From Acinetobacter pittii ANC 4050 (GTDB lineage Bacteria; Pseudomonadota; Gammaproteobacteria; Pseudomonadales; Moraxellaceae), in NCBI RefSeq assembly GCF_000399685.1, contig NZ_KB976987.1, positions 1,052,954 through 1,116,953 of the forward strand: DNA of 64,000 bases, read 5' to 3'. Of this stretch, positions 1 to 64,000 are shown in pieces (position 1 is the stretch's first letter; each line of letters begins with the position of its first letter). The translations under genes and the position numbers were made by a program. Under the pieces are notes generated by a model. It did no database searches. It worked only from the letters and a program-made list of their open reading frames with translations, and was not told the DNA's origin.

Positions 1-96
1 TGTAGCTCTGTAGCTCTGTAGCTCTGTAGCTCTGTAGCTCTGTAGCTCTGTAGCTCTGTAGCTCTGTAGCTCTGTAGCTCTGTAGCTCTGTAGCTC
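1..96. repeat. Octamer tandem repeat, 12 copies
   Basis: Twelve perfect copies of TGTAGCTC run from the first base of the window to position 96, so the array may extend to the left. The unit is not a multiple of three. Read on the plus strand it gives a TAG stop in every frame. Read on the minus strand it has no stop and encodes the repeating octapeptide ELQSYRAT in all frames. I see no convincing minus-strand start running into it: a short ORF starting near 176 stops exactly at the array edge. It is best treated as a simple-sequence array prone to slippage. Confidence 0.95.
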
Positions 97-368
97 TTAT
101 AAAAACGTAAATAAAAAATGATTTCTCCTGATTTTGGATACTCTATGGCTGTTCTCCAGCTTAGGCTTCTGAAGCATAATTTGATTTGAAAATATGTGGA
201 TTGATTAAATTTTTAAAAATAGTTCAAGCCTACTTAAAATGATGAAATTTTATTTCACTATTTTTATATACCCTAATACTTAAGATAAAAATAAAAGTTA
301 TTTTGTTCTTAAATTTTGAATCCTGTTAAATTTAGAATAGTAATGTATCTTATATTTACTTAAATAAT

Positions 369-384
369 GGTGATATGAGTCACA
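369..384. promoter_or_regulatory. Possible CRP/Vfr-type site, one mismatch
   Basis: GGTGA-TATGAG-TCACA matches the TGTGA-N6-TCACA consensus at nine of ten positions. It lies 365 bases before the small pilin-like ORF, so it could act on that gene only with a distant promoter. Binding is inferred from the match alone. Confidence 0.3.
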
Positions 385-615
385 ATTTAACTGTATTAAG
401 TGTCTTTTTAAAAGCTATGCAAGTGAATAGATATAAATTACATATCAATTAATTATTTTATAATATTATATTTCAAATGTTTTTATTTTAGTATATTTTA
501 AAATGTATATAAATATCAGTAGCTTGTATATTTTTTGGGTTTTTAAGGAATATACATCTTTTATTTACAATATAATTTAAAAAATTTTAACTATTACATT
601 ATTTAAAATAATTAA

Positions 616-631
616 TGTGATTTATATCACA
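616..631. promoter_or_regulatory. CRP/Vfr-type palindrome
   Basis: TGTGA-TTTATA-TCACA is a perfect match to the CRP-family consensus TGTGA-N6-TCACA, extended by one base pair on each side (A...T). It lies about 100 bases upstream of the ATG at 734, a usual activator distance. That suggests cyclic-AMP-responsive control of the small pilin-like gene. This is sequence inference only. Confidence 0.5.
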
Positions 632-733
632 TGAAAATAGATAAATTCTTGATAATTTTAAATTAATAATTGTTTTTAAAGAAAAAATATTGTATCAAAT
701 AGATATAAACTATTTTATAAATAGGTATATAAA

Positions 734-1024
734 ATGAAAAATAATATTTTTAAACTTCTAGTTATGATGGTGCTTTCCACTTCCCCATTATTTTGTTATG
801 CAAATAGCACAATAATGATAAGAGGAAATATTGTTGAAGATACGTGTTCAAGAGAACATAGCGAGATAGAATGTACAGAGGTAAATAATTTAAATATTAA
901 ACTTGATAGTGAATATTTAAATAAAGATAGTCTTTTTAAATTAGCTCAACATACTGAGAAAATGGATACTAGCATTGAAAGCATAGGTTCCAATCATAAG
1001 GTTGTGCTTATCAATTATCACTAA
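734..1024 (+). CDS. Small exported pilin-like protein
   Basis: This 96-residue protein starts with a signal peptide (charged KNN, hydrophobic core, cleavage probably after the CYANS region near residue 24). The mature part opens with a beta-strand pattern, IMIRGNIVEDTC, like the start of type 1 pilins (compare TITINGLVTDKTC in the pilin at 1519). It has two cysteines in the mature region and ends in VVLINYH, like a terminal pilin strand. At about 70 mature residues it is half the usual pilin size, so it may be a minimal or decayed subunit. No strong ribosome binding site is seen and codon use is very AT-rich. A functional link to the operon downstream is inferred from similarity and position. 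Confidence 0.6.
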   Translation: MKNNIFKLLVMMVLSTSPLFCYANSTIMIRGNIVEDTCSREHSEIECTEVNNLNIKLDSEYLNKDSLFKLAQHTEKMDTSIESIGSNHKVVLINYH

Positions 1025-1068
1025 CCACACTGAAGTATTTGAGCTTATTTCAATCATAAGTTTAAATC

Positions 1069-1140
1069 AAAAGAGCAATTTGACGAGTTCATCACGACTT
1101 TTGATGAATTAATAAGAAAATTGCTCTTTTTTCATCAAAA
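1069..1140 (+). terminator. Composite hairpin / terminator with alternative folds
   Basis: Outer arms AAAAGAGCAATTT (1069-1081) and AAATTGCTCTTTT (1118-1130) enclose an inner hairpin, TTCATCA (1088-1094) with TGATGAA (1102-1108). A T-run follows. A second fold pairs 1099-1108 with 1131-1140 and would exclude the first. It lies 45 bases after the small pilin-like ORF and is most simply its terminator. Confidence 0.6.
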
Positions 1141-1518
1141 ATGCCCATTTGTATATTTTTTCTGTATACATATACACAATTTATTCTATATAATTGTATT
1201 CTAAGAATTTAAGCTTATTTTTTCACATAAATGGTTTAATTTTAGTCTATTTACCTCGTGTTCTTATGTAACTAGGTCATCTCTTTAGCTTCTCTTTTTC
1301 TGAAACAAAAAAATTATTTATAAACAGCTATATAGGCTGTTTACAGTAGCTTTTAACTACAAAACAATAGTGTGAACCAATTACTACTATGAAAAAATAA
1401 TGTGATCTAGTTTGCATTTTGTTTGAAATGTGTTTAGGATTGTTACATTACTTTTCAAGATGTCAAACACTGGAAAAGTAAGGAATTAAACTTTTATCCA
1501 GACTTTTGAGAAAACACT
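1141..1518. other. Upstream region of the fimbrial operon
   Basis: This 378-base leader has no ORF of note. It must hold the promoter of the major pilin gene at 1519. I could not pick a convincing -35/-10 pair or operator by eye. A half CRP-like motif (TGTGA near 1400) is too weak to call. Confidence 0.4.
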
Positions 1519-2052
1519 ATGAAAAAACTTGCTTTGATCGCTGCTCTTTCGGTTGTAGGGATTGCGAATGCTCAAGCTGCTGATGGTACAATTACAATTA
1601 ATGGTTTAGTTACAGACAAAACTTGTGACATCGTTACCCCTGCTGGTAAAGACTTCACAGTTACTCTTCCAACTGTTTCTAAACAAACTTTAGCTGTTGC
1701 TGGGGATGTTGCTGGTCGTACTCCTTTCCAAATCAACTTAGCTAACTGTTCACAAGGTAAAGTAGCTACTTACTTCGAACCAGGTGCAACTGTTGACTTC
1801 AATACTGGTCGTTTACTTAACCAAGACGCTACTGGTGCTAAAAACGTTAACGTTCAACTTTTAGGTAGCAACAACAATTTCATCCCAGTACTTGCTGCGG
1901 GTGCAAACGGTGCTCAAGCTAACTCTCAATGGGTTGACGTAGCTGAAGGCGCAAGTGCTGACCTTAACTACTATGCTGAATACTATGCAACTGGCGCTTC
2001 TACTGCTGGTAAAGTAACTACTTCTGTTCAATACACAATTATCTATCAATAA
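1519..2052 (+). CDS. Type 1 fimbrial major subunit (FimA-like)
   Basis: This 177-residue secreted pilin is the first gene of a chaperone-usher operon. The signal peptide ends at ANAQA (about residue 21). The mature chain has the classic pilin layout: an N-terminal donor-strand segment TITINGLV, cysteines in DKTC and LANC that would form the subunit disulfide, and a C-terminal beta strand ending YTIIYQ. Length is typical of FimA-type subunits. GC and codon use are higher and more regular than in the small ORF upstream, as expected for a strongly expressed structural gene. Subunits should polymerise at the outer membrane through the usher encoded downstream. The exact fimbrial type is not resolved. 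Confidence 0.9.
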   Translation: MKKLALIAALSVVGIANAQAADGTITINGLVTDKTCDIVTPAGKDFTVTLPTVSKQTLAVAGDVAGRTPFQINLANCSQGKVATYFEPGATVDFNTGRLLNQDATGAKNVNVQLLGSNNNFIPVLAAGANGAQANSQWVDVAEGASADLNYYAEYYATGASTAGKVTTSVQYTIIYQ

Positions 2053-2065
2053 TTAATTGATAGCG

Positions 2066-2091
2066 GGGTTTCTGTGTCCGCATGGAAACCC
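2066..2091 (+). other. Intercistronic hairpin after the major pilin
   Basis: GGGTTTC (2066-2072) pairs with GAAACCC (2085-2091) in the gap between the pilin stop and the chaperone start. It is followed by a weak T-rich stretch. Such a stem could partly terminate transcription or protect the pilin mRNA, giving an excess of major subunit over assembly proteins. The structure is visible; the role is inferred. Confidence 0.5.
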
Positions 2092-2140
2092 TGTTTTGTG
2101 TAACACTTTCCTGAATCTTTCTTGGTTGAGAACTCGAAAA

Positions 2141-2875
2141 ATGAAATTGAACAGTTATAATTTTTTGTTAGGTTTGGCATTTGCTTCGACAGTAGTCGCA
2201 CCTGCTACTCAAGCAGAAATTGTAATTCATGGCACCCGTGTAATCTATCCATCGGATGCTCGCGAAGTTACGCTACAAGTTAGCAATAACGGTTCAAAGC
2301 CAGCACTTGTCCAAGCTTGGATTGACGAAGGTGACCCTAAGAGTACACCGGACCAATCAAAAGTTCCTTTTATGATTGCTCCTCCAATTTCTCGTGTTGA
2401 AGCAACGAAAAGTCAGACTCTTCGTATTACCGCTTTGCCAAATGCTTCTCAATTAAATCAGAAGCAAGAAACGGTTTTGTGGTTGAATATTTTGGATATC
2501 CCACCAAGACCTACTTCAAAAAGTGAAGATACGACACCTGATAACTTCTTACAACTTGCAATTCGTTCACGTATTAAATTCTTCTATCGTCCTTCATCGA
2601 TTAAAGAAGATGCGAATTTAGCATCAGATAAACTTCAATGGGTTAAATCTGGTCAAAGTTTAATGGTAAAAAATCCTACCCCTTTTCATATCACTATGAC
2701 TTCTATTTACCAAAAGGCAGGTGATAAAAAAGTTGATTTATTACCTCAAGGGCTAATGATTAAGCCTTTTTCTGAAGCGTCAGTTCAACTTAAGAATGGC
2801 AACCTTCAAGATATGAGTTTTATTAATGTCAATGACTACGGTGGTCGCGTTGAGCACCCAATAAAGCTCCAGTAA
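2141..2875 (+). CDS. Periplasmic fimbrial chaperone (PapD family)
   Basis: This 244-residue PapD/FimC-like chaperone should cap pilin subunits in the periplasm by donor-strand complementation. I place the start at the ATG at 2141, which begins a clear signal peptide (MKLNSYNFLL, cleavage after ATQA). The longer open frame from 2057 covers the intercistronic hairpin and has no signal peptide. The mature chain has the family hallmarks: RVIYPSDAREVTLQVSN with the first conserved Arg, the subunit-binding strand LWLNILDIPP, and RSRIKFFYRP with the conserved Lys. It sits between pilin and usher in the usual gene order. The ribosome binding site is weak, so translation may be low relative to the pilin. 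Confidence 0.9.
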   Translation: MKLNSYNFLLGLAFASTVVAPATQAEIVIHGTRVIYPSDAREVTLQVSNNGSKPALVQAWIDEGDPKSTPDQSKVPFMIAPPISRVEATKSQTLRITALPNASQLNQKQETVLWLNILDIPPRPTSKSEDTTPDNFLQLAIRSRIKFFYRPSSIKEDANLASDKLQWVKSGQSLMVKNPTPFHITMTSIYQKAGDKKVDLLPQGLMIKPFSEASVQLKNGNLQDMSFINVNDYGGRVEHPIKLQ

Positions 2876-2930
2876 TCAGATTTATCTTTTTAATAAATTT
2901 AAGCACCTATATGTGTAGGCGGACTTAGCT

Positions 2931-5492
2931 ATGCCAAAAAAAAGGCAAGAATCTTATAAATTATTAAAACGCCATATTTGTTACTACTTGGCTTCTGGTG
3001 TTGTCACAATGACAATGCCTGTATTCGTGCATGCTGAAGAAACAACTACGAGTGCTCCAGTAGAGGCTGAATTTGATTCTGCTTTTTTAATTGGAGATGC
3101 GCAAAAAGTTGATATTTCTCGTTTTAAATATGGTAACCCCGTTTTACCAGGCGAATACAACGTTGATCTATATGTAAATGGGCAATGGTTTGGTAAACGT
3201 CGTATGGTCTTCAAAGCATTAGACCCTAATAAAAATGCAGAAACGTGTTTTACAGGTATGAACCTGCTTGAGTACGGCGTTAAACAAGACGTTTTGTCTA
3301 AGCACACTACCCTTCAAAAAGAAAATAATAGTTGTTATAAAATTGAAGAGTGGGTTGAAAATGCATTTTATGAATTTGATACCTCTCGTTTACGTGTAGA
3401 TATTTCTATTCCACAAGTCGCTTTGCAAAAAAATGCGCAAGGCTATGTTGACCCAAGTGTATGGGACCGTGGTATTAATGCTGGTTTTTTATCTTATAGT
3501 GGTAGTGCCTATAAAACATTTAATCAGTCTGGTGACCGAAGCGAAACAACAAATGCATTTATGGGGGTTACAGCTGGTTTAAATATTGCTGGTTGGCAAT
3601 TACGTCATAATGGCCAGTGGCAATGGCAAGATACACCTGCTGAAAATCAATCTAAATCAGACTATCAAGAAACAAGTACATACTTACAAAGAGCCTTCCC
3701 TAAGTACCGTGGGGTTTTAACACTAGGTGATAGTTTTACCAACGGCGAAGTATTTGATTCTATTGGTTATCGTGGTATTGATTTCTCAAGTGATGACCGC
3801 ATGCTACCCAATAGTATGTTGGGCTACGCCCCTCGTATTCGTGGTAACGCAAAAACCAATGCAAAGGTTGAAGTTCGTCAACAGGGCCAACTTATCTATC
3901 AAACAACTGTTGCACCAGGTAACTTTGAGATTAATGACCTTTACCCTACTGGTTTTGGTGGGGAAATTGAAGTTTCTATTATTGAAGCAAATGGCCAAGT
4001 ACAAAAATTTTCGGTTCCATATGCTTCAGTTGTACAGATGCTCCGTCCAGGCGTAAACCGTTATTCTTTAACTGTAGGTCAGTTCCGAGATCAGGATATC
4101 GACCTTAACCCTTGGGTAATTCAAGGTAAATACCAACAAGGTATTAACAACTATCTAACAGGCTATACGGGCATACAAGCTACAGAAAATTATGCTGCTG
4201 TATTGTTGGGTGCTGCTTTTGCTACACCAATTGGCGCTGTTGCGTTAGATGTTACCCATTCAGAAGCTGACTTTGAAAAACAGTCTTCACAATCTGGGCA
4301 AAGTTTCCGTTTAAGTTATAGTAAGTTAATTACTCCAACTAACACCAACTTAACACTAGCAGCTTATCGTTATTCGACAGAAAACTTCTATAAATTACGT
4401 GATGCTTTACTTATTCGCGATTTAGAAGAAAAAGGCGTAAATACCTATGCTGCTGCTGGCCATCAGCGCAGTGAATTTCAAATTACTTTAAACCAAGGAC
4501 TTCCTGAAGGTTGGGGTAATTTCTATGTGGTTGGCTCATGGGTTGATTATTGGAATCGTAGTGAAAGTACTAAACAGTACCAAATTGGTTATAGCAATAA
4601 CTACCATGGTTTAACCTATGGTTTATCTGCAATTAACCGTAAGGTTGAGTACGGTTCAAATGATGCGACGCATGATACTGAATATTTAATGACGCTTTCA
4701 TTCCCAATTAACTTTAAGAAGAATTCAGTCAACGTCAACGTTACTGCTTCTGAAGACAGCCGTACTGTTGGTGCAAGTGGAATGGTGGGTGATCGCTTTA
4801 GTTATGGTGCCTCTGTTTCACATCAAGACTATGCAAATCCAACATTTAACGCTAATGGTCGTTATCGTACGAACTATGCAACTGTTGGCGGTTCTTACAG
4901 TATTGCTGATTCTTACCAACAAGCAATGGTTAGCTTAAGTGGTAGTGTGGTTGCACATTCAGATGGTATTTTATTTGGACCTGAGCAAGGCCAAACGATG
5001 GTACTTGTACATGCACCTGATGCAGCTGGGGCAAAAGTTAATAATACCGTTGGTTTAAGCGTAAATAAGGCTGGTTATGCGGTTATCCCATATGTAACGC
5101 CTTATCGCCTAAATAATATTACGCTTGACCCACAAGAGATGTCGAGCCAAGTAGAGCTTGAAGAAACAAGTCAACGTATCGCACCTTTTGCTGGTGCAAT
5201 TGCGAAAGTAGATTTTGCGACTAAGACAGGTTATGCAGTCTACATTAATAGTAAAACTGCTGATGGCAACAGTTTACCGTTTGGTGCTCAAGTCTTTAAC
5301 CAAAAAGATGAAGCTGTAGGTATTGTTGCGCAAGGTAGTATGATTTACTTACGTACCCCACTTGCTCAAGATCGTCTCTATGTAAAATGGGGCGACGAAA
5401 GCAATGAGCGTTGTTCGGTTGAGTACAACATCAGTAATCAGTTGCAAAGTAAGCAACAAAGCATGGTAATGACTGAGGCTGTCTGCAAATGA
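2931..5492 (+). CDS. Outer membrane fimbrial usher (FimD/PapC family)
   Basis: This 853-residue usher forms the outer membrane pore that receives chaperone-subunit complexes and extrudes the fimbria. A signal peptide with a long basic start (PKKRQESYKLLKRH) ends near VHA (about residue 35). The N-terminal domain motif FDSAFLIGDAQKVDISRFKYGNPVLPGEYNVDLYVN follows (visible in pieces). Next comes the 24-strand barrel with the plug region near DLYPTGFGGEIEVSI, and a C-terminal domain with LPFGAQV and the final cysteine pair (ERCSVEYN, EAVCK). The length is normal for the family. Its stop codon overlaps the adhesin start by four bases (ATGA), indicating translational coupling. Confidence 0.95.
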   Translation: MPKKRQESYKLLKRHICYYLASGVVTMTMPVFVHAEETTTSAPVEAEFDSAFLIGDAQKVDISRFKYGNPVLPGEYNVDLYVNGQWFGKRRMVFKALDPNKNAETCFTGMNLLEYGVKQDVLSKHTTLQKENNSCYKIEEWVENAFYEFDTSRLRVDISIPQVALQKNAQGYVDPSVWDRGINAGFLSYSGSAYKTFNQSGDRSETTNAFMGVTAGLNIAGWQLRHNGQWQWQDTPAENQSKSDYQETSTYLQRAFPKYRGVLTLGDSFTNGEVFDSIGYRGIDFSSDDRMLPNSMLGYAPRIRGNAKTNAKVEVRQQGQLIYQTTVAPGNFEINDLYPTGFGGEIEVSIIEANGQVQKFSVPYASVVQMLRPGVNRYSLTVGQFRDQDIDLNPWVIQGKYQQGINNYLTGYTGIQATENYAAVLLGAAFATPIGAVALDVTHSEADFEKQSSQSGQSFRLSYSKLITPTNTNLTLAAYRYSTENFYKLRDALLIRDLEEKGVNTYAAAGHQRSEFQITLNQGLPEGWGNFYVVGSWVDYWNRSESTKQYQIGYSNNYHGLTYGLSAINRKVEYGSNDATHDTEYLMTLSFPINFKKNSVNVNVTASEDSRTVGASGMVGDRFSYGASVSHQDYANPTFNANGRYRTNYATVGGSYSIADSYQQAMVSLSGSVVAHSDGILFGPEQGQTMVLVHAPDAAGAKVNNTVGLSVNKAGYAVIPYVTPYRLNNITLDPQEMSSQVELEETSQRIAPFAGAIAKVDFATKTGYAVYINSKTADGNSLPFGAQVFNQKDEAVGIVAQGSMIYLRTPLAQDRLYVKWGDESNERCSVEYNISNQLQSKQQSMVMTEAVCK

Positions 5493-6517
5493 AAAGAATA
5501 TTATTAACGGGTGCTCTATTTACGGCTGGCCTTGGCATGTATAGCGAAGCTAATGCTTACTGTACTTTAGACAATAAGAATGGAGGCTCATTTAGCACGG
5601 TTGGCATTTCCATGGCCGTAGGTCGCGTTGTGGTAAGACCAAGTGATCCTGTTGGAATGGTTTTAAGAAAAGCAACTTTTCCAATTACCGACAATGGTTC
5701 AAGAGCTAAATGTACGTCTTATAGTGATACTATTACTGCCGCACTTACTCAAGGTTATGCATTAAGCCCACTAGGGAATAATATCTATTCTACCAACATT
5801 CCTGGGATTGGTATTCGTCTTTACCGTGAAGCGGAAAATGCAACTAACTTTTCAGGGTATTATCCATATACTCGTAGTTTAACACCAAGCACTTATTATA
5901 CTCTTGCTTCGGGATATTTTGTTGTCGAAATTGTGAAAACTGCTGCACAGACTGGTTCTGGTGCATTAGTGCCTGGTTTATATAGTCGATACTATGTAAG
6001 TGGTTATATGAATCGCCCTTTTTTAACTAGTACAGTTAACGGTGATGCAATTACCATTGCCTCTTCTTCATGTGAAATTCAAGGTAACATCAATAAAGTT
6101 GTACAGCTCCCGACAGTTACAAAGGCTGGTTTCAAAGGCGTTGGTTCCACTCAAGGCGAACAAACTTTTGATATGAATATTCTCTGTAATGGGGGTATCA
6201 ATCCAACAGGTTATGAAGAGAAGAACCTTATTAGTTTAACTTACGACTTTATCCAAGACGGAACAAACAATCAGGTACTTGCAAATACTGCTCCGACATC
6301 TGAAAAAGCAAACGGCGTAGGTGTACAGTTACTCTGGAACTATCAAAATAAAAATCAGGTCATTAAAAAAGGTGACAAATTAGCATTAGGTACATTGTCT
6401 TCTAATCAGACACTTCAATATAACGTACCGATGACTGCCCGCTACTATCAAACTGCAACAAATGTGACTGCTGGTAAAGTGCGTGCAATGGCTACTGTAA
6501 CTATTGAATATGATTAA
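5489..6517 (+). CDS. Two-domain fimbrial tip adhesin (FimH-like)
   Basis: This 342-residue exported protein closes the fimbrial operon. A signal peptide ends at SEANA (about residue 23). Residues 24-190 form an adhesin-like domain with no close motif that I recognise. Residues 195-342 form a pilin domain: SSCEIQG, a second cysteine in ILCNGG, and the closing strand VRAMATVTIEYD. This lectin-plus-pilin architecture and last-gene position are typical of tip adhesins. The ligand cannot be read from the sequence. The start overlaps the usher stop by four bases. No terminator with a strong stem was seen directly after it. Confidence 0.85.
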   Translation: MKRILLTGALFTAGLGMYSEANAYCTLDNKNGGSFSTVGISMAVGRVVVRPSDPVGMVLRKATFPITDNGSRAKCTSYSDTITAALTQGYALSPLGNNIYSTNIPGIGIRLYREAENATNFSGYYPYTRSLTPSTYYTLASGYFVVEIVKTAAQTGSGALVPGLYSRYYVSGYMNRPFLTSTVNGDAITIASSSCEIQGNINKVVQLPTVTKAGFKGVGSTQGEQTFDMNILCNGGINPTGYEEKNLISLTYDFIQDGTNNQVLANTAPTSEKANGVGVQLLWNYQNKNQVIKKGDKLALGTLSSNQTLQYNVPMTARYYQTATNVTAGKVRAMATVTIEYD

Positions 6518-6629
6518 TCATATTCAATAGTTTTTAAACCTAATAATTTCAAATATTTAAATATTAATAATAAATTTTACTTTAACACTACTTTCTAAGA
6601 ATTTCATACTTAACTAGATAGGAATGTTT

Positions 6630-7598
6630 ATGAAAAAAATAGGTATATTTGCTGTTAGTGCAATTACATTATGCTGGGCCATGTATGAAGTATCTTCTGA
6701 TAATACCAATACAGTAACGCATAGCGAGTCAAGCCAAAAAGTAGCATCTAAAAACTTTTCATCATCTGCAAAGGATGAAAAATTAACGTCTCAAACCCTT
6801 TTGGCCCAAACTAACTCACTTAATTCTTCTGCTCCAGTCTGCAAATATAATTTTGACTCGACTCAAGAAGATTATGAACTTTGGAATAATGAATACCCTG
6901 ATTTTCCTAAAAAAATATTCCCTTCGATAAATGGTCAAAAATTTGGTTTTACAGTGGAGCCTAGGTTAGAAAGTGAGTATGGTTACGTAGATTATATAGC
7001 TAGAAGTAAAGTTAGTCTTAATTCTACTAACGATATTGGTGATTTAACGATACCCCACACAGGTATTATCGCATTAGAAATGGAGCTTAAAGTGCCAACA
7101 TCAGCTCTTGGCAACTCATCATTTGGTAACTCTTCTTATATTTCTAATATTGGTTTTATGGGTGTAACAAATAATGGTTACACAGTTAGATCCAACTATT
7201 GGTTTGATATGGGGACTTATGATCCAGATTTTGGTGAGAATCCCCCTAGATTAAGCTATTCTGTAGATTACCGACTTAGTGATAATAGCGGACCTGATAA
7301 TCCTTACATCAAAAGTCAGAATATGACAAATAATACAAAGGAATACCAACGTTTAGGTATCTATATTAATCAGAATACTGGGCAGGTCGGTTTCATTTTT
7401 AATGGGGTTGATCAAGGTTATAAAACTACATTACCTGCTCCACTTGAAAATATAAGTTTTTCTGTTTTAAGTGGTATATCAATTTATTCTCAACAATTAT
7501 TTGGGAAAGAGTTTTCTAATGAACTCATTACTGACCGTAATGCGCTACAATTTAGCTATCCTCAGGGTACAACTGACATGTGCGGTAATGCCATTTAA
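6630..7598 (+). CDS. Exported protein of unknown function (DUF4882-like?)
   Basis: This 322-residue protein has an N-terminal hydrophobic segment (KKIGIFAVSAITLCWAMY) followed by a Ser/Thr/Asn/Lys-rich linker of about 50 residues. The globular domain starts at CKYNFDSTQEDYE and ends near a second cysteine, TDMCGNAI. It contains many Asn/Ser/Tyr beta-type segments (GIIALEMELKVP, IGFMGVTNNG, VGFIFNGVD), suggesting a jelly-roll or lectin-like fold. It resembles, from memory, the Acinetobacter-restricted DUF4882 proteins. The ATG at 6630 is preferred to 6624 because the AGGA motif is then seven bases upstream. It lies 110 bases after the adhesin on the same strand but need not be co-transcribed. 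Confidence 0.65.
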   Translation: MKKIGIFAVSAITLCWAMYEVSSDNTNTVTHSESSQKVASKNFSSSAKDEKLTSQTLLAQTNSLNSSAPVCKYNFDSTQEDYELWNNEYPDFPKKIFPSINGQKFGFTVEPRLESEYGYVDYIARSKVSLNSTNDIGDLTIPHTGIIALEMELKVPTSALGNSSFGNSSYISNIGFMGVTNNGYTVRSNYWFDMGTYDPDFGENPPRLSYSVDYRLSDNSGPDNPYIKSQNMTNNTKEYQRLGIYINQNTGQVGFIFNGVDQGYKTTLPAPLENISFSVLSGISIYSQQLFGKEFSNELITDRNALQFSYPQGTTDMCGNAI

Positions 7599-7618
7599 CA
7601 TATAAAATCACAAGTTGT

Positions 7619-7650
7619 AAAAAAGGGCTGAATCACAGCCCTTTTTTTTA
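7619..7650. terminator. Bidirectional terminator
   Basis: AAGGGCTG (7623-7630) pairs perfectly with CAGCCCTT (7636-7643) around a 5-base loop. An A-run lies on the left and a T-run on the right. It serves the exported protein gene on the plus strand and adhC on the minus strand. Confidence 0.9.
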
Positions 7651-7656
7651 TTTCGT

Positions 7657-8784
<1,128 letters not shown>

Positions 8785-8921
8785 TCATTCGGTATTTATA
8801 GTCGAGCAAAATAGATTATGTAACAGTAATACAAGAGCTTAATTTTGCTTAAATTAAAATTGGCTTTCATGACAATCCATCACAGCATAGCCAGTCATGT
8901 ACCTCTAAGCAAGCCTACATT

Positions 8922-8960
8922 TAAAAAAGAAGAAAACCCCTTACTTAAAGAGGTTTCTTA
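8922..8960 (-). terminator. Terminator of the 623-residue gene
   Basis: On the minus strand AAGAAACCTC pairs with GGGGTTTTCTT (one mismatch), followed by a T-run. It lies about 35 bases after the stop of the gene at 8996-10867 and before adhC, so the two minus-strand genes are probably separate transcripts. Confidence 0.75.
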
Positions 8961-8995
8961 TTAAATCACTTATCTTATAAATGGTTTATGTTTAC

Positions 8996-10867
8996 TTAGA
9001 GGTAAATATCCGGTGGATATGGTGTGTTATCACTAATTGGCGAGTAAAGTGTATTTTCAACGAAGAAGCCATTTGGAGCTTGAGTAGTATCAATCGTAAT
9101 TGAATCAAACATAACTTGTGGATAGGCCCAAATAAATTGCTTCATTAAACCGAGAGGAACATTGTTTTTCATATCACCAAAAATTCGTTGCCAGATAGGT
9201 GTGCGATAAGGTTTGTTTTTGTCGAACCCATAGATATAAGCAATAGATTCATCAGGAACAAATCCAGATAAGTAAATGACTTTATTGGCAGGATAGCCTA
9301 GCCCTTGTATAGGTATTTGGGAAACTGCCTGATGGGCCAAGTCTAGGCGAGCTTCTAATAACCAGTCATAAGCTTCTGTCATCATGTAATCAAAATTAGG
9401 ATATGAATAGTGTTGGCTTGGATAGTTAATATAAGTGGCTAATGTCTGAATTGGGGATTGAATAGAAGGAAAGAAAATAAGTGGGCTAACTTTGGCACTA
9501 GAATATTTTGCTTTGATAACGGTACGAATATTTTGACAGGTTTGTCCTAATTTATTTCTAAGCCATGTTTTAAACTCATCATACGGCGTTCCTGTTTTAT
9601 TCATTGCTTCGTAAATAGTACCTAGATCTGGTGCATATAAACCTGTATCTGCATTAAATGCCAGTTTAGTTGGATAGTCATATACACAAGGTAGATTTGT
9701 ACCCGTGTTATACCACCACCAAGGTTCACCAATCTGCATGTTTACATCACATCCCCCTGCAACCATTGCATCTGCAAACTCAATAAAGACTTTATGTAGA
9801 TATGCCAAAGCATTTTGATGGCTTAAACTAAAGAAATAGCTAGGTGGCTCATAACCTGTCCGACCTAAGTTATTATTCCAGTCACGTTGTGCCCAATATT
9901 CATTGGCCCCCAAGGAATACATTTCAAAGCTGACCCCAAAGATGGGCTGCATACTGGCGTTATGTAAAGCCTGAGCATATTTCTCATGCCATTTACGAGT
10001 ACATGAGTTAACGACCGCCTCACCTGTCACCATCGTATCTGGTATTTGCCATTTATTAATGTCAGTTTTCCAAGTCATTTCAGGATAATGCGACATTCCA
10101 CAATAATGGTTCACCAAACCTTTATATCCCAAAGCCACCATATTGTTGACTAGGCGCTGGGGGTTTAAATCATAGTGGTCATCATAACTTGTACAGATAC
10201 CATAATTGTGTTGAGGGACAACTACACGACTCAAATTTAACTTTGCATTTGTTCCAGTCACAACTGAATTGGTCACACGAATGTAGCCATCTTTTGGTTG
10301 GCTTAAAGGCGTGGCGGATTGGCTATTGTAGTCACTGGTAAATCCCGAAAATGAAATTCGCTGAATATTGGTTACCGGAAAGCTATCTGTAGCAGAAAAA
10401 CCTGCTTTTACTGTGTCCCAGTTAATACGGATGTGCGCCGTTCGCGATGAAGGATTATTTGCGTAATTAAATAGAACAATATATGCAATTTTATCTATAC
10501 CATTATCTTTATAGTACACCGTTAAAGTCGGTGTTAAACTCGGATTATTTAGCACTGGCATAGAAGCCGATAGTTCAATATCGAAATCCCAAACCACCCC
10601 TGCATAGCTATACTTGGTTTCATATGCTAAAAATTTATGGTCTTTAGTGTCAGAAGAATCCCAACTAATTCCTACTAAGTCATTTGCCATACGTGATCTA
10701 AAAGATGCCTCAAATCCATTCCCATAATTTGTAATGGCAAAAGACATGGTTTGCGGACCGTCTATTCTCCAGTAAATAGGACTAAACCGATCAATAAGTG
10801 TATTTTGAGTGATTGGATGAGGTGATGAATTAGAATTATTTTGCACATTTTGTCGATTAGTTATCAT
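8996..10867 (-). CDS. Large protein, possibly phage-tail-like TIM-barrel protein
   Basis: This 623-residue protein has no signal peptide or transmembrane segment. Residues 30-215 look beta-rich (SPIYWRIDGPQTMSFAI, VWDFDIELSAS, VTNSVVTGTNAKLNLSRVVVP). From about 220 the chain reads like a TIM barrel of glycoside-hydrolase type: CTSYDDHYDLNP, MVALGYKGLVNHYCGM, QPIFGVSFEMYS, MQIGEPWWWYN, FDYMMTEAYDWL. Acidic residues at strand ends (GEPWWW, TEAYDW) resemble catalytic carboxylates. From memory it recalls tail proteins of gene transfer agents and the non-contractile tail sheath family. No other phage gene surrounds it. Function is unassigned. Confidence 0.55.
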   Translation of the reverse strand: MITNRQNVQNNSNSSPHPITQNTLIDRFSPIYWRIDGPQTMSFAITNYGNGFEASFRSRMANDLVGISWDSSDTKDHKFLAYETKYSYAGVVWDFDIELSASMPVLNNPSLTPTLTVYYKDNGIDKIAYIVLFNYANNPSSRTAHIRINWDTVKAGFSATDSFPVTNIQRISFSGFTSDYNSQSATPLSQPKDGYIRVTNSVVTGTNAKLNLSRVVVPQHNYGICTSYDDHYDLNPQRLVNNMVALGYKGLVNHYCGMSHYPEMTWKTDINKWQIPDTMVTGEAVVNSCTRKWHEKYAQALHNASMQPIFGVSFEMYSLGANEYWAQRDWNNNLGRTGYEPPSYFFSLSHQNALAYLHKVFIEFADAMVAGGCDVNMQIGEPWWWYNTGTNLPCVYDYPTKLAFNADTGLYAPDLGTIYEAMNKTGTPYDEFKTWLRNKLGQTCQNIRTVIKAKYSSAKVSPLIFFPSIQSPIQTLATYINYPSQHYSYPNFDYMMTEAYDWLLEARLDLAHQAVSQIPIQGLGYPANKVIYLSGFVPDESIAYIYGFDKNKPYRTPIWQRIFGDMKNNVPLGLMKQFIWAYPQVMFDSITIDTTQAPNGFFVENTLYSPISDNTPYPPDIYL

Positions 10868-11049
10868 GTCTACATTCTCTTAATGCATTAAGAGGTTTTA
10901 TCTTAAATAATAATTTTTATTGCATTGTTCAGATAAGTAACAATGGAGTTTAATTTATTTACAGTGATTATTTTTTATAAAGTTCAAAATGATCTTAAAC
11001 AAGAAAACTTAATATTACCTAAAATATTTTTGTACTGAGGAGATAATAA

Positions 11050-12207
11050 ATGGCAAATTTTATACAGCCTATAAACTTTAAGTTTTTGTATGTATTTACT
11101 CCTCTTGTATTTGTATTAACAGGTTGCAGTGAAACTTTACACTCTCAGACACCCTTATCAGTGAAGACTTCTTCAGAGAATATTGCTTATCCAGAGATTG
11201 ATCCGATTTTAGGAGAAAAGTTACAACCGGATGAGGAGCTCATCGCCCACAATATAGCCCAAGTGATTGAAAAGTCGATCCGTGAACAATATAGGGCTGG
11301 AAATGCTTTACGTGATGCACATCCTAAAGCGCATGGATGTGTGCGAGCTGAATTTCATGTCTCAAAAGATATACCCACTCAATTGGCTAAAGGGATGTTT
11401 ATTCCAGATCAAACTTATCAAGCATGGATTCGCTTTTCAAATGCCTCAAATGACGCCTCTAATGCGGACATTAATAAAGATGCGCGTGGTATAGCAATAA
11501 AAATATTGGGTGTATCTGGACAAAAAATTTTAGAAAGTGAAAAGCAAGCAACCACACAAGATTTTATTATGATTAATCATCCGGTCTTTTTTGCCAATGA
11601 TGCTAAACGATATCTTTCTTTTATGAATGATGTGAATAGCCATAATATGATCAGAAAACTTCATATTCCGATTGCCCTAGGTTTTAAAGGAACCATGAAT
11701 GCACTCGGAGCACGTAATTCGCAAATCGCAAACCCATTATATGCACGGTATTGGTCTATGGTTCCCTATCAGCTAGGGGTGGGTAATGATCGAAAAGCAG
11801 TTAAATATTCAGTTCGTGCCTGTTCAATGCCACCAAACAATCTACCTAAAAATCCTAACCATAATTATTTAAGAGAAGCTTTAAAGAACACTTTGCAAAG
11901 TACAGATGCTTGTATGGAATTTCTTATTCAGCCACGGACCTCAAGCCAAATGTTAGTAGAAGATTCAATGACAGAGTGGGATGAGAAAGTAGCTCCTTTC
12001 TATCAAGTGGCAACTATCCATATCCCAAAGCAAAACTTTGATACAGCTGAACAAAATAAGTTTTGTGAAAATCTATCTTTTACGCCGTGGCACGCCTTAG
12101 TAGAACATAGACCATTAGGTGCAGTAAATAGAATGCGTAAAGTCATTTATGAAAATATCAGCAGAGTTCGGCATGATATGAATTCAGCACCTAGACAAGA
12201 ACCTTAA
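11050..12207 (+). CDS. Catalase-family lipoprotein (SrpA-like)
   Basis: This 385-residue protein begins with a lipoprotein signal peptide with lipobox LTGC (Cys26), so it should be anchored in a cell-envelope membrane. The body matches the short catalase-related family: GCVRAEFHV (active-site His region), WIRFSNAS, DARGIAIKI, TQDFIMINHPVFF, and near the C-terminus RPLGAVNRMRKVIYE with the Arg/Tyr heme-ligand region. It is shorter than true catalases (about 480 residues) and lacks their C-terminal domains. It may be a heme-dependent peroxidase or catalase-like protein acting outside the cytoplasm. A good ribosome binding site (GAGGAG) precedes the ATG. Catalytic activity is not shown by sequence. 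Confidence 0.8.
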   Translation: MANFIQPINFKFLYVFTPLVFVLTGCSETLHSQTPLSVKTSSENIAYPEIDPILGEKLQPDEELIAHNIAQVIEKSIREQYRAGNALRDAHPKAHGCVRAEFHVSKDIPTQLAKGMFIPDQTYQAWIRFSNASNDASNADINKDARGIAIKILGVSGQKILESEKQATTQDFIMINHPVFFANDAKRYLSFMNDVNSHNMIRKLHIPIALGFKGTMNALGARNSQIANPLYARYWSMVPYQLGVGNDRKAVKYSVRACSMPPNNLPKNPNHNYLREALKNTLQSTDACMEFLIQPRTSSQMLVEDSMTEWDEKVAPFYQVATIHIPKQNFDTAEQNKFCENLSFTPWHALVEHRPLGAVNRMRKVIYENISRVRHDMNSAPRQEP

Positions 12208-12212
12208 ATACA

Positions 12213-12521
12213 TTATCCATTAATGCCCTTGCTTGTATCTATAGTGATGCGATCGATGAAATCTGCCAACCATAAAATAAACTCATCTTCATTTTTATGT
12301 CGTGGAATCAAGCTCATGTCTAATCTAATGGGTAATTCATTTTTAACGCTAATTACAGTGCCTTCAAAATTCACAAAGTTATATAAAAATTTTAATTCTG
12401 TACCTGCAATAGCTTTTTTGATTTCTACAATAAGATTGTTTAAGTTCTTTAGATGATTGTTTGAATATTTATTTTTAATATTTTTATTAATTTTTTCTGC
12501 TAATAGTAAATATTTTGGCAT
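12213..12521 (-). CDS. Small protein, paralogue of 13348-13809
   Basis: This 102-residue soluble protein is of unknown function. AAGGAGG precedes the ATG at a good distance. It aligns along its length with the first two thirds of the protein at 13348-13809: both start MPKYLLLAE/MPQYLIIAE, share GT-N-KF/K-YNFV/IDFE, then LDMSLIPRHKNEDEFILWLADFI against LDMSLMPKYKNKDEYILWLAGFI. The paralogy is clear; the family is not one that I recognise. Its stop abuts the catalase-like gene (5 bases), so the two are convergent without a visible terminator. It lies in an AT-rich stretch of small minus-strand genes. Confidence 0.7.
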   Translation of the reverse strand: MPKYLLLAEKINKNIKNKYSNNHLKNLNNLIVEIKKAIAGTELKFLYNFVNFEGTVISVKNELPIRLDMSLIPRHKNEDEFILWLADFIDRITIDTSKGING

Positions 12522-12822
12522 TTCTACCTCCTTATTAATTATTTATAAGTATAAGTTTAAAGTTATAAAAATAAGTTTTTAATTTTTATTAAATTGTTTC
12601 TAGTTTTTTAATTTTAATTCACAAGTTGTGCCTAGTATAACTATTTATTGTTTTAAAATGTGATTTAGTTTGTTTTTTTATTCTGATTAAATTAGTAGGT
12701 TTTTAATATTGACTAAAATACTCGGATTTTTAAATTTGTATTAAATAGGCTCAATATAGTTAATCTATTAAGCCTATTTAATTTTTAATATTTACTTGAG
12801 ACTAAAAATTACTTTTAAAATC

Positions 12823-12957
12823 TTAAGTAAGTTTCTGGAAAATTTTCATTTTATGAATTTTTCCACATTTCCTGCATTCTCTAATTTCATTATGAGCAAT
12901 ATCAAATTCATATTCCCAGACATGAATACAGAAAATTTGTCTAAGATTGTGGAGCAT
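12823..12957 (-). CDS. 44-residue zinc-finger-like microprotein
   Basis: An ATG at 12957 preceded by a perfect AAGGAGG at five bases opens a 44-residue frame. The protein has FCIHVWEYEF early (Cys9, His11, Trp13 region) and RECRKCGKIH later, a CxxC followed by GxxH. This layout (C-x-H-x-W ... C-x-x-C-G) resembles small Cys/His zinc proteins often found in prophages and accessory regions. Its codon use is AT-rich like its neighbours. It is too short for standard ORF calling. The strong ribosome binding site is the main support. Function unknown. Confidence 0.6.
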   Translation of the reverse strand: MLHNLRQIFCIHVWEYEFDIAHNEIRECRKCGKIHKMKIFQKLT

Positions 12958-13014
12958 AGACGCCTCCTTATAAAAAACCGACTCAGCAGTAAGTTCTTTA
13001 TCAATCTACTTAGC

Positions 13015-13113
13015 TTATTTTGATGAGTTTTCCTCTTTAGCTTTATCCTCCTTGTGTTTACAGCAATAACCGAAAACAGCACCAGCGCCAAAGAAAAACA
13101 TAGCTTTAAACAT
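13015..13113 (-). CDS. 32-residue Gly-rich membrane-like microprotein
   Basis: An ATG at 13113 with GGAG seven bases upstream encodes 32 residues: a hydrophobic Gly-rich head (FKAMFFFGAGAVFGY), a cysteine pair, then a charged tail (KHKEDKAKEENSSK). This is the layout of a very short single-span membrane protein with a charged cytoplasmic tail. The 58-residue protein at 17562-17738 has the same plan (hydrophobic Gly-rich head, Cys, Lys-rich tail) and may be related. It starts 60 bases upstream of the zinc-finger-like gene on the same strand. Confidence 0.55.
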   Translation of the reverse strand: MFKAMFFFGAGAVFGYCCKHKEDKAKEENSSK

Positions 13114-13266
13114 ACTTATCTCCAAAAGATAGTTAAGTAAATTTAAAACTAACATTGAAGGATGTATCTGTTTTTAGGCCAATGAGTCTGTTTCTGTGCG
13201 TTATGCAAACTTTTGTGAAAAGATATAACAATATATTTTTTAGCAACAAGACAAGCAAAATTAAAA

Positions 13267-13336
13267 AACCGCCCCAGTAGGCGGTTGCTGAATTTACAGC
13301 GACATATAGAAGTGTAGTGGACGATCGCTTCTATAT
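13267..13336. terminator. Two hairpins after the 153-residue gene
   Basis: AACCGCC (13267-13273) with GGCGGTT (13280-13286) forms a tight stem followed on the minus strand by a T-run: a terminator for the gene at 13348-13809. Next to it, ATATAGAAG (13304-13312) pairs with CTTCTATAT (13328-13336), followed on the plus strand by a T-run. Confidence 0.7.
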
Positions 13337-13347
13337 TTTTTATGTAC

Positions 13348-13809
13348 TTATTTTTCTTCTTTTATAATTTTAGTAAAATCATCTGATTTGAAATAATTGA
13401 TAATCATCTCTCCATCATCTCGAGTCGAAGTAGAAGTTGATACTTTAGATAGTTCGTCATAATTAAATTTAAAATCAGGAGGTATAAATTTTGAGATAGG
13501 TGGAAGCTTGGTCTCTCCTCCTGTTGTAATTCTTTCAATAAAACCTGCGAGCCAAAGTATATATTCATCTTTATTTTTATATTTCGGCATAAGGCTCATG
13601 TCTAACTTTATGGCACACTCCTCTAAAGGCTTAGTTAGGCATTCCTCAAAATCTATAAAATTGTATTTAAGTTTAAATTTGGTGCCTTTAATTTCATTAC
13701 GAATTGCACCCACTAGTTGATTTAAGTTTTCTGCTGAGCTTTCTGAAAATAAATTTTTGTCCTCAATCTTTTTATACACATTCTCAGCGATGATTAAATA
13801 TTGTGGCAT
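13348..13809 (-). CDS. Small protein, longer paralogue of 12213-12521
   Basis: This 153-residue soluble protein is of unknown function, with GGGAG eight bases before its ATG. Residues 1-95 match the 102-residue neighbour, including LDMSLMPKYKNKDEYILWLAGFI. Residues 96-153 add a Pro-rich linker (KLPPISKFIPPDF) and a polar Ser/Thr/Asp/Lys tail absent from the short copy. The two genes flank the two microproteins, which suggests local duplication. Nothing in the context (no toxin motif, no transposase) fixes a role. A paired immunity or contact-related function is possible but unsupported. Confidence 0.7.
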   Translation of the reverse strand: MPQYLIIAENVYKKIEDKNLFSESSAENLNQLVGAIRNEIKGTKFKLKYNFIDFEECLTKPLEECAIKLDMSLMPKYKNKDEYILWLAGFIERITTGGETKLPPISKFIPPDFKFNYDELSKVSTSTSTRDDGEMIINYFKSDDFTKIIKEEK

Positions 13810-14003
13810 CTCTATTTTCTCCCTTTTATTGTTAAGCTACTCACTCAGCCTTTTAAGGAAGTATGATAGATATCATGTTTTCTAATGTAATTGTTGTGCT
13901 GCCAATTGTAATTAATGTGTTTTTGTGAAACTTGCAAGCATAACCATCCGAAAAAAATAAATTTAATGCAAACTAAGTCTCATTTTTTGGATAGGAATTT
14001 ACT

Positions 14004-14429
14004 TTAATCAAAAAGTATTTTTAGTTCATTTAAAGTGGGAAGTTGATTATAGGACTCATCAGCCGCTATTGTGTTTGCCCAATTGGTTTTTGAAACCATA
14101 CAAAAATTAAGTTTCTTTAGCACAACAATATCTTGATCTATCAATCCTAATGGAATCCACATAAAGTCGGTACTGCCCACTAAGTTCGGTACTGGCGATC
14201 CGCATTTGCTGCAAAATGAAGAAGTGAAGCCGGTTTCTTTTTTATAGGTGCGGACAAGTTCTAAACCTGATAACCATTCAAATCTATTCTTACTTACTAA
14301 AGTTGCTGCGTTTGATCCCGTTCCGGTTTGTTTACGGCAGAGACTACAGTGGCAATGATAAACCGTGTTTATTTCATTGCGAATAGAAAATTTGACTTCA
14401 TTGCATAGACAAGAACCCACATGGCTCAT
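14004..14429 (-). CDS. GFA-family zinc protein (CENP-V/GFA domain)
   Basis: This 141-residue protein has the zinc-binding fold of the glutathione-dependent formaldehyde-activating/CENP-V family. Visible ligands are CLCNEV near residue 8, CHCSLCRKQTG near residue 26, and FCSKCGSPVP near residue 73. Length is standard. Members are often annotated as formaldehyde-activating enzymes, but catalytic proof is poor for most, so only the fold is assigned with confidence. It is transcribed alone. Upstream, GAGATG close to the start gives a plausible ribosome binding region. Confidence 0.85.
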   Translation of the reverse strand: MSHVGSCLCNEVKFSIRNEINTVYHCHCSLCRKQTGTGSNAATLVSKNRFEWLSGLELVRTYKKETGFTSSFCSKCGSPVPNLVGSTDFMWIPLGLIDQDIVVLKKLNFCMVSKTNWANTIAADESYNQLPTLNELKILFD

Positions 14430-14663
14430 CTCGAGTATCCTTTTTAAAATAATGTTGAATATAGCATTAGGCTTAAAAAGGGTTAAATTTAACTTTATAT
14501 TTTTAAATAGATATGTTTTCGTAGAATTACCTATAAATATAAGAAATTGCTAGAGTTGAGACTTGGCAGAGTGTATTTATAACGTTTAATATGAATTTTG
14601 ACATATAAATTGAATATAAAAATGCTGTGATGGATTTATCTTGGATGCGACTTAAAAGCTTAC

Positions 14664-16229
14664 ATGATTAATCAATTGTATCAGCAATATAGCCGTATGG
14701 CATTAAATGCTTGGGGCTTTACAAATACACCTTCGTATAACGGTACATACGACCCTGATGAGAATGATACAGTGACGAATAGCTTTAATTGGTTGAATGA
14801 TGAGCAAGCTACGGAAAAAACGAAACAAGGTTTAACTGCTTTTGTCGCATTAGATGATGCCTTTATCAGTATCGCTTCTCGTATGTACCTCATTAGAAAT
14901 GCAAAAGAAAAGATCGATTTACAATACTATATTTGGACCAATGATTTTGTTGGAAACTTAATGCTGCATGAGTTGCTAACGGCGGCAGATCGTGGCGTAA
15001 AAATCCGTTTACTCATCGATGATCAAAACGGAATAAAGCTCGATGGTGTTCTCCGGAGTCTTCTGCACCACCCTAACTTTGAAATTCGATTATTTAACCC
15101 ATATAAATTTAGATATTTAAGAATCTTGGACTATATTTTTCGGTTCAAAAAAGTAAACCATCGCATGCATAATAAATTAATTATTGCAGATGGCATGATT
15201 GCTGTAACAGGCGGTAGAAATATCAGCAGTGAATATTTTGATGCAAGTAGTAAGTTTCAGTTTACAGATTTAGATATTTTATTTTATGGCCATACAGTAC
15301 AGCATGCTCAAGTCGTATTTAATGATTTTTGGCAAAATGATTTAAGTCAAAATGCTACCGAGCTCATAGGTACATGTGCTGTCCACCACTTGCAAACACT
15401 CAGGCAGCACTATCATGATCTGCTTCACGAAAGTGAAAATCATATTCAAACTGAAGATAAGCTTTCCGATGCACAAACTTATTTAAAAGAGCTCCTACAA
15501 AATTATCCAATTCAATGGTCAAAAGCATATTTCGTTGCAGATTCACCTAAAAAAATCTTAGGGTTAGCCTCTAAGGAAGAGATGCTTTATGGGCAAGTCA
15601 TAAAGATTATGGGTGAACCAGAGCAGCATATCGAATTAGCTTCTGCTTATTTTGTGCCGACTCAGCAAGGAACTTATTATTTAAAACAGCTAAAAGTACA
15701 AGGGGTTAAAGTCAGGGTTTTAACCAATTCTTTTGCTGCAAATGATGTAGCGATTGTGCATGCTTTTTATAGTCAATATCGAGTTGAAATGCTCAAAAAT
15801 GGCGTAGAGCTATTTGAGTTTAAGCCATTTTTAGAACGTAGACGCCGAACATGGTATGAAGTAGTGACTGGAAGTGTAATCCCTGCAAAAGGTAAAAATA
15901 AATCGAGCTTACATGCCAAATTTTTTGACGTAGACGGTAAAGTATTTATTGGTTCATTTAATTTTGATCCACGTTCAACTTACTTAAATACTGAGGTTGG
16001 TCTTGTGATTGAGTCGAGTCAACTACAAGCTCAAGTTTCAGTCATGCTTGATCAACATTTACCTCAAGTCGCCTACCAGCTTAAGTTAAATAATGAAGGA
16101 AAGATTATTTGGTTAGATTATCAGTCAGATGGAAAAATTATTGAATATGACAAAGACCCAGATACGAGTCTTTTTCAACGTACCATGGTTAAAGCAGTTT
16201 CATATTTACCAATTGAATGGATGATGTAA
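14664..16229 (+). CDS. Phospholipase D family protein (cardiolipin-synthase-like)
   Basis: This 521-residue protein has two HKD motifs: HNKLIIADG (His169, Lys171, Asp176) with the following GGRN, and HAKFFDVDG (His417, Lys419, Asp424) with GSFNFDPRS. Two such motifs in one chain form one active site for phosphatidyl transfer or hydrolysis. There is no signal peptide or clear N-terminal membrane span, unlike classical ClsA. The family fits ClsC-like or PLD-type enzymes of Acinetobacter. Substrate is not decided by sequence. It is monocistronic, with a convergent neighbour 17 bases after the stop. Confidence 0.85.
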   Translation: MINQLYQQYSRMALNAWGFTNTPSYNGTYDPDENDTVTNSFNWLNDEQATEKTKQGLTAFVALDDAFISIASRMYLIRNAKEKIDLQYYIWTNDFVGNLMLHELLTAADRGVKIRLLIDDQNGIKLDGVLRSLLHHPNFEIRLFNPYKFRYLRILDYIFRFKKVNHRMHNKLIIADGMIAVTGGRNISSEYFDASSKFQFTDLDILFYGHTVQHAQVVFNDFWQNDLSQNATELIGTCAVHHLQTLRQHYHDLLHESENHIQTEDKLSDAQTYLKELLQNYPIQWSKAYFVADSPKKILGLASKEEMLYGQVIKIMGEPEQHIELASAYFVPTQQGTYYLKQLKVQGVKVRVLTNSFAANDVAIVHAFYSQYRVEMLKNGVELFEFKPFLERRRRTWYEVVTGSVIPAKGKNKSSLHAKFFDVDGKVFIGSFNFDPRSTYLNTEVGLVIESSQLQAQVSVMLDQHLPQVAYQLKLNNEGKIIWLDYQSDGKIIEYDKDPDTSLFQRTMVKAVSYLPIEWMM

Positions 16230-16246
16230 AAGCGTTTTAGCTTTAA

Positions 16247-16834
16247 TTATAAAATCCCAATTTCTTTAAAGAATTTTCGATAAGCCTCTGCTTTCTTTTC
16301 TAGTGCCAATGGATAAGCTCTAGAAGACGATGGTAGACGGTATAAATTAATGTTACGTCCTGCAAAGTAAGTCGAGGTAGACATTCCTATAAGCGGTTTT
16401 TCAGTGTGTTCCGGTAAAACAGAAATTAAGGTGTCAGTCGCTTTATCGCCAGTGGTCATAATGGTCTGACATAAAGGAATCTGCTGAAGCAAAACAGCAA
16501 GATCTGTGGGTGTTACAATTTCAAGAAATTTATCTGCAGCATTCCCCTTCAACCTTTTAATTTGGTAAGCGGTATCAAAGATTGCAATGCCAGTTTCAAT
16601 CAAGAAATTTCGAATACGTTCTTCATTAAAATTTTTTTGGCTTTCACTTAAAAAGTAAGTTTTGTCTTGGAAAAAGATCAAACCGAAAATACGCCACATG
16701 TCATTTTGGAAATTTGGATAGTAAAAGTCCATCTTCCATTTATTACGTGGTGGTGGAAAACTACCTAACATGAGTAAACGAGCATTTTCAGGTAAAAATG
16801 GTTCAAGTGGATGTGTTTCTATCTCAATTATCAT
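16247..16834 (-). CDS. Uracil-DNA glycosylase superfamily protein
   Basis: This 195-residue protein has the start of the mismatch-specific glycosylase fold: LLMLGSFPPPRNKWKMDFYYPN (visible in pieces) carrying the GSFPP water-activating loop, followed by NDMWRIFG. A later STSTYFAGRN segment could be the second binding loop. The FYYPN-N-W signature is typical of hypoxanthine or uracil glycosylases of the UDG superfamily (family 6 or Mug-like). The base that it removes is not determined. It is cytosolic and a single gene. Confidence 0.75.
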   Translation of the reverse strand: MIIEIETHPLEPFLPENARLLMLGSFPPPRNKWKMDFYYPNFQNDMWRIFGLIFFQDKTYFLSESQKNFNEERIRNFLIETGIAIFDTAYQIKRLKGNAADKFLEIVTPTDLAVLLQQIPLCQTIMTTGDKATDTLISVLPEHTEKPLIGMSTSTYFAGRNINLYRLPSSSRAYPLALEKKAEAYRKFFKEIGIL

Positions 16835-17073
16835 AAAAAATCAGTAGTTACTTAAAAGTCTTATAAATAAATTAACCTATTTTCTAGTTAATCACGAGTC
16901 ATGAAATGCAATTTCTCTTCATTAAAGCATTAAAGGATGTCACAAAAGTAAGCATTGTTGAAGAATACTTATTTTAAAAATATTTTTTTCTTAAGTAAGT
17001 GCATTGAAGCGAAACATATTTATACTTCACCTCAATCACTTAGAAATATTAAAATGTTCTCACAGAAAAACGA

Positions 17074-17346
17074 TTAAGAATTAAGGACTTTAAAAACTTT
17101 ACCTGTTCTTGGATGAGCAAAAGTATTATCTTGGTCTAAATTGATGACTTTATCCGAAATCACAATTTTAGAAAGTGGTAACCAATTCTGCTCTTGTTCA
17201 GCTTGGACAAAGTTTTTTTCATAAATATTTTCATAAATTTGTTCAACAACGATTTCCATTCCACACATACTTTTAGCATTCACTTCTTTTAAAATATGGC
17301 GCTTTGACATTCTAGTCTCCATTTTTTTATTATCCGCATCGCTCAT
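17074..17346 (-). CDS. Small hypothetical protein (90 residues)
   Basis: I place the start at the ATG at 17346 (MSDADNKKMETRM) because GGAG lies eight bases upstream. The longer frame to 17412 would add a hydrophobic stretch but has no ribosome binding site. The protein is polar and soluble. RHILKEVNAKSMCGMEIVVEQIYENIYEK is a likely helix (shown here as one stretch in the gene, cited in short form), followed by HPRTGKVFKVLNS. No family recognised. It lies beside another small gene in the same AT-rich region. Confidence 0.55.
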   Translation of the reverse strand: MSDADNKKMETRMSKRHILKEVNAKSMCGMEIVVEQIYENIYEKNFVQAEQEQNWLPLSKIVISDKVINLDQDNTFAHPRTGKVFKVLNS

Positions 17347-17522
17347 AATAAAGACTCCACTGATACAATATGTAAATTTTAATAATGAAAGTGTTTTTTT
17401 TGTTTTAATCATATTTTCGTAATAGTTAAATGAATAGTTGAGTAATTATTTAATTTAAAGATTATTTTTAAGTTAAACTATGAAAAGTAAATATTGCCGA
17501 TAAATTTTTAATTTTAATAAAA

Positions 17523-17557
17523 ATTGAAGGGTTCATTAACTGAACCCTTTTTTATTT
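17523..17557. terminator. Terminator hairpin
   Basis: AAGGGTTCA (17527-17535) pairs perfectly with TGAACCCTT (17541-17549) around TTAAC. A T-run lies on the plus side and a weaker one on the minus side. It lies just beyond the stop of the 58-residue minus-strand gene and is likely its terminator. Confidence 0.75.
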
Positions 17558-17561
17558 AATT

Positions 17562-17738
17562 CTAAACTTGTACTACGTTATCAAGCGAACTATCGTCTTT
17601 ATTTTTAGCAGTGTCTTTACTCATCATTGTGTCAGTATCGCTATCTGTGTTAAAGCTCTTACTATTTTTTTGCTTTTTCTTGTACATACACATGCCAATC
17701 GCAATACCTGTTCCCAACACTATAATTGATTTTAACAT
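17562..17738 (-). CDS. 58-residue single-span membrane microprotein
   Basis: An ATG at 17738 with AGAGGTG five bases upstream opens a 58-codon frame. The head LKSIIVLGTGIAIGMCMY is hydrophobic with Gly spacing. It is followed by a Lys run (KKKQKN) and then a polar Ser/Thr/Asp tail ending NVVQV. This is the layout of a small inner membrane protein with a cytoplasmic tail. It shares its plan with the 32-residue protein at 13015-13113. A terminator follows directly. Function unknown. Confidence 0.6.
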   Translation of the reverse strand: MLKSIIVLGTGIAIGMCMYKKKQKNSKSFNTDSDTDTMMSKDTAKNKDDSSLDNVVQV

Positions 17739-17904
17739 TTTGCACCTCTTTGATTAACGGAGTAACTTTTGAGCAATTAGTTTAAATTAATAGCACAAAT
17801 TTTGTTATTTAAAGGCTTTCATTTGTCCGCTTTTGTAAGGTGTTTATTTTTTATGTTAATTGAAGAGTAAAATATTCTGAAAAAATAAATTTTGATACAA
17901 AGCA

Positions 17905-17947
17905 AAAAGCCTATTCTAAAAAAGAACAGGCTTTTTACTGTATTTCA
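17905..17947. terminator. Bidirectional terminator-like hairpin
   Basis: AAAAAGCCT (17905-17913) and AGGCTTTTT (17939-17947) form the stem, with an inner TTCT/AGAA pairing. It is followed by a T-run on either strand. No gene ends directly at it, so it may mark an unseen small transcript. Confidence 0.5.
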
Positions 17948-18113
17948 GGATTAAGCAGTATTATGAATTGCTTTTAAGCAATCTTATTATCTTTAAATAC
18001 AATACAACTGTATTTAATGCTGAACTTTTAGTCAAGATGGAATTGAGGGATTTTACTAATAATTAGTGATTATTGTGATGAGTGTCACTTTATTTTCTTA
18101 AGATAAGAAAAAA

Positions 18114-18142
18114 CCCATTTCTACTTCTCATGAAGAAATGGG
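18114..18142 (-). terminator. Probable terminator of the pqq operon
   Basis: CCCATTTC (18114-18121) pairs with GAAATGGG (18135-18142), with an extra CTTC/GAAG pairing inside. On the minus strand a T-run follows. It lies about 180 bases beyond the dipeptidase stop. Confidence 0.65.
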
Positions 18143-18318
18143 TGATGTGAAAACCACAAAAGACCTGAAATACCAAATGTTCTTACATTCAGTAAGGTTA
18201 AGTGTAGTGAATATACCGAATGGTTGACAATTAAACTATTTGTATTTTTTTTAGTCATTTCGGCCAATAAAAACAGTGAATGATTTTACAGATTAATTCT
18301 GTTTAGTCGTTCATTTCA

Positions 18319-19371
18319 TTATTGACCAAAAATTCTATGAAGTACCCGTATCCAATTATTCATACATATATTTTCAATTAGCGTTTTAGAATAACCACGC
18401 TGTTGCATACCTTCAATTAAACGATGTAGGCCAGTTACATCTTCAAGTTCAGTACCAATAAGTGCACCGTCAAAATCCGATCCAAAACCTACGTGTTCTT
18501 CGCCTAAATGATCCATTAAATATTCTAGATGTTCCAAAATTACATCTATGGATGTATTCGCATTGCGTTGCCCGTCCGTCCGTAAAAAAGCAACATCGAA
18601 GTTTACCCCAACCATACCTTTACTTTCCCGAATTGCTTTGAGCTGTGGGTCAGTTAAATTACGGGCTTGAGGACATAAAGTATGTGCATTAGAGTGCGTT
18701 GCTACAATTGGCTGCTGCAATATATCTACAGTATTCCAAAAAGCTTTCTCATTCATATGAGAAACATCAATCACCATTTTTTTATCTGCGCAGCGTTTTA
18801 TAAAATCTTTGCCATCACTCGTGAGACCTGCTCCTGTGTCGGGTGAGTGAGGAAACTTAGCATTTAAACCATGCCCAAAACGACTAGGTCTATTCCACAG
18901 TGGGCCAATACTACGCAGACCTTTTTCATAAAATATATCGAGTAAATCAGGATTTTCTTGTAAAGCTTCAGCTCCTTCCATATGCAACATAATTGCTAGC
19001 TTTTGCTCTACTAAGCAATCCTGAATATTTTGAACCGATGTGCAAATTTTAATATTTTTAGAGCGGTGACCAAGTTGCTGAGCTAAATCGAGTTGTTCCA
19101 AGCAAATTTGTTCAATTTGCTGTTGGGTAAAATCAGAAGCATTTTGATCAAATAGTTTATTGGCATGATGCTGTTGAACATAGCTATATGGAGGTAAAAA
19201 AATCGCAAACATTCCCCCCATAAAACCAGCTTGTTCACAGCGTTTTAGATCAAGATGGCCCGCTAGGCGTTCATGAATAAAAGCATGTACAGGATCTGAA
19301 TGATCACTTAGCCATAAACGTGTTAGAGCATCATTATGCCCATCAAAAACTGGAATATGGCTAGGCTTCAT
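18319..19371 (-). CDS. M19 family (renal-type) dipeptidase in the pqq operon
   Basis: This 350-residue zinc dipeptidase of family M19 lacks a signal peptide, so it should be cytoplasmic. Metal-site motifs are visible: FDGHNDAL at residue 9, HMEGAEAL, DVSHMNEKAF, ATHSNAHTLC and GFGSDFDG. It is the last gene after pqqE, 18 bases away on the same strand, so it is co-transcribed. In PQQ synthesis the Glu-Tyr crosslinked PqqA must be trimmed by peptidases. This enzyme is a candidate for the last cleavage, since no M16 peptidase gene (pqqF/G) is present here. That role is inferred from position. Confidence 0.85.
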   Translation of the reverse strand: MKPSHIPVFDGHNDALTRLWLSDHSDPVHAFIHERLAGHLDLKRCEQAGFMGGMFAIFLPPYSYVQQHHANKLFDQNASDFTQQQIEQICLEQLDLAQQLGHRSKNIKICTSVQNIQDCLVEQKLAIMLHMEGAEALQENPDLLDIFYEKGLRSIGPLWNRPSRFGHGLNAKFPHSPDTGAGLTSDGKDFIKRCADKKMVIDVSHMNEKAFWNTVDILQQPIVATHSNAHTLCPQARNLTDPQLKAIRESKGMVGVNFDVAFLRTDGQRNANTSIDVILEHLEYLMDHLGEEHVGFGSDFDGALIGTELEDVTGLHRLIEGMQQRGYSKTLIENICMNNWIRVLHRIFGQ

Positions 19372-19389
19372 AAGTATTCCTATTACTTG

Positions 19390-20821
<1,432 letters not shown>

Positions 20822-20825
<4 letters not shown>

Positions 20826-21580
20826 TTAAATAGTCCTTTGTGCCAAACCCGTTTACTTGTCACACTGTGATACGGCGCTTCATTGTGAACATATGCCAAA
20901 GTTAAAGCATCTAAAATGCTCCATAAAATATCCAGCTTAAACTGCAATATTTCAAGCATTCGTTCTTGTTGCTCAAAAGTTGTAAATGAATCAAGCGTAA
21001 TTGTTAAACCATGTTCAACATCACGGCGCGCCTGACTTAAACGAGAACGAAAATACTCATAGCCTTTATCATCAATCCATGGATAGTGCTGTGGCCATGA
21101 ATCAAGACGTGATTGGTGAATTTGTGGGGCAAAAAGTTCAGTTAACGAGCTGCTTGCTGCCTCACGCCATGAGGCACGGCGTGCGAAATTTACATAGGCA
21201 TCTACTGCAAAACGGACACCAGGTAATACCAGTTCTTCAGAAATAACTTGTTCACGACTCAAGCCCACAGCTTCGGCTAAGCATAACCATGCTTCTCGAC
21301 CACCGCCATCAGGATATTCACCATCTTGATCGATCATGCGTTGAATCCATTCTTGACGGACTCGTTGGTCAGGGCAATTTGCCATAATGGCTGCATCTTT
21401 AAGCGGAATATTAATTTGATAGTAATATCGGTTTGCCACCCAAGCTTGAATTTGCTGTTGAGTTGCTCGGCCTTCATACATCATCACGTGAAATGGATGA
21501 TAGATATGATAATACTGGCCTTTTTCGATAATGGCTTGTTTGAATTGCTCGGTCGTTAAAGCTTCAGGTGTTTGAGTCAT
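20822..21580 (-). CDS. pqqC: Pyrroloquinoline-quinone synthase PqqC
   Basis: This 252-residue cofactor-less oxidase carries out the final ring closure and eight-electron oxidation to PQQ. Conserved segments include [15 protein letters not shown] near the N-terminus, [20 protein letters not shown], and [23 protein letters not shown], with the active-site His, Arg and Tyr residues. Length matches the family (about 250). It starts 8 bases after pqqB. Confidence 0.98.
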
Positions 21581-21588
21581 GTTTCACC

Positions 21589-22500
21589 TTAGAGTTCAAT
21601 CTGCATGCCATCATAGGCAACCTCTACACCATTTGCTTTAAGCTCAGCAAACTGGCTAGAGTTTTCATTTAAAATTGGATTGGTATTGTTAATATGAATC
21701 AGCACTTTTTTAGGTGTGGTTAGCTGATTTAAATAAGACAGTGAACCACCTTCGCCACTAATATATAAATGCCCCATTTCACGGCCAGTTTTCGTTCCAA
21801 CCCCTGTCTGTTGCATTTCATCATCTGTCCAAAGCGTACCATCAATCATGACGCAGTCTGAACTCTGCATAATCTGCATGATTTGATCGTCAATTTTTCC
21901 AAGACCCGGTGCATAGAACAACTGCTTTTGTGTTTTATGATCTTTGATAATTAAAGCAATATTGTCGCCGTCATGTGGGTCATGTCGATGCGGTGAATAT
22001 GGCGGTGCAGCACTTTTAATAATTAAAGGTAAAAATTCTAAATTTTCGAAACCATCAACTTTAAAGGCTTGCGTAGGATTAATCTCATGGTATTGAAGAC
22101 CACCATTCCAGTGTTTGAGCATATTAAAAACTGGAAAGCCGCTCGTTAAATCTTGGTGGACCATTTCTGTACACCATACATTCATTGGGCAACCTTCACG
22201 TAAGGTTAAAAGCCCAGTGGTATGGTCTAACTGACTGTCCATTAAAATAACGCTCGTTATTCCTGTATCACGCAATTTACGTGCTGGTTGAGCTGCTTTA
22301 AATTCGAAAAGTTGCTGCCGAATATCAGGTGATGCATTTAATAAAACCCAGTCTGTCCCATTTTCAGAAACAGCAATTGATGATTGAGTACGGGCTTTGG
22401 CTTGGATTGTACCTGTGCGCACCCCATGACAATTCGGGCAATTACAATTCCACTGCGGGAACCCGCCTCCAGCAGCTGAACCTAAAACATAAATATACAT
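21589..22500 (-). CDS. pqqB: PQQ biosynthesis protein PqqB
   Basis: This 303-residue metallo-beta-lactamase-fold protein is proposed to hydroxylate the Glu-Tyr intermediate. N-terminal [19 protein letters not shown] carries the cysteine pair typical of PqqB. Metal-binding residues lie in [12 protein letters not shown], and [10 protein letters not shown] and [10 protein letters not shown] are family signatures. It is separated from pqqA by 75 bases. Confidence 0.98.
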
Positions 22501-22575
22501 AAAATTAATATCTTATTAGAAAGAGATAAGCCCTAGAGCAAGACTAGGGCTTATAACATATTTGGATGAAACTGA

Positions 22576-22650
22576 TTAACGTGCTTCGAAGTACATTGTA
22601 ACTTCAAAACCAATGCGTAAATCAGTAAAAGCTGGTTTAGTCCATTGCAT
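22576..22650 (-). CDS. pqqA: PQQ precursor peptide PqqA
   Basis: This 24-residue peptide is the substrate for PQQ synthesis. It starts MQWTKPAF and contains the essential Glu and Tyr in FEVTMYFEAR, spaced E-x-x-x-Y as required. GGAG lies seven bases before the ATG. It is too small for routine ORF calls, but position (first gene before pqqB) and sequence leave no doubt. The longer gap before pqqB is typical and may hold a partial attenuator giving excess pqqA mRNA. Confidence 0.98.
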   Translation of the reverse strand: MQWTKPAFTDLRIGFEVTMYFEAR

Positions 22651-23104
22651 AAATTATCTCCAGTTCATATTAATCTTGTGAAATGAATCACTTGATTAAG
22701 ATTTTAAGGCAATTAAAAATTTATTTTAAATAATAAAAGTAGTTTTGTAGATAATCTCTAGACAATATATTGTTCGATAATTGTGTTTTTTGTCCAAATT
22801 TTAGCAATCTTATTATTTTGGAAAAATTATTTTATTAATATTTATAGTTTTTTTAAAGAAATTAAATTTAATTTTATTAACTATAAAGATTAGCTCGATA
22901 TTTATTATATCTTTGATAATTATGTGAAAATTTTAATTGAAAAATTATGTATTTAATATTTAAGATATTTTTTTAATAGTGCTATTTTATTAAGTATGCT
23001 AATTGTCCAAATTTTATTCTCTTCTAGGTTATATTCATTTTTCATCAAATATTCATACTAAAAACGTATTTTTTATGCGTCTTAATTGAGCAAATGATAA
23101 AAAA
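22651..23104. other. Divergent upstream region of pqqA and the nucleotidase gene
   Basis: These 454 bases are strongly AT-rich and should hold the pqqA promoter (minus) and the nucleotidase promoter (plus). I found no ORF and no operator that I could name. The motif TTGTCCAAATTTTA occurs twice (near 22790 and 23003), possibly a repeated regulatory element. Confidence 0.4.
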
Positions 23105-24886
23105 ATGAAAAATTTAACAACACTATTTAAAGTAACAGCACTTTCTCTAGCAATAGCGGTATTGGCGGGATGTAATGACGATGATGATAACGACGCAGCA
23201 CCACCTGCCCAAAGAAGCAATCAGACTGTAAATATTTTAGCTTTTAATGACTTTCACGGAAATCTTGAACCCCCCAAGCGTTATGTTGAGGCACCAAATC
23301 CAAATGAGGCTACTCAAACTGTTCGTATTCCTGTGGGTGGGGTGAGTTACTTTGCCGATGCCATTAAAAAACTTAAAGCAGAAAATCCAAATAATGCAGT
23401 AGTTTCGGCAGGCGATTTAATTAGTGCTTCGCCTCTAACCTCTTCTTTATTTTTAGATGAACCAACCATTGAAGTCATGAATGATATTCAAATTGACTTT
23501 AATGCTGTCGGCAATCATGAATTTGACCGTGGTACAGATGAATTACGCCGTTTAAAGAACGGCGGATGTCAGCAATATACCAGCACTGCCCCATGCCAAA
23601 TTAATAAAAACTTTAGTGGTGCAAAATTTGATTTCCTTGCTGCCAACGTAGCAATGAAAAGTGATGCCAGCAAAACAATCTTTCCTGCTTATAAAGTCAA
23701 AACTTATGGTGGAATTCCAGTCGCATTTATTGGTTTAACTCTTAAAGCGACCCCAAGTATTGTTTCTGCTGCTGGTATTAAAGACGTTGAATTCCGTGAT
23801 GAAGCAGATACGGTAAACGCTTTGATTCCTGAGTTACAAAAACAAGGCATTGAAGCCATTGTCGTAGTTGTGCATGAGGGCGCAGCGCCAAGTACGAAGC
23901 TGAATGAAAAAACATGTGATGGCTTAAGCGGCCCAATTTTAGGAATTTTGGATAAATTAAATCCGGCAGTTGATATTGTTGTTTCAGGCCACACACACCA
24001 ATCTTATATTTGTGACTATTCTACAAAAAATCCGGCGAAACCGTTCTTACTTACTTCGGCTGGACAGTATGGCACACTCATTACTGACATCAAGGTTGAG
24101 CTAGATGGTAAAACTGGGGATGTGATTAAAAAGGATGCTAAACAAGTCCCTATACAAAGTGAAGCCTATATGTCTGGTACAACCACTGTAAGCCTTACAG
24201 ACCTCTATCAAAAATTTAGTAAAACCCCAAGCATTGAAGCCATTTTAGATAAATACCGCCAAGCTGTGACCACTATTTCAAGCCGTGTGGTTGGAACTGC
24301 GACAGCAGTAGTCAGTCGTACTCAAGTTGAAAGTGGTGAAAGTCCGCTCGGTATTATGATTGCCGATGCTCAACAAGCGGCTGCATTAAAGGCAAGTAAT
24401 CAAGGCTCTGATTTTACGTTAATGAATCCAGGTGGTGTACGTGCTGATCTGCTCATCAATAGCAGTAATCAGATTACCTTTGGTGATGTTTTTGCAGTTC
24501 AGCCCTTTGGCAACTCGATTGTGACTTTGAGCTTAACTGGCAAACAGATTAGAGATGTGCTTGAGCAGCAATGGTCAGGTGCAAATGCAAACTCACCTAG
24601 AATTTTACAACCCTCTAAAGAATTAAGTTATCAATATGCGGCAAATGCGGCTGTTTCACCAAGAGCAAGTATCATCATGGTCGCTGGTTCACCGTTGGTT
24701 GACACTAAGGTATATCGCGTGACGGTAAATAGTTTCTTGGCAGATGGAGGTGATAACTTCACCGTATTAAAAGAAGGTCAAAATCGTGTAGGTGGTGGTC
24801 AAGATATTGATGCCCTTGAGAGCTATGTTGCTAAGAATTCACCTTTAATTATTCCAACTACAACACGTATTAAAGTCATTAAATAG
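23105..24886 (+). CDS. 5'-nucleotidase / metallophosphatase lipoprotein (UshA-like)
   Basis: This 593-residue envelope protein starts with a lipoprotein signal (AVLAGC, Cys23), followed by an acidic DDDDND spacer. The N-terminal metallophosphatase domain shows all metal motifs: AFNDFHGNLEP, SAGDLI, GNHEFDRG, VVVVHEG and SGHTHQS. The C-terminal 5'-nucleotidase domain follows from about residue 390 (SPLGIMIADAQ, NPGGVRADL, FGNSIVTLSLTG, LADGGDNF). It should hydrolyse extracellular or periplasmic nucleotides to nucleosides and phosphate. It is a single gene, ended by a strong terminator. Confidence 0.9.
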   Translation: MKNLTTLFKVTALSLAIAVLAGCNDDDDNDAAPPAQRSNQTVNILAFNDFHGNLEPPKRYVEAPNPNEATQTVRIPVGGVSYFADAIKKLKAENPNNAVVSAGDLISASPLTSSLFLDEPTIEVMNDIQIDFNAVGNHEFDRGTDELRRLKNGGCQQYTSTAPCQINKNFSGAKFDFLAANVAMKSDASKTIFPAYKVKTYGGIPVAFIGLTLKATPSIVSAAGIKDVEFRDEADTVNALIPELQKQGIEAIVVVVHEGAAPSTKLNEKTCDGLSGPILGILDKLNPAVDIVVSGHTHQSYICDYSTKNPAKPFLLTSAGQYGTLITDIKVELDGKTGDVIKKDAKQVPIQSEAYMSGTTTVSLTDLYQKFSKTPSIEAILDKYRQAVTTISSRVVGTATAVVSRTQVESGESPLGIMIADAQQAAALKASNQGSDFTLMNPGGVRADLLINSSNQITFGDVFAVQPFGNSIVTLSLTGKQIRDVLEQQWSGANANSPRILQPSKELSYQYAANAAVSPRASIIMVAGSPLVDTKVYRVTVNSFLADGGDNFTVLKEGQNRVGGGQDIDALESYVAKNSPLIIPTTTRIKVIK

Positions 24887-24898
24887 TAAATTTAATAG

Positions 24899-24924
24899 AA
24901 AAGGACAGTTTAGGCTGTCCTTTT
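24899..24924. terminator. Bidirectional terminator
   Basis: AAAAGGACAG (24899-24908) pairs with CTGTCCTTTT (24915-24924), followed by a T-run. It lies between the nucleotidase (plus) and the Fur-family gene (minus). Confidence 0.9.
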
Positions 24925-24937
24925 TTATTTGTAGTTC

Positions 24938-25339
24938 TTATTCTGTATAGAGATTAAGTTCAATACTACTGATATTGGTTCCTGTATTCGCAAAAATAAC
25001 ATCTATGACTTCATGCAGTAACTCTTTTACTTTTTCATGTTCATAACTGGTTGCTTCTGCCGTTTTTAGACAAATCAAGTTACAGCTCATTTTATCTTTT
25101 CTGATCTTATAAATACTTTTACTTTTTCCTAAGAACACCCTTTTGATGAGTTTGCGATTTTCAAATTCAGACAAGATTCGATAAATTGTTCCAAGCGTGA
25201 TTTTATGTTCATTTTTAATTTGTGCATAAATACTTACCGCGCTTAAGCCTTGTGGATTTTGATTTAAAATTTCAAAAACCTGAATTCTCGATTTTTTTAT
25301 TGGTAGTCCATTTAATAATGATTTTGAAGTTGCCGTCAT
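24938..25339 (-). CDS. Atypical Fur-family regulator
   Basis: This 133-residue protein has the N-terminal winged helix of the Fur/Zur family: KKSRIQVFEILNQNPQGLSAVSIYAQI and ITLGTIYRILSEFENRKLI (recognition helix region TLGTIYRIL). The usual dimerisation-domain metal motif (HHDHxxCxxCG) is missing. In its place is KMSCNLICLKTAEATSYEHEKV, with one Cys-x3-Cys and few histidines. It may sense metal differently, or not at all. It lies downstream of the TonB receptor on the same strand at the edge of the siderophore locus, so it could control this locus. Confidence 0.75.
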   Translation of the reverse strand: MTATSKSLLNGLPIKKSRIQVFEILNQNPQGLSAVSIYAQIKNEHKITLGTIYRILSEFENRKLIKRVFLGKSKSIYKIRKDKMSCNLICLKTAEATSYEHEKVKELLHEVIDVIFANTGTNISSIELNLYTE

Positions 25340-25432
25340 GATTAATTAGCCTTAATGTTGAGAAGTATAGAAATTTTTAAAATTATTTTGTCTATACTTA
25401 CTTGAAAATTATGGATATTTGTACGTTAAAAA

Positions 25433-25464
25433 GCAAAGCCTACTCCCCTATGAATAGGCTTTGC
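25433..25464 (-). terminator. Terminator of the TonB receptor gene
   Basis: GCAAAGCCTA (25433-25442) and TAGGCTTTGC (25455-25464) form a perfect 10-pair stem. On the minus strand a T-run follows. It separates the receptor gene from the Fur-family gene. Confidence 0.85.
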
Positions 25465-25477
25465 CCTTCGTTTTACC

Positions 25478-27439
25478 TTAGAAACTATAAGTCGCTTTTA
25501 CAAAATAATTACGGCCATAAAGTTTGGTATTAAAGGTTTTATTTTTATCTTCTAGATCAACATCGGTCAGGTTTTTCACACCATAGTCCAATGTTAAGCG
25601 TGGTGAAAGTGGTGAAGTAAATGTCACGTCATAAGTGGTATAAGCTGGTAACTCTTTAGTTGCGGAGTACATTTGCTTACCAACGTAGCTTACCCCTGCA
25701 TTTACACGAAAGTCTTCAACGGGTGCCCAAGAAATTGAACCATTAGCCAGCCATTCTGGTCGTTCAGTTAAATCTTGACCTGTCGTTTTATTTTTTGCAT
25801 CAAGATAAGTGGCATTTGCCTTAACACCTAAATTATCTGTGAAATCATAACCACCTGTAAGTTCAACACCTTTAAGCTCTGCACGACTTACATTAGTCCA
25901 GATTTTTCTAAAATCACCCACTAAACGCGGGTCTCCATTACTTAATGTAATGGCTTCGATCAGGTTCTTCACATCATTTTGGAAAACGGTAACACCAGCA
26001 TTCCAGTTTGGACGGGTTACAATTAAGGATGCTTCATAGTTGGTGCTTTCTTCTGGTTCTAAGTCAGGATTACCTCGAATGTGACAACTACCACCACATG
26101 AAATCATTGAGTAATTGATGTCTAACTGTGCAGGAGCCGGAACTTTATAAGCTTGGCCTACACCACCTTTTAGCACAACACCTTCCGCGAGTTGATAAGA
26201 CAAATAGGCTTTACCAGTCGTTTTACCATCAAAGTCATCAAAGTCGTCGTAACGGCCGCCTAAAGTTAAAGTCAGTGCATCATTAATATGGGTATCGTTT
26301 TGAACAAATACTCCGTAACTCTTCTGCTGGTTTTTTCCCGTGCCGATATAGCTCACAACGTCTGTAATTTTTTGGTCTTTATAATCAAAACCTGCTGTAG
26401 TGTTATTCATCAGCCAATCAAAGTTAGCGAAGGCACGACCAATTAAATTTTCTTGCTTATATTGACGGTTTTGTGGCGCATCATATTCGCTATCGTAGTC
26501 AGAAATTTTAGCTGTTTCTTTACCAATGTAAGCTTCTGTTTTACCCCAACCCCATTTTCCACGGTGAGCAATTCCCACATTGGTTCGTTTCATTTCTGAT
26601 TCTTGAATTGAAGTTGCCGCATCTTGAGTCAGTGGGCGTTTATCGTTGTTATAACCCAAATCTAGGTCTAAAGTTTGTTGGTCATTAATATTCCAACTTA
26701 ATGTACCGTTTACGTTTTTAGTATCTTTTTCTACAAAGTAAGCCCCATCTGGATCTGGTTTGCCATTTCGGTACCATGCATCACGGTTATAGGCATCTCC
26801 TGCCAAAGTAAAACTTAGATTATCGGTTAAACCGCCGTATAAGTTAAATCCGTAACGGAATTGCTCTTTACCATTTCCGCGGTCTGCTCGGTTATATTGG
26901 CCAAAGACCGAACCATGCAGCTGCCCATCCTCGGCTTTCTTGGTAATAATATTGATGACTCCGCCCATAGCATCTGCTCCATAGAGCGACGACATTGGTC
27001 CTCGAATCACTTCTACTCGTTCAATACTATTTAAAGGGATTGCACTCCAATCAAAGTCATTACCTCGCCACATGGCACCATTAGATGACATGCGCTTACC
27101 GTTAAGTAGGATGAGTGTGTAGTTTCCCGATGTATTTAGCATTCCCCGTATAACGATTTTATCTTGTCCGCTGTTGTAGTTATAAACCCCAGCTTGTTTT
27201 TGTAAAACATCAGCAAGGCTGAGCGCCGCACTACGTTCAATCTCTTCACTCGTGATCACACTAATGGATGCAGGTGCTTTATCTACATCTTGTTCTTTTA
27301 ATGCAGCGGAAACCACAATAGTTTTAAGTTTTTGAACTGATTCATTATTACTTGGCTGTTCACTATCTGTATTTGCTTGAACTGCAAACGGAAGCAGTGT
27401 TGAGATGGCGACCACCAGCGCCTTTTTAGTTAACGTCAT
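25478..27439 (-). CDS. TonB-dependent catecholate siderophore receptor (Om73-like)
   Basis: This outer membrane receptor has 653 residues from the ATG at 27439, which starts a proper signal peptide (MTLTKKALVVAISTLLPFAVQA in pieces). The open frame continues upstream to 27472, but that part runs towards the Fur box and is not expected to be translated. The plug domain carries IERSAALSLADVLQKQ, IRGMLNTSGNYTLILLNGKRM, IERVEVIRGPMSSLYGADAMGGVINI in order (short pieces). The barrel ends YFVKATYSF, with terminal Phe. It is divergent from the RND gene with two Fur boxes between. Mass fits the Om73 protein recalled from A. baumannii 8399. Confidence 0.93.
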   Translation of the reverse strand: MTLTKKALVVAISTLLPFAVQANTDSEQPSNNESVQKLKTIVVSAALKEQDVDKAPASISVITSEEIERSAALSLADVLQKQAGVYNYNSGQDKIVIRGMLNTSGNYTLILLNGKRMSSNGAMWRGNDFDWSAIPLNSIERVEVIRGPMSSLYGADAMGGVINIITKKAEDGQLHGSVFGQYNRADRGNGKEQFRYGFNLYGGLTDNLSFTLAGDAYNRDAWYRNGKPDPDGAYFVEKDTKNVNGTLSWNINDQQTLDLDLGYNNDKRPLTQDAATSIQESEMKRTNVGIAHRGKWGWGKTEAYIGKETAKISDYDSEYDAPQNRQYKQENLIGRAFANFDWLMNNTTAGFDYKDQKITDVVSYIGTGKNQQKSYGVFVQNDTHINDALTLTLGGRYDDFDDFDGKTTGKAYLSYQLAEGVVLKGGVGQAYKVPAPAQLDINYSMISCGGSCHIRGNPDLEPEESTNYEASLIVTRPNWNAGVTVFQNDVKNLIEAITLSNGDPRLVGDFRKIWTNVSRAELKGVELTGGYDFTDNLGVKANATYLDAKNKTTGQDLTERPEWLANGSISWAPVEDFRVNAGVSYVGKQMYSATKELPAYTTYDVTFTSPLSPRLTLDYGVKNLTDVDLEDKNKTFNTKLYGRNYFVKATYSF

Positions 27440-27473
27440 TTCTCGGCCCTTATTCTGGATAATAATTACCATA

Positions 27474-27492
27474 TGATAATTGTTATCATTTA
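27474..27492. promoter_or_regulatory. Fur box (receptor side)
   Basis: GATAATTGTTATCATTTAT resembles the 19-bp Fur consensus, with a palindromic GATAA...TTATC core. It sits just before the receptor start, where Fur-iron should block transcription. Confidence 0.7.
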
Positions 27493-27555
27493 TGATGTGC
27501 CGAGCATCATATACTCATGACTTTTTCTGTTCAAGATAAAAATAATTATTAGTTA

Positions 27556-27574
27556 TATAATGATAATCATTATT
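27556..27574. promoter_or_regulatory. Fur box (RND gene side)
   Basis: TATAATGATAATCATTATT matches the Fur consensus at 17 of 19 positions (the two end bases differ). It lies about 80 bases before the RND gene and can serve both divergent promoters. Confidence 0.85.
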
Positions 27575-27656
27575 GTTTGTGATTTAAAAAAGCGTTAACA
27601 TGGCACTTTCGTGTGCCTAAAAACCTATTTAAAACAATCTTAAAGTAGACATAACA

Positions 27657-30600
27657 ATGCTCTCTCGATTTTTTATCTACCACCCTATCTTTGTTTCTGT
27701 CATTGCAATTACTATTCTTATTTTTGGTTTTTTTGCCACTTTAGCCATGCCGGTCGAACGCTATCCGAACCTTGCACCACCCGGTGTCACGGTCGTGGCG
27801 AACTACCGTGGTGCAGCTGCTGACACTGTAGAAGAAAGTGTGACCCAAATTTTAGAACAACAAATAAAGGGTCTGGATAATTTGCTGTACTTTACATCCC
27901 ATAGTGAATCGTCCGGAACGAGCAGCATTGATATTCATTTTAAAATTGGCACAGATATTGATAAAGCGCAGCTTCAAGTACAAAACCGAATTAATGGTGC
28001 TTTAAACCGTTTACCTGAGGAAGTTCAAAGACAAGGCGTAAACATATGGAAAACCACCGGCGATATGCTGCTGATTGTGGGGCTATATGATGAAACTGGT
28101 AAAACCAGCAATATTGATTTGTCTGATTATATGGTGAATCACTTTGAACAACCTTTAAGTCAATTACAAGGGATTGGTGAAGTTGATGTTTTTGGTTCAA
28201 GTTATGCCATGCGCATTTGGTTAAACCCAAATCAGCTTAGAAATTACCAACTTGTGCCGAGTGATATTGAAAAGGCCCTCGAAGATTATAATACCCAAAT
28301 TGCTGCTGGTTCGATTGGTGCAATGCCCTCTGCTTCTGATCAAAATATTTATGCAAAAGTAAAAGCAGGTTCGCGCTTAAAAACAATTGATGACTTTAAA
28401 TCGGTGGTGGTTAAAGCAAATGTTGACGGTAGTCTTGTTTATTTAAAAGACGTCGCGAGAGTCGAGTTAGGCGCAGAAAATTACGAAAGCATTAATACAC
28501 TTAATGGCTATCCGTCGGCAGGTTTAGGAATTTCTTTAAGCCCCGATGCCAATGCAATCGAGACTTCTGCTCTTATTAAAGAAAAAATGGCTCAGCTTAG
28601 CCAACATTTACCAGCTGGATATAAAGTTGTTTATCCACGAGACAATACGCCATTTATCGAAGAATCTATTAAGCAAGTCATGATCACTTTGCTTGAAGCA
28701 ATCGTACTTGTCGTTATTGTCATGTATCTCTTTTTGCAAAATTGGCGTGCAACTCTTATTCCAACCATTACGGTTCCCATCGTCATTAGTGGAACATTTG
28801 TAGTGTTATATCTCTTTGGGTTGAGCATTAACACGCTTACGCTATTTGCACTGGTTTTAGCAATTGGATTATTGGTTGATGACACGATTGTAGTCGTAGA
28901 AAACGTTGAACGTCTCATGCACGAACAACAGTTAAGTGTACGTGAAGCTTGTTTAATGTCGATGCAAGAGATTAGCGGCGCATTGGTAGGTATTACGCTG
29001 GTCTTAACCGCGGTATTTATCCCAATGGCTTTTTTTAGTGGTTCGACCGGTATGATTTACCGTCAGTTTTCTATTACATTAGCAGCAGCGATGTTGTTAT
29101 CGCTATTTGTAGCCATGACCATTACGCCAGCAATGTGCGCAGTTCTGTTAAAAAAACAGCATAAAAAACCAAAATGGGGACAAATGCTTGAGCTTGCTCT
29201 TCAAAAAGTCAGATCAGCTTTTAGTTTTTTATCGGTTCGCTTAACCCAATTTAAAGTATTTTCCAGTCTATTGGTTGTGGGTATAGCGGTTATTTTATTT
29301 ATGATTTACCGCAGTTTGCCTACAAGCTTTATTCCAAATGAAGATCAAGGACTGCTGGCTGTGCCTTATAGTTTGCATAACAGTGCTTCAATGAGCCAGA
29401 CGGAAGAAGTTGGAAGACTCGTCAATAATTATTTTTTTGAACATGAAGCCAAAAATATTAATACCGTACTGGTCGTAAATGGACAAAACTTTTCAGGGAG
29501 TGGTCCAAATTTGGGTATGGCCTTTGTTTCGCTTAAACATTGGAATGAGCGTAAAGGAGAAGCCAATACGGCGAGTGCTATTCGTGAACGTGCCCAAGCA
29601 TATTTACAAAAGAATTTACCCGCTAAAGTCATGGTAGGTATGCCGCCAAGTGTATCTGGTTTAGGTCAGTCTGATGCTTTAGAACTTTGGCTTAGAGATG
29701 TAAATGGTCAAGGGCGCGATGAATTAATTAAACAATATAAAGCCTTAGAAAAAGAATCTCAGAATTATTCGGCCTTTGAAAATCTAAGCCCTCTTGTGAG
29801 TGAAGATAAAGCCGAAGTATTTATTCAACTCGACCAAAATAAAGCCAAAATGTTAGGAATTGACCAACAAGCAATTCGTTCAACCCTATCGACGGCTTGG
29901 GGTGGAAACTATGTGGGCGATTTTGTTGAACGAGGTCGAATTAAGAGAATCATTATGCAAGGCGATGCAGAATTCCGTTCTAAACCCGAAGATTTAGCAT
30001 ATTGGCATGTGCGAAATAACTCAGGTGGCATGCTTTCTCTCGCCCATTTTGCGCAAAGTCAGTGGAAAGGTGGCCCAGAAGCACTTACCCGATTTATGGG
30101 ACTAACTGCCATTCAACTCGAAGCCAATGTAAGTCCAGGCTTTAGCTCAGGTCAGGCAATGCAACAGTTAAGTGATATGGTCAGTAAACAATCTGGTATA
30201 GATGTCGCATGGAGCGGTCTTTCATTACAAGAGCAACAATCTAGCCGCCAAGCAATTTATTTATATCTTATTTCTATTTTGTTTATTTTCTTATGTTTGG
30301 CTGCCTTGTATGAAAGCTGGAAAGTTCCTTTTATTATTTTATTAGGGCTTCCCTTAGGTATTACAGGCACTATTATTTTTGCTTGGATTTTTAAGTTACC
30401 TAACGATGTTTACTTTCAAATTGCCCTATTAACAGGTATTGGTTTATCTTGTAAAAATGCGATTCTCATTGTTGAGTTTGCGACTCAAGCACTCAAACAA
30501 GGAAAAAGTAAAATCGATGCGGCAAGTGAGGCTTTGAAACTGCGTTTACGTCCGATTTTGATGACATCTCTTGCCTTTGGTGCTGGTGTGGTTCCTTTGA

Positions 30601-30818
30601 TTTTTGCAACTGGTGCAGGCGCTGCGAGTAGATATGAAATTGGAATGAGCATATTCGGTAGTGTTGTGTTTGGTACATTACTGGTACCGCTATTTACTGT
30701 GTTCTTCTTTGTTGTGGTTCATAGTTTACCGAGTTTTCAGTGGTCAATGAGCAAACTATGGTTGAGCCGAACTTTGAGATTTAACAGCCGTATAAAAAAG
30801 AATAATACCTCCTTTTAA
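27657..30818 (+). CDS. RND-type inner membrane efflux pump (P114-like)
   Basis: This 1053-residue proton-driven RND permease is of the AcrB/MexB (HAE1) class. It has twelve predicted membrane spans in two halves, with large periplasmic loops after TM1 and TM7. TM4 carries the proton-relay pair in LLVDDTIVVVENVER. Typical motifs are ERYPNLAPPGV, FFSGSTGMIYRQFSIT and PNEDQG. No membrane fusion or outer membrane partner is encoded next to it. Its place inside the siderophore locus behind a Fur box suggests siderophore export with shared partners. The size fits the P114 protein recalled from A. baumannii 8399. Confidence 0.9.
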   Translation: MLSRFFIYHPIFVSVIAITILIFGFFATLAMPVERYPNLAPPGVTVVANYRGAAADTVEESVTQILEQQIKGLDNLLYFTSHSESSGTSSIDIHFKIGTDIDKAQLQVQNRINGALNRLPEEVQRQGVNIWKTTGDMLLIVGLYDETGKTSNIDLSDYMVNHFEQPLSQLQGIGEVDVFGSSYAMRIWLNPNQLRNYQLVPSDIEKALEDYNTQIAAGSIGAMPSASDQNIYAKVKAGSRLKTIDDFKSVVVKANVDGSLVYLKDVARVELGAENYESINTLNGYPSAGLGISLSPDANAIETSALIKEKMAQLSQHLPAGYKVVYPRDNTPFIEESIKQVMITLLEAIVLVVIVMYLFLQNWRATLIPTITVPIVISGTFVVLYLFGLSINTLTLFALVLAIGLLVDDTIVVVENVERLMHEQQLSVREACLMSMQEISGALVGITLVLTAVFIPMAFFSGSTGMIYRQFSITLAAAMLLSLFVAMTITPAMCAVLLKKQHKKPKWGQMLELALQKVRSAFSFLSVRLTQFKVFSSLLVVGIAVILFMIYRSLPTSFIPNEDQGLLAVPYSLHNSASMSQTEEVGRLVNNYFFEHEAKNINTVLVVNGQNFSGSGPNLGMAFVSLKHWNERKGEANTASAIRERAQAYLQKNLPAKVMVGMPPSVSGLGQSDALELWLRDVNGQGRDELIKQYKALEKESQNYSAFENLSPLVSEDKAEVFIQLDQNKAKMLGIDQQAIRSTLSTAWGGNYVGDFVERGRIKRIIMQGDAEFRSKPEDLAYWHVRNNSGGMLSLAHFAQSQWKGGPEALTRFMGLTAIQLEANVSPGFSSGQAMQQLSDMVSKQSGIDVAWSGLSLQEQQSSRQAIYLYLISILFIFLCLAALYESWKVPFIILLGLPLGITGTIIFAWIFKLPNDVYFQIALLTGIGLSCKNAILIVEFATQALKQGKSKIDAASEALKLRLRPILMTSLAFGAGVVPLIFATGAGAASRYEIGMSIFGSVVFGTLLVPLFTVFFFVVVHSLPSFQWSMSKLWLSRTLRFNSRIKKNNTSF

Positions 30819-30829
30819 AGATTAAAATA

Positions 30830-30860
30830 AAAAATGGCAGATATTAAATCTGCCATTTTT
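30830..30860. terminator. Bidirectional terminator
   Basis: AAAAATGGCAGAT (30830-30842) pairs perfectly with ATCTGCCATTTTT (30848-30860). It separates the RND gene (plus) from entB (minus). Confidence 0.95.
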
Positions 30861-30872
30861 TATTCTTTAAAT

Positions 30873-31742
30873 TTAAGCTACCAGCTTATCAATCCAAACT
30901 TCTAAGGTTGGTTGTTCAGCCAAATCTTCAAAACTCACCTGTGCGCCGTAAGCTTGCCATTTACCCACTAATGTCATGAGTCGTACCGAATCAAGCCCAA
31001 GCATGAGCAAATCATCATTTAACTGAATGTCTGATGCAGGAATCTGAAGCTGTTCGCTCACCGCCAAAACAATACCTTCTTCAGTGAGTGGTGATGCCGC
31101 TTGTTCAAGCGCCCAAGCTCGTGTGACTTGCTGAGTTGTCATGACTTGCCCACAACGAGTACTTGCGTATTTTAAAGCCATATCGTGTTCTTCACGGCTA
31201 AAATCAGCGAGCGCATCTCCACATAAAAATGGCTGGATATTTAGCATAAAGGCTTCCGCTGCACTCATAAGACAGCCGATATGAGCATAAACACCACAAA
31301 TGATGAGCTGGTCACGGTTTGACTCACGCATGAGTTGTTCAAGTGGAGAAAACTTAAATGCGCTATAACGCCATTTTGTTAAGACAGTATCATTTTTTTG
31401 AGGAGAAATTTCCGGCAAAATTTGAGTGATTTTCGGATCATCTTTTAGGCCAGTTCCCCAAAAGTCAGTTAATAACTGGCGATGTTCCGGTGTCTGGTTA
31501 CCAGGCTGTGCCGTATACACCACAGGGATATTAAACTTACGCGCAGTTTCAATTAGTTCTTTGGTATTTTTAATAAGTTCTGGAATAGGCGCTTGAGTTT
31601 GATCATAAAAATCTAAAAAATATTGCTGCATATCATGTACTAATAAAACAGCGCGACTGGTATGCAACTGCCAAGATGTTTTATTCGCCGTAAATTCGTG
31701 GGCTTGTGGCATGCTGTAACTAGCAATTTTAGGAATACTCAT
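30873..31742 (-). CDS. entB: Isochorismatase / aryl carrier protein EntB (DhbB)
   Basis: This bifunctional protein has 289 residues. Residues 1-205 are the isochorismatase domain (LLVHDMQQYFLDF, VYTAQPGNQ, KWRYSAF, LIICGVYAHIGC) that makes 2,3-dihydro-2,3-dihydroxybenzoate. Residues 215-289 are an aryl carrier domain with LGLDSVRLM; the Ser near residue 252 takes phosphopantetheine. The ATG at 31742 is preferred to the TTG one codon earlier, with AAGGA upstream. It is last in the minus-strand order entA-entC-entE-entB. Confidence 0.96.
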   Translation of the reverse strand: MSIPKIASYSMPQAHEFTANKTSWQLHTSRAVLLVHDMQQYFLDFYDQTQAPIPELIKNTKELIETARKFNIPVVYTAQPGNQTPEHRQLLTDFWGTGLKDDPKITQILPEISPQKNDTVLTKWRYSAFKFSPLEQLMRESNRDQLIICGVYAHIGCLMSAAEAFMLNIQPFLCGDALADFSREEHDMALKYASTRCGQVMTTQQVTRAWALEQAASPLTEEGIVLAVSEQLQIPASDIQLNDDLLMLGLDSVRLMTLVGKWQAYGAQVSFEDLAEQPTLEVWIDKLVA

Positions 31743-31763
31743 CAAATTTTTCCTTTTTTATCT

Positions 31764-33428
31764 TTAAGCAAGAACATTGGTGTTAGTTTCAAGTTGTTGA
31801 CGTAATCTTTTTTTGTCGATTTTTCCAAAGGCTGTATATGGAAATTGCTCGATAAATTCGACCCGATCGGGAATTTTGTAGGTAGCAAGTCCATAGTCTT
31901 TCAGATGTTGACGAACTGACATTGCAAGGCGAATTTGGCTTGGGTCATCACTTTGTGCTTGCCATGCAATAAAGGCACAGCTTTTTTCCCCCATAATCTC
32001 ATCAGGCATAGCAACTAGTGCTGCCAAACGGATTTGTGGGTGAGTTAATAAAGCTTGTTCAACCTCTTCAGTCGCAATTTTTTCACCAGCGCGATTGATT
32101 TGTTCTTTTGAACGCCCTTCTACCACAATGCAGCCATCTTCGCGAATACGCACTAAATCGCCTGTTCGATAAAAACCATCCGGTGTAAAAGAACGTGCAT
32201 TATGCTCTGGTGCTTGATAATAGCCGCGAATGGTATAAGGCCCACGAGTCAGCAAATGCCCTACTTCTCCAGCGTCTACTGGCTGATCGTTATCATCCAG
32301 CACCAAGATTTCATCATCTTGTGAGATTTTTAAACCTTGGGTATGAACGATTTGCTCTTTCGTCATGTCAAAACGGGTGTAGTTCACCAGTCCTTCAGCC
32401 ATACCAAAGACTTGTTGTAGATTGACTTGAAATTCATCAATTAGGCGTGAGGCAACGGCATTGGGTAAACGTGCTCCTCCGACTTGCAAACAACGTAAAG
32501 TCGATAATATTGGATCTTGATCTTTTGCTGCTTTATCCATCCAAGGTCGGACTAAAGCAGGAACTAAACAGGCATCGGTTACGCCGTGTTTCTTGATTAA
32601 TGAAAAAGCAGTTTCAGGACTTGGATCAGTTCCTAAAACCACAGCTCCGCCCGAATAAAAAATGCCTAAAGAACCGGCCGAGCTCATTGAAAAGTTATGT
32701 GCCGCGGGTAAAACCATGAGTAAGCGTGATGACTGATTGAGACGGCAGATTTTTGCGCTTTCGCGTACGCTATATAAGTAGTCGTCATGGGTACGTGGAA
32801 TCAGTTTAGGAACACCAGTACTTCCACCTGAAAGTTGTAAGAAAGCAACCTGATCTGCCGTAGTAGGCGAAATCGCTGTATCCAAAATACTGGTTTCTTT
32901 TAATAGATCTTGAATGGCTATAAATTTGCCGGCATTTCCAAGGACAAATACATGTTGTAAGCAAGGAGCAGTTTGCTGAAGCTTTTCGGCAAGTTCTCGG
33001 TAGTCAAATTTTTGTGCTCCAAAATCAGCACAGAAATAAGCTTTTGCTTGAGTTTGTTTAAAAAAACTGCTGAGTTCTGCATAGCGATGTGCAGGTAAAG
33101 ACATCACAGGTAAAGCACCAAGCCGAATCAGTGCAAAAAATAAAATATAGAACTGATAGTGATTCGGCATCTGTACAACCGCTTTATCACCCGCTCTTAG
33201 TCCATGTTGATATAAGTGGCTGGTACAGTAATCAACTAAATGATCAAACTGAGCGTAACTGACGGCTTTTTCCCCATCATATACAGCAATATTTTCTGGG
33301 TATTTTTGAGCACTTTCACGCAAGAAATCACTCAAGTTTTGCCCAAGCCAATAACCTTTTTTACGGTAAATCTTAGCAAATTCTGCTGGATATGGCACGG
33401 CACCATCCAGATAAACCTGTGTTGTCAT
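31764..33428 (-). CDS. entE: 2,3-dihydroxybenzoate-AMP ligase EntE (DhbE)
   Basis: This 554-residue stand-alone adenylation enzyme activates 2,3-dihydroxybenzoate and loads it on the EntB carrier domain. Core motifs: LQLSGGSTGVPKLIPRTHDDY (A3, in pieces), AAHNFSMSS with the conserved Asn that contacts the hydroxyaryl group, GMAEGLVNYT, YRTGDLVR and GKIDKK near the C-terminus. Length is normal. It starts four bases inside the end of entC and is followed by entB after 21 bases. Confidence 0.96.
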   Translation of the reverse strand: MTTQVYLDGAVPYPAEFAKIYRKKGYWLGQNLSDFLRESAQKYPENIAVYDGEKAVSYAQFDHLVDYCTSHLYQHGLRAGDKAVVQMPNHYQFYILFFALIRLGALPVMSLPAHRYAELSSFFKQTQAKAYFCADFGAQKFDYRELAEKLQQTAPCLQHVFVLGNAGKFIAIQDLLKETSILDTAISPTTADQVAFLQLSGGSTGVPKLIPRTHDDYLYSVRESAKICRLNQSSRLLMVLPAAHNFSMSSAGSLGIFYSGGAVVLGTDPSPETAFSLIKKHGVTDACLVPALVRPWMDKAAKDQDPILSTLRCLQVGGARLPNAVASRLIDEFQVNLQQVFGMAEGLVNYTRFDMTKEQIVHTQGLKISQDDEILVLDDNDQPVDAGEVGHLLTRGPYTIRGYYQAPEHNARSFTPDGFYRTGDLVRIREDGCIVVEGRSKEQINRAGEKIATEEVEQALLTHPQIRLAALVAMPDEIMGEKSCAFIAWQAQSDDPSQIRLAMSVRQHLKDYGLATYKIPDRVEFIEQFPYTAFGKIDKKRLRQQLETNTNVLA

Positions 33429-34663
33429 GTGTTTGGTCCTTGTATTGGCAATTGATTGGGTGAAATCTGGAATCCATCCAGTACAGTACGAAATTTAGCG
33501 GCAGTTTCAGCATGTTCAGCTTGCGGACTAGAAGCTTCCACAATCCCTGCACCAGCAAATAAACGGGCAATATTTTGATAAATTCGGGCACAGCGAACAG
33601 TCACCGACCATTCACCATTACCTTGTTCATCTGCCCAGCCCATGGTTCCTGCAAATAATTCACGGTTGAATGGTTCAAGTTGCTGAATTAATTCTTTAGC
33701 AATTGGACTAGGCTCTCCACAAATTGCGGGTGTTGGGTGTAAGCGTTCAATTAAGTCAAAAACATGTGTATTGGCTTTCTTAAGTTCGCCGGTGATATGG
33801 GATGCCAAGTGCCAGAGGCGTTTGGTACGAATGAGGGATGGTTGTTTTGGTACTTGTAATTGCTTGCAAAAAGGTGTGAGCTCATCGGCAATCATTTCGA
33901 TGACGAGTGCATGTTCACGTTGATCTTTTTGTGAAGCCAGTAATGCTCTGGCATTGTTTTGGTCTACGGTTGGGTCATCATCACGAGCCAATGTACCGGC
34001 AACCGGTTTACTCCAGATTTTTGTATTTTGCTTTGCAATTAAGAGTTCGGGGCTTGCACCGACAAACCACCCTTCACTTTGAGGATGCCTCGCAACTGCA
34101 TAGTTATAGCCTTCGGGATTATGCTTAGCTAAGTTATAAAATAAGTCCGAGACAGGAATATTTTGTTCAAATTCAAGTTGTAAAATACGAGCAAGTACGG
34201 CTTTATCGAGTTTTTTTGCTTGCATTTGTTGAACTAAATACTCAACTTGCTGTTGGTAATGTTCACCTAAAGGGAAATAATCCGCCTTTTCTAAAGATAA
34301 AAAACCAAAATCAATATCAGACTGTGCATAGAGTGCTTTCTGATAGATTTTTGCATTTTGCATGAGCATTAAATTGACATCGGCTGCCGAGCAAAATGGT
34401 AGTCCACCCATAATTTTGACGTCTTTATAACCGTCATTTATTGCATGCTGTAATTGAGTTCTCGCTTCATCTAACCAATCTTTTAAAAGGCTATTTTTAG
34501 CGACTTGAATATCTCGTAATTTTTGATGACTATTGATGGTGTATTCTGGCGTGGTAAAAATAAAACCTGCGTCATTTCCACAATTTAAAATTTCTTGCGC
34601 TAGTGCAACGCGGCTTTCAGTAAAATTTTCTCGTTGGATAAAATACGGATGCTGTGCCGACAT
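33425..34663 (-). CDS. entC: Isochorismate synthase EntC (DhbC)
   Basis: This 412-residue chorismate-utilising enzyme converts chorismate to isochorismate, the first step to dihydroxybenzoate. C-terminal motifs typical of the family are SKPVAGTLARDDD, EHALVIEMIADEL, LWHLASHITGEL, HPTPAICGEPS, FAGTMGWADEQGNGEW and GAGIVEASSP. It is cytosolic. Overlap with entE by four bases shows tight coupling. Confidence 0.96.
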   Translation of the reverse strand: MSAQHPYFIQRENFTESRVALAQEILNCGNDAGFIFTTPEYTINSHQKLRDIQVAKNSLLKDWLDEARTQLQHAINDGYKDVKIMGGLPFCSAADVNLMLMQNAKIYQKALYAQSDIDFGFLSLEKADYFPLGEHYQQQVEYLVQQMQAKKLDKAVLARILQLEFEQNIPVSDLFYNLAKHNPEGYNYAVARHPQSEGWFVGASPELLIAKQNTKIWSKPVAGTLARDDDPTVDQNNARALLASQKDQREHALVIEMIADELTPFCKQLQVPKQPSLIRTKRLWHLASHITGELKKANTHVFDLIERLHPTPAICGEPSPIAKELIQQLEPFNRELFAGTMGWADEQGNGEWSVTVRCARIYQNIARLFAGAGIVEASSPQAEHAETAAKFRTVLDGFQISPNQLPIQGPNT

Positions 34664-34706
34664 CTCGCAACTCCTTATCAGTTATTTTGTTGTAATGAAT
34701 GGATGT

Positions 34707-35477
34707 TTAAACACCTAAAGTGGCTCCTCCATCAACCACAATTTCTTGCATGGTAATTTGTGCAGCTTGATCAGAAAGTAAAAAACTTACCGTATTGGCA
34801 ATATCTTCAGGTTGGGCTAATTTCCTTAAGGGAATGCCTGTACGGTATTGGCTTAAATCTCCATCGAGTACTGCAGGCGGAGGCGAATTATCGGTCCAAA
34901 GCTGCTGCTGCATTTGAGTTAGCGTAGAGCCCGGTGAAACAATATTAAGCCTGACTTGATGAGGTGCAATTTCAAGCGCAAGATTACGGCAGTAATGGCT
35001 CAATGCAGCTTTTGTAGTTGCGTACATGCCAAGTTGTATACGTGGCATCCGTGAACTATTTGAGCTAATCGTGACAATACTTCCCTGCTTTTTTTCACAA
35101 AAATGCTTAGCCATTTGTTGACTAATCGCAATAGGTGCCATGACATTTACTGCGAAAAGTGTTTGCCAGTCTTCTGTTTTTGCTTCAAGCATAGAACGCA
35201 TAATCAAAACGCCCGCCGCATTCACTAAACCCGTCACGCTATATTTGTTTAAAATATTGTTAATGAGCTTTGCTGTTGTTTCTTGATCAGTAATATCTTG
35301 CTGAAAGCCTTGCCAACGTGAAATTTCACGTTCTTCTAGCTTTTGAGTAATTTCCCATTGTTCTGGGTTTTCCTGTCGGTCGATGCCGATGACTTGATAC
35401 CCTTGCTGCAATAATTTTTTTGCAATAGCAGCTCCAATACCTCTTGCAGCACCTGTGACTACGATGGTAGAGCTCAT
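34707..35477 (-). CDS. entA: 2,3-dihydro-2,3-dihydroxybenzoate dehydrogenase EntA (DhbA)
   Basis: This 256-residue short-chain dehydrogenase oxidises the EntB product to 2,3-dihydroxybenzoate with NAD. TGAARGIGAAIA is the cofactor motif. NAAGVL and the catalytic SS...YATTKAAL segment (Tyr and Lys) are present. It is first of the minus-strand biosynthetic operon, 43 bases before entC, with Fur boxes in the divergent region upstream. Confidence 0.95.
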   Translation of the reverse strand: MSSTIVVTGAARGIGAAIAKKLLQQGYQVIGIDRQENPEQWEITQKLEEREISRWQGFQQDITDQETTAKLINNILNKYSVTGLVNAAGVLIMRSMLEAKTEDWQTLFAVNVMAPIAISQQMAKHFCEKKQGSIVTISSNSSRMPRIQLGMYATTKAALSHYCRNLALEIAPHQVRLNIVSPGSTLTQMQQQLWTDNSPPPAVLDGDLSQYRTGIPLRKLAQPEDIANTVSFLLSDQAAQITMQEIVVDGGATLGV

Positions 35478-35525
35478 GTTTTACTCCAGTTTGACTCGAA
35501 TATTAAATTGCGCCACATAATTGCA

Positions 35526-35544
35526 AATAATTATCATTATTATC
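35526..35544. promoter_or_regulatory. Fur box (entA side)
   Basis: AATAATTATCATTATTATC matches the 19-bp Fur consensus at 15 positions. It lies about 50 bases before the entA start. Confidence 0.7.
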
Positions 35545-35663
35545 AAGTGCGATAAATAACAAACATAAGATTACAATCTAAATCAAGTTATTTATTAACC
35601 ATAAATCTAACTTAAATTATTGTTTCTAATAAATATTAATAAAACTCATCTTTTTTTATTGAT

Positions 35664-35705
35664 TATAATGATAATTGTTTTCATTTACTAATGATAATCA
35701 TTCTG
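35664..35705. promoter_or_regulatory. Tandem Fur boxes (esterase/NRPS side)
   Basis: Two Fur-like sites lie at 35664-35682 (TATAATGATAATTGTTTTC) and 35687-35705 (ACTAATGATAATCATTCTG, 15 of 19). They precede the esterase start at 35744, so the esterase-MbtH-NRPS-MFS operon should be iron repressed. Confidence 0.8.
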
Positions 35706-35743
35706 ATAATTTGACCGCGCTTTCTTGTCGAGATGGACTCAAA

Positions 35744-36943
35744 ATGAAGCCATTTTCTCAACCCTTACATCCCCTATTTCAACAACTCAATGTTGGGAGT
35801 GAAGTCTGGTGGAATACCGTAAAAAAACTAGGTAGCCCGCTAGTCACCCTACAAAAAAATAAAGCGCTATGTACCTTTATTTGGCGTAGTTCTGAACTCA
35901 AAGAAAGCCTTTTTATTTATATCGATATCTATTCACAAAGCCCTTCTATCTATCAAAAGTGGAATCGTTTTAGCCGCGTAGCTGGGACAGATGTGTACTT
36001 TTTTGAAATAGAGTTGCCTCTAGCTTGGGCTGGTAGTTACGTGGTCGTGACATCTAGTGAGGAGGCCCCAGAAACAGATTGTGCAGCAACACGACGCGCA
36101 TGGTGGCAAACCCAGCTTAAACAGAATGCTCAAATTGATCCATTCAATCAACATCGGTTTTACACGGGATATCTGGCTCGATATATCAACCAAATTCAAC
36201 TTGAAAACACAAAATCTTTAATAGCCGATTGCCCGATTACAAAAACATTTCAATGGTCAAGTCGCTTATGCCAGCAGGACTATTTAGTCGACGTTTTTAT
36301 TAGTCATCAATCAACTCAAGAAGATTTGCCACTCATCATTTTGCTTGATGGCCAAATCTGGAGCCGAGAGCTTTCGATTATTCCCGATCTTCAGCATTTA
36401 ACTGTTGAAGATAAGATTCGCCCAGCAGTTTATATTTTTGTTCATAGTTTAAATAGTCAACAACGCCAACGAGATTATGGTTGTCATGATGCATTTAGTC
36501 AGGCGTTGGTTTATGAACTTATTGAAACGCTTCTAAAAGAATATTCCTTTATTTCTAAAACAGACATTACCTTATGTGGTCAAAGTTTAGGTGGATTATG
36601 TGCTTTACATAGCGCCTTGTTGTTCCCGACCATTTTTACTTCTCTGATTTTACAGTCTGGATCTTATTGGTGGTCAGATTTTTCGAACAGTACGTTAGGT
36701 CAAAAATATAAAGGGAATATTTTAGAACTGTTTCAAAACCTATCTCATCCATTATCAAAAACAACTCAAATTTATATCAGTGCCGGCACGTATGAAACCG
36801 ATATGCGGGACGATGCCCTACAGCTTTATCAACAATTGCAATCATTCAATCAAGTGAGCTTTCACAGTTTTTCAGGCGGACATGATGCCGTGAACTGGCG
36901 TACCGACTTGCTTAAGGCATTGCAAAAAACTCTTTCACTATAA
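35744..36943 (+). CDS. fes: Fes-like ferric siderophore esterase
   Basis: This 399-residue cytoplasmic alpha/beta hydrolase is of the enterochelin esterase type. The start at 35744 is chosen because the longer open frame from 35675 runs through the second Fur box. The N-terminal domain includes FFEIELPLAWAGSYVV. The catalytic domain shows PLIILLDGQIW, the nucleophile motif LCGQSLGGLCAL, and the closing GGHDAVNW with the catalytic His. It should cut the ester bonds of the imported ferric siderophore to free iron, which implies a product with serine-type ester linkages. First gene of the plus-strand operon. Confidence 0.9.
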   Translation: MKPFSQPLHPLFQQLNVGSEVWWNTVKKLGSPLVTLQKNKALCTFIWRSSELKESLFIYIDIYSQSPSIYQKWNRFSRVAGTDVYFFEIELPLAWAGSYVVVTSSEEAPETDCAATRRAWWQTQLKQNAQIDPFNQHRFYTGYLARYINQIQLENTKSLIADCPITKTFQWSSRLCQQDYLVDVFISHQSTQEDLPLIILLDGQIWSRELSIIPDLQHLTVEDKIRPAVYIFVHSLNSQQRQRDYGCHDAFSQALVYELIETLLKEYSFISKTDITLCGQSLGGLCALHSALLFPTIFTSLILQSGSYWWSDFSNSTLGQKYKGNILELFQNLSHPLSKTTQIYISAGTYETDMRDDALQLYQQLQSFNQVSFHSFSGGHDAVNWRTDLLKALQKTLSL

Positions 36944-36972
36944 CCATTTGTTTCATCAAGGATAACAATATC

Positions 36973-37188
36973 ATGAGCAACTTACAGGAAAACTATATTA
37001 ATCCTTTCGATAACGAAAGTTTGTCTTTTCAGGTTTTAAAAAATCAACAAGGTGAGTTCAGTTTATGGCCTGCTCAACATCAGGTGCCATCGGGGTGGGA
37101 TGTTCAGCATGGACCGGATACACGGGCTTCGTGTATTGCATATGTGGAAAAGCACTGGGTTGCGATTAACCCCTTTCAACAAGCATAA
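36973..37188 (+). CDS. MbtH-like NRPS activator
   Basis: This 71-residue protein has the MbtH signature: NPFDNESLSFQVLKNQQGEFSLWP (in pieces), then VPSGWDVQHG and a late WVAINP. MbtH proteins bind adenylation domains and are often needed for folding or activity. It sits 12 bases before the NRPS start, its natural partner. AAGGATAACAAT gives a usable ribosome binding site. Confidence 0.95.
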   Translation: MSNLQENYINPFDNESLSFQVLKNQQGEFSLWPAQHQVPSGWDVQHGPDTRASCIAYVEKHWVAINPFQQA

Positions 37189-37200
37189 AGGAGTATTGTC

Positions 37201-40200
37201 ATGAATCAGGCATTAAACAATGAATTTACTCCGGACCTTTCACAACCCGCTCGTTTTGAATTGGCCTCTACTCAGCTCGGCATTTTCCTTGCCGATCATT
37301 TAAGTTCAATTGAAGATTTATATACCATTGCGCATTGTTTGGAACTACCAAAAACTGTCGACATCCCCACATTTAAAAAAGCAATTCAAATCGGCTTAAA
37401 TGAAGCCGACACGGTCATTGCTTCATATTCATCTGACCCGTCTCAACCATTTATTGAGCTTAATAATCAAGTTCAGTTTCAAATCGAAGAATTTGATTTT
37501 TGTCATTTAACGCCTAAAAAAGCTCAACAACGCTTATGGGACTGGATGCCATCAGATCGTCAATGTGCTAAATCACTTAAAGCTGGTGAATCTCAACTGT
37601 TCCGTCAGGTGCTATTTACGACACACGACAAAGTGTATTGGTATCAACGTTATCACCACATCATGCTTGATGGCTTTAGTATGATTAACCTAACCAAACG
37701 TATTGTTGAGCTATATCAACAATTACAAGAAGGAAAAGATCTTTCGGTTTCCCCGTTCATTGGTGTGAATGACGTTATTTCGGAACGTCAGGCTTATGAA
37801 AATAGTCATCAATTTAAAATAGACCAAGCTTTCTGGAAAGCTTACTGTGAAGATTTACCGAGTCCAATTAGTTTAAGTACTCATCATTTAGCGGCAAAAA
37901 CTACAGCAACATTTGTTAAGCATCAGCTGCGTTTTTCGACAGGAATTTTAGAGCAAATTCAGGCTTTAGCTGCGCAAACCAAGTTGGCTTTAAATGACAT
38001 GATGATGTCATTGTCATTACATTATATTTACAAAATGACTGATAAAGCCGAGTTGGTTAACGGTATTCCATTTATGCGCCGTTTAGGTTCAAAAGCGATT
38101 CGCTCAACCTTACCTACGGTAAATGTCCTACCTGTGAAGTTTAAAGTTGCTGAAAAAGACAGTTGGGTGAGCTTGGCTCAACACGTACAAGAGCAATTAC
38201 GAGAAATTCGTTCGCATCAAAAATACGATGCAGAACAAATTTTAAGAGATTTAAATAGTATCGATATTCATGAACGAATGTACGGCCCTATTTTAAATTA
38301 TAAAGCTTTTGATCAAGACTTGGTTTTAGACGGTGAAAAGGTCAAAACACACCATATTTCTACAGGACCAATTGATGATTTTGAGTTTTCCTTTATTGTT
38401 CAAGATCATGAACTCATTATTGAACTGCGTGCAGATTCGCAGCGTTATACACAAGATGAGCTATTTAACCACGGTCAACGCTTAACGTTATTGCTCGAAC
38501 AAGCCTTGATTCGTCCAGAACAGCCATGTAGCAATTTTAATATTACAACACCACAAGAGCTTACTGCCCTGACCCAAAGTGGTATTGGTCCGCGTGTTAG
38601 TCATCCTGAACAATATAATAATGTTTTAGATATTTTTTATGAGCAAGTGAAAAAATATCCTGAACGTACCGCCATTGTGAGTGGTGAACGTCCAAACCTT
38701 CAGCATCTCAGTTTTGCTGAGCTTGCAGTAAAAGTGAATCAACTGACTCGTTTTTTACAAGAAAATGGGGCCAAAAAGCAAACTGTGATTGCGGGAGCTA
38801 TTCCTCGTTCGATTGACTCAGTTGTGGTGATGTTATCTGTACTCAATTCTGGTGCGAGTTTCTTACCTCTCGATTTAGATTATCCAATCGATCGTATGCA
38901 AATGATGTGTGAAGATGCAAATCCATTATTTGTATTAACTACACAAGCTCTTGCACAGCAACTACCACAAAATATTCAGCAGTTATATCTTGATCATGAA
39001 GATGTTCAAACGCAAATTCGAAAGCAAGATGCGAGTGATATTCCTGCCGAAAATCGTAAATTTGATTTCCAAGATGTTGCATATGTAATTTTTACCTCAG
39101 GAAGTACGGGTCGCCCTAAAGGAGTAATGAACACACATGGTTCTTTACTCAACCTCATTTTGTCGCATAAACCAACCATTTACTGGCCTGTATTAGAAGC
39201 GGTAAATGAGCGTTTCCCTGACCGTCCGTTACGTGCAGCGCATACCCACTCTTTCTCGTTTGATTCATCTTGGTTGCAAGTTTTCTGGATGTTATGGGGC
39301 CAAGAGCTACATATTTTTGATGAAAACATGCGTCGTGATGCATTTGGCTTAGTGCAAGAAATTCAACAACGACAAATCGATACACTGGATTTACCGCCAT
39401 CTTTTTGTGCGCAAATGATGACAAACGGCTTATTTCTTGAAAATCAGCATCATCCAAGTCTTATTTTGATTGGTGGTGAAGCTGCACCTCTAGCCTTATG
39501 GCAACAGCTCAATGCTCAGCCAGCGCTTTTTGCTCATAACTTATATGGCCCAACAGAATATACAGTTGATACTTTCCGGGCAGAGTTAAAACAGACCGCT
39601 CGCCCTGTCATTGGTAACCCTATTGGTAATACACAGGCCTATGTATTAGATCGTCATTTACAACGATGCCCGACTGGCGTCATTGGTGAGCTGTATATTT
39701 CTGGCTTTGGGATCGCCAATGGTTATTTAGGTCGCGCTGACTTAAGTGCTGCCCGCTTTGTAGCGAATCCATTTGAACATGGACAGCGCATGTACCGTAC
39801 GGGTGATTTAGTCCGCTGGAATAGTGCGGGTAAACTTGAGTTTATGGGGCGCTGTGATGACCAGATTAAAATTCGTGGTTATCGAGTCGAGATTGGTGAA
39901 GTTGAAAATGCACTTTCGATTTTAACCAATGTTGAAAGCGCAGTCGTGATTGCAGAACCGATTAATAACAGTCATCGTTTACTTGGTTACTGTGTAGTCA
40001 AAGACATTGAACTTGATGAAAAAACCAGTGAACAATTAAGTCAGCAATATTTAAGTCAGTTACGTCAAAACTTACCTGAATATATGGTGCCTTCTGCCCT
40101 AACTGTTATGTCTGAGTTTCCACGAAATGTAAGTGGTAAAGTCGATAAAAAAGCATTGCCGAAACCTCAAATTCGTACCCATAGCCGAATGGCTGAAACG

Positions 40201-43200
40201 CCTGAACAACAGCTTTTATGCCAAATTACTGCATCTGTTCTTAAGCTTGACGCTATTGGGATTGATGACGACTTCTTTATGACAGGTGGCGATAGTATTT
40301 CGGCTATTATGCTTTGTACTCAATTGCGCCAACGTGGTTACGGCGTAAGACCAAGTGATGTATTCCAATTTAAAACAGTCGCCGCTATAGCACCGCAACT
40401 TACCCGTTTAGATGAGCAACAAGCGGCCGTTTCAAAACCGTTATTTTCAGCGGACCTAGAACAAAAAGTTCAAGAAAAATATGGAAAAAACAGCACGATT
40501 TTGCCTTTGCTTCCTTTGCAAAAAGGCATGTTATTCTTATCTCAAGTAGAAAATCAATCAAATTATAATGCCTTTACTCGGCTTAGTTTAAATGGAGAAA
40601 TTGATCCGGTACGCCTACAGCAAGCATTGATTACCGTATTAAAACGTCATCCTCAATTAGGTGGACATTTTGATAGCGAATTAGCTGAAGAACCTGTTTT
40701 TATCTATTCATTACACCCTACTCAAGCTTGGCCAGTTCAGTTTTGCTCAGTCACTCGCGATCTGCTTGAGCAAACTATTCAAGAGGCATTACAGCAACCG
40801 ATTCACCTTGACCAACCCTATGGCTTAATTCGGGCAACCTTAATTCAACATGCTCCTGAACAATCCGAATTATTGATTATGGTGCATCATCTTTTAACAG
40901 ATGGTTGGTCAACTCCACTGTTTTTACAAGACTTTATTAAAGCCTATCAGCAAACGAACCAACCACTGCCAGTGCTTGAACATAGTTATGAAACGGTGAT
41001 TAAAGCTTTATCTGGGCGTGATCATGAAACGTCAAAAGCGATATGGCAACGTGATTTAGCTGATTTACAACCACTTATTTTATTTAATCAACCACAGCAA
41101 GCTGTACAGGAAACTTCCTATCGTTTAAGTGCCGAGTTGGGTGCAAAACTTCAACATAAATTACGCCAACAAGGCATCACGCTCAATGTCTTCATGCAAA
41201 TGATTTGGGCAATGACTTTAAATATTTATGCTCATCGTGAAGATATTGTGTTTGGTACTCCTGTTTCGGGGCGTTCGGCACCTATCAATGGTTTAGAGCA
41301 GCAGATTGGATTGTTTTTAAATACGATTCCGGTGCGTGTAAAACTCAACATGCAACAAACACTTTGGGAACAATTGCCTCAGTTACAGCAATTGCATGTT
41401 GAACATTTAGAACATGATGGTTTAGGACTAAGTACAATTCAGCAATTGATAGCTCAGGGCAATCTTTTCGATAGTTTGTTAGTCGTAGAAAACTACCCAG
41501 ATAACCAGTATTTACAGCAAAAACTTGGTGATGCTGCTATTTCCAAACTTACAAATCGCGGTTATAGCCATTACCCGCTTGCTTTGTTGGTTATTCCTGA
41601 TCATCAAATTGAGTTATTGCTCGAACAGCGTGGTGTAATTGATCAGCCAGAACATTTCTTAGAGCGAATGGTTCAATTGATTGAAATTGCACTAAATGAA
41701 CCAGAGACGTCTCTAAGTCATTATCGCTTACAGCTGGCTGAAGAACACGATTTAGTCCAGAAAACAAATCAAACTCAATACTATGTTCGCCAAAGCACGT
41801 TACAGCAATTACTCAGAGAACAAGCTCGAATTACGCCTGAACAAACGGCGTTATCTGATGAAAATCATCAGCTCAGTTTCAGTGAAGTGCGTTTGCAAGT
41901 TTGTGCATTAGCACAGCAATTGCAAAGAACGGGCGTACAGGCGGGAGATATTGTTGCGGTTGCCCTCCCAAGATCAGTCAAATTGAGTATTGCGATTTTA
42001 GCGGTGATTGAAGCAGGTGCAGCTTATTTACCTATTGATTTACAACATCCGTCTGAACGCATCAAATTTATGTTGCAAGATGCTAAATCTAAACTTGTGA
42101 TTGGTGAACAAAAAGATTTAGCAGCTATTGTTCACCCATCAATAGCTACCTTTGCTTTTAATGAATTATTTGATGAAACCAAGGTTGATTTAAGTAGCTA
42201 TAAAACGACAGTTATTACCCCACAGCACCCGGCATATTTAATCTATACATCGGGTACAACAGGCCAGCCAAAAGGTGTCATGGTTTCTCACCAAGCCATT
42301 GTGAACCGTATTTTATGGATGCAATCAGAGTATCCGCTGTCAGCCAACGATACGATTTTGCAAAAAACGCCATGTACTTTTGATGTTTCAGTATGGGAGT
42401 TTTTCTGGTCATACTTAGTGGGTGCAAGATTGGTTATGGCTCCTGTGGATGCACACCGTGACCCATTGGCATTATTAAGTCTCATTCAAAAATATCAGGT
42501 AACAACATTACATTTTGTACCGTCAATGTTGGCTGTTTTTGAAAATGCTGCTACCGAAATTTTGTCATCTGCTCAGCGTCAAAGTTTACCAATTCGCCGA
42601 GTGTTCTGTAGTGGTGAGGCATTACCAACAGCTCTAGCAAAATCATTTACCGAGCACTTTAGCTGTGAGCTACATAACTTATATGGCCCAACAGAAGCGG
42701 CCGTAGATGTGAGTCATATGGATGCAACACTAGGTTTACACCCTGAAGAAAGTAGCGTCGCAATTGGTTATCCAGTCTGGAATACCCAGCTTTATATTTT
42801 AGATCAATACTTACGCCCTGTTCCTGTTGGAGTGGACGGTGAGCTTTATTTAGCTGGTCATCAACTTGCCATGGGTTATTTACATCGGCCGGACTTAACC
42901 GCATCACGTTTTGTGGCAAATCCATTTACAGCAGGTCAACGCATGTATCGTACTGGTGATATTGCCCGTTGGCATGCAGACGGCAGTATTCAATATGTGG
43001 GCCGTGCTGATGACCAGTTAAAAATACGGGGTCAACGTATTGAACTGGGTGAAATTGAACAGCAATTACGCTTACTCAGTGGTCTTGATGCGGTTGTACA
43101 TCCTATCTCTTCTGAGCAAAATAAAGCAGATGTTCAATTGGTCGCTTACTTGCAAACAACTGCACCTGTGGACATCGACCAGTTAAAGAAACAATTGGCG

Positions 43201-44352
43201 AAACAGCTTCCAACTTATATGGTGCCTACACACTATATGCTAGTTGAGAAATTCCCATTAAGTCATAATGGGAAGCTGGACCGTAAAGCACTGCCACAAC
43301 CACAGCTTGATCTTTCAAATATAGAAAAACAGTACGCCACTAGTGCTTTTGAGCATGAACTGACACGTATTTTCCAGCAAGTTTTAAACACCGATCAAAA
43401 TATTGGTGTGAACGAAGACTTCTTTGCTATTGGTGGACATTCCATTTTGGTAATGAAACTTGCAATTGAAATCCGAAAAGTATTTAAGCGGACTATTCCA
43501 ATTGGCCAGTTGATGAGTCATGTCACGATTCAACGTTTAGCAGCTTTACTTCTTACACAAGAACGTTTGGCAGAAGTTGAACAAACTGGCATGCAGCCTA
43601 TTTTACCAATCCGTACAGGTTCTGGGCATCCATTGTTCTGTTTCTACCCGGGTTCTGGTTCGGCATGGCAATATACAGTGCTGAATCGTTATCTACACTC
43701 TGAATTACCCATTATTGGGTTGCAGTCTCCTCGACCTGAAGGCCTATTGGCAAATAGCGCTGATATGGACGAACTGGTTGAAAAACAACTTGAGATTATT
43801 CGTAAGCAACAACCAACAGGACCTTATACGTTACTAGGTTATTCACTTGGCGGCACTGTGGCTTATGCCGTTGCAGCGAAGTTAACTGAACAAGGTGAAA
43901 AAGTTGATTTTCTCGGCTTATTAGACACTTATCCTGCTGAAATTCATCAGTGGTTAGATTTATCGGTAGAGGAAATGAATGCTGAAGCTGAACAAGAACA
44001 GCTTCAATTCTTCAATGATATTTTAGCCGATGCAGATACGGCATTAAGTGTAGAAACCCGTCGTTTACAAGAAGATATTTTCGCGAACTACCGTGATGCC
44101 GTCCGTTTATTAAAACCGTATAAAATGCCGCACTTTGATGGTGAACTACACTTAGTTGTCGCTGAAAAAGACTTGCTGCCGTATATCCAACCAGAACAAC
44201 AATGGTCACCTTTAGTTAAAAAACTCAATATTGTTCGACTCAGCGAAGCGGACCATACCGATATATTGTCTCCACAGCAGCTTGAAACACTTGGTCCGAT
44301 TTTAAACCGCATGATTTGTCAGGCGCGCGGTTTAGAGGAGCACACGCCATGA
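37201..44352 (+). CDS. dhbF: Two-module siderophore NRPS (C-A-T-C-A-T-TE)
   Basis: This 2383-residue synthetase has domains in order: C1 (HHIMLDG at 152-158), A1 (TSGSTGRPKG at 632, YGPTE at 782), T1 (GGDSI, Ser1032), C2 (LPLLPLQKGMLF at 1101, HHLLTDG at 1229), A2 (TSGTTGQPKG at 1683, YGPTE at 1828), T2 (GGHSI, Ser2081) and TE (GYSLGG, Ser2215; His2352). The A2 pocket residues (D1728, V1729, W1732, H1771, F1802, S1804, L1827, V1835, D1836) give the serine code. A1 reads D-S-L-D-L-G-L-V-D, with acidic pocket residues, suggesting a cationic residue. No epimerase domain is present. C1 should accept DHB from EntB. The size equals Bacillus DhbF, but the specificity differs. The stop overlaps the MFS start. 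Confidence 0.95.
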   Translation: MNQALNNEFTPDLSQPARFELASTQLGIFLADHLSSIEDLYTIAHCLELPKTVDIPTFKKAIQIGLNEADTVIASYSSDPSQPFIELNNQVQFQIEEFDFCHLTPKKAQQRLWDWMPSDRQCAKSLKAGESQLFRQVLFTTHDKVYWYQRYHHIMLDGFSMINLTKRIVELYQQLQEGKDLSVSPFIGVNDVISERQAYENSHQFKIDQAFWKAYCEDLPSPISLSTHHLAAKTTATFVKHQLRFSTGILEQIQALAAQTKLALNDMMMSLSLHYIYKMTDKAELVNGIPFMRRLGSKAIRSTLPTVNVLPVKFKVAEKDSWVSLAQHVQEQLREIRSHQKYDAEQILRDLNSIDIHERMYGPILNYKAFDQDLVLDGEKVKTHHISTGPIDDFEFSFIVQDHELIIELRADSQRYTQDELFNHGQRLTLLLEQALIRPEQPCSNFNITTPQELTALTQSGIGPRVSHPEQYNNVLDIFYEQVKKYPERTAIVSGERPNLQHLSFAELAVKVNQLTRFLQENGAKKQTVIAGAIPRSIDSVVVMLSVLNSGASFLPLDLDYPIDRMQMMCEDANPLFVLTTQALAQQLPQNIQQLYLDHEDVQTQIRKQDASDIPAENRKFDFQDVAYVIFTSGSTGRPKGVMNTHGSLLNLILSHKPTIYWPVLEAVNERFPDRPLRAAHTHSFSFDSSWLQVFWMLWGQELHIFDENMRRDAFGLVQEIQQRQIDTLDLPPSFCAQMMTNGLFLENQHHPSLILIGGEAAPLALWQQLNAQPALFAHNLYGPTEYTVDTFRAELKQTARPVIGNPIGNTQAYVLDRHLQRCPTGVIGELYISGFGIANGYLGRADLSAARFVANPFEHGQRMYRTGDLVRWNSAGKLEFMGRCDDQIKIRGYRVEIGEVENALSILTNVESAVVIAEPINNSHRLLGYCVVKDIELDEKTSEQLSQQYLSQLRQNLPEYMVPSALTVMSEFPRNVSGKVDKKALPKPQIRTHSRMAETPEQQLLCQITASVLKLDAIGIDDDFFMTGGDSISAIMLCTQLRQRGYGVRPSDVFQFKTVAAIAPQLTRLDEQQAAVSKPLFSADLEQKVQEKYGKNSTILPLLPLQKGMLFLSQVENQSNYNAFTRLSLNGEIDPVRLQQALITVLKRHPQLGGHFDSELAEEPVFIYSLHPTQAWPVQFCSVTRDLLEQTIQEALQQPIHLDQPYGLIRATLIQHAPEQSELLIMVHHLLTDGWSTPLFLQDFIKAYQQTNQPLPVLEHSYETVIKALSGRDHETSKAIWQRDLADLQPLILFNQPQQAVQETSYRLSAELGAKLQHKLRQQGITLNVFMQMIWAMTLNIYAHREDIVFGTPVSGRSAPINGLEQQIGLFLNTIPVRVKLNMQQTLWEQLPQLQQLHVEHLEHDGLGLSTIQQLIAQGNLFDSLLVVENYPDNQYLQQKLGDAAISKLTNRGYSHYPLALLVIPDHQIELLLEQRGVIDQPEHFLERMVQLIEIALNEPETSLSHYRLQLAEEHDLVQKTNQTQYYVRQSTLQQLLREQARITPEQTALSDENHQLSFSEVRLQVCALAQQLQRTGVQAGDIVAVALPRSVKLSIAILAVIEAGAAYLPIDLQHPSERIKFMLQDAKSKLVIGEQKDLAAIVHPSIATFAFNELFDETKVDLSSYKTTVITPQHPAYLIYTSGTTGQPKGVMVSHQAIVNRILWMQSEYPLSANDTILQKTPCTFDVSVWEFFWSYLVGARLVMAPVDAHRDPLALLSLIQKYQVTTLHFVPSMLAVFENAATEILSSAQRQSLPIRRVFCSGEALPTALAKSFTEHFSCELHNLYGPTEAAVDVSHMDATLGLHPEESSVAIGYPVWNTQLYILDQYLRPVPVGVDGELYLAGHQLAMGYLHRPDLTASRFVANPFTAGQRMYRTGDIARWHADGSIQYVGRADDQLKIRGQRIELGEIEQQLRLLSGLDAVVHPISSEQNKADVQLVAYLQTTAPVDIDQLKKQLAKQLPTYMVPTHYMLVEKFPLSHNGKLDRKALPQPQLDLSNIEKQYATSAFEHELTRIFQQVLNTDQNIGVNEDFFAIGGHSILVMKLAIEIRKVFKRTIPIGQLMSHVTIQRLAALLLTQERLAEVEQTGMQPILPIRTGSGHPLFCFYPGSGSAWQYTVLNRYLHSELPIIGLQSPRPEGLLANSADMDELVEKQLEIIRKQQPTGPYTLLGYSLGGTVAYAVAAKLTEQGEKVDFLGLLDTYPAEIHQWLDLSVEEMNAEAEQEQLQFFNDILADADTALSVETRRLQEDIFANYRDAVRLLKPYKMPHFDGELHLVVAEKDLLPYIQPEQQWSPLVKKLNIVRLSEADHTDILSPQQLETLGPILNRMICQARGLEEHTP

Positions 44353-45590
44353 GCTTCAAATCTGTATTGACCGATTTTAGTCTTTTAAAACGTAATACTC
44401 ATTTCCGACATGTATTTATTGCCCGTACATTGTCATTGTTAACCATTGGCATGTTGGTTGTGGCTATTCCAAAACAAGTCTATGACATTACGGGTAGTTC
44501 GTTAAATGTTGCAGTTGCAATGGCTTTTGAAGGCATTGCCATGTTTATTGGCCTGTTACTTGGTGGTTTGCTGTCAGATCGCAAAGACCGAAAATGGCTA
44601 ATTTTATTGGCACGTGGTGTGTGTGGTTTAGGTTTTGCTGGTCTCGCCATCAATGCCATGTTTGAGCACCCTTCGCTCTATGCCATTTATTTTCTATCCG
44701 CATGGGATGGTTTCTTTGGTGCACTCGGTGTAACCGCAATGATGGCAATCATGCCTGTGATTGTAGGGCGTGAAAATATCGTACAAGCCCGTGCAATCAG
44801 TATGGTATCCGTACGGCTTGCAACCGTTATTTCACCGGCAATCGGCGGTATATTAATTGCTGCTAGCGGTGTTGCGACCGTGTATTGGGTCTCAACCGTA
44901 GGTACTTTACTCACTGTGTTTTTATTAATGGGACTACCTGCGCTTAAACCGCAACATGTATCAAATGGCGAGAGCCCTCTTCGCCAATTAGTTCAAGGTT
45001 TTAAATTCGTTTTTAAAAATAAAGTAGTCGGTAGCACGATTTTAATTGGCACATTGCTTAGTTTCAGCAGTGCTATTCGAATTATTTTTCCGCAAATGGC
45101 AGATGAAATTTTTCACGGCGGTGCGTTCGAACTCGGGCTTATGTATACGGCAGTGCCTTTAGGCTCGACTTTAGGAGCTTTACTCAGTGGCTGGACAACA
45201 CGTTTACTCAGACCCGGCTTGGTCATGCTCTATACATGTTTAGGTGTTTTTAGCTGCATGATTATGATTGGACTTTCACCGTGGTTAATCGTGACTTTGC
45301 CCATTTTATGTGTATTTGGATATTTGATGTCGATTGCCAATTTGCTTCAATACAGCATTGTGCAAGGACATACGCCTGATGAATATTTAGGACGTATTAA
45401 TTCAATCTGGCTTGCACAAGATGCGTTAGGCGATTCGATTGCCACCACAACTTTAGGTCTTTTAACTCGGTTCTTACCAATATCCGGAAGTATCCTCTTC
45501 TTTGGCATATTAAGCTTTGCAGTCGGTTTTATGTTCTTATTCAACTCTCAAGATATGCGGGAAACAGGATTCCAAGATCCTAAGTTATAA
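44349..45590 (+). CDS. MFS siderophore exporter (EntS/P45-like)
   Basis: This 413-residue major facilitator has about twelve membrane spans. It starts at the ATG overlapping the NRPS stop (ATGA); the longer frame from 44316 lies inside the NRPS. The early segment THFRHVFIARTLSLLTIGMLVVAIP (in pieces) and the LLSDRKDRKWLIL loop motif are typical of EntS-type catecholate exporters. As last gene of the operon it should export the apo-siderophore across the inner membrane. Its size fits the P45 protein recalled from A. baumannii 8399. Confidence 0.93.
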   Translation: MSFKSVLTDFSLLKRNTHFRHVFIARTLSLLTIGMLVVAIPKQVYDITGSSLNVAVAMAFEGIAMFIGLLLGGLLSDRKDRKWLILLARGVCGLGFAGLAINAMFEHPSLYAIYFLSAWDGFFGALGVTAMMAIMPVIVGRENIVQARAISMVSVRLATVISPAIGGILIAASGVATVYWVSTVGTLLTVFLLMGLPALKPQHVSNGESPLRQLVQGFKFVFKNKVVGSTILIGTLLSFSSAIRIIFPQMADEIFHGGAFELGLMYTAVPLGSTLGALLSGWTTRLLRPGLVMLYTCLGVFSCMIMIGLSPWLIVTLPILCVFGYLMSIANLLQYSIVQGHTPDEYLGRINSIWLAQDALGDSIATTTLGLLTRFLPISGSILFFGILSFAVGFMFLFNSQDMRETGFQDPKL

Positions 45591-45610
45591 GAAAATTAAT
45601 CTCTAAATAA

Positions 45611-45638
45611 AAAAGAAGGCAATTCGTTGCCTTCTTTT
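45611..45638. terminator. Bidirectional terminator with TTCG loop
   Basis: AAAAGAAGGCAA (45611-45622) and TTGCCTTCTTTT (45627-45638) enclose a TTCG tetraloop. It separates the NRPS operon (plus) from the phosphopantetheinyl transferase gene (minus). Confidence 0.95.
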
Positions 45639-45641
45639 GCT

Positions 45642-46388
45642 TTAAGCAGAATGACGTGCCTGAAAAACCCAAGTCATAATATGGTCTTGTTCTATGGTCC
45701 AGCCACCGTCATAGTATTCTAAGAGTTGATAGCGCTGCTGAATTTCTGGCAAAAAAGTTAGCATTAATGTTTGATTTTCAAAATTAATATCAACTATAGA
45801 TGCTTCTAAAAAATCAATATATTGCTTTGCAGTGGGATAAACCGCTTTATATAGACTTTCTTTTATAGAAAAAATTAAACTCACATAACAGGCAAAATCA
45901 AAAAACTCAACCGCTTTATTTTTCCATAAATCAAACTCAGATGGTGTTAAAACAAGATGTGCACTTTCTTGAGCAAATTCTGAGGTCACCCAGTGTTCAA
46001 TATCAATTCCCAAATAATTCGCGTTGTTAGATAACGCAACAATTAACTTATTTTGTGAATGACTAATACTCCCCAAAACATGGGATGGCCAGATGGGTAA
46101 ATGTTCGTGCATCGAGGTTATTGACTGATCTAAACCAAAATGATGACTTAAAACAGCCTGAGCCAATACTCTCCCACAAAGGTATTCTTGTTGACGTTTT
46201 GGATGTGCTTGAGCAATTTTTAGGGGATGCTCTAATTGCTGGTCTATATGCAAATGATGCGTTTTTGATAAATCTAGACCATAACAAAATAGCTCGGATG
46301 TAAAAAAAATAGGGTGCGAAATTTCATAAATTGATTTACTGAGTGGTTCAGGAATGTATAGATAATGACTCACTGGATTCGGCTTCAA
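45642..46388 (-). CDS. entD: 4'-phosphopantetheinyl transferase (EntD/Sfp family)
   Basis: This 248-residue enzyme attaches phosphopantetheine to the carrier domains of EntB and the NRPS. Family motifs are visible: GRVLAQAVL, WPSHVLGSISHS, YLGIDIEHW with the metal-binding Asp, and FSIKESLYKAVYP with the catalytic Glu and Lys. It faces the NRPS operon across a terminator and shares an upstream region containing a Fur-like box with the PepSY group. Confidence 0.93.
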   Translation of the reverse strand: MKPNPVSHYLYIPEPLSKSIYEISHPIFFTSELFCYGLDLSKTHHLHIDQQLEHPLKIAQAHPKRQQEYLCGRVLAQAVLSHHFGLDQSITSMHEHLPIWPSHVLGSISHSQNKLIVALSNNANYLGIDIEHWVTSEFAQESAHLVLTPSEFDLWKNKAVEFFDFACYVSLIFSIKESLYKAVYPTAKQYIDFLEASIVDINFENQTLMLTFLPEIQQRYQLLEYYDGGWTIEQDHIMTWVFQARHSA

Positions 46389-46464
46389 AATAAATATTTT
46401 TAATGAGTTATCTTCTATATTAACTTACATACTGCAAATCTATAAATAATTATATTTATCATTT

Positions 46465-46483
46465 GATAATAATTATTATTTAC
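46465..46483. promoter_or_regulatory. Fur-like box
   Basis: GATAATAATTATTATTTAC matches the Fur consensus at 14 of 19 positions. It lies in the divergent region between the phosphopantetheinyl transferase and the PepSY group, so both could be iron regulated. Confidence 0.6.
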
Positions 46484-46532
46484 TTATACTGTTGGGTAAA
46501 TTTTGACTTTAATTTACTTATAAACATCGATT

Positions 46533-46790
46533 ATGAAACTTATAGGACTTTTTTTGACCCTGTTAGGAGCGGTCAGTATCTATTGTAGTCATAGCAACCA
46601 GAATCTGTTGTCTCAACATCTTCCTAATTTCTTTAAGTATTTAGGTCTAGTGCTATTAGGCATTGGATTTATTACGCTCTTTGCAAGCTTACCAAAAGTA
46701 GTTGCCGCTTTTTGCTGGTTCATGCTCATCATTTTTGCGTGGTCGTTTCTTCCCTTTATGGCGCTTTTTAAACGGAAACTGGTCTCATGA
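46533..46790 (+). CDS. Small membrane protein of the PepSY group (DUF3325-like?)
   Basis: This 85-residue protein has two to three hydrophobic spans: LIGLFLTLLGAVSIYCS, YLGLVLLGIGFITLFA and FCWFMLIIFAWSFLP. A short SNQNLLSQ loop lies between the first two. Size, layout and place before a second small protein and a PepSY protein recall the DUF3325 proteins in siderophore loci. The match is from memory and weak. The stop overlaps the next start by four bases. Confidence 0.65.
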   Translation: MKLIGLFLTLLGAVSIYCSHSNQNLLSQHLPNFFKYLGLVLLGIGFITLFASLPKVVAAFCWFMLIIFAWSFLPFMALFKRKLVS

Positions 46791-47077
46791 AAGCTAAAAT
46801 TCAGTCTCCTATCCAGCCAGACTGGTGGAGTAAAACTTTTGCTGGTGGTGTTTTTGGTCTAAGTCTTTCTATCGCGATTGGTAATTTGATTGTTTTATTA
46901 GGCCAACCTTATATAGCTATGGATTTATTGGTGCAATTGGGGATGTGGAGCGTTCCGTGGTGTTGGATGCCTATTATGTTTGGCAGTTATTTTTTTACAT
47001 CTGGGCGAAAAGCGCTTATCTATTTATTGATTGCCAATACCCTAGCGTATAGCTGTATTTTTGTATTACGGGGTTAA
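46787..47077 (+). CDS. Small membrane protein of the PepSY group (DUF3649-like?)
   Basis: This 96-residue protein has three predicted spans (FGLSLSIAIGNLIVLLG, LVQLGMWSVPWCWMPIMFG, ALIYLLIANTLAYSCIFVL). The pattern resembles DUF3649 proteins recalled as partners of PepSY proteins in iron loci. It is coupled to the previous gene by a four-base overlap and lies two bases before the next. Confidence 0.65.
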   Translation: MKAKIQSPIQPDWWSKTFAGGVFGLSLSIAIGNLIVLLGQPYIAMDLLVQLGMWSVPWCWMPIMFGSYFFTSGRKALIYLLIANTLAYSCIFVLRG

Positions 47078-47079
47078 AC

Positions 47080-48684
47080 ATGAAAGTACGTTCAGACATC
47101 ATGAAATTAGCAAAAAGCATGCATACTTGGGTGGGTGTATGTGCAGGGATTTTGCTTTTTATCTGTTTCTTTGCTGGTGGGCTCAGCATGTTTCAGCACC
47201 ATATTAGTAAGTGGGCTACCCCAACACAGCAAGTTTTACCGAAAGTCTCACCCGATCAATATAATGAACTCATTCAAAAAGTACAGACAGCCTATCCTGC
47301 TGCGCAAAAGAATTTCACACTAAATTTATCGTCTAATGAATTTCACTATGCGCCCATTACGTGGAGTGAACATGAACGTGGAGAAGGCTTTAATGCTGCT
47401 CAATCTACGTGGATGGCAAGCTTAGATGAAAAAGGTCAGTTAATCGTTGCTCAAGAAAACCTATCTAAAGCTGGCTGGCTAATCGAACAGTTACATGAAA
47501 CAGCAGGCATACCGGGCATGGCAGGTCATCACGGATTAGGTCTCTATGTGATGGGCGTGGTTTCAATTTTATATTTTCTTGCCCTGCTTTCAGGAGTGAT
47601 CATACTTTTACCAACCTTGGTAAAAGATTACTTTGTTATTCGCCCTGGTAAAAATAAAAAGCGATTTTGGTTAGATGCGCATAACGTGATTGGAATTACC
47701 AGCTTACCTTTCCACATCATTATTAGTATTAGCGTTATTGTCTTTGCTTTTCATGACTTTTTTTATGATGCGATTGGACAACTTGCACTCAAAGGACAGC
47801 CTGTTTTTCAGCGCTCTGCGCCTGCACTTATTCAGCCTAAACAAACACAAATCGATGTTCAGCAAATATTAGCTCAAACTAAAAAAGTAGCACCTGAATA
47901 TTCAGTCGACTATATCCAGTTCAGTGGTCTAGATAAGCCTGAAAAAGCCAATGCACGTATTGCTCTCTATAGCGCAGATCAGATGTTGCGCGGTGCGAAT
48001 CATGACTTTATGCGTATGAACCCATATGCAGTTGAGCACTTTAATCATAAAGGCATTAACACAAAGACTGATGCTGGGAATAAGTTAATCAACGCCATGT
48101 TTAGTCTACATTTTGGAAGTTTTGGCGGTACGGGCGTACGCTGGATTTATTTTGTTTTAGGTGTTGGTGGCGCTTTCTTGTTTTATACAGGTAACATCCT
48201 TTGGGTTGAAACTCGTGCACGTAAGCAAAAGCGTGCTGAAGATCCAGTTCCTGTTCAACGTAAAGATGTAGTGTTCCTTGCGAACTTAACGATAGGCGCA
48301 TGTTTAGGATGTGTTTTAGCAGTCGTGGGCACAATGTTAGCCAGTCGTTGGCTTTTCGCTGCTTTCAATATTGAAAGTATGAATCACCTCTTTATGTATG
48401 GTTATTATGCGATTTTCCTACTGAGTTTGATTTATACCTTTGTGATTGGCTATGCAAAAGCTTTACCACAATTACTCTTAACCTTAGTTTTTGTGTTATT
48501 CGCAATTCCACTAACCTCTTTTGTGGCCTATTTCATTCCTCAAAGTGGCTTATGGGTACATGGCGGAGAAATCTTAGTGGTTGATTTCTTAGCTATCATT
48601 TTTGCTTTCGCTTTCTGGCGTTTTTATCAACAAGCCCAAGATCGCCTAAAATCTGCTCCAACAGGCAGTTTATGGGCTAGCTAA
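47080..48684 (+). CDS. PepSY-associated membrane protein (ferric siderophore reductase-like)
   Basis: This 534-residue inner membrane protein is of the PepSY_TM family. The N-terminal span carries HTWVGVCAGILLFICFFAGGLSMF (in pieces), then a periplasmic domain. The later spans hold conserved histidines (GHHGLGLYVMG, DAHNVIGITSLPFHIIIS, NAMFSLHFGSFGG) that resemble heme or metal ligands. More spans follow to the C-terminus. Such proteins accompany siderophore receptors and are thought to help reduce or release iron at the inner membrane. Start at 47080 has a GGGG motif upstream. It follows two coupled small genes. Confidence 0.85.
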   Translation: MKVRSDIMKLAKSMHTWVGVCAGILLFICFFAGGLSMFQHHISKWATPTQQVLPKVSPDQYNELIQKVQTAYPAAQKNFTLNLSSNEFHYAPITWSEHERGEGFNAAQSTWMASLDEKGQLIVAQENLSKAGWLIEQLHETAGIPGMAGHHGLGLYVMGVVSILYFLALLSGVIILLPTLVKDYFVIRPGKNKKRFWLDAHNVIGITSLPFHIIISISVIVFAFHDFFYDAIGQLALKGQPVFQRSAPALIQPKQTQIDVQQILAQTKKVAPEYSVDYIQFSGLDKPEKANARIALYSADQMLRGANHDFMRMNPYAVEHFNHKGINTKTDAGNKLINAMFSLHFGSFGGTGVRWIYFVLGVGGAFLFYTGNILWVETRARKQKRAEDPVPVQRKDVVFLANLTIGACLGCVLAVVGTMLASRWLFAAFNIESMNHLFMYGYYAIFLLSLIYTFVIGYAKALPQLLLTLVFVLFAIPLTSFVAYFIPQSGLWVHGGEILVVDFLAIIFAFAFWRFYQQAQDRLKSAPTGSLWAS

Positions 48685-48730
48685 CAACCTTGAATTAACC
48701 AGACTGAAATAATGTGTGGAATATGAAAAA

Positions 48731-49351
48731 TTATAAAACCCATATTGTTTCGGTCAGTTGTTTAATTTCTTGAATATCATGACTCACATAAATCATCGGA
48801 ATTTTTATTTCCTGTTTTACCTTTTGAAAAAAAGGAATAATTTCAGCTTTATGGTTCGCATCAAGTGCTGATAAAGGCTCATCAAGCAGTAATAGCTTAG
48901 GTGAATATAACAATGCTCGTCCTAGAGCTACGCGCTGTTTTTCCCCTCCAGAGAGTTTAATCGGCATACGTTGTAATAAATGCTCTAACTTTAATAATTC
49001 AATAATATAATCTGCTTCAAAGTGACGTTCTTGTTGGGATAGATGTTTAAGACCAAATAATAAATTTTGCTTTACCGTTTTATGCGGAAAAAGCTGAGCA
49101 TCTTGAAAAACCAAACCAACATGTCGCTTTTGCGTGCTCAAATTAATTTTCTGATTTGAATCAAACCATGTTTGATCCTGTATTTTAATGACTCCACTGC
49201 GTGGTGTATTTAATCCTGCAATGGCATGTAGAATTGATGTTTTACCTGCCCCAGAGGCACCGAATAAGCCAATAACAGAAGCATCTGACTGGAAACTAGG
49301 TTCAATATGAAATTGACCCATTTGTAGCTGAAAACGGCATTCAATCAACAT
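48731..49351 (-). CDS. modC: Molybdate ABC transporter ATPase ModC (short form)
   Basis: This 206-residue ATPase energises molybdate import. Walker A (GASGAGKTS), Q-loop (VGLVFQDAQLFPH), signature (LSGGEKQRV), Walker B (LLLLDEP) and switch His (VSHDIQE) are all intact. The protein stops right after the ATPase core, at TETIWVL. The C-terminal Mop/TOBE domain of classical ModC (about 350 residues) is absent. It starts four bases after modB. Assignment rests on modA and modB. Confidence 0.9.
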   Translation of the reverse strand: MLIECRFQLQMGQFHIEPSFQSDASVIGLFGASGAGKTSILHAIAGLNTPRSGVIKIQDQTWFDSNQKINLSTQKRHVGLVFQDAQLFPHKTVKQNLLFGLKHLSQQERHFEADYIIELLKLEHLLQRMPIKLSGGEKQRVALGRALLYSPKLLLLDEPLSALDANHKAEIIPFFQKVKQEIKIPMIYVSHDIQEIKQLTETIWVL

Positions 49352-49355
49352 AATC

Positions 49356-50048
49356 TCACCGTCCTAAACGCTTCTTTTGATAACGATGAAACCACTGTGC
49401 AAACCATAACGCTAAAAAAGCCACGCTTAGCGACAAAACAATAAGCCTTTGAATAGCGGTCTCGGTATCGGGTTGTTGCATTAGGCTATACATGGCTAGA
49501 GGCAAAGTACGTGTTTCATTTGAAATATTACCCACAAAGGTAATGGTAGCCCCAAACTCACCTAAACTGCGACAAAAACATAAAATAGCACCAATTAAAA
49601 TACCACTGCTGGCAAGAGGCAATGTGACATGAAAAAAAGCCCCTAAAGATGAGGCACCTAATGTTTTTGCTGCCATTTCTAAACGCTGATCGACCAGTTC
49701 AATCGCTAGACGAATAGATTGAACCAATAGCGGGAAACCCATCACTGCAGAAGCAAGAACGGCGCCTTTCCAGTTAAATGCAAGATCAATTCCAAGCGGT
49801 GCCAAATATTGTCCAATAAAGCCGCGACTCCCAAAAACTTGTAATAGTAAATAACCCGGTACAACTGGCGGTAACACCAAAGGTAAAAATACCAATGTTT
49901 CAATGAATGACTTACCCCAAAACTCTTTACGCGCCAAAAACCATCCCACACAAATCGCAGGAATAATACTGATCACAAGGCAACTTGCTGCAACCTTACA
50001 AGAAAGTTGCAGAACGCTGAGCTCTTCTGGGGTTAAAGAAAACATCAT
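49356..50048 (-). CDS. modB: Molybdate ABC transporter permease ModB
   Basis: This 230-residue inner membrane permease has about five spans. FLPLVLPPVVPGYLLL near residue 60 is the typical ModB segment, and the EAA-type loop AAKTLGASSLGAFFHVTLPLA precedes LCFCRSLGEFGATITFVGN, a signature of molybdate permeases. Its start overlaps the modA stop by four bases. Confidence 0.95.
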   Translation of the reverse strand: MMFSLTPEELSVLQLSCKVAASCLVISIIPAICVGWFLARKEFWGKSFIETLVFLPLVLPPVVPGYLLLQVFGSRGFIGQYLAPLGIDLAFNWKGAVLASAVMGFPLLVQSIRLAIELVDQRLEMAAKTLGASSLGAFFHVTLPLASSGILIGAILCFCRSLGEFGATITFVGNISNETRTLPLAMYSLMQQPDTETAIQRLIVLSLSVAFLALWFAQWFHRYQKKRLGR

Positions 50049-50830
50049 GGTTTAACTGGAACCAACACGCTAAAACCATATTTTCTAAATACGGCTTTAG
50101 CTTGGTTGCTTTGTAAAAATTGATAGAACTTTGTTGAGTTCGGATTCTTTTTAATTATCCCTATAGGATAAGTAATTGGCGAATGCAAATTTTCCGGAAA
50201 TACGCCAGCTACTTTCACGTCTTTACTAATCGCTGCATCAGTTGCATAGACAATCCCAACCTGACATTCACCACGCGCAACAAAGTTTAATGCAGCTCGA
50301 ACATCTTCTGTTTCAACTAACTTTGGCTCAATACGGCTCCACCAACCTAAATTGGTAAAAGCTTGTTTAGCATATTTGCCTACAGGTACACTTTTAGTAT
50401 CCCCTGTACAAATCTTTCCGATAAACACTTTGCTTGGATCGGTGGTTTTATCTAGTTTTACGTTTAGTGACTGCCCTTTTGGAGTAATTAGAACCAAACG
50501 ATTGCCTAATAAATTTATACGGTCATTAGCGGCTACTCGTTTTTTGTTTTGCAGATAATCCATCCACTGTATATCTGCTGAAATAAAAATATCTGCAGGT
50601 GCCCCAGCTTCAATTTGTTTCGCTAATGTCGATGAGCCTGCATATGAAGTTTTGATTTCTATATTATTTTGTTTTTTATAATTTTTTTCCAAATCACCAA
50701 TCGCATTCGTTAAACTCGCTGCTGCATAAATAGTAACTGATTCAGCCTTAGCGGAAATATTAAACATCAATCCTATGCTGAGGACTGAATAAGCCAGAAC
50801 TAATTTTTTTATCTTTCTATCACTTACCAT
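50045..50830 (-). CDS. modA: Molybdate-binding periplasmic protein ModA
   Basis: This 261-residue substrate-binding protein has a signal peptide ending at SAKA. The mature start ESVTIYAAASLTNAIGDL and the anion-binding SYAGSSTLAKQIEAGAPADIFISAD (in pieces) are characteristic of ModA. CQVGIVYATDA is the third ligand segment. First gene of modABC. Confidence 0.96.
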   Translation of the reverse strand: MVSDRKIKKLVLAYSVLSIGLMFNISAKAESVTIYAAASLTNAIGDLEKNYKKQNNIEIKTSYAGSSTLAKQIEAGAPADIFISADIQWMDYLQNKKRVAANDRINLLGNRLVLITPKGQSLNVKLDKTTDPSKVFIGKICTGDTKSVPVGKYAKQAFTNLGWWSRIEPKLVETEDVRAALNFVARGECQVGIVYATDAAISKDVKVAGVFPENLHSPITYPIGIIKKNPNSTKFYQFLQSNQAKAVFRKYGFSVLVPVKP

Positions 50831-51300
50831 TATGTCTTACCTTATTGTCGTTTTTTGCAGCGATATATACCCAAGAATATAGCGCCATACAAAAATTATG
50901 AAAAGCATAATTCGTCAAATATAAATGATCGGAATGAAGGTAAATAGCGCAATTTGTATTTAAAACTTCATTTTGGTGCATTCCGTAGTGAGGCTAACCA
51001 TTTAAGAGCACTATATAAAACTTATTTTCTTTAAATATTAGTGAATAATTTAATTGGTTTTATGGTCATCCCTATGCCAAAAATCACATAGAGATAACCA
51101 TAAAGATCAGTCGTTTATGCCAGCTACTTTTTTAGATACGCAATAAAAAACGTCTATTCCAGACCATCTTTTACGATCGTGCAGAATAGACGCCATTGTC
51201 TGTGTAACTGAAAATTGCAGCAGTGCTTTTTCAGCGTGCAATTTATATTAAGCAAAAGCTATACCACATTAAAAAATTGAGTCACTATGAAAGTTTTCAT
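50831..51300. other. Intergenic region between modE and modA
   Basis: No ORF is convincing in these 470 bases. They should hold the modA promoter (minus strand) and a ModE operator, but I could not single out the operator by eye. The hairpin at 51145-51192 is the one clear structure. Confidence 0.5.
51145..51192 (-). terminator. Terminator of modE
   Basis: CGTCTATTC (51151-51159) pairs with GAATAGACG (51184-51192). On the minus strand a run of six T follows directly. It lies about 110 bases after the modE stop, so modE and modABC are probably separate transcripts. Confidence 0.7.
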
Positions 51301-51651
51301 TTAGCCTTTTAAATAGCTACTCATGATTTGATAATCATGTTCTAAAGCTTGTCGAGTATTAATTTCCATTTGCCGATAATGCTGTAAGACTTTTTGGCCC
51401 AGAGCTGTGATGGCTGCCCCACCACCATGTGTTCCGCCCGTTTGAGTTTCCACTAAAGCCGTTTGAAAGCACTGATTCATTGTGTCGACCAATTGCCATG
51501 CACGGCGGTAGCTCATATCCATAGATTTTGCAGCTTGTGAGATCGACCCCGTTCTTTCAATTGCTTCAAGTAAGTCTGCCTTACCCGGACCAAATGCAAT
51601 ATTCTGCTCTAAAAGAATTCTAATTTGTAATTTTAAGTTTTTTTCTTTCAT
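51301..51651 (-). CDS. modE: Short ModE-type regulator (DNA-binding domain only)
   Basis: This 116-residue protein matches the N-terminal winged helix of ModE: FGPGKADLLEAIERTGSISQAAKSMDMSYRRAWQLVDTMN (in pieces), then GGTHGGGAAITALGQKVL. The molybdate-binding Mop domains of full-length ModE (about 260 residues) are missing. Position just upstream of modABC supports a role in molybdate control. Metal sensing by this short form is unexplained. Confidence 0.88.
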   Translation of the reverse strand: MKEKNLKLQIRILLEQNIAFGPGKADLLEAIERTGSISQAAKSMDMSYRRAWQLVDTMNQCFQTALVETQTGGTHGGGAAITALGQKVLQHYRQMEINTRQALEHDYQIMSSYLKG

Positions 51652-51784
51652 GGGCTTAGTTCACAAAATTTCATTTTATGCTCATTAATATTATAAGGAA
51701 CTTTAATAGGTTAAAACACATACAATTTTAAATCTCTACTCTTTCATAAAAAGAGTTCATTTAAAAAATCAAATCTGCACAAAG

Positions 51785-51840
51785 TGGATAAAGATCTGGA
51801 AAAAACGGATAGAGGCCATGGCTTAATCGCGGTTCAATCA
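51785..51840 (+). promoter_or_regulatory. Operator-like element before antA
   Basis: Half-site TGGATAAAGAT (51785-51795) is followed after 11 bases by GGATAGAGGCCAT (51807-51819) and then GTTCAATCA (51832-51840). The same order and spacing recur before the MFS gene at 61486-61541. Two direct GGAT half-sites two helical turns apart fit AraC/XylS-type activator binding. Confidence 0.65.
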
Positions 51841-51872
51841 GTTAAAAGCTGAATGAATGGAGGATTGAGCAA

Positions 51873-53288
51873 ATGACCTCATCTAATTTAAAACAATGGA
51901 ATGATTTTATAGATGGATGTATCGACTTCCGTCCTAACGATGGCGTGTTTCGTATTGCACGTAATATGTTTACCGAGCCTGAACTATTTGACTTGGAAAT
52001 GGAACTTATTTTTGAAAAGGTTTGGATTTATGCATGTCACGAAAGTGAAATTCCAAACAATCATGATTTCCTAACAGTCCAAATTGGTCGTCAGCCGATT
52101 ATTGTGAGCCGTGATGGTAAAGGCGAATTACACGCGATGGTCAATGCTTGTGAACATCGTGGCGCAACCTTAACACGGGTTGCTAAAGGCAATCAGTCTA
52201 CATTTACTTGTCCATTCCACGCATGGTGCTATAAGTCAGATGGGCGCTTGGTTAAAGTCAAAGCCCCAAGCGAATATTGTGAAGATTTTGATAAATCAAG
52301 CCGTGGTTTAAAACAAGGCCGTATTGCCAGCTATCGTGGATTTGTATTTGTAAGCCTTGATACTCAAGCAACAGATTCTCTAGAAGACTTTTTAGGCGAT
52401 GCCAAACTGTTCCTTGATTTAATGGTCAACCAATCACCAACAGGTGAACTCGAAGTGCTACAAGGCAAGTCATCTTATACCTTTGCGGGTAACTGGAAGC
52501 TACAAAATGAAAATGGCTTAGATGGCTATCATGTCAGCACTGTTCACTATAACTATGTCTCTACAGTTCAACACCGTCAGCAAGTCAATGCATCAAAAGG
52601 TGAAGAACTTGATACGCTTGACTATAGCAAGTTAGGTGCCGGTGACTCAAAAACTGACGATGGCTGGTTTAGTTTTAAAAATGGTCACAGTGTTTTATTT
52701 AGTGATATGCCAAACCCAACAGTGCGTCCAGGTTACAGCACAGTTATGCCATATATGGTCGAAAAATATGGCGAAAAATATGCTGAATGGGCAATGCATC
52801 GTTTAAGAAATTTGAACTTGTACCCTAGCCTATTCTTTATGGACCAGATTAGTTCACAGCTTCGTATTGTTCGTCCTGTGGCATGGAATAAAACCGAAGT
52901 CATCAGCCAATGTATTGGGGTTAAAGGCGAATCTGCGGAAGCACGCCGTAACCGTATTCGCCAGTTTGAAGATTTCTTTAATGTGTCGGGTCTTGGTACA
53001 CCAGATGATCTAGTTGAATTCCGTGAACAACAAAAAGGTTTTCAGGCACGACTTGAACGTTGGAGCGATATTTCTCGCGGTTGTCAGTCTTGGGAATATG
53101 GCACGACCAAAAACTCACAAGATTTAGGCATTCAACCTGTCATTACTGGCCGTGAGTTTACCCATGAAGGACTCTATGTAAATCAGCATGGACACTGGCA
53201 ACGTCTCATGCTCGACGGCTTAAACAAGAAAGCATTGAAAATGCAAGATATTACTTTTGAAAACAATGCCGTAATGGATGAGGTGTAA
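51873..53288 (+). CDS. antA: Anthranilate 1,2-dioxygenase large subunit AntA
   Basis: This 471-residue Rieske non-heme iron oxygenase alpha subunit deoxygenates and decarboxylates anthranilate to catechol. The Rieske cluster ligands are Cys93, His95, Cys113 and His116. The catalytic iron site is NENGLDGYHVSTVHYNY, with Asp217 bridging and His220 and His225. Length equals the AntA recalled from Acinetobacter ADP1 (471). BenA is the nearest alternative, but no benD is present, and the indole-to-anthranilate genes next door favour anthranilate. GGAGG lies nine bases before the ATG. Confidence 0.92.
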   Translation: MTSSNLKQWNDFIDGCIDFRPNDGVFRIARNMFTEPELFDLEMELIFEKVWIYACHESEIPNNHDFLTVQIGRQPIIVSRDGKGELHAMVNACEHRGATLTRVAKGNQSTFTCPFHAWCYKSDGRLVKVKAPSEYCEDFDKSSRGLKQGRIASYRGFVFVSLDTQATDSLEDFLGDAKLFLDLMVNQSPTGELEVLQGKSSYTFAGNWKLQNENGLDGYHVSTVHYNYVSTVQHRQQVNASKGEELDTLDYSKLGAGDSKTDDGWFSFKNGHSVLFSDMPNPTVRPGYSTVMPYMVEKYGEKYAEWAMHRLRNLNLYPSLFFMDQISSQLRIVRPVAWNKTEVISQCIGVKGESAEARRNRIRQFEDFFNVSGLGTPDDLVEFREQQKGFQARLERWSDISRGCQSWEYGTTKNSQDLGIQPVITGREFTHEGLYVNQHGHWQRLMLDGLNKKALKMQDITFENNAVMDEV

Positions 53289-53290
53289 CC

Positions 53291-53782
53291 ATGTCACAAG
53301 AACTACATTTTGCTGTATCTCAGTTTTTGTACAAAAAGGCAGAGCTTTGCGATGCTTATGACTGGGATGCCTACCTAGAGCTTTACGATGAAGATAGTGA
53401 ATATCATATTCCACAGTGGATTGATGATCATAACTATGTTCAAGATCCAAATCAGGGTTTGTCTTATATTTATTATGCAGACCGTACAGGGCTTGAAGAT
53501 CGTGTATTCCGTATTCGTACCGGAAAAGCGGCATCTGCAACACCATTACCACGTACTTTGCACAGCATAAACAACATTCGAGTTAAAACACTAGATGATG
53601 GATTAATTGAAGCAAAAGTTGCATGGCAAACGCTTTATAACCGTCAAGGCTTAGAAGGCTGTTTTTACGGACACGCGACTTATCTTTTACGTCAAACCGC
53701 AGATGGTTTCCGTATTCGTCGTCAACACAGCATTTTGCTGAATGACAAAATTGATTCCGTTTTAGACTTCTATCACGTTTAA
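53291..53782 (+). CDS. antB: Anthranilate 1,2-dioxygenase small subunit AntB
   Basis: This 163-residue beta subunit has the cystatin-like fold of ring-hydroxylating dioxygenases: SQFLYKKAELCDAYDWDAYLELYDEDSEYHIP near the start (in pieces), RTGKAASATPLPRTLHSINNI in the middle, and IRRQHSILLNDKID at the end. It has a structural role in the alpha3beta3 enzyme. Start lies two bases after the antA stop. Confidence 0.92.
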   Translation: MSQELHFAVSQFLYKKAELCDAYDWDAYLELYDEDSEYHIPQWIDDHNYVQDPNQGLSYIYYADRTGLEDRVFRIRTGKAASATPLPRTLHSINNIRVKTLDDGLIEAKVAWQTLYNRQGLEGCFYGHATYLLRQTADGFRIRRQHSILLNDKIDSVLDFYHV

Positions 53783-53793
53783 GGGGAATGAAA

Positions 53794-54822
53794 ATGGGAC
53801 ATTCAGTTGCACTTAACTTTGCCGATGGCAAAACCTTTTTCATTTCGGTAAATAACGACGAATTGCTGCTTGATGCAGCAGTTCGCCAAGGAATTAACCT
53901 GCCGCTAGACTGCCGCGAAGGTGTTTGTGGTACTTGTCAGGGACAATGTGAAACCGGAATTTATGAACAAGAATATGTTGATGAAGATGCATTAAGTGAG
54001 CGTGATTTGGCTGAGCGTAAAATGTTAGCTTGCCAGACGCGTGTAAAATCAGATGCAGCTTTTTATTTTGATCATGATTCTGCTATTTGTAACGCTGGTG
54101 ATACTTTAAAAATTGAAACCAAAGTAACTGCGGTTGAGTTGGTTTCTGAAACAACAGCAATTTTGCATCTTGATGCGAGCAGTCATACTGCACAACTTCA
54201 GTTTTTACCGGGTCAATATGCTCGTTTGCAAATTCCAGATACTGACGACTGGCGTTCTTATTCTTTTGCAAATAGACCAAATGCAACCAATCAATTACAG
54301 TTTTTAATTCGTCTTTTGCCAGACGGTGTGATGAGCAATTACTTGCGTGATCGCTGTAAAGTTGGACAAACCCTGCTCATTGAAGCACCTCTGGGTAGTT
54401 TCTATTTACGCGAAGTACAGCGACCACTCGTTTTTGTAGCTGGTGGAACAGGGTTATCGGCTTTCTTGGGAATGTTAGATAACTTGGTTGAGCAGCCTAA
54501 CTCACCTGCTGTTCAGTTGTATTACGGCGTAAATAATGAAACCGACTTGTGCGAACAACAGCGTTTACATGCCTATGCAGAACAGCTACCAAACTTTAGT
54601 TATCACCCGATTGTGACTAAAGCAACAGAAACTTGGCAAGGTAAAGCGGGTTATATTCACGAGCACTTAAATAAAGATCAACTGGCTGAACAGGCTTTTG
54701 ATATGTATTTATGTGGCCCACCACCAATGATTGAAGCTGTTAAAAATTGGTTAGATGAACAAGCTTTGCAAAACTATCGTATTTATAGTGAGAAGTTTTT
54801 ACAGAGCAATACATCACGTTAA
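53794..54822 (+). CDS. antC: Anthranilate 1,2-dioxygenase reductase AntC
   Basis: This 342-residue electron transfer protein feeds AntAB from NADH. The N-terminal plant-type [2Fe-2S] domain has Cys40, Cys45, Cys48 and Cys80. Then follow the FAD domain (RSYSFANRPN) and the NAD domain (VFVAGGTGLSAFLGML, LCGPPPMIEAV). The ATG at 53794 is chosen over 53788 because AAGGGG is then about eight bases upstream. Immediately follows antB. Confidence 0.94.
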   Translation: MGHSVALNFADGKTFFISVNNDELLLDAAVRQGINLPLDCREGVCGTCQGQCETGIYEQEYVDEDALSERDLAERKMLACQTRVKSDAAFYFDHDSAICNAGDTLKIETKVTAVELVSETTAILHLDASSHTAQLQFLPGQYARLQIPDTDDWRSYSFANRPNATNQLQFLIRLLPDGVMSNYLRDRCKVGQTLLIEAPLGSFYLREVQRPLVFVAGGTGLSAFLGMLDNLVEQPNSPAVQLYYGVNNETDLCEQQRLHAYAEQLPNFSYHPIVTKATETWQGKAGYIHEHLNKDQLAEQAFDMYLCGPPPMIEAVKNWLDEQALQNYRIYSEKFLQSNTSR

Positions 54823-55266
54823 AAGTATAAATAGCTTAAAACCACTAAACCTGAAATGATTCAATATACTCTTATAAGGGGTATATTGAATTTTTGTTTT
54901 TGAATTAAAAACTATTATATATCAATAATATAAAATAAAAGATTCCGATAAAATAAATTGACCAATTCGCTCGGATTTGCTATAAATTTTGATAGATCTT
55001 AAGGAATAAGATCATGATGAGATTAACTTATAGCACCTTTTATATTCCCCTATTCTATTTCTCAAATGTATTAAATTGATGGACAAAATCCGACTTAAAA
55101 TTTGAGAAAATCACATTAATTAGCGGTTAAATTGGTCTGTATTTTGCTTATATCTCATTGTAATTTGTGAGTAACTTAATTTTTTAAGTGCCGTATTTAC
55201 GTGTTGCAAAGCTATGATTTACATATTTTGCACAGTAAATACAGGAGTGAGCCAAAAGGGATATAT
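54823..55266. other. Region between antC and the AraC-family gene
   Basis: These 444 bases hold the antABC terminator at 54860-54895 and then the presumed promoter of the AraC-family gene. No other gene is supported. Confidence 0.5.
54860..54895 (+). terminator. antABC terminator
   Basis: TTCAATATAC (54860-54869) pairs with GTATATTGAA (54881-54890), followed by TTTTTG. Confidence 0.85.
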
Positions 55267-56325
55267 ATGAACCAAGCCAACTCCCCCGAACTCAGTGGGC
55301 GTCATTTTCAAAATGAGTCTATCTTTACCAATCATAATTTGGTGTTTGATCATCACGATTTAAGTGAAACCTGCCGAAATGTAGGTCAAATTTTTAAACC
55401 ACATGATCTTAAAATCTCTCAGCAGAAGCGAGATTTCAGTGCAATCATGCACCATGTTAAAACAGGTGCATTGTCTATTAGTCGTTTGGAATATGGCGCT
55501 GATGTCATTATTGAACCAGATCACCTTGATAACTTTTACTTAATTCAAATTCCAACTCAGGGCTATGCAGAAATCGAGTTTGGTTCACAAAAGTTTATTT
55601 CTTATTCTCAAGTCGCTTCTCTTATTTCTCCTCAGCAATCTTTACGTATGCGCTGGCACGCGAACTCACCCCAGCTCATTCTAAAAGTTTCAAAGGATGA
55701 TTTTACTTACCATTGCCGTCAGCACATTACTGATTCAGACAATAACTTACTCGTTTTTGATCCTAAATTAGACTTTGCTACACAAAGTGGAGCCTACTTT
55801 TTACAGCTCGTTAGAACATTGATGGACGCTTTAGCATGTGATCAACATCCACTCCATCACCCTTTAGCCTTTAAACAATTTGAGTCAAATCTATTTAATG
55901 CACTTATTTATGGTCAACCCAATAATGCATTACATAAAATTGATCATTATAAAGAAAAAACCGTCTCACCTTATTTCGTGAAGCGTACAGAAGCCTATAT
56001 TAAAGAACATTTACATGAACCACTTAACGTCGAAATTTTAGCTGAACATGCGGGCGTGAGTGTGAGAACACTATTTACTGGCTTTAAAAATTATTTGGGG
56101 ACTACCCCAATGTCTTATCTTAAAGAATTACGCTTTGAACAAGCTCATTTAGAGCTCATGCATAATGAAAATCTCTCTGTCACAGACGTTGCGTTTAAAT
56201 GGGGATTTACTCATTTAGGCCGTTTTTCTCAAGAGTACAAACGTCGTTATGGTGAGTTACCTTCGTCTACTCGCCGATCTGGACAGAGTGAAGGTGCAGG
56301 CTTAATTACTTCAATTTTTTCTTAA
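55267..56325 (+). CDS. AraC-family regulator next to antABC (AntR candidate)
   Basis: This 352-residue protein starts at the ATG at 55267, which has AAGGG six bases upstream. A longer GTG frame from 55201 is less likely. The N-terminal two thirds form a substrate-sensing domain (AraC-binding-like family). The C-terminal part has two HTH motifs: LNVEILAEHAGVSVRTLFTGF and LSVTDVAFKWGFTHLGRFSQEYKRRYGELP (in pieces). It closely parallels the regulator at 63024-63989. It probably activates antABC in response to anthranilate or a related aromatic. Confidence 0.85.
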   Translation: MNQANSPELSGRHFQNESIFTNHNLVFDHHDLSETCRNVGQIFKPHDLKISQQKRDFSAIMHHVKTGALSISRLEYGADVIIEPDHLDNFYLIQIPTQGYAEIEFGSQKFISYSQVASLISPQQSLRMRWHANSPQLILKVSKDDFTYHCRQHITDSDNNLLVFDPKLDFATQSGAYFLQLVRTLMDALACDQHPLHHPLAFKQFESNLFNALIYGQPNNALHKIDHYKEKTVSPYFVKRTEAYIKEHLHEPLNVEILAEHAGVSVRTLFTGFKNYLGTTPMSYLKELRFEQAHLELMHNENLSVTDVAFKWGFTHLGRFSQEYKRRYGELPSSTRRSGQSEGAGLITSIFS

Positions 56326-56338
56326 AAAAAAATAGAGT

Positions 56339-56376
56339 AAGCCTTTTATATTTATTGATATAAAAGGCTTTTTTAT
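56339..56376. terminator. Bidirectional terminator
   Basis: AAGCCTTTTATA (56339-56350) pairs with TATAAAAGGCTT (56359-56370), with T-runs in both directions. It separates the AraC gene (plus) from the iif operon (minus). Confidence 0.92.
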
Positions 56377-56390
56377 AAATTGTTTATAGA

Positions 56391-57338
56391 TTAGAAATGG
56401 TGAACATAGCGAACTTGCAGTCGTGTTCCCTCTGGGCGGTTTTCAGCATCTTGCTCAAAATAAGCATTTGCAACCAAGTGATCATTTTTAGAAAAACTAT
56501 ACATCGCACCAGGACCAATTGCCCAGACTTGCTCACGTCTACCTTTGACTTTTTCACCATCAACTTCAGTGTCAGTGACTTGTTTTAGCCAATAACCATT
56601 TAGTCCTAAGCGGAATTGTTCGGTAATGGCATAGTCTGTTGCAAAGTTTGCATGAATCGCTTGACCAGCTTTCATATCATTTGCTCCAGCAAATGCATAG
56701 CTTGGGTCATCATTTTTAAAGTTATAGAGATAATGGATACGCGTTGAAGCTGTCCACTTGGGATTAAACCAATACGTTGCAGCCCAATAAGGATCAAATG
56801 AAACAGCGTTATTACTTGGGTTAATATCTTTTTGTTGATCGTATTCGCCAGTAGGTAAATTCACCTGAAACTCAAAACGATGTACAAACTTCGGCCCTTG
56901 TGCCCCCATAACTGGATCGAACTGAATAAAAGGTCCAATCATGATATCCCCAAAGCCACTTTGGGCCTTAATAGCAGCATTATTCGAGCCATCATCCATG
57001 TCCATTTTGCTGACAAAAGGAATTAAAAAATTCATACCTAGACTGGCTTTATCTTTTACTCGGACATTCGATAAATAACTAATCTGTTCAACCAGTACTT
57101 GATAATTTAAATCAGTTTTAGGTAAACCGAGTTTTTGTCCATTGGCATCGACCAATTTATTGCTATCATAATTTTGAAAATAGGTTTGAGCATACCAACC
57201 GGGCCCTGCGGGTAAGCCGCCATCGAGAAAGCTGGTCATACCTAAGTTTACGGTCGGTAAATCATAGGCATGTGTAACCAATGGCAAACCCAACAATGTC
57301 CCTGCTAAAAAACCATGTTTAATTAAAGTGCTTTTCAT
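56391..57338 (-). CDS. iifE: Outer membrane channel-like protein, last iif operon gene
   Basis: This 315-residue exported protein has a signal peptide ending at VTHA. The rest reads as an outer membrane beta barrel of the phenol meta-pathway (MetA_deg/SphX) family: alternating hydrophobic strands with GPGWYAQTYFQNYDS, FQVNLPTGEYD, WAATYWFNP, AIGPGAMYSF, and a final RLQVRYVHHF. Such proteins are proposed to help uptake of hydrophobic aromatics. It lies 53 bases after the flavin reductase gene on the same strand. Confidence 0.8.
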   Translation of the reverse strand: MKSTLIKHGFLAGTLLGLPLVTHAYDLPTVNLGMTSFLDGGLPAGPGWYAQTYFQNYDSNKLVDANGQKLGLPKTDLNYQVLVEQISYLSNVRVKDKASLGMNFLIPFVSKMDMDDGSNNAAIKAQSGFGDIMIGPFIQFDPVMGAQGPKFVHRFEFQVNLPTGEYDQQKDINPSNNAVSFDPYWAATYWFNPKWTASTRIHYLYNFKNDDPSYAFAGANDMKAGQAIHANFATDYAITEQFRLGLNGYWLKQVTDTEVDGEKVKGRREQVWAIGPGAMYSFSKNDHLVANAYFEQDAENRPEGTRLQVRYVHHF

Positions 57339-57391
57339 CTTCTTATTTCCTATAAAAAAATCACGACCGGATTGATCGTGATTGTGGTGAA

Positions 57392-57922
57392 TTAATGTGC
57401 TAATTCTGGATGCTCTGCGGCAATCCGATACTTTCCTGCGTGGAATACCAATGGTTCACCTTGGCGTTGTTGGTATTGTTCAATTTGACCAATAAAAATC
57501 AGGTGATCTCCCCCTTCATACTGATTTACATTGCGGCAAACCAAGGTTGCGAGTGCATCGGTCAAAATTGGAACACCTGCATTGCATTGCTGATGTGCAA
57601 TGCCGGCAAACTTGTCTTCAGCACCTCGAGCGAAATGTCCCGAAAGTTGATGATGCTCCTGTGCCAACATGTGAATGGCAAAATATTCAGCTTCTACAAA
57701 ATCAGACAAACTTGGCGCTGTTTTTGAAAGACTCCACAAAATTAATGGCGGATCTAAAGACAGTGAAGAAAAAGAGTTGGCGGTCATACCTATTTTCCGG
57801 CCATCTTTACCACGTGTGGTAATCACAGTAACGCCCGTTGCAAATTGTCCAAGCAAATTACGAATTTCTCTTGGATTTTCAGCATTAATTGCTTGTAAAG
57901 CTAAAGTTTCAATTGTGTCCAT
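57392..57922 (-). CDS. iifD: Flavin reductase of the indole monooxygenase (IifD)
   Basis: This 176-residue HpaC-type flavin reductase should supply reduced FAD to the IifC oxygenase. Typical segments are LLGQFATGVTVITTRG, KIGMTANSFSSLSLDPPLILWSL (in pieces), FAIHMLA and DHLIFIGQIEQY. The ATG at 57922 is used because GGGAG precedes it; an open frame continues upstream but overlaps iifC. Lies 28 bases after the iifC stop. Confidence 0.88.
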   Translation of the reverse strand: MDTIETLALQAINAENPREIRNLLGQFATGVTVITTRGKDGRKIGMTANSFSSLSLDPPLILWSLSKTAPSLSDFVEAEYFAIHMLAQEHHQLSGHFARGAEDKFAGIAHQQCNAGVPILTDALATLVCRNVNQYEGGDHLIFIGQIEQYQQRQGEPLVFHAGKYRIAAEHPELAH

Positions 57923-57950
57923 TTTTAAATCTCCCTTTGCTGTTTTGCCC

Positions 57951-59189
57951 TTAAGCCACTTTTGCTGCGGTTTTTGAGGCCAAGAATGCTTGAGCCTGAT
58001 TTGCGTCAAACCACCAAGGAGCAAAAGCGCGCGGATCATCAAAGTTATTGGCCATAATTGAAGAAATGCTTTGGTTTCGGCTTGCAGCAGCTAATAGTTC
58101 AACAACATGAGGCTGTGGTGGTACTAATAGGCTATTGGTCCAAGCCACGACTTTTTCTGCATAGGCCCAATAACGCTCAAAGGTTTGAACCATCCATTGT
58201 TCATTAAAACCTTGATTATCATTGGCTAAAATGGCATCGAAATAGATTTTGCTACATTTGGCAGCATTGTTTGAGCCCTGACCTGTAATCGGATCATTCA
58301 CCACCAAGGCATCTGCCATCCCAAAAATTTTCTTGCCAGAAGGTAATGTCAAAACGGGTTTACGTACGGTCGGTGGGAAACGTCCAGCCAAATATCCGCC
58401 TGCATCGGTTAACTCAACATTTGCGCAGCGTTCATATTCCCAAGGCACAAATTTCTTGAGTAAGCCCAAACTGCATTGCATATGCTGTTCTGGTGTTTTC
58501 ACATCTTGCCAGCAGTCCATTGGCCCATTTGGAATACCTTCAAACACCATAATGTCGCAAGGCCCATTCACGGTAAGTGCTGGAAATGAAAAGTATTCGC
58601 CAACTTCGGGAATAATATTAAAAGTCACACGTGAATAAGGTGAAATTGGTTTCATGTTTTTGACATAGGTCAATGCTAAAGCGCGCTGCGGTTTATCGAA
58701 AACACTACGTGCATCATCACGCTCAAACTGTTTAACGACTTCACCTTTACCAGCCGCGAGTAATACAAGCTCGTAGTCGTTTGCGAGTTGTTCTAACTCT
58801 GCTATTCCCACATCCTGAATTACTAATTGACCACCACGGCGTTCAAATTCTTCCATCCAATATGGCATTTTGACGCGTTGATCGACCGATTGAGCGTAGC
58901 GCTCAAGACGAGCACTCCATTCAAATGCTTTATCACCATTTTCAGGGTTAACTAAAGCCAGCCCAATGCCTTCTACTGCTGGACATTGCTCTTCCCAAAA
59001 ATTTAAACCTAAGTCACGTTCAGTTTGTAAAGCGGTATGAAACATACACTGGCTTGACATGACTTTACCTTGACGGATTTCATCGGCAGTTCGGTTGGTG
59101 ATCATGGTTACGTCATAGCCTGTATCTAATAACCCCAAACCAAGCTGTAAACCAGACTGTCCTGCTCCAACAATTGCAATACGGCGCAT
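57951..59189 (-). CDS. iifC: Indole/styrene-type FAD monooxygenase (IifC)
   Basis: This 412-residue StyA-like flavoprotein monooxygenase has the N-terminal FAD motif IAIVGAGQSGLQLGLGLL and the middle motifs VLLAAGKGE and FGMADALVVNDPITGQGSNNA. The start at 59189 is chosen because GGAG lies nine bases upstream; four more codons are open. In the iif pathway recalled from Acinetobacter O153 the enzyme oxidises indole at the 2,3 bond. It also fits styrene monooxygenases, but the surrounding genes favour indole. Confidence 0.88.
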   Translation of the reverse strand: MRRIAIVGAGQSGLQLGLGLLDTGYDVTMITNRTADEIRQGKVMSSQCMFHTALQTERDLGLNFWEEQCPAVEGIGLALVNPENGDKAFEWSARLERYAQSVDQRVKMPYWMEEFERRGGQLVIQDVGIAELEQLANDYELVLLAAGKGEVVKQFERDDARSVFDKPQRALALTYVKNMKPISPYSRVTFNIIPEVGEYFSFPALTVNGPCDIMVFEGIPNGPMDCWQDVKTPEQHMQCSLGLLKKFVPWEYERCANVELTDAGGYLAGRFPPTVRKPVLTLPSGKKIFGMADALVVNDPITGQGSNNAAKCSKIYFDAILANDNQGFNEQWMVQTFERYWAYAEKVVAWTNSLLVPPQPHVVELLAAASRNQSISSIMANNFDDPRAFAPWWFDANQAQAFLASKTAAKVA

Positions 59190-59232
59190 AATATTCTCCA
59201 TAATTTTCTAAATGTGCTTTTAAAACGCTGTG

Positions 59233-60018
59233 CTATTCGGCTAAACGTGGAATAGCGGGCTGTGATCCTTCAGGGCCCATTACTGAATAGCCACCGTCGA
59301 CTGCATAATCTGCTCCGGTGACAAAACTCGCAGCGGGTGACAATAAAAACAAAACGACATTGGCGACTTCTTCGGGATGACCCAATCGGCCTAGCAAGTG
59401 ATAATCGGCTGCCACACTATCGGCCTTTTCGCGGTTATTACCGCTGACTTCTGCAATGACACGAGACCATGTCCAACCCGGTGAAACGGAGTTGACGCGA
59501 ATACCATCGGCAGCAAAATCCATTGCCATGCTTTGTGTGAGTTGACGTATCGCGGCTTTAGACACTGGATATAACCAGCGCCCTGTTTGTGCCACTTTGG
59601 CCGAGATTGAAGTAAAATTAACGATTGAACCTTGCTGTTTTTTTAGGTCATTGTATAAAGCACGGCTCAGCTCAACTGTAGAGACCAAATTAATATCGAG
59701 TGCTTGTAACCAGTCCTGACGTGAAGATTTAAAACCGTCATCTAAGTAGGTACATGCTAGATTGACCAAGTAACTCACCTGACCTAAATGTTGGTGAATA
59801 TCTGCCACAGCTTGTTGAATAGCCGCATCACTGGTTAAATCGGTTTGAATAAACATCACGTCATGGTTAAAGCTTTCTGCAATTGCCTTGCCTTTGGCAT
59901 CAATATCTAAAATAGCGACATGAGCACCTGCACTCACCAAAGCTTGTACAACGGCTTTACCAATCAGAGTTGCACCACCACTTACGACAGCAACTTTTCC
60001 TTTTAAATCTATATTCAT
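59233..60018 (-). CDS. iifB: SDR dehydrogenase of indole oxidation (IifB)
   Basis: This 261-residue short-chain dehydrogenase has an unusual cofactor motif, SGGATLIGKAV (usual TGxxxGIG). NLACTY stands in the NNAG place, and FTSISAKVAQTGRWLYPVSKAA carries the catalytic Ser, Tyr and Lys. In the iif pathway it converts the indole dihydrodiol to 3-hydroxyindolin-2-one. GGAGG lies nine bases before its ATG. It follows iifA by 12 bases. Confidence 0.86.
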   Translation of the reverse strand: MNIDLKGKVAVVSGGATLIGKAVVQALVSAGAHVAILDIDAKGKAIAESFNHDVMFIQTDLTSDAAIQQAVADIHQHLGQVSYLVNLACTYLDDGFKSSRQDWLQALDINLVSTVELSRALYNDLKKQQGSIVNFTSISAKVAQTGRWLYPVSKAAIRQLTQSMAMDFAADGIRVNSVSPGWTWSRVIAEVSGNNREKADSVAADYHLLGRLGHPEEVANVVLFLLSPAASFVTGADYAVDGGYSVMGPEGSQPAIPRLAE

Positions 60019-60030
60019 TGTCGATCCTCC

Positions 60031-61281
60031 TTAATTGACTGGCTTGTCTTCACTACTTGACCAAGATGGCATCAACGTATTTGAAGGAAGGTCTTCATCA
60101 AGAAGTTTTCGTGCTGTCTCGACACCTGCAACTGGTAAGCCTGTTGGGTCTAATAAACCAATTTGAACGAGCACCGACGCTTGGTCCCAGTAAATATGCT
60201 CATGGCACAGCTTTGAGCCTCTAAACTGAATTACACCTAACATTGGAATTTCGACGTATTTACCAGTCGGTTTTACACCCGGTAATAACCAATCAATTTC
60301 AGCATCGTGTGTAAAGCTCATAATGAACTCGTCTACCACTTGCGTTGAGCCAACCGTACGAGAGATCGAAGTGATCTTCATATCTTTCGGGTTTTGATGA
60401 ACAAAGTGATATTGATAAAAACGAGCAAGCTGGCTTTGGCCTACACCGCCAGTCAAAGTTGGAATATGGTTGACATAAGGTTCAGCAACCATTGTTGCCA
60501 TGGTTGCGGGTACGTCACGCGTATCGAACTCATGACGGATATGCTCTTCCCATAATGCAACTAAGTCATATTTCGGCCCAATCGTGTCGTGTAGTGCTGT
60601 TACTGTACGTTCGTGAGCAAAGCGTGCTGAAGGTTTGTGGTAATGGTTGCTTTTTGGTCGTGCAAAGGCATGATCAACACCTTCATAAACATAAGCTTGT
60701 ACATTTGAATATTGGTTGGTTGCATCGACAATCGCTTGTCTCGCATCTGGCGGTGTAAATTGGTCCAGTTCTGCAATATGTAAAACCAAACGCCCCTTTA
60801 CGCTGGCTAACTCATCTAAGGCTTTTTCAATGCCTACACCGTAATAAACTACGGCACATGCCACTTCAGAAAGTCGACAGCCTGCCAAGTAAGCTAGCTT
60901 TCCACCTAAACAATAGCCCACTACGCCGAGACCTGTAGAGGTATCACATTCTGGTCGTGTCTTTAAAAAAGCTAAGCTGTCTTGAATATCTTCAACACCG
61001 AGGTTTTCGTCATATTGTTGATAAAGCTCGAAAGCTTTTTGAAAATCTTCTGGTGTGTAACCCAGTTCAATATTAGGTGCTACACGCCAAAATAAATCAG
61101 GTACTAAAACGATATAGCCTTCTTCCGCAAGAAAATCTGCTTTTTCCCGCATTGCTACATTCACCCCAAAGATTTCCTGGCAAAGCACCACACCCGGTCC
61201 TTTTCCTGTTTCTGGTGTTGCTAGATATGCACTGAACTGCTTTCCAGATGCAGTTTTAATTTGAATGGTTTGACCAGCCAT
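60031..61281 (-). CDS. iifA: Dienelactone-hydrolase-like oxygenase with SnoaL domain (IifA)
   Basis: This 416-residue two-domain protein has a dienelactone hydrolase fold at residues 1-240: VLCQEIFGVN, the nucleophile elbow VGYCLGGKLAY with its Cys, and VDHAFARP with the catalytic His. Residues 255-390 are a SnoaL/NTF2-like domain (FDTRDVPATMATMVAEPYVNHIPTLTGG in pieces). In the iif pathway this protein is a cofactor-independent oxygenase that opens 3-hydroxyindolin-2-one to anthranilate. The start at 61281 has AGGAG about eight bases upstream; 24 further codons upstream are open but unlikely. First gene of the operon. Confidence 0.86.
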   Translation of the reverse strand: MAGQTIQIKTASGKQFSAYLATPETGKGPGVVLCQEIFGVNVAMREKADFLAEEGYIVLVPDLFWRVAPNIELGYTPEDFQKAFELYQQYDENLGVEDIQDSLAFLKTRPECDTSTGLGVVGYCLGGKLAYLAGCRLSEVACAVVYYGVGIEKALDELASVKGRLVLHIAELDQFTPPDARQAIVDATNQYSNVQAYVYEGVDHAFARPKSNHYHKPSARFAHERTVTALHDTIGPKYDLVALWEEHIRHEFDTRDVPATMATMVAEPYVNHIPTLTGGVGQSQLARFYQYHFVHQNPKDMKITSISRTVGSTQVVDEFIMSFTHDAEIDWLLPGVKPTGKYVEIPMLGVIQFRGSKLCHEHIYWDQASVLVQIGLLDPTGLPVAGVETARKLLDEDLPSNTLMPSWSSSEDKPVN

Positions 61282-61610
61282 AGTGTCAACTCCTGACATT
61301 GTTATGGCTTTATCTTCTATCCGAATATTTTTTAGACTGTCCAAAAGCTGCAAGCATTATCCAATCTCTGCGCAATTATCAAAATCAATAAAAATGGATA
61401 AAAACTAAAAAAACAAGAAATACCTATATTTCAAAAGCTTAAATTAAAAAAATAAATGGATGCTTTTTATCTAATTTGGAAAAAATGGATGAAGATTAGG
61501 ACTTATTGGATAGTGGCTATTGGCTAAAAATAGTTCAATCAAGGACACATGTTGTGTAACGAATGCATTGAATTACTCAGGGAACAAAAAATTTTAAAAA
61601 AGGAATACGT
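61282..61610. other. Divergent iif / MFS control region
   Basis: These 329 bases hold promoters for the iif operon (minus) and the MFS gene (plus). GGAT-type half-sites are frequent. The conserved operator-like element is at 61486-61541. On the minus strand a looser match, TGGATAATGCT followed by TGGACAG about 20 bases on, lies near 61340-61370 and may serve iifA. Confidence 0.5.
61486..61541 (+). promoter_or_regulatory. Operator-like element before the MFS gene
   Basis: TGGATGAAGAT (61486-61496), 11 bases, GGATAGTGGCTAT (61508-61520), then GTTCAATCA (61533-61541). This is the same element as at antA (51785-51840), with identical spacing of 22 and 25 bases between parts. Confidence 0.65.
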
Positions 61611-62954
61611 ATGAAAACGATAGATGCAAACACGATTATCAACCGCGAAAAACTGTCTCCATTACAGTGGATAGTTTTTATCCTAGGCTTTTTTGTCTTC
61701 TTCTGTGATGGTCTAGACACAGGAATTATTGGTTTTGTTGCTCCTGCATTACTGGATGATTGGGGAATTACCAAACCTCAACTTGCTCCCGTTTTAAGTG
61801 CAGCTTTAGTCGGTATGTCAATTGGTGCAATCATTTCGGGACCCTTAGCCGATAAATTTGGCCGTAAAGGCGTTATTGTTTTTACCAGCCTTTTGTTTTC
61901 CATATTTACGATTTTGTGTGGCTTTGCCAATTCAACTCAAGACTTAATGATTTATCGCTTTATTACAGGTGTTGGTTTAGGAGCAGCCATGCCCAACATC
62001 AGTACCATTGTCTCTGAATATATGCCTGTAAAACGTAAAGCATTCCTTACAGGCCTTGCTGGCTGTGGTTTCATGCTGGGTATTTCGTGTGGTGGTGTGC
62101 TGTCAGCTTATTTGTTAGAAAGCTATGGCTGGGCTAAAGTGATTATTATTGGCGGAAGTATTCCCCTCATTTTAGTGGTTGCTTTATTGCTTAAATTACC
62201 TGAATCAACGCAATACTTAATTACACGTCATCAACAAGATAAAGCACAGCGTATCTTAGAAAATATTCAAGGTCATTCTTTTCAAGAGCCAGTAAAACTT
62301 GTCTTAACTCAATCAGAAACTGCATCAGATGAAAATCCAGTTAAAGTAGTTCTAGGAAAATATCTGTGGGGTTCAAGCATGCTTTGGCTCTGCTGTTTTA
62401 CTAGTCTTTTGGTGTTCTATCTTTTAACAAGCTGGATGCCAACAATTTTAAAAACAGCAGGTTTCAGTACTCAACAGTTTAGTTTAATCGCCGCGATTTT
62501 TCCTTTTGGCGGTGTGATTGGCGCCAGCATTATGGGCTGGTACATGGATAAATTAAATCCAACTACAGTGATTAAATATTCATATCTTATTGCTTTCGGA
62601 CTATTCATTGTTGCTGGTCTGGTGAGCTCAAATATCTTCTTATTGGGTCTTACTATTTTCTTAATTGGTGCCTTACTCGCTGGTGCACAATCTTCATTGC
62701 TGCCACTTGCTGCTATGTTCTATCCGGCAGTGTGCCGCGCGGTTGGTGTTTCATGGATGCATGGTATTGGTCGTATCGGTGCAATTTTAGGTGCTTTCTT
62801 TGGCTCGCTCATTTTTACTTTTAACCTAAGCTTAAGCGGTATTTTCTTTATTCTCGCACTACCAACCTTCATTTCATTTATTGCACTTAGCCTCAAAGTG
62901 ATTTATGAGAAATCTAAAAACAAACAAGTGTTAAAGCTCGAAGAAAGTATCTAA
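61611..62954 (+). CDS. Aromatic acid MFS transporter (AAHS family)
   Basis: This 447-residue major facilitator has twelve predicted spans. The loop motif GPLADKFGRKGVIVF and the first span with FCDGLDTGIIGFVAPAL (Asp in TM1) are typical of aromatic acid:proton symporters such as BenK or PcaK. AAGGA precedes the ATG. It should import anthranilate or a related aromatic acid. It shares an operator-like element with antA. Confidence 0.9.
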   Translation: MKTIDANTIINREKLSPLQWIVFILGFFVFFCDGLDTGIIGFVAPALLDDWGITKPQLAPVLSAALVGMSIGAIISGPLADKFGRKGVIVFTSLLFSIFTILCGFANSTQDLMIYRFITGVGLGAAMPNISTIVSEYMPVKRKAFLTGLAGCGFMLGISCGGVLSAYLLESYGWAKVIIIGGSIPLILVVALLLKLPESTQYLITRHQQDKAQRILENIQGHSFQEPVKLVLTQSETASDENPVKVVLGKYLWGSSMLWLCCFTSLLVFYLLTSWMPTILKTAGFSTQQFSLIAAIFPFGGVIGASIMGWYMDKLNPTTVIKYSYLIAFGLFIVAGLVSSNIFLLGLTIFLIGALLAGAQSSLLPLAAMFYPAVCRAVGVSWMHGIGRIGAILGAFFGSLIFTFNLSLSGIFFILALPTFISFIALSLKVIYEKSKNKQVLKLEESI

Positions 62955-62972
62955 AATTAAGCAATAAAATAA

Positions 62973-63004
62973 AAAACTGATTTAAGTAATTAAATCAGTT
63001 TTTT
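62973..63004. terminator. Bidirectional terminator
   Basis: A perfect 14-pair stem: AAAAACTGATTTAA (62973-62986) with TTAAATCAGTTTTT (62991-63004). It separates the MFS gene from the AraC-family gene. Confidence 0.95.
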
Positions 63005-63023
63005 ATTTGGAAAATATTAAATA

Positions 63024-63989
63024 TTAGAAAATTTTGCCTTTGGTCTCACTTGGATTTTCGCCAAATTCTTCACGATACTCTTGAGAAAAACGACTTAAAT
63101 GGTTAAAACCCCAGTCATAGGCGAGCTTTGAAATAGAAATCTTTCTATCTGCTCCTGTGGTGCTCAAGATTTTATAAATTTGTTGGAGACGATATTTTTT
63201 CAAATATGACATTGGGCTGGTGCCGTAGTACTGTTGAAATTCATCATACAATTTTGATTTTGAAACCCCAGCCAGACGCTGCAAGTCTTCTGCACAGATT
63301 TCTTCATGGGCATGTTCAATAATAAAATTACGGACCTTACGGATATATGCTGGCTCATCTTGACGTGAGAGAGACTTTAAGGCTTCAGAGTAATTATTTT
63401 CTTGAGACAACAACAGTGCTTTAATGACAAAATTTTCGTAGTCTTCAGACAACATCTGCAAACCATAAAAATTGCTATATTGAGATTTTAACTGTACAAA
63501 ATTTTGAATATTCTTCCACCATGCACCAATGAGTTGCTCAGAGTCCAGATGCATTTCAGGATTAAAAATAATAGGAGTTTCTATAGGTTTATTTAATAGA
63601 TCTGCAAGGACAATCTGCATACTCCGCTCAGGAATAACCACCTGAAATTTTCTGCAATCTTTATCGATAATCAAATCTTGTTGATCGTTATTTGAAACAA
63701 TAAGGCCTCTATTTTCATCAGATTGATAGTGAGCGCCACGAATGTTGAGAGCTTGTCGACCTTGTATCGGTAAACTAATACTATAAGCCTTTAAATTTGA
63801 GATGTTAATGGCAACGTTTGCACCATAACTGATTGTACCGATTGCCATTTTTTTATTAGGCAAACGCATTCCGTCATAGTGAAAATCGAGAGTGTCTTTG
63901 TAAATTGTATCTAGACGGTGTTCACCACAAATCGTGGACATCAAATTCTGCGCAAATTCAGCTTTGCGTGAATAATGATTGAGTTCCAT
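63024..63989 (-). CDS. iifR: AraC-family regulator (IifR candidate)
   Basis: This 321-residue protein has the same plan as the regulator at 55267: a sensing domain, then two C-terminal HTH motifs (ICAEDLQRLAGVSKSKLYDEF and ISISKLAYDWGFNHLSRFSQEYREEFGENP in pieces). Its promoter lies outside the window. By position it is the likely activator of the iif operon. The assignment of the two AraC proteins to iif and ant could be reversed, or they may act on both. Confidence 0.8.
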   Translation of the reverse strand: MELNHYSRKAEFAQNLMSTICGEHRLDTIYKDTLDFHYDGMRLPNKKMAIGTISYGANVAINISNLKAYSISLPIQGRQALNIRGAHYQSDENRGLIVSNNDQQDLIIDKDCRKFQVVIPERSMQIVLADLLNKPIETPIIFNPEMHLDSEQLIGAWWKNIQNFVQLKSQYSNFYGLQMLSEDYENFVIKALLLSQENNYSEALKSLSRQDEPAYIRKVRNFIIEHAHEEICAEDLQRLAGVSKSKLYDEFQQYYGTSPMSYLKKYRLQQIYKILSTTGADRKISISKLAYDWGFNHLSRFSQEYREEFGENPSETKGKIF

Positions 63990-64000
63990 CTGTTGGCTGA

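Follow-up and report, generated by a model that had tools for sequence, protein, structure and literature searches.

The gene cluster around a two-module NRPS in the window (the whole 64,000-nucleotide stretch of Acinetobacter pittii ANC 4050 analysed here) probably makes a turnerbactin/spirilobactin-type catechol siderophore of DHB-L-ornithine-L-serine units, as judged from sequence comparison. A preliminary description had proposed a siderophore of DHB, a basic residue and serine, and this proposal is supported by the DHB genes, the serine-type second module, two pocket aspartates of the first module (D730 and D790) and the absence of an epimerase. The predicted compound would be a new member of the DHB-basic residue-Ser family, which is itself known. 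It provides a concrete structure, with expected masses and testable by LC-MS, for the product of the long-known 8399-type Acinetobacter cluster, ties that cluster to the spirilobactin of Azospirillum, and gives the pocket code DSLDLGLVDK a predicted substrate.

Domain Architecture of the NRPS

ORF calling yielded one ORF, of 2383 aa, that coincides exactly with the span of the NRPS (Table 1). Pfam detected the Condensation, AMP-binding and PP-binding domains twice each and the Thioesterase once, and HHxxxDG motifs occur at residues 152 and 1229. Neither an epimerase nor a third condensation-like domain was found by Pfam and the HHxxxDG scan over the full 2383 aa; since only two such motifs are present, the NRPS is considered epimerase-free, and the L configuration is predicted because the epimerase is missing. 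The EntF model scored 1571 bits (cut-off 2400), with residues 1100–2372 as its best stretch. The enterobactin type (EntF) has a single Ser module, whereas the NRPS of the window has two and stays under the EntF cut-off.

For comparison, the clusters termed TnbF-coded here are three stretches from two genomes (L159–L161), the Teredinibacter turnerae T7901 protein itself not being identified by name among them. The C2 domain groups with that of the TnbF-coded NRPS (SH-aLRT 96), and it resembles, and in the tree adjoins, C2 domains located downstream of an epimerase. The C2 domain of TnbF is likewise reported to be of the epimerase-following type, though turnerbactin holds L-Orn (PMC3795760, in excerpt). 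Because TnbF combines the same type with an L-Orn product, the condensation-domain type was discarded as evidence for chirality.

Table 1. Features of the siderophore cluster, in window positions.
Feature	Position	Strand	Basis or remark
TonB-dependent receptor, Cir/FepA class, OM73-like	25478..27472	-	41% over 634 aa to the receptor of a TnbF-coded cluster
Fur-box-like site, 17/19	27556..27574	.	between receptor and RND genes
RND efflux permease, P114-like, likely siderophore export	27657..30818	+	45-46% to the gene of the TnbF-coded clusters
DhbB/EntB isochorismatase with C-terminal aryl carrier domain	30873..31745	-	Pfam
DhbE/EntE DHB-AMP ligase	31764..33428	-	691 bits, just under cut-off 723.55
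DhbC/EntC isochorismate synthase	33425..34663	-	TIGR00543 over cut-off
DhbA/EntA-type 2,3-dihydro-DHB dehydrogenase	34707..35477	-	TIGR04316 291.9 bits, just under cut-off 300
Fur-box-like site, 15/19	35526..35544	.	dhbA/fes divergent region
Fes-like esterase	35675..36943	+	NCBIfam NF007758 over cut-off; Pfam
MbtH-like protein, 71 aa	36973..37188	+	45% to annotated Azospirillum MbtH protein
Two-module NRPS, C-A1-T-C-A2-T-TE	37201..44352	+	ORF, Pfam, motifs
A1 adenylation domain, code DSLDLGLVDK, predicted L-ornithine	38596..40200	+	alignment, tree
First nine A1 pocket codons, D688 to D790	39262..39570	+	tenth codon, K980, at 40138
C2 condensation domain, residues 1098-1515	40492..41745	+	Pfam, tree
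A2 adenylation core, residues 1538-1894	41812..42882	+	Pfam; pocket code extends to K2025
Second carrier domain, residues 2053-2117	43357..43551	+	Pfam
Thioesterase PF00975, residues 2144-2363	43630..44289	+	Pfam; GYSLGG motif at residue 2213
EntS-type MFS exporter	44316..45590	+	NF007792 over cut-off
EntD-type phosphopantetheinyl transferase	45642..46388	-	Pfam
Two small proteins, 85 and 96 aa	46533..47077	+	ORFs; the 96-aa one 39% to a TnbF-coded cluster
PepSY-TM protein, probable ferric-siderophore reductase	47080..48684	+	Pfam; 42% to that of a TnbF-coded cluster

Gene Content of the Cluster

The cluster extends from 25478 (receptor) to 48684 (PepSY gene), and along with the NRPS it carries the genes that make DHB and provide the aryl carrier (dhbA, C, E and B; 30873–35477). 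Acinetobactin and fimsbactin were ruled out as products: the genome's one strong DHB-AMP ligase and its one NRPS-size match are those of this cluster, the second-best ligase match reaching 226 bits. The RND permease has no adjacent periplasmic adaptor ORF; in Azospirillum, an adaptor lies beside the pump. Beyond the PepSY gene are a molybdate ABC transporter (48731–50830) and anthranilate 1,2-dioxygenase genes (51873–56325), the latter with a regulator that resembles AndR but falls under the cut-off; both groups are apparently unrelated to the cluster. Elsewhere in the genome (C1:646920-654261), three IucA/IucC domains likely mark a second, NRPS-independent siderophore system.

Pocket Codes of the Adenylation Domains

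The codes were read from a MAFFT alignment with Escherichia coli EntF (L022), which itself gives DVWHFSLVDK in the same columns. A1 yielded DSLDLGLVDK (D688, S689, L692, D730, L756, G758, L781, V789, D790 and K980), and A2 yielded the serine code DVWHFSLVDK (D1728, V1729, W1732, H1771, F1802, S1804, L1827, V1835, D1836 and K2025). The letters previously read by eye are thus correct for both domains, including D730, G758 and D790 of A1 and the identity of A2 with the EntF serine code. The A1 code was described there as not a known standard code; the published TnbF code matches it at eight of ten positions. The serine code of A2 is unchanged in 37 of the 40 other loci compared, with I replacing V in three. 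Seven homologues from outside Acinetobacter retain all ten A1 pocket letters at 48.6–59.4% identity over the domain, which exceeds chance; a ten-of-ten match has a p of ~0.002 if sites are independent at 54%, the true figure being weaker, as two of the ten sites are near-universal and one lies inside a scan pattern.

The codes given for TnbF are DSDDGGLVDK in module 1 and DVWHFSLVDK in module 2 (PMC3795760, in excerpt). A1 departs from the former at two positions, having L instead of D at 239 and L instead of G at 299, and the TnbF-coded A1 is 45% identical to that of the window over the domain. Six to seven of ten letters are shared with the enterobacterial epimerase-bearing codes DSEDMGY(V/I)DK (L154–L156 and L158), which belong to plasmid NRPSs of Serratia, Pantoea and Erwinia, and four of ten with the Chromobacterium subtsugae code DGEDMGFISK. 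In PosA, the solved L-Orn domain of Acinetobacter baumannii, an acid at 239 is described as holding the side-chain amine (PMC10522769, in excerpt). A1 has Leu there, without the acid of PosA, so its pocket would probably hold the ornithine amine differently, via D730 and D790. PosA was rejected as a code model, as its own code, DMEHNGTVSK, has the acid at 239 and matches A1 at four of ten letters.

Relatives of A1 and Phylogeny

Scanning the genome collection with an A1 alignment identified 42 loci, of which 12 are from Acinetobacter. Of the two patterns used, one includes pocket position 239 and favors L/I, so that agreement at this position is in part built in; the other nine positions lie outside the patterns. 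Exact DSLDLGLVDK is present in 30 of these 42 loci, and it occurs in Acinetobacter, Azospirillum, Rugamonas, Janthinobacterium, Thalassolituus, Marinobacterium and rhizobia. The other loci read DSLDLGLVD with the last position missing (L038), DSIDLGLVDK (L032), DGEDMGFISK (two loci), DTDA(T/D)CIVYK (four), a glycine-like code (L061) or an unreadable one (L062), and from two (L063 and L064) no domain was extracted. The DTDA(T/D)CIVYK code was found in the two-module NRPSs of Shewanella, Psychromonas and Colwellia (L054, L055, L056 and L058), whose second module has the Ser code and in which a motif scan revealed no third condensation motif.

When 390 genomes from the window's order were searched with a profile, 14 had a match at 1e-118 or better, the own genome included. 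Two of the 14 (L107 and L108) have the exact TnbF code, and L105 (genome G706) reads DSVDAGLVDK, its letters at 239 and 299 being intermediate between the Acinetobacter and TnbF codes. Within the genus, the domain was found at 1e-130 or better in 20 of 175 genomes, again including the own. A search aimed at CbsF and FreF matched 17 of 397 genomes of one order (that of G330). Four genomes of one genus (L110–L113) carry the A1 code DTDDYGY(I/V)DK in proteins of 2864–2888 aa, long enough for an epimerase.

The A1 trees comprised 54 and then 51 rows, hand-chosen from the extracted A1-like domains; left out were many near-duplicates, more distant domains and L157, and the second tree drops L054, L055 and L058 as long branches. 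The related NRPS L157, from a Pseudomonas silvicola plasmid, was dropped because it is spread across many annotated ORFs; it is apparently broken or badly sequenced. The rows reading D-S-x-D-x-G-L-V-D-K form one clade (30 of 51 rows, bootstrap 98, SH-aLRT 99). Among them are the TnbF-coded pair (L107 and L108), L105, Azospirillum and rhizobial rows and the Acinetobacter rows of the tree, and none is of a size to include an epimerase. Where precisely the TnbF-coded pair branches within the clade has modest support (82/76). Outside it lie the epimerase-bearing, glycine-type and serine-type rows, as well as C. subtsugae. Epimerases were judged by motifs for L052, L154–L156 and L158, and by protein size for L106 and L109–L113.

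Comparison with Known Siderophore Systems

The turnerbactin cluster (tnb) of T. turnerae T7901, as far as its published description goes, is closely similar to that of the window. Its NRPS has the same epimerase-free C-A-T-C-A-T-TE order and the identical Ser code in addition to the A1 match, and the locus lists a receptor, an RND permease, dhbCEBA, an esterase, MbtH, EntS, a small protein and a PepSY protein, as here. In the excerpts of PMC3795760, TnbF is without an epimerase, turnerbactin contains L-Orn and L-Ser by Marfey analysis, a cyclic macrolactone was not found in Teredinibacter, and in the tnb table a 550-aa PepSY protein follows hypothetical proteins of 87 and 100 aa. The same source gives ions of m/z 356.1, 693.3 and 1030.4 for turnerbactin and takes 1012.4 as a dehydrated trimer, a value that a cyclic trilactone would share. 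In tblastn against the TnbF-coded stretches, the NRPS was 45% identical over 2411 aa, dhbB 44%, dhbE 44–49%, dhbC 38%, dhbA 39–40%, the esterase 27–28%, MbtH 53–55% and EntS 52%, whereas these stretches gave no match to entD or the 85-aa protein. Yet, differences are present: the gene order is not the same, the EntD gene of the window cluster is absent from the tnb locus as listed, and the RND adaptor adjoins the pump in tnb but does not lie beside the permease here.

Spirilobactin of Azospirillum brasilense was described in 1987 as a catecholate of equimolar DHB, Orn and Ser, the structure not being presented (quoted in PMC3795760, in excerpt). Three A. brasilense genomes (L042, L043 and L048) each have one DHB-AMP ligase over the cut-off, and in all three this sole ligase shares a contig with a DSLDLGLVDK NRPS, within ~10 kb. 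The A1 code of that NRPS is identical to that of the window and the whole protein is about 46–47% identical, although the gene order differs. Spirilobactin may thus be the product of this NRPS type, a link by composition only, as the producing strain is other than the genomes compared here.

In A. baumannii 8399, the om73-entD cluster ("cluster 4") comprises a 73-kDa receptor, the P114 pump, DhbB/E/C/A/F, Fes, EntS and EntD, according to excerpts of PMC3859900; it has the same gene content as the window cluster, a putative orthology judged by description. This cluster type dates to work of 1992 and 2003 (cited in the same review, PMC3859900, in excerpt). TnbF is stated to be 45% identical to the A. 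baumannii NRPS AAN28936 (PMC3795760, in excerpt). In the excerpts available, the 8399-type cluster is reported as absent from ten sequenced strains (PMC3055841) and present in one of 249 isolates, that one being non-baumannii (PMC4507327), and its product was an uncharacterised catecholate siderophore as of 2020 (PMC7595644). No product name for it occurs in the titles and abstract openings of the Acinetobacter siderophore papers searched, a sample in which subscription journals are mostly uncovered, so a structure may have been published elsewhere.

Members of the chrysobactin, cyclic trichrysobactin and vanchrobactin family share the DHB-basic residue-Ser logic and an EntF-like second module. 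However, the chrysobactin/vanchrobactin type has an epimerase after module 1, which the NRPS of the window lacks. Accordingly described, in excerpt, are CbsF with an epimerase and D-Lys (PMC8480324), the viobactin NRPS with an epimerase and D-Lys (PMC13251462), and the D-Lys cyclic trichrysobactin of Chromobacterium violaceum, a congener of C. subtsugae (PMC13251462). The Yersinia FreF is an epimerase-free Lys-Ser NRPS (PMC8480324, in excerpt). By this description, frederiksenibactin shares the epimerase-free DHB-L-basic residue-L-Ser plan predicted for the window cluster, but it contains Lys, whereas Orn is predicted here. The window cluster does not match the bacillibactin type either, in view of D at 278 and 331 of A1 and the Ser code of A2. 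In DhbF, the first module has a glycine code and the second a Thr code. The earlier exclusion of enterobactin and bacillibactin therefore holds, with two modules unlike EntF and an A2 code unlike that of DhbF.

Substrate of A1

The code DSLDLGLVDK probably denotes ornithine, as two organisms of the clade, the TnbF-coded type and Azospirillum, bracket A1. The preliminary description had named lysine, arginine and ornithine together; its basic-residue reading is supported, and among the three, the tree and the match to TnbF point to ornithine. It is unlikely that A1 activates L-lysine or L-arginine to give (DHB-L-Lys-L-Ser)n resembling frederiksenibactin, or its L-Arg counterpart, even though D at 278 and 331 together with G at 301 also occurs in the epimerase-bearing L154–L156 and L158. 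FreF, in the published excerpt, uses Lys without an epimerase, so the lack of this domain need not mean ornithine (PMC8480324), and a smaller residue at position 236 of PosA is reported to raise Lys activity, A1 having Ser there (PMC10522769, in excerpt). Yet TnbF, an Orn enzyme, too has Ser at 236 (PMC3795760, in excerpt). In addition, the four-letter match of C. subtsugae, a congener of the D-Lys producer, and its place outside the clade argue against lysine, FreF, CbsF and VabF being compared by description.

Glycine or another small neutral residue, which would lead to a DHB-Gly-Ser product, had been left open in the preliminary description and is now highly improbable. A1 does have Gly at 301, and DILQLG..WK codes, which we take to be of the glycine type, come close to it by count: DILQLGLVWK shares seven of ten letters, DILQLGMVWK and DILQLGLIWK six, and DILQLGMIWK five, and L at 239 and 299, the two TnbF mismatches, are the very letters of DILQLGLVWK. 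With glycine-type codes reaching seven of ten, letter counts alone separate ornithine from glycine poorly, and enterobacterial epimerase-type and other codes likewise attain six to seven. A review also likened the 8399-cluster proteins to Bacillus subtilis Dhb proteins including DhbF (PMC3859900, in excerpt). However, the EntF-anchored alignment gave D at 278 and 331 of A1, where all 10 DILQLG..WK domains found have Q and W; position 236 differs too. The four glycine-type rows in the trees (L077, L081, L083 and L088) branch apart from A1 in both, and the exact A1 code occurs in Azospirillum, which is linked to Orn by composition. The case against glycine thus rests on 236, 278, 331 and the tree, not on letter counts: D730, D790 and the clade placement agree on a basic-residue pocket, while the raw counts overlap the glycine type. 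It is very unlikely that A1 takes some other basic or polar residue, such as 2,4-diaminobutyrate or a modified ornithine, into a siderophore not yet described. No published enzyme assay of exact DSLDLGLVDK was found in the available excerpts, and two pocket letters differ from TnbF; against this, spirilobactin consists of DHB, Orn and Ser and comes from a species with the exact code, and the scan of cluster genes turned up none recognisable as amino-acid-modifying.

Predicted Product and Regulation

With L-ornithine as the predicted substrate of A1, the product would be a Fur-controlled oligomer of DHB-L-Orn-L-Ser, probably a trimer, linear or cyclic. In the proposed pathway, DhbC, DhbB and DhbA would make 2,3-DHB, and DhbE would load it onto the carrier domain of DhbB. 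C1 would then join DHB to L-Orn on A1-T1, and C2 would couple DHB-Orn with L-Ser on A2-T2. The thioesterase would link the units, probably three, by serine esters before releasing them in linear or cyclic form. That it releases the cyclic trilactone (DHB-L-Orn-L-Ser)3, as the common product of the exact-code clusters in the bacteria listed above, is possible but doubtful. EntS and the RND pump may export the siderophore, the TonB receptor would re-import its ferric form, and the iron would be freed by the PepSY reductase and the Fes-like esterase.

Repression of the cluster by Fur is suggested by four Fur-like sites of at least 15/19 in the window, against 0.24 expected per simulated window. 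All four fall within or adjoin the cluster's two divergent promoter regions, and none as strong as the 17/19 site was found in 100 simulated windows. In addition to the two sites in Table 1, 15/19 sites begin at 35664 and 35687. As these two (35664–35705) extend over the region where the fes ORF has its TTG start, the true fes start is probably somewhat downstream.
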